Shown: piece after piece, positions 1 through 17,958 of the stretch
How positions within the stretch are numbered: position 1 is the first letter of the stretch
How the letters are laid out: every line of letters starts with the position of its first letter
NCBI GenBank assembly: GCA_950071955.1
Contig: CATMOC010000008.1
Location: 1 to 17,958 of the forward strand
DNA from: an uncultured Mesorhizobium sp.
GTDB taxonomy: Bacteria; Pseudomonadota; Alphaproteobacteria; Rhizobiales; Rhizobiaceae
Direction: 5' to 3'
DNA: 17,958 nucleotides
The notes under the pieces: model-generated
The model's input: only the letters and a program-made list of their open reading frames with translations
The model's database searches: none
Told to the model about the DNA's origin: nothing
Position numbers and translations under genes: made by a program

Positions 1-41
1 ACGTAGGCCAGTTCGCCGTTTCGAGCGACAACGACAAGAAA

Positions 42-272
42 ATGCGCCTGCTGCAGGACGTATTCCTCTCGAGCATTCGCAATGCCGGTGTCCAGGTCAC
101 GATGTTCCTGATCAATGGCGTCATGCTTCAGGGTCGCGTTGCCGCCTACGACTTGTTCTGCATGCTGCTCGAGCGCGAAGGCTACGTGCAGCTGGCGTAC
201 AAGCACGCTGTATCGACTATTCAGCCGGTAACGCCTGTCGATCTGCAGTCGCACGAAGACGAACAGGACTGA
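42..272 (+). CDS. hfq: Hfq-like RNA chaperone (5' end uncertain)
   Basis: An Sm-fold RNA chaperone of the Hfq family, which forms hexameric rings that pair small RNAs with mRNAs. Visible hallmarks are LQDVFL near the N-terminus, the Sm1 stretch VTMFLINGVMLQG, the FCMLLE strand and the Sm2 signature YKHAVSTIQP. The ATG at 42 puts LQD at residue 4, whereas Hfq proteins usually have it near residue 8. The frame is open to the left edge and the ATG lacks a clear Shine-Dalgarno sequence, so the true start may lie outside the window. The protein is divergent. The rim patch, RRER in E. coli, reads RNAG here, and the distal-face lysine of GIKLQG is methionine (GVMLQG). The hflX start follows directly, as in most proteobacteria. 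The wording feels sphingomonad-like rather than rhizobial, which is a recollection and not a search. Confidence 0.88.
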   Translation: MRLLQDVFLSSIRNAGVQVTMFLINGVMLQGRVAAYDLFCMLLEREGYVQLAYKHAVSTIQPVTPVDLQSHEDEQD

Positions 273-314
273 GGATGGGGCAGGGGTTCCTGCCCACGGC
301 GATCGAAAGGCACC

Positions 315-422
315 ATTGCAATTTTCGAGGATGATCTGAGCGGCGAAGTCGCGCGCGGAGCACGCGCGCTCGTCGTCTATCCGCAAATGCGCCGAAATTC
401 CGACCTCGATCCCGAGGCGCGG
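315..422 (+). pseudogene. hflX: 5' fragment of hflX (ribosome-associated GTPase), cut at a breakpoint
   Basis: About 36 codons that read like the N-terminus of HflX, the GTPase that splits and rescues stalled ribosomes. The frame gives DDLSGEVARGARALVVYPQ and ends in DLDPEAR. In HflX an 'RALVV.P' strand precedes a conserved 'ARLEEA.GLA' helix. That helix is missing: from 423 the sequence becomes antisense tamB-side DNA, so the GTPase domain is absent. No ATG, GTG or TTG lies in frame between the hfq stop (270-272) and the conserved part. ATT at 315 preceded by AAAGG is the only reasonable start, otherwise there is a sequence error. Position directly after hfq is the standard order and supports the call. 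Identification from so short a piece is an inference. Confidence 0.6.
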
Positions 423-476
423 CATTGTCTTGAGGTGGCGATGCAGGGCGGCGCGGGTCTTCGGACCACAGATGCC
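423..476. other. Breakpoint zone between hflX fragment and tamB fragment
   Basis: Left of this zone the + strand reads as hfq-hflX. Right of it the - strand reads as TamB. Inside it neither family continues. On the - strand the tamB frame passes through DGICGPKTRAALHRHL, which resembles the DGxxGPxTxxAL core of a PG_binding_1 domain, so a third short fragment may sit here. No insertion sequence ends, target duplication or integrase site is visible. The exact joint cannot be fixed without reference sequences. Confidence 0.6.
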
Positions 477-2156
477 GTCGGCGACGAGCCCCTGCTCGCC
501 GCGCGCGACGCGTCCCGAGATGGTGGTGGTACCGGAGAGAAGGTTGTCGGCGGCGGGCTGCGCGATGCGCAGGTCGGTCGCCTGGCCGTCGAGGGTCAGA
601 TCGAAGGCGCCGGACAGCGGCTTGAGTTCGCCCGTCGCGGTCAGGTTCGCGCCGCCGCCGAGTTCGCGCCCGGCGAGTTCGGAGAACGGCGCGATGCTCG
701 ACGCCTCGACGCCGATCCTGCCGTCGAACACGTAGTCGGTGATCTGCCCGGCAGCGGTGAGGGCGAGCGACTTGCCGTCGATCAGGAAGTTTTCCAGGCG
801 GATCGGCGAACCGGCATTCCAGCCGCCGTTGATCGCCAGTTCGATGCGGTCGCCGAGCGCTTCGGCGATGTCCTTGCGCTCCGCGTCGATGCCATTCGCC
901 GCGCCGCCGACGTCAAAGGTGATGCTGCGCGTCTGCGGATCGTTGAGGTTTTGCACCTGCCCGCCCAGATCGAGCGCGACACTGTCGATCGAAAACGAGT
1001 CCGAATCGAGCCGCGAGACCGAGACGTCTCCCGACCACTCCCCGCCGGCAGCCTCGCCGAAAGCCAGATTGACCGTGGCTCGCTGGAGCGTCGTCGTTCC
1101 CCCGGGCACCGGAAGAACGACCGGTTCGTAGCCGTCCGCGCCGACATTGGCCCGAAGGGTCAGCGACCGGAGGAACCCGTCCGAGCCGGTCTCAGCCGAT
1201 GCCTGCAATTTAAGTGCCGCGCTGTCGAGTTCGAGCTCCTCGATGGCGACGCCACCGCCGTCCCTGACCGTGCCGTTGACCGTCAGTTCGACATTCTCTC
1301 CGAAGAAGGCTCGGTAGGCCGGCGCGACGAGGCGCGCGATCGGACCCTGGATGTCGGCGGCGAAGCTCAAGCCTTGCGAACCGCGATCGAGTTGCGTCGT
1401 CCCCGTCAACACGCGCTCGCCGTCGGCATCGAGGGTCAGTTGCAGGTCCAGGTCGCCGACCGGGCCTGAGCCCGTCAGGGAGAGCGCCACGGGCGGGCGG
1501 CCCTCGATGTTCAACAGGTTGGCAACGATGCCGTCCGCCGGTTCGTCGAGTGCTAGGTCGACGTTCAGGACCTCCGTCTCGTTGGCATAGCTCGCCGTGA
1601 GGACCAGAGTGCCTCCGGGACCGTCGAGCCTCTGGGTGTTGAGCGTGGTTTCCAGCGCTCCGTTCTGGAGGCTGAAGCTACCGGTGGCGGCGAGCGACGA
1701 TTCGAGCCCGAAGACGGGCTGGCCGAAATGCAGGCGCTCGATCTCGAGGTTCTCAAGGATGATGGCAAGCGGCAGTTCGGGAAGCTGGAACGGCTGTGCT
1801 TCGGGCTGCGGCAGCCCGCCCTCGGCGGGCACCGGCAGGCGGACGAAATCGATCAGGTCGGCGCGCAACGTCTCGATCTCGAGCCTGCCGCGCAGAAGCG
1901 CCGTCCTGTTCCAGTCGATGCCGGCATTCTCGATGCGCAGCCACACGCCCTCGCTGTCGGCCACCGTGATCTCGCGGATGGTCGCTTCGGACGACAGGAT
2001 GCCCTGGATGCCGCTGATCCGGATCTGGCGGTTTTCCGCCGAGAGCTGGTTCTCGACGAAATCGGTGAAGTAGGAGCGTTCTTCTTCCGGCGTATCCTGC
2101 GCGAGCGCCGGCAGGGCGAGAAAGAATGCCAGCAGGGTTATGATGAAACGGGTCAA
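423..2156 (-). CDS. tamB: TamB N-terminal part, translocation and assembly module (3' truncated)
   Basis: TamB is a large inner-membrane-anchored periplasmic bridge that works with TamA in outer-membrane protein assembly and lipid transport. The start is TTG at 2156, whose last two bases are the first two of the tamA TGA (TTGA overlap), implying translational coupling. An N-terminal hydrophobic signal/anchor (TRFIITLLAFFLALPALAQ) is followed by the long repetitive beta-rich sequence typical of the family, including ALLRGRLEIETLRADLI and many SL.A.G.I-type strands, with no stop or frameshift. Convincing TamB sequence ends near GEQGLVADG (about 477), roughly 560 residues in. Family members are usually over 1,300 residues and end in the conserved DUF490/TamB domain, which is absent. 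The frame stays open antisense through hflX and hfq to the window edge, but that extension is not TamB. It is truncated either biologically or by assembly. Confidence 0.82.
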
Positions 2157-4072
2157 AACGCCTGTCCTATTCCGACATAGAAGGCGACGTCGGGGTCGCC
2201 CGGACGCGGGTCGAGCGGCACGGCGACGTCCAGCCTGATCGGCCCCAGGCCGGTAAGATAGCGCACGCCGGCACCGGCGCCGACACGCACCGCCTCGTCG
2301 AATTCGGGGAAGGAATCCGCGCCGACATAGCCGGCGTCCACGAAGCCCACAACGCCGATGCTTTCGGTGACTCTCGCCCTCAACTCCGCCGAGCCCTCGA
2401 TCAGTGAACGCCCGCCGACGATCTGTCCGCCGGGCACCTCCACGCCGATGTTGCGATAGGCGTAGCCGCGCACCGACCCTCCTCCGCCGGCGAAGAAGAG
2501 GCGATCCGGCGCGGTCTCGCTGATCGGCGAGCCGACGAGGCTGCCGACCTTTATCCTGCCGGCCGCGACGAACCGGTTGTCCTCGCCGAAACCGTAATAG
2601 GCGCGACCCTCTGCCGTGAGGACAGCGGCCGCGTTGCCGTAGTTGAATTCGTAGAAGGGCTCGGCGGTGACTTCGGCGTAATAGCCTTCCGTCGCGTCGG
2701 CCTCGTTGTCGCGGCTGTCGTAGACCAGGCCGCCGAGAACCCCGACGCTGGTGAACTCGCGCTCGCCGTAGACCTGGTCCTCGAATTTGGCGTAGCGGCC
2801 GGTGGCAAAAAGGCGCGCCGAGAGTTCCTCAGTGAAGAGATGCGTGAACCCGGCCTGAACCGTGACGCCGGTGCGCGTGTAGGGTTCCAGCACCTCGCGG
2901 TCGCCGAACACGGAGGTGACGAAGTCGGTGTCGGGGGTGAAGATGCCGGGGCGGGTGAAGGTGCCGCCCACCCGATAGGTGAACTCCTCGGGATCGACCC
3001 CGTTTATTCCCGCGACTTTGGCCTCGAGGCGCAAGCGCTCGGCACGGCCGAAGAGGTTCCGGTGCAGCCAGTAGGTTTCCAAGCCGAGGCCGTCGACGGT
3101 CGAATAGGTGCCGCCGACGCCGATGCGGCGCAGCGCACGCTCCTGCACGATGACGCTCATCGGCAGCAGCCCGTCCTCGCCGATCTCCTCGCCCTCCACG
3201 ATGCGCAGAGAACGGAACACGTCGAGACGCGCGAGGCGAGCGCGCGCGCGCTCGACATCGTCGGGATCGAACTCTTGGCCGGTGGTGAGGTTTGCCATGT
3301 AGGCGACGAAGCCGGGGTCCATCCTCTCGGTGCCCTCGACCGACGTCGGGCCGTAGACGGCGCGGCGTCCCGGCTCGACCCTGAGCAGCGCGTCGACGGT
3401 GTCGCTGTCGTGCGCGGCCACCACGCGCCGTTCGGCGATCGCGGCCTTGGCATGGCCCTGCTGGCGCCAGGCCTCGACGGCAAGGCGCTCTGCTTTCAGG
3501 ATAACGCCCGAATTGGCGGGCTCGCCGGCGAGAAAGCCCTCGTCTTCCGGCTGATCCACTTCGTCGCGTCGATTGGTCGCCGGCGGTGCACGGTTCTCGA
3601 TGCGCGCTTCGTCGAACAGGAAGAGCGGTCCCGGAATGACGAGAACGGTAACGGCGGCCGGGTCGGGCAGTATGGTATCCGGCGGCAGGTCGGCCGCTTG
3701 CCGTCCGTCTATGGTGATGGAAATCGAGCCGCCGTAGCGACCCTGTTCATAAAGCGCGGCCAGCAGTCGACGATAGTCGTCGCGCGCTTTGGCGATCAGC
3801 CCGGCTTCGCCGGAGGCCGGCTCGTCGCGATCCCCCCAGAGGTTGGACGCAGCCTTGAGTTCGCTCTCGACCTCGCCGCCGGGAACGACAAACTCCACGG
3901 TGTACGGCTGCGGCTCGCCGATAACGTCGGCCTGCTCCTCCTGGTCGCGCTCGAAGAATTTCTTGCCGAACAGTTCGAATGCGCGCGCCTGTTCAGCAGC
4001 GGTGATCGACAGAGCCGCGACGAGCAACAGGGTCCAAGACGCGGGCCTCCGCGAATTCCGGCAATCATTCAA
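2153..4072 (-). CDS. tamA: TamA, Omp85-family outer membrane assembly protein
   Basis: An outer-membrane beta-barrel of the Omp85 superfamily, partner of TamB in inserting outer-membrane proteins such as autotransporters. The 639 residues begin with a signal peptide (hydrophobic SWTLLLVAALSITAAEQARA, likely cut before FELFGKK). POTRA-type domains fill roughly residues 55-320, and a surface-antigen barrel runs to the C-terminus. The barrel has the Omp85 lid-loop motif VRGY at 534-537 within a glycine-rich run, and ends with a terminal phenylalanine (YVGIGQAF), as outer-membrane proteins do. The start is TTG at 4072. An in-frame TGA lies only four codons upstream, so the start cannot be far off. 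It overlaps tamB by four bases and is clearly its operon partner. Length and motif content are complete. Confidence 0.95.
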   Translation of the reverse strand: MNDCRNSRRPASWTLLLVAALSITAAEQARAFELFGKKFFERDQEEQADVIGEPQPYTVEFVVPGGEVESELKAASNLWGDRDEPASGEAGLIAKARDDYRRLLAALYEQGRYGGSISITIDGRQAADLPPDTILPDPAAVTVLVIPGPLFLFDEARIENRAPPATNRRDEVDQPEDEGFLAGEPANSGVILKAERLAVEAWRQQGHAKAAIAERRVVAAHDSDTVDALLRVEPGRRAVYGPTSVEGTERMDPGFVAYMANLTTGQEFDPDDVERARARLARLDVFRSLRIVEGEEIGEDGLLPMSVIVQERALRRIGVGGTYSTVDGLGLETYWLHRNLFGRAERLRLEAKVAGINGVDPEEFTYRVGGTFTRPGIFTPDTDFVTSVFGDREVLEPYTRTGVTVQAGFTHLFTEELSARLFATGRYAKFEDQVYGEREFTSVGVLGGLVYDSRDNEADATEGYYAEVTAEPFYEFNYGNAAAVLTAEGRAYYGFGEDNRFVAAGRIKVGSLVGSPISETAPDRLFFAGGGGSVRGYAYRNIGVEVPGGQIVGGRSLIEGSAELRARVTESIGVVGFVDAGYVGADSFPEFDEAVRVGAGAGVRYLTGLGPIRLDVAVPLDPRPGDPDVAFYVGIGQAF

Positions 4073-4445
4073 CGCGCTGGATCACTCTCGATTGCGGTGG
4101 ACCCCTCCCAGGCGGCCCGACCGTCCCACACAAACACGACACCTATCATGTCTTCAAGGCGTTACGAATATTTAAGCGTGACGGAAACCCCTTCGAAAGA
4201 CACGGAATCGTGTATTCGCCGCGGCGGGGAAGTCCGCGGCATGTGTCAGGAACCTCTGCGTTCGACACACGTTTTACTGATTGGCCTAAAAAATCGATAG
4301 ACGTCGCGGAAATCGCGATCCGCCTTCGTCGCACCCCTTGAATGCCGGTTGACCTTTGGTAAACCAAAACCGAAGGGGCGTGGCTGCCGGCAAGAGTCCG
4401 GCGCATCGATAAGGGGTCAAGAACGTGACAATCTGGAAGGAAAGG
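4073..4445. other. Divergent intergenic region between tamA and the DM9 gene
   Basis: About 370 bases without a convincing gene, expected to hold promoters for tamA (-) and the DM9 gene (+). It contains several inverted repeats: ACACG-gaat-CGTGT at 4200-4213, GCCGCGG/CCGCGGC at 4218-4240, the long nested repeat at 4334-4378, and GCCGG/CCGGC at 4386-4402. No clear sigma-70 pair can be assigned for either gene. Short frames here have no recognisable content. Confidence 0.6.
4334..4378 (+). promoter_or_regulatory. Nested inverted repeat upstream of the DM9 gene
   Basis: Three inverted pairs share one centre: CCCCTT (4334-4339) with AAGGGG (4373-4378), CGGT (4346-4349) with ACCG (4369-4372), and TTTGGT (4355-4360) with ACCAAA (4363-4368). 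The right arm is continuous while the left has two bulges. A -35-like TTGACC (4349-4354) lies inside it. There is no following T-tract, so it is unlikely to be an intrinsic terminator. It could be an operator or a 5'-leader hairpin of the downstream gene. Function is inferred only from symmetry and position. Confidence 0.45.
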
Positions 4446-4946
4446 ATGCGCGCAGCCGTATCCGCAAGCATACTTCTGTCGGCGGTCCTCACCGTGGCCT
4501 CTCCCACCACGGCCTGGGCGGAGGACTGGGTGAACGGCTCCTACGGCAGCATGCCGCCGCCCACCGTCCCCCCGAATGGCGGCTATGAAGCGAACGGAGT
4601 GCCGCTGTTCGTCTGCCGTGCCGCCGTGAATGGCGGCGTGCATCCGGGCAAGATCCGGAACGGGTTCAACGGCTGCAACATCGGCTATGGCGGGCGCGAG
4701 GAAACGGTGGCGTCCTACCAGGTTTTCACCGGCCACGGCCGCTGGACCACAGCCCAGTTCGGCGCGATCCCGCAGGGCATGATCAACGCAGGGTGGGAAG
4801 CCAACGGGCAGCCACTCGGCGTTTGCCGGGCGCAATGGAGCGGCGGCGTTCACCCCGGCAAGATCCGCAACGGTTTCAGCGGCTGCAACATCGGTTACGG
4901 CGGACGTGAAATCACCGTGAACGTCTACGAAGTCCTGACCTACTGA
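4446..4946 (+). CDS. Secreted protein with two DM9 (DUF3421) repeats
   Basis: A 166-residue secreted protein. Residues 1-25 form a clear signal peptide (hydrophobic ASILLSAVLTVASPTTAWA, cut before EDW). The mature protein is two tandem DM9 repeats, roughly 28-93 and 100-163. Each contains YEANG/WEANG, PL..VCRA, GGVHPGKIRNGF, GCNIGYGGRE and a final Y/V strand. Each repeat has two cysteines (57 and 77; 127 and 147), which could form disulphides in the periplasm or outside. DM9 proteins are best known from animals, where an oyster member is a mannose-binding lectin, so carbohydrate binding is a reasonable but untested guess. I chose ATG 4446 because GGAAGG sits five bases upstream. GTG 4425 with AAGGGG eight bases upstream is an alternative adding seven residues. 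It stands alone with no operon partner. Confidence 0.85.
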   Translation: MRAAVSASILLSAVLTVASPTTAWAEDWVNGSYGSMPPPTVPPNGGYEANGVPLFVCRAAVNGGVHPGKIRNGFNGCNIGYGGREETVASYQVFTGHGRWTTAQFGAIPQGMINAGWEANGQPLGVCRAQWSGGVHPGKIRNGFSGCNIGYGGREITVNVYEVLTY

Positions 4947-5020
4947 GCGCAGAAGCCCGGCAAAGGGAATCGGCGCGGCCGACGTGACCGCGCCACCAAT
5001 GCCGCCAAGGCCGGACCTCG

Positions 5021-5210
5021 GGAGCGATCCGTGCCCAGCTCGGCGATCTTCCGATGCTGGCCGGCGAGGATGCCGGCCGGCACCAGATGCGCCGTCGTTG
5101 CCTGGTTCGTGTTGGCGAAGCCGCTGACGACGCCGATATCGCCCTTCATCATCGCGTCGACCCCCTTGCGGGCGACCATGGCAGGGTCGCCCTGCTTCCG
5201 GTCCGCTCTT
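5021..5210 (-). pseudogene. Remnant of a short-chain dehydrogenase (C-terminal ~60 residues)
   Basis: On the minus strand the frame reads ADRKQGDPAMVARKGVDAMM, then KGDIGVVSGF and ending VPAGILAGQHRKIAELG. This matches the C-terminal tail of classical SDR oxidoreductases, where 'DDPAEVA..GFDAMM.G...VVSG..NK' is followed by 'TP...LAEQHRKMAEPG'. Nothing upstream (from about 5211) reads as the Rossmann-fold NAD(P) domain with its YxxxK catalytic motif, and that DNA runs into the response-regulator gene on the other strand. The frame continues open to 4940. It is best read as a decayed or deleted gene. The match is from memory of the family pattern. Confidence 0.6.
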
Positions 5211-5330
5211 GTGGTCGTCGTTTTCGCCACGAATCTTCGATCCGGGGGGATGTTCCCTGCGCCCGGGCAGCGATCGTCAGCCGGAACCTTCGCGTCGCTG
5301 GCCGATTGATCTTTCGAAGTGGAGCAAATC

Positions 5331-5933
5331 GTGCCGAATCTCGAGGGAATGCGCATCCTGATCGCGGAGGACGAATACCTCCTCGCCGACGATCTGACCC
5401 GGTATTTCGAAGCTTCCGGCGCCAAGGTGCTGGGGCCGGCGCCGACGGTGGAACGGGCGCGGAAGCTCCTCCCGATGGCGCAGGCCGCGATCCTCGATGT
5501 CAATCTCAACGGCGAATACGTCTTCCCGCTGGCGGACGAACTGGCACAGCGCGGCGTTCCCTTCGTGTTCTTTACCGCGCACGACGAGGTCGCGCTGCCC
5601 GAGCGTTTCCGCTTCGTTTCCAGCCTGACCAAGCCCTCGGGTTGGAGCCAGGTGATAGACGCGCTCATGAACCAGATACGCCGAGGTCCGGGAGGCGAAC
5701 GCGCCTCGCTCATCCCGTCCCACGACGACGTCGCCGCACTTCTGCCGAAGCTTCGCCTGAGCGCGAGACTGATGCTTCTGGACCCGAGCGCCGCCGACCG
5801 GTTGGTCGAGCAGACGCTGGAACAGGCGGTGACGGAAATCGGGGTGAGACCCGCCGGAATTTCCACGGCGAGCTGGCTCAACGCGCTCATGGAAAGGACG
5901 CTCGTCAGCCGCGGACGCGACCTGCTCCACTGA
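5331..5933 (+). CDS. Response regulator: REC domain plus sigma-region-2-like C-terminus
   Basis: A 200-residue regulator. Residues 8-115 are a receiver domain with the acidic pair E13/D14 (LIAEDEYLL), phospho-acceptor D56 (AILDVNLNGEY), T82 (FFTAHDE) and K101 (LTKPSG), so all phosphorylation residues are present. Residues about 137-190 (LLPKLR, SARLMLLDPSAADRLVEQTL, ASWLNALMERT) follow the pattern of ECF sigma-factor region 2 ('LP.LR..AR.L..DP..ADDLVQ.TL..A...P.T..RAWLF.I.RN'). No region 4 DNA-binding part follows. In PhyR the sigma-like part comes first and REC last; here the order is reversed. A role in general-stress-type signalling is possible but only inferred. I chose GTG 5331 because GGAG lies six bases upstream; GTG 5319 would add four residues without a ribosome binding site. 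It is monocistronic, ending at a hairpin. Confidence 0.8.
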   Translation: MPNLEGMRILIAEDEYLLADDLTRYFEASGAKVLGPAPTVERARKLLPMAQAAILDVNLNGEYVFPLADELAQRGVPFVFFTAHDEVALPERFRFVSSLTKPSGWSQVIDALMNQIRRGPGGERASLIPSHDDVAALLPKLRLSARLMLLDPSAADRLVEQTLEQAVTEIGVRPAGISTASWLNALMERTLVSRGRDLLH

Positions 5934-5941
5934 GGCGATCA

Positions 5942-5959
5942 GCCACCGGTTCCGGTGGC
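5942..5959. terminator. Perfect palindrome between convergent genes, likely bidirectional terminator
   Basis: GCCACCGG-TT-CCGGTGGC is an 8-bp perfect inverted repeat placed eight bases after the response-regulator stop and directly beyond the stop of the convergent small gene. There is no flanking T-tract, so termination is inferred from position and stem strength. Confidence 0.55.
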
Positions 5960-6121
5960 CTAGCGTCGTGCTGGAAGGCTACTGCCGATACCGGCGCCCA
6001 CCAGGATGCCGATGACGATCCCCAGAACAATGTTTTCGAACAGCGAGACACCGAGCACTGCGCCGGCCGCCAAGCCGCCGGCGATGCCCAGAAGCGTGTG
6101 CAAATACCTGGTTCCAGGCAT
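5960..6121 (-). CDS. Small glycine-zipper-type membrane protein, 53 residues
   Basis: A short hydrophobic protein starting MPGTRYLHTLLGIAGG. It has one or two membrane spans rich in small residues (GIAGGLAAGAVLGVSLF and IVLGIVIGILVGAGIGSSL) and ends in a basic tail PARR. The start at 6121 is supported by GAGGAG about six bases upstream on the minus strand; a longer reading to 6199 has no such support. Repeated GxxxG/AxxxG spacing suggests tight helix packing in the membrane. I do not recognise a named family. It is transcribed divergently from argB and converges on the response regulator, so it is probably a single-gene unit. Being small, its expression needs experimental support, but the ribosome binding site and composition make it more likely real than not. 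Confidence 0.68.
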   Translation of the reverse strand: MPGTRYLHTLLGIAGGLAAGAVLGVSLFENIVLGIVIGILVGAGIGSSLPARR

Positions 6122-6262
6122 GGCTTTCTCCTCGTTTGGAGATTCAATCCAGATATGACGAGGAGGTTCCGACAGCCCCCAACCAGTCTGGCGATTCATT
6201 TGCCCGGCGCGGGCTTTCCCGCTAATACCCCGCCGGACCTATCACGATCCGGGATCTGAACC

Positions 6263-7159
6263 ATGACGAGTGACCTCGCCGCCACCGCCGCAGAACAGGC
6301 GCGCCTTCTTTCGGCGGCGCTTCCCTACATGCAGCGCTACGAGAACAAGACCGTCGTGGTGAAATACGGCGGCCATGCCATGGGCGACGTCGAACTTGGC
6401 CGGGCGTTTGCCCGCGACATCGCGCTGCTCAAGCAGTCCGGTGTCAACCCGATCGTCGTCCACGGAGGCGGTCCGCAGATCGGGGCCATGCTTTCCAAGA
6501 TGGGTATCGAATCGAAATTCGAGGGCGGCCTGCGGGTGACGGACCGCAAGACGGTCGAGATCGTCGAGATGGTGCTGGCGGGATCGATCAACAAGGAGAT
6601 CGTGGCGCTGATCAACGCCGAGGGCGAATGGGCGATCGGGCTCTGCGGCAAGGACGGAAACATGGTCTTCGCGGAGAAGGCCAGGAAGACCGTCGTCGAT
6701 CCGGATTCCAACATCGAGCGGGTGCTCGATCTCGGCTACGTCGGCGAGCCGGTCGAGGTCGACCGTACGCTCCTCGACCTTCTCGCCCGCTCCGAGATGA
6801 TCCCGGTGCTCGCGCCGGTCGCGCCGGGACGCGACGGGGCGACCTACAACATCAACGCCGACACCTTCGCCGGCGCCATCGCCGGCGCGCTCGGCGCCTC
6901 GCGCCTGCTCTTCCTGACGGACGTGCCGGGCGTGCTGGACAAGGACAAGAAGCTGATCGACCAGCTGACGGTCGCGGAAGCGAAGGCGCTGATCGCGGAC
7001 GGGACCATCTCCGGCGGCATGATCCCGAAGGTCGAGACCTGTATCGAGGCGATCGAACGCGGTGTCCAGGGCGTCGTTGTCCTCAACGGCAAGACGCCGC
7101 ACGCCGTGCTGCTGGAGCTTTTCACCGAGCACGGCGCGGGTACGCTGATCGTTCCCTGA
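6263..7159 (+). CDS. argB: Acetylglutamate kinase
   Basis: It phosphorylates N-acetyl-L-glutamate with ATP, the second step of arginine synthesis, in the cytoplasm. The 298 residues carry the amino-acid-kinase fold with the phosphate-binding lysine in VVKYGGHAM (K34), the substrate loop VHGGGPQI (67-73), [37 protein letters not shown] and the C-terminal SGGMIPK motif. The N-terminal helix before residue 28 ([15 protein letters not shown]) is the element that links dimers into the arginine-inhibited hexamer in other ArgB proteins, so feedback inhibition by arginine is likely. ATG 6263 is the natural start; its ribosome binding site is weak (GGGAT). The length is normal. It is monocistronic and ends just before a strong hairpin. 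No arginine-responsive leader was recognised. Confidence 0.97.
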
Positions 7160-7164
7160 TGACG

Positions 7165-7200
7165 CCGCCGCGATCGCCCTAGAAAAGGCGATCGCGGTGG
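7165..7200. terminator. Strong hairpin between argB and the convergent GMC gene
   Basis: CCGCGATCGCC (7168-7178) and GGCGATCGCGG (7187-7197) form a perfect 11-bp stem around the loop CTAGAAAA. The stem extends by a G-T and two G-C pairs to 7165 and 7200. It lies six bases after the argB stop and about 30 bases beyond the GMC stop on the other strand, so it probably serves both. There is no long T-tract on either side. Confidence 0.72.
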
Positions 7201-7230
7201 GCGGTGCGGATTGCCAGAGCCAGCAGTCCG

Positions 7231-8691
7231 TCAGGCCTTGGCTTCGGTCCGGACGCCGACCACTTCACGCGCCAGATGGTCGCCGAGCCTCAGCGCGAGG
7301 GCCACGATCGTGGTCGTTGGCGTGCACTGGCCGGACGTGGTGAAGACGGAGGAGCCTCCCACGAAGAGGTTGGCCATGCCGTGCACCCGGCAATCGCTAT
7401 CGACGACGCTGGTCTTGACGTCCGTTCCCATGCGCGTTCCGCCCATGTGATGGTTGCCCGCCAGTTCCATGTCGTCCGGATAGTCCTCGCCATTCAGGAC
7501 CCAATCGCTGATCTGCACCCGCCCGAGGTCCTTGCGCGCAAGGTCCTCGCCGAACATGCGCATCGCCTCGAGCATGGTATGACGGTCGAGTTCGTCCTTC
7601 TTCCAGTGGAGCTCTATGCGGGGAACGCCGTAGGCATCCCGTTCCGTCGTGGAGAGCGCGACGCGGTTGTGACGGCGGGGCGCTTGCTCCCAGTCGAGAT
7701 GGACACGGGCACTGCACTGGAGCTTGGCGCCGAGCAGGTTCGAGACCCACTCCGCGGTCTGCGGCGCATGGCACGCGAGGTCCGCGATCATGCGCTTGGC
7801 GCCGCTGAACGGCATGGTCTCGACCTGGACGTGGAAGTTGAGCACTTCGCGCTCGGCCATCGCCTGCGGCGACGGGATGAAGAAGGCATGACCTTCGTGA
7901 TCCGGCGTCAGAGCGGCCGTGTCGGTGAGGAAGGCATTGCCGGTCCAGTACATCGGGTGCTCCATCCAGTAGCGCCCGAGCGCGTCTGCATGGGGCACGA
8001 CGCCGCCGTTCGAGCGCTCGTTGGACCACAGCAGCAGGCGCGAGTTCTCGAGCCCTCCGGTCGCCACCACGAAGAACGGTGCCGCGATCTCGCCGGCGGC
8101 AGCGCCGTTCGAAATCAGCTTCGCCGCGGTGATGCGCGTCCCGTCGCCGACCAGTTCACCCGCCGCCGTGTTCAGCAAGAGAGCGATATGCTCGCTGGCG
8201 GCGATGGCCTCGCGGTACTTTTCGCCGAACCTGACGGCTTCGCTCTTCTGCACTTCGAAGCGGTAGAACCGATCCGTCGTCTGCCTGTCGGGCGGAAAGT
8301 CGTGCAGGCCAAGCACGTCGAAGGTTTCCGGAAGGAACGGCTCGATGTCGCCGCGGCGGATCGGCCAGCCAGTGTCGGGGACGTAGGATTTCGCGGTGAA
8401 ATCGTGCGCGTCGAGCACCCGGCACCATCCGGCCCAGTGGTTCGAACAGCCGCCGAGAAACCGCAGCCTCGTGATATCGAGGTCGAAATAGGGATCGCCG
8501 ATGGTAACGCCGCGATAGACGTCCTGCGAATCCTCCGTCCACTCCTCTGCGCCGCCTTCAAGCAGCACCGACGGTATTCCCGCCGCCGCGAGCTTGTTGG
8601 CAATGGTGATGCCAGCGGGGCCGGCACCGACGATGCAGACCTGCGGCGTGAAGCCGGAGGCCGCGAATTGTGCCGCGTCCTGGAAGATCAT
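7231..8691 (-). CDS. GMC-family FAD oxidoreductase
   Basis: A flavoenzyme of the glucose-methanol-choline family, 486 residues, likely oxidising an alcohol or sugar; the substrate cannot be read from sequence. The FAD dinucleotide motif GAGPAG is at 22-27, followed by E in LLEGGAEEW. FLGGCSNHWAGWC is the second FAD region, and the C-terminal block runs from NHHMGGTRMG (413-422) to LFVGGSSVFTTSGQC and TIVALALRLGDHL. The catalytic histidine lies in HHMGG (414/415). The second catalytic position, usually H or N in 'G..NPT', reads T457 in GQCTPT. ATG 8691 is preceded by AAGGAG eight bases upstream and overlaps the upstream stop (ATGA), so it is translated with the small twin-arginine protein. It has no signal peptide of its own. 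It resembles membrane-associated dehydrogenase large subunits whose partner carries the Tat signal, which is an inference. Confidence 0.88.
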   Translation of the reverse strand: MIFQDAAQFAASGFTPQVCIVGAGPAGITIANKLAAAGIPSVLLEGGAEEWTEDSQDVYRGVTIGDPYFDLDITRLRFLGGCSNHWAGWCRVLDAHDFTAKSYVPDTGWPIRRGDIEPFLPETFDVLGLHDFPPDRQTTDRFYRFEVQKSEAVRFGEKYREAIAASEHIALLLNTAAGELVGDGTRITAAKLISNGAAAGEIAAPFFVVATGGLENSRLLLWSNERSNGGVVPHADALGRYWMEHPMYWTGNAFLTDTAALTPDHEGHAFFIPSPQAMAEREVLNFHVQVETMPFSGAKRMIADLACHAPQTAEWVSNLLGAKLQCSARVHLDWEQAPRRHNRVALSTTERDAYGVPRIELHWKKDELDRHTMLEAMRMFGEDLARKDLGRVQISDWVLNGEDYPDDMELAGNHHMGGTRMGTDVKTSVVDSDCRVHGMANLFVGGSSVFTTSGQCTPTTTIVALALRLGDHLAREVVGVRTEAKA

Positions 8692-8861
8692 GCCCGGTCT
8701 CCTTCCACGTCCGTGCGCTTCAGGATCCATCCGTCGACCTCGACCAGGTCCTGGTGGGCGGTCGGACGGATGACGCGGAACAGGACCGCGAGTGCGGGCA
8801 GCGCCAGCAGGGCGCCAAGCAAGGTGCGGCGGCGGATGCCGGTCTTGTCGCTGGGCTTCAT
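8688..8861 (-). CDS. Small twin-arginine-signal protein coupled to the GMC oxidoreductase
   Basis: A 57-residue protein beginning MKPSDKTGIRRRTLLGALLA. It has a basic RRR followed by a hydrophobic segment (LLGALLALPALAVLF) like a Tat signal or single membrane anchor, then a short tail containing DLVEVDGWILKRTDVEG. ATG 8861 has GGAG eight bases upstream. Its TGA overlaps the GMC start (ATGA), a sign of translational coupling and stoichiometric partnership. Some GMC dehydrogenases (fructose, gluconate) have a small Tat-signal subunit that carries the folded large subunit out by hitch-hiking; this gene is far shorter but could be a minimal version. The tail's 'V.GW.LK.sD' pattern is familiar from small proteins beside GMC genes, recalled rather than searched. 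Neither the gene nor its role is experimentally defined here. Confidence 0.75.
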   Translation of the reverse strand: MKPSDKTGIRRRTLLGALLALPALAVLFRVIRPTAHQDLVEVDGWILKRTDVEGDRA

Positions 8862-9038
8862 GTTGCTTCTCCAGTTTCGATGCTTGGACGCCCGGTTCTC
8901 AATCCGGCACGCCTGCCCGATCCGAAGCCAGAACTATGCCATCGCCACCCAAAAAAGGGTTTTGGCGTACCGCAACGTGAGGAGAGGGTTTAGGAAGTGT
9001 TAAACCGGTCCGCCGGTGCGAGGCCGGATGGCGGCCGG

Positions 9039-9944
9039 TCAGCCGATGAGAAGGAGCAGCAGGATACCGCCGACGATCATGACGCAGCCGGCGACTTCCA
9101 ACGGCGTGATGCGCTCCCGGAAGAAGAACACCGAGGAGGCGAAGGTGAAGATCATCTCGACCTGTGCCAGCGCCTTCACGACCGCCGCCTGTTCGAGCGT
9201 CATGGCCATGAACCAGCCGAAGGAGGCGCAGGCCCCTGCGGCGCCCACCAGCAGCGAGAGTTTCCAGGCGCTGCGGATGCGGACTATCTCGGCGCGGTCG
9301 CGAAAGATCATCCAGAACCCCATGAGCAGGGTCTGGAACACGATGACGAAGGCCAGCGTCACTGCCGCCTGCATCATGAAGTTCGGGCCGCCCAGCGACA
9401 GGGACGCGGCCCGGTAGGCGACGGCCGAAATCCCGAACAGCGTGCCGGAAGCGAGGCCGATCAGCGCGTTGCGGCTGACGAGCGACGTGAAGAGCGCCCG
9501 CCAGCTCAGCGTCGTGTGCGCGACGGATATCAGCATGACTCCGAACACGCTGACCGCGATGGCCGCCAGAACACCTGCCGTTACCCTCTCACCAAGGAAC
9601 ATAAGCCCGAAGAGCGCGGCCTGCGCGGGCTCCGTGCGCGAATAGGCGGTGCCGACGGCAAAGTTGCGGAATGAAAAGAGGTGGACGAGCAGGAAGGTCG
9701 CGGCGATCTGGCCGAGACCGCCGATGGCCGCCCAGGCGAGGAAGGTAGTGTTGATGTCCGGAAATCCGTAGCCCGCGAAGCGGTTGAGCCCCAGAACGAA
9801 AAACAGGGCGAACGGGACTCCGAATCCGAAACGGACGAACGTCGCACCCGTGGTGCCCATCACGCCTTTCAGGTGCTTCTGCATCGCCGAGCGAAGGTTC
9901 TGCAGGAACGCGGCCGCGAGGGTGATCGGTATCCAGAGTTCCAT
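9039..9944 (-). CDS. EamA/DMT-family transporter
   Basis: An inner-membrane protein of 301 residues with about ten hydrophobic helices arranged as two EamA repeats, the drug/metabolite transporter pattern. The first half ends with AYSRTEPAQAALFGLMFLGERVTAGVLAAIAVSVFGVMLI and the second with ALAQVEMIFTFASSVFFFRERI and the helix CVMIVGGILLLLLIG. Both repeats show the 'P/Q...F......GE/RE' feature before their last helix. Members export amino acids, metabolites or nucleotide sugars; the substrate is not predictable. ATG 9944 lacks an obvious ribosome binding site. The upstream minus-strand gene (the DHA2 transporter) is 109 bases away, separated by a structured palindromic element, so the two are probably not one simple operon. 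Confidence 0.87.
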   Translation of the reverse strand: MELWIPITLAAAFLQNLRSAMQKHLKGVMGTTGATFVRFGFGVPFALFFVLGLNRFAGYGFPDINTTFLAWAAIGGLGQIAATFLLVHLFSFRNFAVGTAYSRTEPAQAALFGLMFLGERVTAGVLAAIAVSVFGVMLISVAHTTLSWRALFTSLVSRNALIGLASGTLFGISAVAYRAASLSLGGPNFMMQAAVTLAFVIVFQTLLMGFWMIFRDRAEIVRIRSAWKLSLLVGAAGACASFGWFMAMTLEQAAVVKALAQVEMIFTFASSVFFFRERITPLEVAGCVMIVGGILLLLLIG

Positions 9945-9960
9945 GATTTTCGGCCGAGCG

Positions 9961-10028
9961 GTTGCAGCGGGGTGGAGCCGTGGAACGGCTCAGGATGACC
10001 GCTACGTCATCCGAAACACCGCTGCAAC
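9961..10028. repeat. 68-base three-stem palindromic element
   Basis: Three perfect inverted pairs form a cloverleaf-like three-way junction. A 10-bp closing stem GTTGCAGCGG (9961-9970) pairs with CCGCTGCAAC (10019-10028). Inside are GAGCCG (9975-9980)/CGGCTC (9986-9991) with loop TGGAA, and GGATGAC (9993-9999)/GTCATCC (10006-10012) with loop CGCTAC. It sits alone in the gap between the DHA2 and EamA genes. It could be a dispersed intergenic palindromic repeat of the kind common in rhizobia (the GGATGAC/GTCATCC core looks familiar), a terminator or a structured leader of the EamA mRNA. Only one copy is present in this window. It is not a tRNA: stem sizes and loop sequences do not fit. Confidence 0.62.
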
Positions 10029-10053
10029 GGACAGGTCTGCCGCCACGCTTGGC

Positions 10054-11544
10054 TCAGGCCTCCACGGATTGCGGCCGGTGGCCGTGCGCGGGGCCCTGGA
10101 CCGGCACCGGCTTGACGAAAAACACCAGGGCCACGATCAGCGCAAAGGCGGCGCACTCATAATAGAGCGCATTGCCGAGACTTTCGACGAAGGCGGGATG
10201 GCTACCGGCGCCGGCCGCGAGGTTGCCGGCCAGGGTGGAGAAGAAGATCTGTCCCGCGATGGCGATACCCAGCGCCGAACCAATCTGCTGGAAGGATTGC
10301 ATCGCTCCTGAGCCGGAACCCGCGTCGCGCGGCGGCACTTGCGCCAAAACCGCCTGGAAGAGCGAAGAGATCGCGATGCCCATACCGAGACCGGAGATGA
10401 AGAGCGGCGGCAAGAACTGCCAGTGGTCCACCTCGTCCGCCACTCCGCCGACGACCAGGCGCAGCATGAACATCCCCACGACCAGAAGTCCCGCTCCACC
10501 CCCGATGCGCGCGCGAGGCCATCGACCGCGCGCACGCCCCGACACGATCGACGCCACGAGGACACCCAGCGGGAACGGGACGGTCGTCAGGCCCGATTCG
10601 AGCGGGCTGAAATCAAAGCCGGTCTGGAGGAACACCGCCAGGACCATGAAGAAGCCCGCAACGCCCGAAAAAAAGACCGTCACCATCGCGATGCCAAGCA
10701 GGTAGCTATTGTTGGTCAGCAGGCTCGCAGGCAGAAGCTGGCTTTTTCCATTGCGTGCCCGCGAGCGTTCGAAGGCAACGAAGATCAAAGCGGCCACGGC
10801 GGACGACGCGACCATGGCGAATGTCCAGGACGGCCAGCCGAGGCTGTGGCCCTCGATCAGCGGGAAGACCAGGAGGAACACGCACAGCGCCGCGAGCGCC
10901 ACACCGCCGATATCGTGCTTCAGATCGTGGTTCGCCGCCATCGGGGGAAGCAGCCGCCAGGCCGCGGCGACGGTGAGGACTCCGATCGGGATGTTGACGA
11001 GGAAGATCGGCCGCCAGTCGAGGCCATAGATGTCCGCGTTGATGAGGAGACCGCCGGTGAGCGGTCCGGCCACGGAGGCAAGCCCCGCCGAAAGACCGAA
11101 CAGCGAGAAGGCGAAGCCACGCTCCTGCGGCGGGAAGATGACCTGCGTGATCGCCAGCACCTGCGGCATCATCATCGCGCCGGACAGGCCCTGGAGCACG
11201 CGGGCGACGATCAAGGTCGGCATGTCGGGCGCCAGTCCGCACAAGGCCGAAAAGAGCGTGAAGCAGAACACGCCGGCGATGAAGACGCGTTTGCGGCCGA
11301 TCGTGTCGCCCAGCCTCCCGAAGGGAAGAAGTCCGAGCGCGAAGGCCAGCACGTAGGCGGCGACGACCCACTCGATCTGACTGCTCGTGGCGTGAAGGTT
11401 CTCCTGCAGCCGCGGAAGCGCCACGTTCACGATCGTGACGTCGATCAGGTTCATGAAGCCCGCAAGCAGCAGGATGAAGAGCGAGATCCAGCGTCGCGGA
11501 TCAATCTCCGGCTCCGCGTATGGTGCGCGATCGGAACGGGACAT
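10054..11544 (-). CDS. DHA2-type MFS multidrug efflux transporter (EmrB/QacA-like)
   Basis: A proton-driven drug exporter of the 14-helix DHA2 branch of the major facilitator superfamily, 496 residues. The first helix carries the DHA2 signature MNLIDVTIVNVALPRLQ. Motif A is GRLGDTIGRKRVF after helix 2, and the motif C region is LASVAGPLTGGLLI in helix 5. A long hydrophobic C-terminal half has paired helices around FSGVAGFFMVLAVFLQ and GLGMGIAISSLFQAVL. ATG 11544 gives a soluble N-terminus (SRSDRAPYAEPEIDPRRW) and lies 16 bases after the tetR stop, with GAGG about ten bases upstream; earlier starts would overlap tetR. It is co-transcribed with the upstream tetR, so it should be induced when that repressor binds its ligand. 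The drug cannot be predicted. Confidence 0.92.
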   Translation of the reverse strand: MSRSDRAPYAEPEIDPRRWISLFILLLAGFMNLIDVTIVNVALPRLQENLHATSSQIEWVVAAYVLAFALGLLPFGRLGDTIGRKRVFIAGVFCFTLFSALCGLAPDMPTLIVARVLQGLSGAMMMPQVLAITQVIFPPQERGFAFSLFGLSAGLASVAGPLTGGLLINADIYGLDWRPIFLVNIPIGVLTVAAAWRLLPPMAANHDLKHDIGGVALAALCVFLLVFPLIEGHSLGWPSWTFAMVASSAVAALIFVAFERSRARNGKSQLLPASLLTNNSYLLGIAMVTVFFSGVAGFFMVLAVFLQTGFDFSPLESGLTTVPFPLGVLVASIVSGRARGRWPRARIGGGAGLLVVGMFMLRLVVGGVADEVDHWQFLPPLFISGLGMGIAISSLFQAVLAQVPPRDAGSGSGAMQSFQQIGSALGIAIAGQIFFSTLAGNLAAGAGSHPAFVESLGNALYYECAAFALIVALVFFVKPVPVQGPAHGHRPQSVEA

Positions 11545-11560
11545 GTCGGGGCAGCCTCGT

Positions 11561-12154
11561 CTAGGGGTTCTGGAAGCAGCGGAGGAGTTCCGCGCAGATG
11601 GCGTCGAAATGCGCAAGCGACGGATCGGACTGGCGTCGCGAACCCGTCAGCGTGCCGATGACGATCGATGCGGCCGCCTGCGGGTCCAGATCACCGCGGA
11701 AGCTGCCGTCGTCGCGACCGGCTTTCAGGAAATCCGCGATCTGGGCATGCCAGTACGCCCGCATTGGCTCAAGCTCCGCCCGCACCTCGGGATCGCGGCG
11801 GGCACGCTCGCCCAGTTCCGCCATCACGGTGAACAGGTCGATGTTCGATTCCAGATTTTCGCGGAAATCCGCGAACTCCTGGCGCAGGCGATCCACCGGC
11901 GACAGGCCCTGGCGCGGACGGCGCTGATGCTGCCGCACGAAGTCGGTGCGCAGCGATTCCGCCACCAGCCGGACCAGGTCCTGCTTCGTCGGTATGTGGT
12001 AGTGCAGGGTCGCGATGTTGATGCCGACACGGTCGGCTATGTCGCGCGTGCGCAAACCCTCGAAGCCGCGCTCCGCGATGAGGGACCGCGCGGCGTCCGC
12101 GATGTCCTGCTTCCTGTTGTCCTGACGCGGGGTCTCTTCGGGCGCTTCGAGCAT
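11561..12154 (-). CDS. TetR/AcrR-family repressor of the adjacent efflux gene
   Basis: A 197-residue one-component repressor. The N-terminal DNA-binding domain has the TetR pattern: IADAARSLIAERGFEGLRT, then the helix-turn-helix RDIADRVGINIATLHYHIPT and KQDLVRLVAES. The rest is an all-helical ligand/dimer domain ending LLRCFQNP. ATG 12154 is chosen over the TTG at 12160. A perfect palindrome (12157-12172) lies immediately upstream, and a consensus -35 TTGACA sits beyond it. The deduced transcript would start at or next to the ATG, so the mRNA may be leaderless, which fits the missing Shine-Dalgarno sequence. It stands first in a two-gene operon with the DHA2 exporter 16 bases downstream, the classic arrangement for an autoregulated drug-responsive unit. 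Confidence 0.92.
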   Translation of the reverse strand: MLEAPEETPRQDNRKQDIADAARSLIAERGFEGLRTRDIADRVGINIATLHYHIPTKQDLVRLVAESLRTDFVRQHQRRPRQGLSPVDRLRQEFADFRENLESNIDLFTVMAELGERARRDPEVRAELEPMRAYWHAQIADFLKAGRDDGSFRGDLDPQAAASIVIGTLTGSRRQSDPSLAHFDAICAELLRCFQNP

Positions 12155-12156
12155 TC

Positions 12157-12190
12157 TCAATCAATTGATTGATTGATCCCCCACTGTCAA
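12157..12190 (-). promoter_or_regulatory. Promoter and TetR operator of the tetR-efflux operon
   Basis: On the minus strand TTGACA (12190-12185) is a perfect -35 hexamer. The expected -10 position (about 12167-12162) falls in the centre of the perfect 16-bp palindrome TCAATCAATTGATTGA (12157-12172). A third TTGA/TCAA unit extends to 12176, so the tetramer occurs in tandem. Binding here would block polymerase directly. The -10 itself is poor (CAATTG or AATTGA). The start point would be near 12155, next to the ATG at 12154. The operator role is inferred from symmetry and placement. Confidence 0.68.
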
Positions 12191-12233
12191 GCGTCTCCGG
12201 CGCCGGATGCTCGGGCTTGTCCGTGAAGATCAG

Positions 12234-13019
12234 CTATGCTGCAGACGAAACTTGCGGTTCCGGGAGCACGATCCTGTCCCGGCCGGCGCGCTTTGCCTTA
12301 TAAAGACGATGGTCGGCGATCCGGAGGGCCTGTGCGACCGTGACGTCGTTACAAAGTTCGGCGCCGCCGATGCTGACGCTGACCTCCAGGGTCGAGCCGC
12401 CGGGTGCCGCCATCCGCGTCGCTGCAACCTCGCGGCGTATCGCCTCGGCAGTGGAGAACGCAGCCGAGGTGTCGAAAGCGGGAAGATAGACCGCGAATTC
12501 CTCGCCGCCGATCCGTCCCGAGATGCTCTCGGCGCCGGCCTTGCACTTGATGGCCCTGGCGATCTCGACCAGGGCGGCGTCACCCGCCGCATGGCCATGC
12601 GTGTCGTTGATGGACTTGAAGTGGTCCGCGTCGATGATCAGAAGCACTCCGGAGCCACGCCGCGCGCTCGTCGCCTCGACGGCTTTCAGGAAGTTCTCGC
12701 GGTTGAGCAGACCGGTCATGGCGTCGCGGCTGGCGCGCTCGGCCAGCTGGGCATGCGCCTCGGCCAGTTCGGCATGGGCCCGGGCGAGTTCGTCGCGGGA
12801 ACGCGCCACTTCCTCGTGGGCGACTTCTATCCTGTGGTGCTGCAGGAAACCGCGGGCACTGGCCGGCCACGCGATCAGCAAGGGGCAGAGGGTGCTGATC
12901 ATCAGCGCGGAACGGTCGAAGGCCATTCCCTGTGTCTTCAGCACGACCGCCGCCAGGATCAGCGATGCGACCGCCGAAACAAAGGCAACCAGTCCTGATT
13001 TGGCGACGATCGAGCGCAT
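12234..13019 (-). CDS. Membrane-anchored GGDEF diguanylate cyclase
   Basis: It makes cyclic di-GMP from two GTP at the inner membrane. The 261 residues hold two N-terminal membrane helices (about 8-27 and 38-55), a heptad-like coiled linker (65-97, EVARSRDELARAHAELAEAH) and a GGDEF domain from about 98 to 250. The domain is complete: DAMTGLLNR, metal-binding D130 in LLIIDADHFKSIND, THGHAAGD, the signature GGEEF at 171-175, and SVSIGGAEL. The inhibitory I-site (RxxD before the signature) is absent: those positions read G and S. Product inhibition by that site is therefore not expected. No sensory domain is visible beyond the helices and linker. ATG 13019 has GGGGAAG just upstream, partly buried in a small hairpin. 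It lies upstream of tetR on the same strand but is separated by tetR's own promoter. Confidence 0.93.
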   Translation of the reverse strand: MRSIVAKSGLVAFVSAVASLILAAVVLKTQGMAFDRSALMISTLCPLLIAWPASARGFLQHHRIEVAHEEVARSRDELARAHAELAEAHAQLAERASRDAMTGLLNRENFLKAVEATSARRGSGVLLIIDADHFKSINDTHGHAAGDAALVEIARAIKCKAGAESISGRIGGEEFAVYLPAFDTSAAFSTAEAIRREVAATRMAAPGGSTLEVSVSIGGAELCNDVTVAQALRIADHRLYKAKRAGRDRIVLPEPQVSSAA

Positions 13020-13022
13020 TCA

Positions 13023-13039
13023 ACTTCCCCAACGGAAGT
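13023..13039 (-). promoter_or_regulatory. Hairpin covering the diguanylate cyclase ribosome binding site
   Basis: Read on the minus strand, ACTTCC-GTTGG-GGAAGT forms a 6-bp perfect stem with a 5-base loop. Its 3' arm contains most of the Shine-Dalgarno sequence, and it ends three bases before the ATG at 13019. It could reduce translation initiation unless opened. Chance occurrence of a 6-bp stem is not negligible. Confidence 0.4.
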
Positions 13040-13165
13040 ACCCTCGCATCGGGACGTTAAAATGACGATACCGGCGATCCTTAAGAAATCGTTGCGGCGC
13101 ACCCGAAGCGCCGACGGAGCTGTGGCGCCCGTTCATTCCCGGACAAAACATGCGATACATGCCGC

Positions 13166-13873
13166 ATGACGAATCAACCCGATCCGGCGCGTTTCGAAGG
13201 CATCACCGACTGGGTGTTCGACCTCGACAACACGCTCTACCCTCACCACTCGAATCTCTTCTCGCAGATCGACGTGAAGATGACGGCCTACGTGTCGGAA
13301 CTCCTGCAACTGCCCCGCGACGAAGCCCGAGCCTTGCAGAAGGAACTCTATCTCCAGTACGGAACCACTCTGAACGGGCTCATGGAGCGCCACGGGATCG
13401 ATCCCGACGATTTCCTCCAGAAAGTGCACGACATCGACTATTCCTGGGTCGCACCGCATCCGGAACTCGGCGAGGAAATCAGGAAGCTGCCGGGGCGCAA
13501 GTTCATCTTCACCAACGGCGACCGCAACCATGCCGAACGCACCGCGCGCCAGCTCGGCATCCTCGATCATTTCGACGACATCTTCGACATCGTCGCGGCC
13601 GGGCTGGTGCCGAAGCCTGCGCGCGAAACCTACGACAAATTCTCCGCCCTGCACCGGGTCGCCGGCCCGCAGGCTGCCATGTTCGAGGACCTCGCCCGCA
13701 ATCTCGCGGTCCCCAAGTCGCTCGGCATGACCACGGTGCTGATCGTTCCGAAGAACTTCGAGCCGACGTTCTCGGAAATCTGGGAGCGCAATCCCGACGA
13801 CGCGGACGACGTGGATTACGTCACAGACGATCTGGCCGAATTCCTGCGGACGATCAACCGGCGGAACGCCTAA
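13166..13873 (+). CDS. HAD-family pyrimidine 5'-nucleotidase
   Basis: A cytoplasmic phosphatase of the haloacid dehalogenase superfamily, of the type annotated as pyrimidine 5'-nucleotidase (SDT1-like), which dephosphorylates UMP/CMP-type nucleotides. The 235 residues contain all four HAD motifs: FDLDNTLYPH with nucleophile D19 and acid/base D21, T116 in FIFTNGDRNHAE, K150 in LVPKPARETYDKF, and E174/D175 in MFEDLARNL. The helical cap between motifs I and II (about 27-100) includes LYLQYGTTLNGLM, a stretch typical of this subfamily. ATG 13166 has no strong ribosome binding site. The gene is commonly found near dapD and argB in rhizobia, as here, though the reason is unknown. It converges with the LOG-family gene across a hairpin. 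Confidence 0.93.
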   Translation: MTNQPDPARFEGITDWVFDLDNTLYPHHSNLFSQIDVKMTAYVSELLQLPRDEARALQKELYLQYGTTLNGLMERHGIDPDDFLQKVHDIDYSWVAPHPELGEEIRKLPGRKFIFTNGDRNHAERTARQLGILDHFDDIFDIVAAGLVPKPARETYDKFSALHRVAGPQAAMFEDLARNLAVPKSLGMTTVLIVPKNFEPTFSEIWERNPDDADDVDYVTDDLAEFLRTINRRNA

Positions 13874-13882
13874 TCCGGCCAG

Positions 13883-13904
13883 ACCGGGCGGGCGAAGACC
13901 CGGT
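13883..13904. terminator. Hairpin between convergent HAD and LOG-family genes
   Basis: ACCGGG (13883-13888) and CCCGGT (13899-13904) flank a ten-base loop in the 30-base convergent gap, touching the stop codon of the minus-strand gene. A terminator role is suggested only by position; there is no T-tract. Confidence 0.4.
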
Positions 13905-14746
13905 TACGGAATCTCGTAGAAGCGCCGGATGCAGTCCCAGGCTTCGTCCGCGGTGTCGGCATAGTCGATGATGTGCTGGTCGCCGGGCGATATTGTGCCC
14001 TGCTCGGCGAGGAAATCGAGATCGATCGCGCGTTCCCAAAACGACCGGCCGAAGAGGATGACGGGCACCCGCTCCATCCGCCCGGTCTGGATCAGCGTCA
14101 GCGTCTCGAAGAACTCGTCCATGGTCCCGAAACCGCCGGGGAAGATCGCGACGGCCTTGGCGCGCATGATGAAATGCATCTTGCGGATCGCGAAATAGTG
14201 GAAATTGAAGCACAGTTCGGGCGTGACGTAGAGGTTCGGCGCCTGCTCGTGCGGCAACACGATGTTGAGCCCGATCGAGGGAGCCCCGACATCCGCCGCC
14301 CCGCGGTTTCCCGCCTCCATGACGCCGGGGCCGCCTCCGGTCACGATCACGAACTCGCGATAGCGCGAAGTCGCCGAGTGCTCCGAGCACAGCCGAGCGA
14401 ACTGGCGCGCCTCCTCGTAGTACCTGCTGTTGGCCTCGAGGTTCTTCTGCTGAACCTCGTTCTTGGCCGCCCAGGCCTCGCCGCCGGGCTCGGGAATACG
14501 CGCGCCGCCGAACAGGATCACCGTCGAGCGGATGCCGCGTTCGGCAAGAATCATCTCCGGCTTCATCAATTCGAGCTGAAGCCTGACCGGACGCAGGTCC
14601 CGTTGCGTGAGAAAATCGGCATCGTCCCACGCCAGCCGGTAGGCGGGCGACTGCGTCTGCGGCGTGTGCGGAACGCTGCGGGCACGCTGCAGATCCTCGT
14701 CCGAATGGGGAAGCGGCGTCCAGCCGCCTTCTTTCCGTTCATTCAT
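13904..14746 (-). CDS. LOG-family (TIGR00730-type) nucleotide phosphoribohydrolase-like protein
   Basis: A cytosolic Rossmann-like protein of the LOG/YgdH group. Family members cleave nucleoside 5'-monophosphates to the free base and ribose 5-phosphate; some activate cytokinins and others act on AMP or related nucleotides. The 280 residues carry both diagnostic motifs: [13 protein letters not shown] at 137-149 and [12 protein letters not shown] at 203-214, the glycine-rich phosphate site with its catalytic glutamate. An extra N-terminal segment of about 70 residues precedes the core ([12 protein letters not shown]), as in the longer class found in alphaproteobacteria. ATG 14746 has no clear ribosome binding site. 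It is transcribed divergently from dapD, with 142 bases between them that must hold both promoters. The substrate cannot be told from sequence. Confidence 0.9.
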
Positions 14747-14888
14747 GGGTATTGTCCGGCCCCTTTTGGTTGCGCCTGTCCCGGGCGCGTCGCGATTGAC
14801 CCTTCATGAGGCTTCAAATAGGTTCCGCGCGACTTTCCGACAGCCTATGGCCTTGCCTCTTAACAGCACGTGTAACGGAGCCGCCCGC

Positions 14889-15743
14889 ATGCCCACTCAG
14901 GACCTCGCCGCACTCGAAAGGACGATCGAGAAGGCATTCGAGGAGCGCGACGGCGTCAACACGAGCACCCGCGGAGAGGTTCGCGAAGCCGTAGAGACCG
15001 CGCTGACCCTGCTCGATCACGGAGAAGCGCGCGTGGCGGAACGGCGCGAAAACGGCGACTGGCACGTGAACCAGTGGCTGAAGAAGGCGGTCATGCTCTC
15101 CTTCCGGCTGAATCCGATGGAGGTCATCAAGGGCGGTCCCGGCGATGCGGTCTGGTGGGACAAGGTTGCTTCCAAATTCGACGGCTGGAGCGCCAACGAA
15201 TTCGAGAAGGCAGGCTTCCGGGCCGTTCCCAACTGCGTGGTGCGGCGCTCGGCCTATATTGCGCCAAACGTGATCCTGATGCCGTCCTTCGTCAATCTCG
15301 GCGCCTATGTGGACACCGGCACCATGGTGGACACCTGGGCGACAGTCGGGTCCTGTGCGCAGATCGGCAAGAACGTGCACCTGTCGGGCGGCGTCGGCAT
15401 CGGCGGGGTGCTGGAGCCCATTCAGGCGGGACCGACCATCATCGAGGACAATTGCTTCATCGGCGCCCGCTCCGAAGTGGTCGAGGGGTGCATCGTGCGC
15501 GAAGGCTCGGTGCTCGGGATGGGCGTCTTCATCGGCAAGTCGACCAAGATCGTCGATCGAGAGACAGGCGAGATATCGTACGGCGAGGTTCCACCCTATT
15601 CGGTGGTCGTGGCCGGCACCATGCCCGGCAAGGCGCTGCCCAACGGTGAGCCCGGTCCGAGCCTATACTGTGCCGTGATCGTCAAGCGCGTCGACGAGAA
15701 GACGCGCTCGAAGACCTCGATCAACGAGTTGCTGAGGGACTGA
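14889..15743 (+). CDS. dapD: 2,3,4,5-tetrahydropyridine-2,6-dicarboxylate N-succinyltransferase
   Basis: It transfers a succinyl group from succinyl-CoA to tetrahydrodipicolinate in the succinylase route to diaminopimelate and lysine. The 284 residues show the DapD N-terminal helical domain ([32 protein letters not shown]) followed by left-handed beta-helix hexapeptide repeats from about 120 to 245. These include [56 protein letters not shown] and [17 protein letters not shown]. The C-terminal strand [20 protein letters not shown] is also typical. ATG 14889 matches the family N-terminus and has GGAG eight bases upstream; a frame open further left has no family sequence. It is followed on the same strand by DUF805, a two-TM protein and dapE, another enzyme of this route. 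Confidence 0.97.
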
Positions 15744-15812
15744 TATTGCTCATAGCTCGAAGCCCACTCGGCTCGTTCGACGCTTTCCATCGCGACGGGG
15801 GGACGGCTTCGC

Positions 15813-16175
15813 TTGCCTGACGCATCCAAGATCAGCTGGTTCTTCTTCGGTTTCCAGGGCCGGATCGACAGACAGGCGTTCGCGCTCGGAGGGCTGCTCC
15901 TGTACGTCGCGCGGCTGTATCCGGTCTACCGCATCATCGCGACCACCGATGAAGCGGCACAGTCGTTCTGGGGCGGGATCTTCCTGATCGTTATCGGCGT
16001 CGCCCTCGTCTCGCACGTGGCGATGTGCGCCAAGCGCCTGCACGACATCAACCGGTCCGGCTGGCTGGCACTCCTGTTCGTCGTCGGCGATATCCTGATG
16101 TTCCTGGTGCTTTGCTTCCTGCCCGGCACCAAGGGACCGAACAGGTTCGGCAGCCAGACCAACGCCCCCCGGTAG
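15813..16175 (+). CDS. DUF805 membrane protein
   Basis: A small inner-membrane protein of 120 residues in the DUF805 family, of unknown function. It shows the family landmarks: FFGFQGRIDRQAFALG near the N-terminus, the loop AKRLHDINRSGWLALL at 73-88, and FLPGTKGPNRFG near the end. Three to four hydrophobic helices lie at about 24-42, 52-70, 83-102. The only usable start after the in-frame stop at 15753 is TTG 15813, with a G-rich run (GGGGGGACGG) roughly ten bases upstream. It sits between dapD and dapE, five bases before the next gene, so it is probably co-transcribed with them. That position is, from memory, conserved in Mesorhizobium relatives, but a link to lysine or peptidoglycan synthesis is only a guess. 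Confidence 0.88.
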   Translation: MPDASKISWFFFGFQGRIDRQAFALGGLLLYVARLYPVYRIIATTDEAAQSFWGGIFLIVIGVALVSHVAMCAKRLHDINRSGWLALLFVVGDILMFLVLCFLPGTKGPNRFGSQTNAPR

Positions 16176-16180
16176 CCGGC

Positions 16181-16897
16181 ATGCCCTACCGGACGCTCTC
16201 GCCAGCCCTGATCATCGAGACCGCCGAAATTCTCGACCGACGCGTGGAGGAGCGTTTCGCGGCCTCGGGCATCAGCAGGGTCGCGCGCGAACTGGTATCG
16301 CTGTCGCGCGACGTCGCGAAAGGTGCGCGCGATCTGGAAGGGCCGATCTGGTGGCTGAGAGCGCTGATCGCGGCGGCGATCGTCGCCGGCGCGTCGATGT
16401 TCGCCTTCGTCGGCACCATCGTGCCGCTCGACCGCATGTCGAGCGATGCGCTGGAATCCGTGCAGGGCTTCGAAGCCTCGCTGAACACGCTGCTCCTGAT
16501 GGGTGTCGGGCTGTTCTCGCTAGTCACGCTCGAGGAGAGGATCAAGCGCAAACGCGTGTTTCGCCAGTTGCACGGCATCCGCTCGCTGATCCACGTGATC
16601 GACATGCACCAGCTGACGAAGGATCCCGCAGCGCTTTCGGAGAGCTTCAAGCGGACCCGGAGTTCGCCCGATCGTTCGCTCGGTCCAGCGGAACTGACGC
16701 GCTATCTGGATTACTGCTCCGAGATGCTCTCCATCACCGGCAAGCTCGCCGCCCTCTACGCGCAGTCCGTCAACGACACGGTGGTCCTCGAAGCGGTCAA
16801 CGACATCGAGGAACTCGGCTCCAATCTTTCGCGCAAGATCTGGCAGAAGATCATGCTGATCGATCATTCAGCGCATCGCCCGGAGCGGCGGCGCTAG
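16181..16897 (+). CDS. Uncharacterised two-TM protein with conserved C-terminal helical domain
   Basis: A 238-residue protein of unknown function. A basic/amphipathic N-terminal part (residues 1-55) is followed by two membrane helices (about 57-83, LRALIAAAIVAGASMFAFVG, and 101-117, LNTLLLMGVGLFSLVTL). A C-terminal cytoplasmic helical region carries distinctive stretches: RQLHGIRSLIHVIDMHQLTKDP (the first 20 at 128-147), RYLDYCSEMLSITGKLAALY (174-193) and VNDIEELGSNLSRKIWQKIM (207-226 and neighbours). I recall this C-terminal pattern in other bacterial proteins without an assigned role. ATG 16181 lies five bases after the DUF805 stop, indicating an operon; a frame open to 16025 overlaps DUF805 and is not favoured. 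A topology with both termini in the cytoplasm fits the charges. No catalytic motif is evident; the H/D/Y/C residues listed are candidates only. Confidence 0.8.
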   Translation: MPYRTLSPALIIETAEILDRRVEERFAASGISRVARELVSLSRDVAKGARDLEGPIWWLRALIAAAIVAGASMFAFVGTIVPLDRMSSDALESVQGFEASLNTLLLMGVGLFSLVTLEERIKRKRVFRQLHGIRSLIHVIDMHQLTKDPAALSESFKRTRSSPDRSLGPAELTRYLDYCSEMLSITGKLAALYAQSVNDTVVLEAVNDIEELGSNLSRKIWQKIMLIDHSAHRPERRR

Positions 16898-16970
16898 GCG
16901 GCAATGTCGCTCGCGGGCGGCGTCCCCGCGCGGCCCCGGCGCACCCGCCGTGCCGATCGGACCGACTGGG

Positions 16971-16986
16971 GTGCGCGTTTGCGCAC
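16971..16986 (+). promoter_or_regulatory. Small hairpin in the leader region before dapE
   Basis: GTGCGC-GTTT-GCGCAC is a perfect 6-bp stem with a tetraloop, in the 126-base gap before dapE and 37 bases upstream of its ATG. It could be a weak terminator of the preceding gene or part of the dapE 5' leader. Nothing else in this gap is recognisable. Confidence 0.35.
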
Positions 16987-17023
16987 GGTGACAGGGCAGC
17001 CGCTTTGGACTATCGCTGCCACG

Positions 17024-17958
17024 ATGAACCCGACCACTGATCCCGCTGCGGTGCTGACCACGCTGATCCGCTGTCCCTCGGTGACGCCGGCCGAGGGTGG
17101 AGCGCTCGCCGCGCTGGAGACATTCCTGGCGCCCCTCGGGTTCCACGTCGATCGGCCGGTCTTTTCCGAACCCGGCACGCCGGACATCGAGAATCTCTAT
17201 GCCCGGATTTCCGGCAACGGACCGCATCTGATGTTTGCCGGACATACAGACGTCGTGCCGGTCGGGGACGAAGCCTCCTGGAAGCACCCGCCATTCGGCG
17301 CGGAGGTTTCAAACGGCTTCATATTCGGCCGTGGCGCGGTCGACATGAAAGGCGGCATCGCCTGTTTCGTTGCCGCCGTCGCCCGCTACATCGAACGCAA
17401 CGGGCTCCCGAAAGGCTCCGTGTCGCTGCTGATCACCGGCGACGAGGAAGGCCCGGCGGTCAACGGTACCGTCAAGCTGCTGGACTGGGCCGCGAAAAAG
17501 GGCGAGACGTGGGACGCGGCGATCGTCGGGGAGCCGACGAATCCGGGCGCTCTGGGCGACATGATCAAGATCGGCAGGCGGGGTTCGCTCTCCGGAACGA
17601 TCGTGGTGACCGGCAAGCAGGGCCATGCCGCCTACCCGCATCTGGCCGACAATCCCGTGCGCGGGATCGTGACGCTGGTGGAAGCGCTGATGCATCCGGC
17701 ATTCGACGCGGGTACGGCCGACTTCCAGCCGACGAACCTGGAGGTGACGTCGATCGACGTCGGCAATGCCGCGACGAACGTCATCCCGGCAAAGGCGACG
17801 GCGTCCTTCAACGTCCGCTTCAACGACACGTGGACCGCCGAGACGATCCAGGCCGAGATCCACAACCGGCTCGACCGAGCCTCCACCCGCGCCATCCTGC
17901 GCCCCGATCGGGAAGAGCCGATCCGGTTCGAGATCGAATGGCGCGACCGCCCCAGCCA
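17024..17958 (+). CDS. dapE: Succinyl-diaminopimelate desuccinylase (right end outside window)
   Basis: A zinc-dependent M20-family hydrolase that removes succinate from N-succinyl-LL-diaminopimelate, leading to LL-DAP for lysine and peptidoglycan. The first 311 residues are present. Metal and catalytic residues are in [11 protein letters not shown] (H74, D76), [10 protein letters not shown] (D107) and [11 protein letters not shown] (general base E141 and ligand E142). The dimerisation lid insert is visible as [18 protein letters not shown]. The last metal histidine and about 70-90 residues lie beyond the window, judged from the usual family length. ATG 17024 fits the family N-terminus ([17 protein letters not shown]). 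It is on the same strand as dapD, DUF805 and the two-TM gene, so both Dap enzymes flank two uncharacterised membrane proteins. Confidence 0.96.

Follow-up and report, generated by a model that had tools for sequence, protein, structure and literature searches.

The first 474 bases of the window (the whole stretch of 17,958 nucleotides analysed here, and one contig, C8, among the 611 of a 3.97-Mb assembly with 70% completeness and 1.8% contamination) would be, as we conclude with very high confidence from the sequence comparisons, a chimeric tip on a metagenome-type contig and thus an artefact of the assembly or of the library, both kinds being covered by this statement. The junction between hfq-hflX and tamB is not a real feature; it is present in the sequence and almost certainly absent from the organism. 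The two sides of the contig come from different organisms, the left one Novosphingobium-like and the right one rhizobial and of the genus of our reference genome, and the true continuation of tamB is present elsewhere in the same assembly. An earlier, sequence-only reading of this DNA had already preferred a chimeric contig, and this preference was borne out by the foreign left piece, the collinearity of the right part with the reference, a host hfq on another contig (C201) and the rest of tamB on a third (C202). With the first 474 bases read as misjoined foreign DNA, the apparent breakage of two core genes becomes an artefact.

The window's own genome (G000) was compared with four genomes of the same genus (G001 to G004), among which G001, near-complete at 5.3 Mb in two contigs, served as the reference; the comparison with G001 at the DNA level spanned only about 0.43 Mb, the host hfq locus included. 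For hfq the comparison set comprised 41 genomes (G000 and 40 relatives), the class-wide DNA search covered 385 genomes of the host's class, and the loci from named genomes used for the left piece are the best 80 of 453 relatives. The features of the window are collected in Table 1.

Table 1 Features of the window, with the evidence on which each assignment rests
Feature	Position	Strand	Evidence
Second Hfq domain of a two-domain Hfq, foreign fragment of Novosphingobium type, left side cut by the contig end	1..272	+	PF17209 E=3.1e-23; NF010691
Start of hflX, foreign fragment from the source of the hfq piece, about 35 codons (start codon uncertain)	318..422	+	DNA alignment to Novosphingobium loci
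Third fragment, ~51 bases long and flanked by the two joints; TamB frame; perhaps peptidoglycan-binding-like	424..474	-	Weak Pfam matches below cut-off
Host tamB, first ~560 codons, remainder on C202	475..2156	-	90% amino acid identity over 559 residues to G001; DNA collinear from 475
Host tamA, intact	2153..4072	-	Omp85 PF01103 E=4.2e-51; collinear with G001
Remainder of the host contig, following G001 collinearly as far as the right end, the extra 16186-16968 apart	4073..17958		DNA comparison with G001

Judged by its profile and DNA matches, the left piece (bases 1 to 422) encodes the second domain of a two-domain Hfq, followed by the start of hflX, both Novosphingobium-like. The sequence-only reading had placed hfq at the left end, and the Hfq match agrees with this, but the gene, for a two-domain Hfq, is represented by its second half alone: the profile match takes in positions 89 to 175 of the 176-position model NF010691, at 139.8 bits against a cut-off of 270, and the window opens inside the gene, whose first half lies beyond the contig end. 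All 80 loci among the best 80 of 453 relatives carry two Hfq domains in one frame. Within the same best 80 of 453, the closest protein relative was Novosphingobium sp. PC22D (92% amino acid identity) and the first 26 rows were all titled Novosphingobium; lower rows also included further Sphingomonadaceae and a small number of records with loose names. One reference genome record, L085, probably misnamed or contaminated, has a two-domain hfq of Novosphingobium type under the title 'Actinobacteria bacterium 21-64-8'.

The DNA searches gave a similar picture. Among the 385 class genomes the left piece matched its own genome first and then four genomes, all of family f31 (E 1e-46 to 2e-26), before the next match at E 3e-13. 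The alignments to Novosphingobium loci cover hfq, continue across the spacer and enter the first hflX codons, with 82.9% identity over window positions 31-441 in a gapped alignment (L057) and 75.7% over positions 1-423 (L054). Window bases 1-474 found no match in the stretches of G001 that were compared, the host hfq locus among them.

The host's own hfq-hflX, as far as contig comparison can place it, is on C201 and away from tamB. This contig carries a second hfq and the start of hflX, and its bases 354-6753 are 92.3% identical to the corresponding G001 locus, with what look like putative ntrY-ntrX-trkA and aminotransferase genes beside hfq-hflX. The G001 positions of the two genes are 3.11 Mb (hfq) and 1.02 Mb (tamB). 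An hfq match was obtained in 40 of the 41 genomes, as one copy in 39 and two copies in G000. The proteins of the two G000 copies share 54% identity, and the window Hfq is 47-57% identical to the hfq copies of the 39 relatives and of C201. We considered and rejected an hfq paralogue of the host genome, because identity to the hfq of the 39 relatives is only 47-57%.

The sequence-only reading had both genes cut at the same point, and although the two cuts are real, the alignments place them about 51 bases apart. There are two joints, one near 421-423 and one at 475, and they enclose a third scrap of about 51 bases. On the left, the window's HflX start reads RRNSDLDPEAR at its end, and the last codon ends at 422, the position at which the reading had seen the N-terminus stop. 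Among the best 80 of 453 relatives, 52 Novosphingobium-type loci align beyond base 330; their alignments end at 421-423 in 19 cases, at 414 in two and at 378-402 in 29, and the other two extend to 441 and 454, both with gaps. On the right, the minus-strand TamB match reaches base 475 in G001 and bases 471-476 in the three other same-genus genomes, which fits the earlier description of a TamB running cleanly for about 560 residues and losing its character near 477: the match to G001 covers 559 residues, and its DNA goes down to 475.

A single joint was also considered and was rejected because bases 424-474 match neither tamB of G001 nor those hflX loci of Novosphingobium with which they were compared. 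In the TamB frame of the minus strand, the short stretch gave matches to PG_binding_3 (E=0.013), PG_binding_1 (E=0.025) and zf-HC2 (E=0.042), all below cut-off, and we weakly prefer a peptidoglycan-binding-like reading. A tblastn search with the 25 residues encoded at window positions 413-487 found no relative in plasmids or phages. The reading frame is kept with TamB across the joint at 475; at the joint near 422, where the two sides lie on opposite strands, no frame is kept.

To the right of the second joint the contig behaves as host DNA. It is collinear with G001 over 475-16185 (87.4% identity) and 16969-17958 (90.3%), and the window's ArgB is 84-88% identical to those of Sinorhizobium and Shinella (the top ten among 101 matching plasmid records); this search set held plasmids only, so the result speaks for the neighbourhood at order level and names no genus. 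The host thus looks rhizobial by sequence. The impression of a sphingomonad-like left part on an otherwise rhizobial contig was supported when the taxon of each half was compared separately, with the closest Novosphingobium loci and f31 genomes on the left, and on the right G001 collinearity and the ArgB matches.

The host tamB is most likely whole, its remainder being on C202, 89 reference bases away. The TamB gene starts at 2156, the G001 ORF is 1531 amino acids long, and C202 carries 940 codons of tamB. All 6737 bases of C202 are collinear with G001, in which tamB resumes 89 bases past the point where C8 stops. C8 and C202 are most likely neighbours parted by a short gap, because C202 resumes tamB 89 G001 bases further on and the same order is found in the three other same-genus genomes. 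The two contigs have no common word of 18 bases, and the true host sequence across 475 is therefore found on no contig. The tamB gene is collinear across the joint in all four same-genus genomes. In their tamB regions window bases 1-470 had no match and the hfq-hflX/tamB junction was not found; its presence in related genomes is what the sequence-only reading had named as evidence against a chimera.

The host part holds two further observations. The 783 bases at 16186-16968 have no counterpart at the same place in G001 and hold most of an ORF (16025-16897) without a Pfam match. Positions 4425-4946 encode a predicted 173-amino-acid protein with two DM9 stretches (PF11901, E=1.1e-26), a domain known mainly from animals.

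We also looked at the ends of other contigs of the assembly. Fifteen contigs were aligned to G001, namely C8, C201 and C202, chosen for the question, and 12 that matched four 20-kb stretches of G001 strongly, many short matches being left aside. At 12 of the 30 contig ends at least 50 bases were unaligned to G001: on the left in C8 (474), C201 (353), C67 (193), C171 (189), C402 (398, or 59 counting weak matches), C372 (77), C186 (50) and C193 (4696), and on the right in C171 (544), C62 (1972), C445 (180) and C193 (195). In a separate comparison of 20 large contigs with 418 kb of G001, none mapped collinearly there, and C8 and C202 alone did so; C12, C18 and C19 gave matches of at least 300 columns at 65-70% identity.

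Five of the 12 unaligned ends (C8 left, C201 left, both ends of C171 and C67 left) carried gene scraps in the family searches that look foreign or mosaic. On C171 these are a fragment of polyphosphate kinase on the left (L254, 1-189; E=4e-15, far below cut-off) and, on the right (L254, 6909-7452), an AsnC scrap over the cut-off with an SMP-30-like scrap below it. The left tip of C67 (L252, 1-193) has a flavodoxin fold over the cut-off and an azoreductase match below it, with a DUF6987 match below cut-off on the opposite strand. For the tips of C171 and C67, the break in the match to G001 together with the scrap points to a foreign origin. Both C171 tips had their best DNA matches among the 385 genomes outside f31 (weakly on the left, E 7.5e-9), so the contig-end scraps seem to derive from several sources. 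At the C171 left tip the host match begins at 190, whereas alignments to two relatives of the foreign gene reach positions 194 and 199, an overlap of 5-10 bases at this joint. Frame-keeping, which was looked at because the frames were open and to which no statistic attaches, serves as a hint: the C201 joint at 353 keeps one frame with HflX, and by our reading the left joints of C171 and C67 do so with putative host genes.

In C201, bases 1-353 (L003) form a second chimeric tip: the host HflX continues without a frame break into a scrap of a 2-hydroxyacid dehydrogenase (26.7 bits, above the cut-off of 25.1) and then into a DUF3501-like scrap below cut-off, which makes a false ORF of 342 amino acids. 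The family scan found no family at the tips of C402, C372 and C193 right, and these ends, with C62, C186, C445 and the left end of C193, may be real strain differences. Bases 1-4696 of C193 (L261) are unaligned to the G001 stretch where the right part of the contig maps, and could be either real accessory DNA or another chimera.

How the C8 tip arose can be proposed in outline. A fragment from a co-sequenced Novosphingobium-like organism, holding the end of a two-domain hfq and the start of hflX, and about 51 further bases of another origin would have been joined to the host contig proper at 475. Each join may have been made at a short word common to both sources, like the 5-10 bases at the C171 left joint, and where such words are shared by two coding sequences, G+C-rich genes would tend to be joined in the same codon phase. 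The error could lie in assembly or contig extension, or the library could have held a chimeric molecule; an assembly error seems to us the more likely of these. The library case, in which ligation, PCR or template switching at short shared words during whole-genome amplification made a physical molecule present in the library and in no cell, we hold to be possible but doubtful. The short overlap at C171 suits template switching as well as short-overlap misjoining, and a frame is kept at C8 475, C201 353 and, by our reading, the left ends of C171 and C67; however, the C8 joint near 422 keeps no frame, none is seen on the host side of C171 right, and serial, very short pieces at contig ends suit low-coverage contig extension equally well.

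Explanations in which the junction exists in a cell fare much worse. Real differences between strains can also leave a tip unaligned to G001, which counts against a chimera in general, and the contig does contain the joint; yet a rearrangement or deletion in the sampled strain that brought hfq-hflX to tamB is very improbable, since the left piece groups with genomes that have only their class in common with the host, and with Novosphingobium loci, a host-type hfq lies elsewhere, the rest of tamB is 89 reference bases away and tamB is collinear in all four same-genus genomes. The inversion or deletion that the sequence-only reading had kept as its alternative is rejected because of this collinearity and the fit of C202. 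Horizontal transfer of a Novosphingobium hfq-hflX fragment into the host tamB would account for a left piece foreign to the host family, but the fragment reaches the first base of the contig, stops within a gene and is followed by an unrelated scrap, and other gene scraps, with best DNA matches in other families, sit on the ends of C171, so that we give this possibility hardly any weight. We think it just as far-fetched that a host sub-population truly bears the fragment in tamB, and that the repeated, partly frame-keeping scraps at contig ends come from short DNA genuinely taken up at short shared words.

With the tip read as an artefact, nothing in the window supports the loss of hflX or tamB by the host or an adjacency of hfq-hflX and tamAB, and it would be wrong to credit the host species with a second hfq on the strength of the Novosphingobium-type copy. 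Since similar tips occur on other contigs, gene fragments within a few hundred bases of contig ends are unsafe without the reads, in particular for claims about gene neighbourhood, fusion proteins or gene transfer.

Misassembly, in which fragments of several sources are assembled together, occurs relatively rarely next to mis-binning according to the GUNC paper (PMC8201837), and this argues against chimeras being frequent in general. C8 resembles the chimeric contigs treated there in that one contig holds several sources, and differs from them in that its foreign part is only 474 bases of gene fragments at a contig tip, for which reason a method based on gene counts, such as GUNC, could easily pass it. 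In a benchmark (PMC11261854), the choice of assembler is reported as the main factor behind the number of chimeric contigs. Closer in kind are the chimeric extensions of contig ends described in the ContigExtender paper (PMC7953547), where, as may have happened in C8, an end is wrongly extended with incorrect reads; in the mis-assemblies presented there the added sequence came from another region of the same viral genome, whereas the source in C8 would be another bacterium. The two-domain Hfq itself is known from Sphingomonadales, as described for the Hfq of Zymomonas mobilis (PMC2877685), and the window piece matches the second domain of this type (NF010691), although, unlike the Sphingomonadales proteins, it is only a fragment and foreign to the host.
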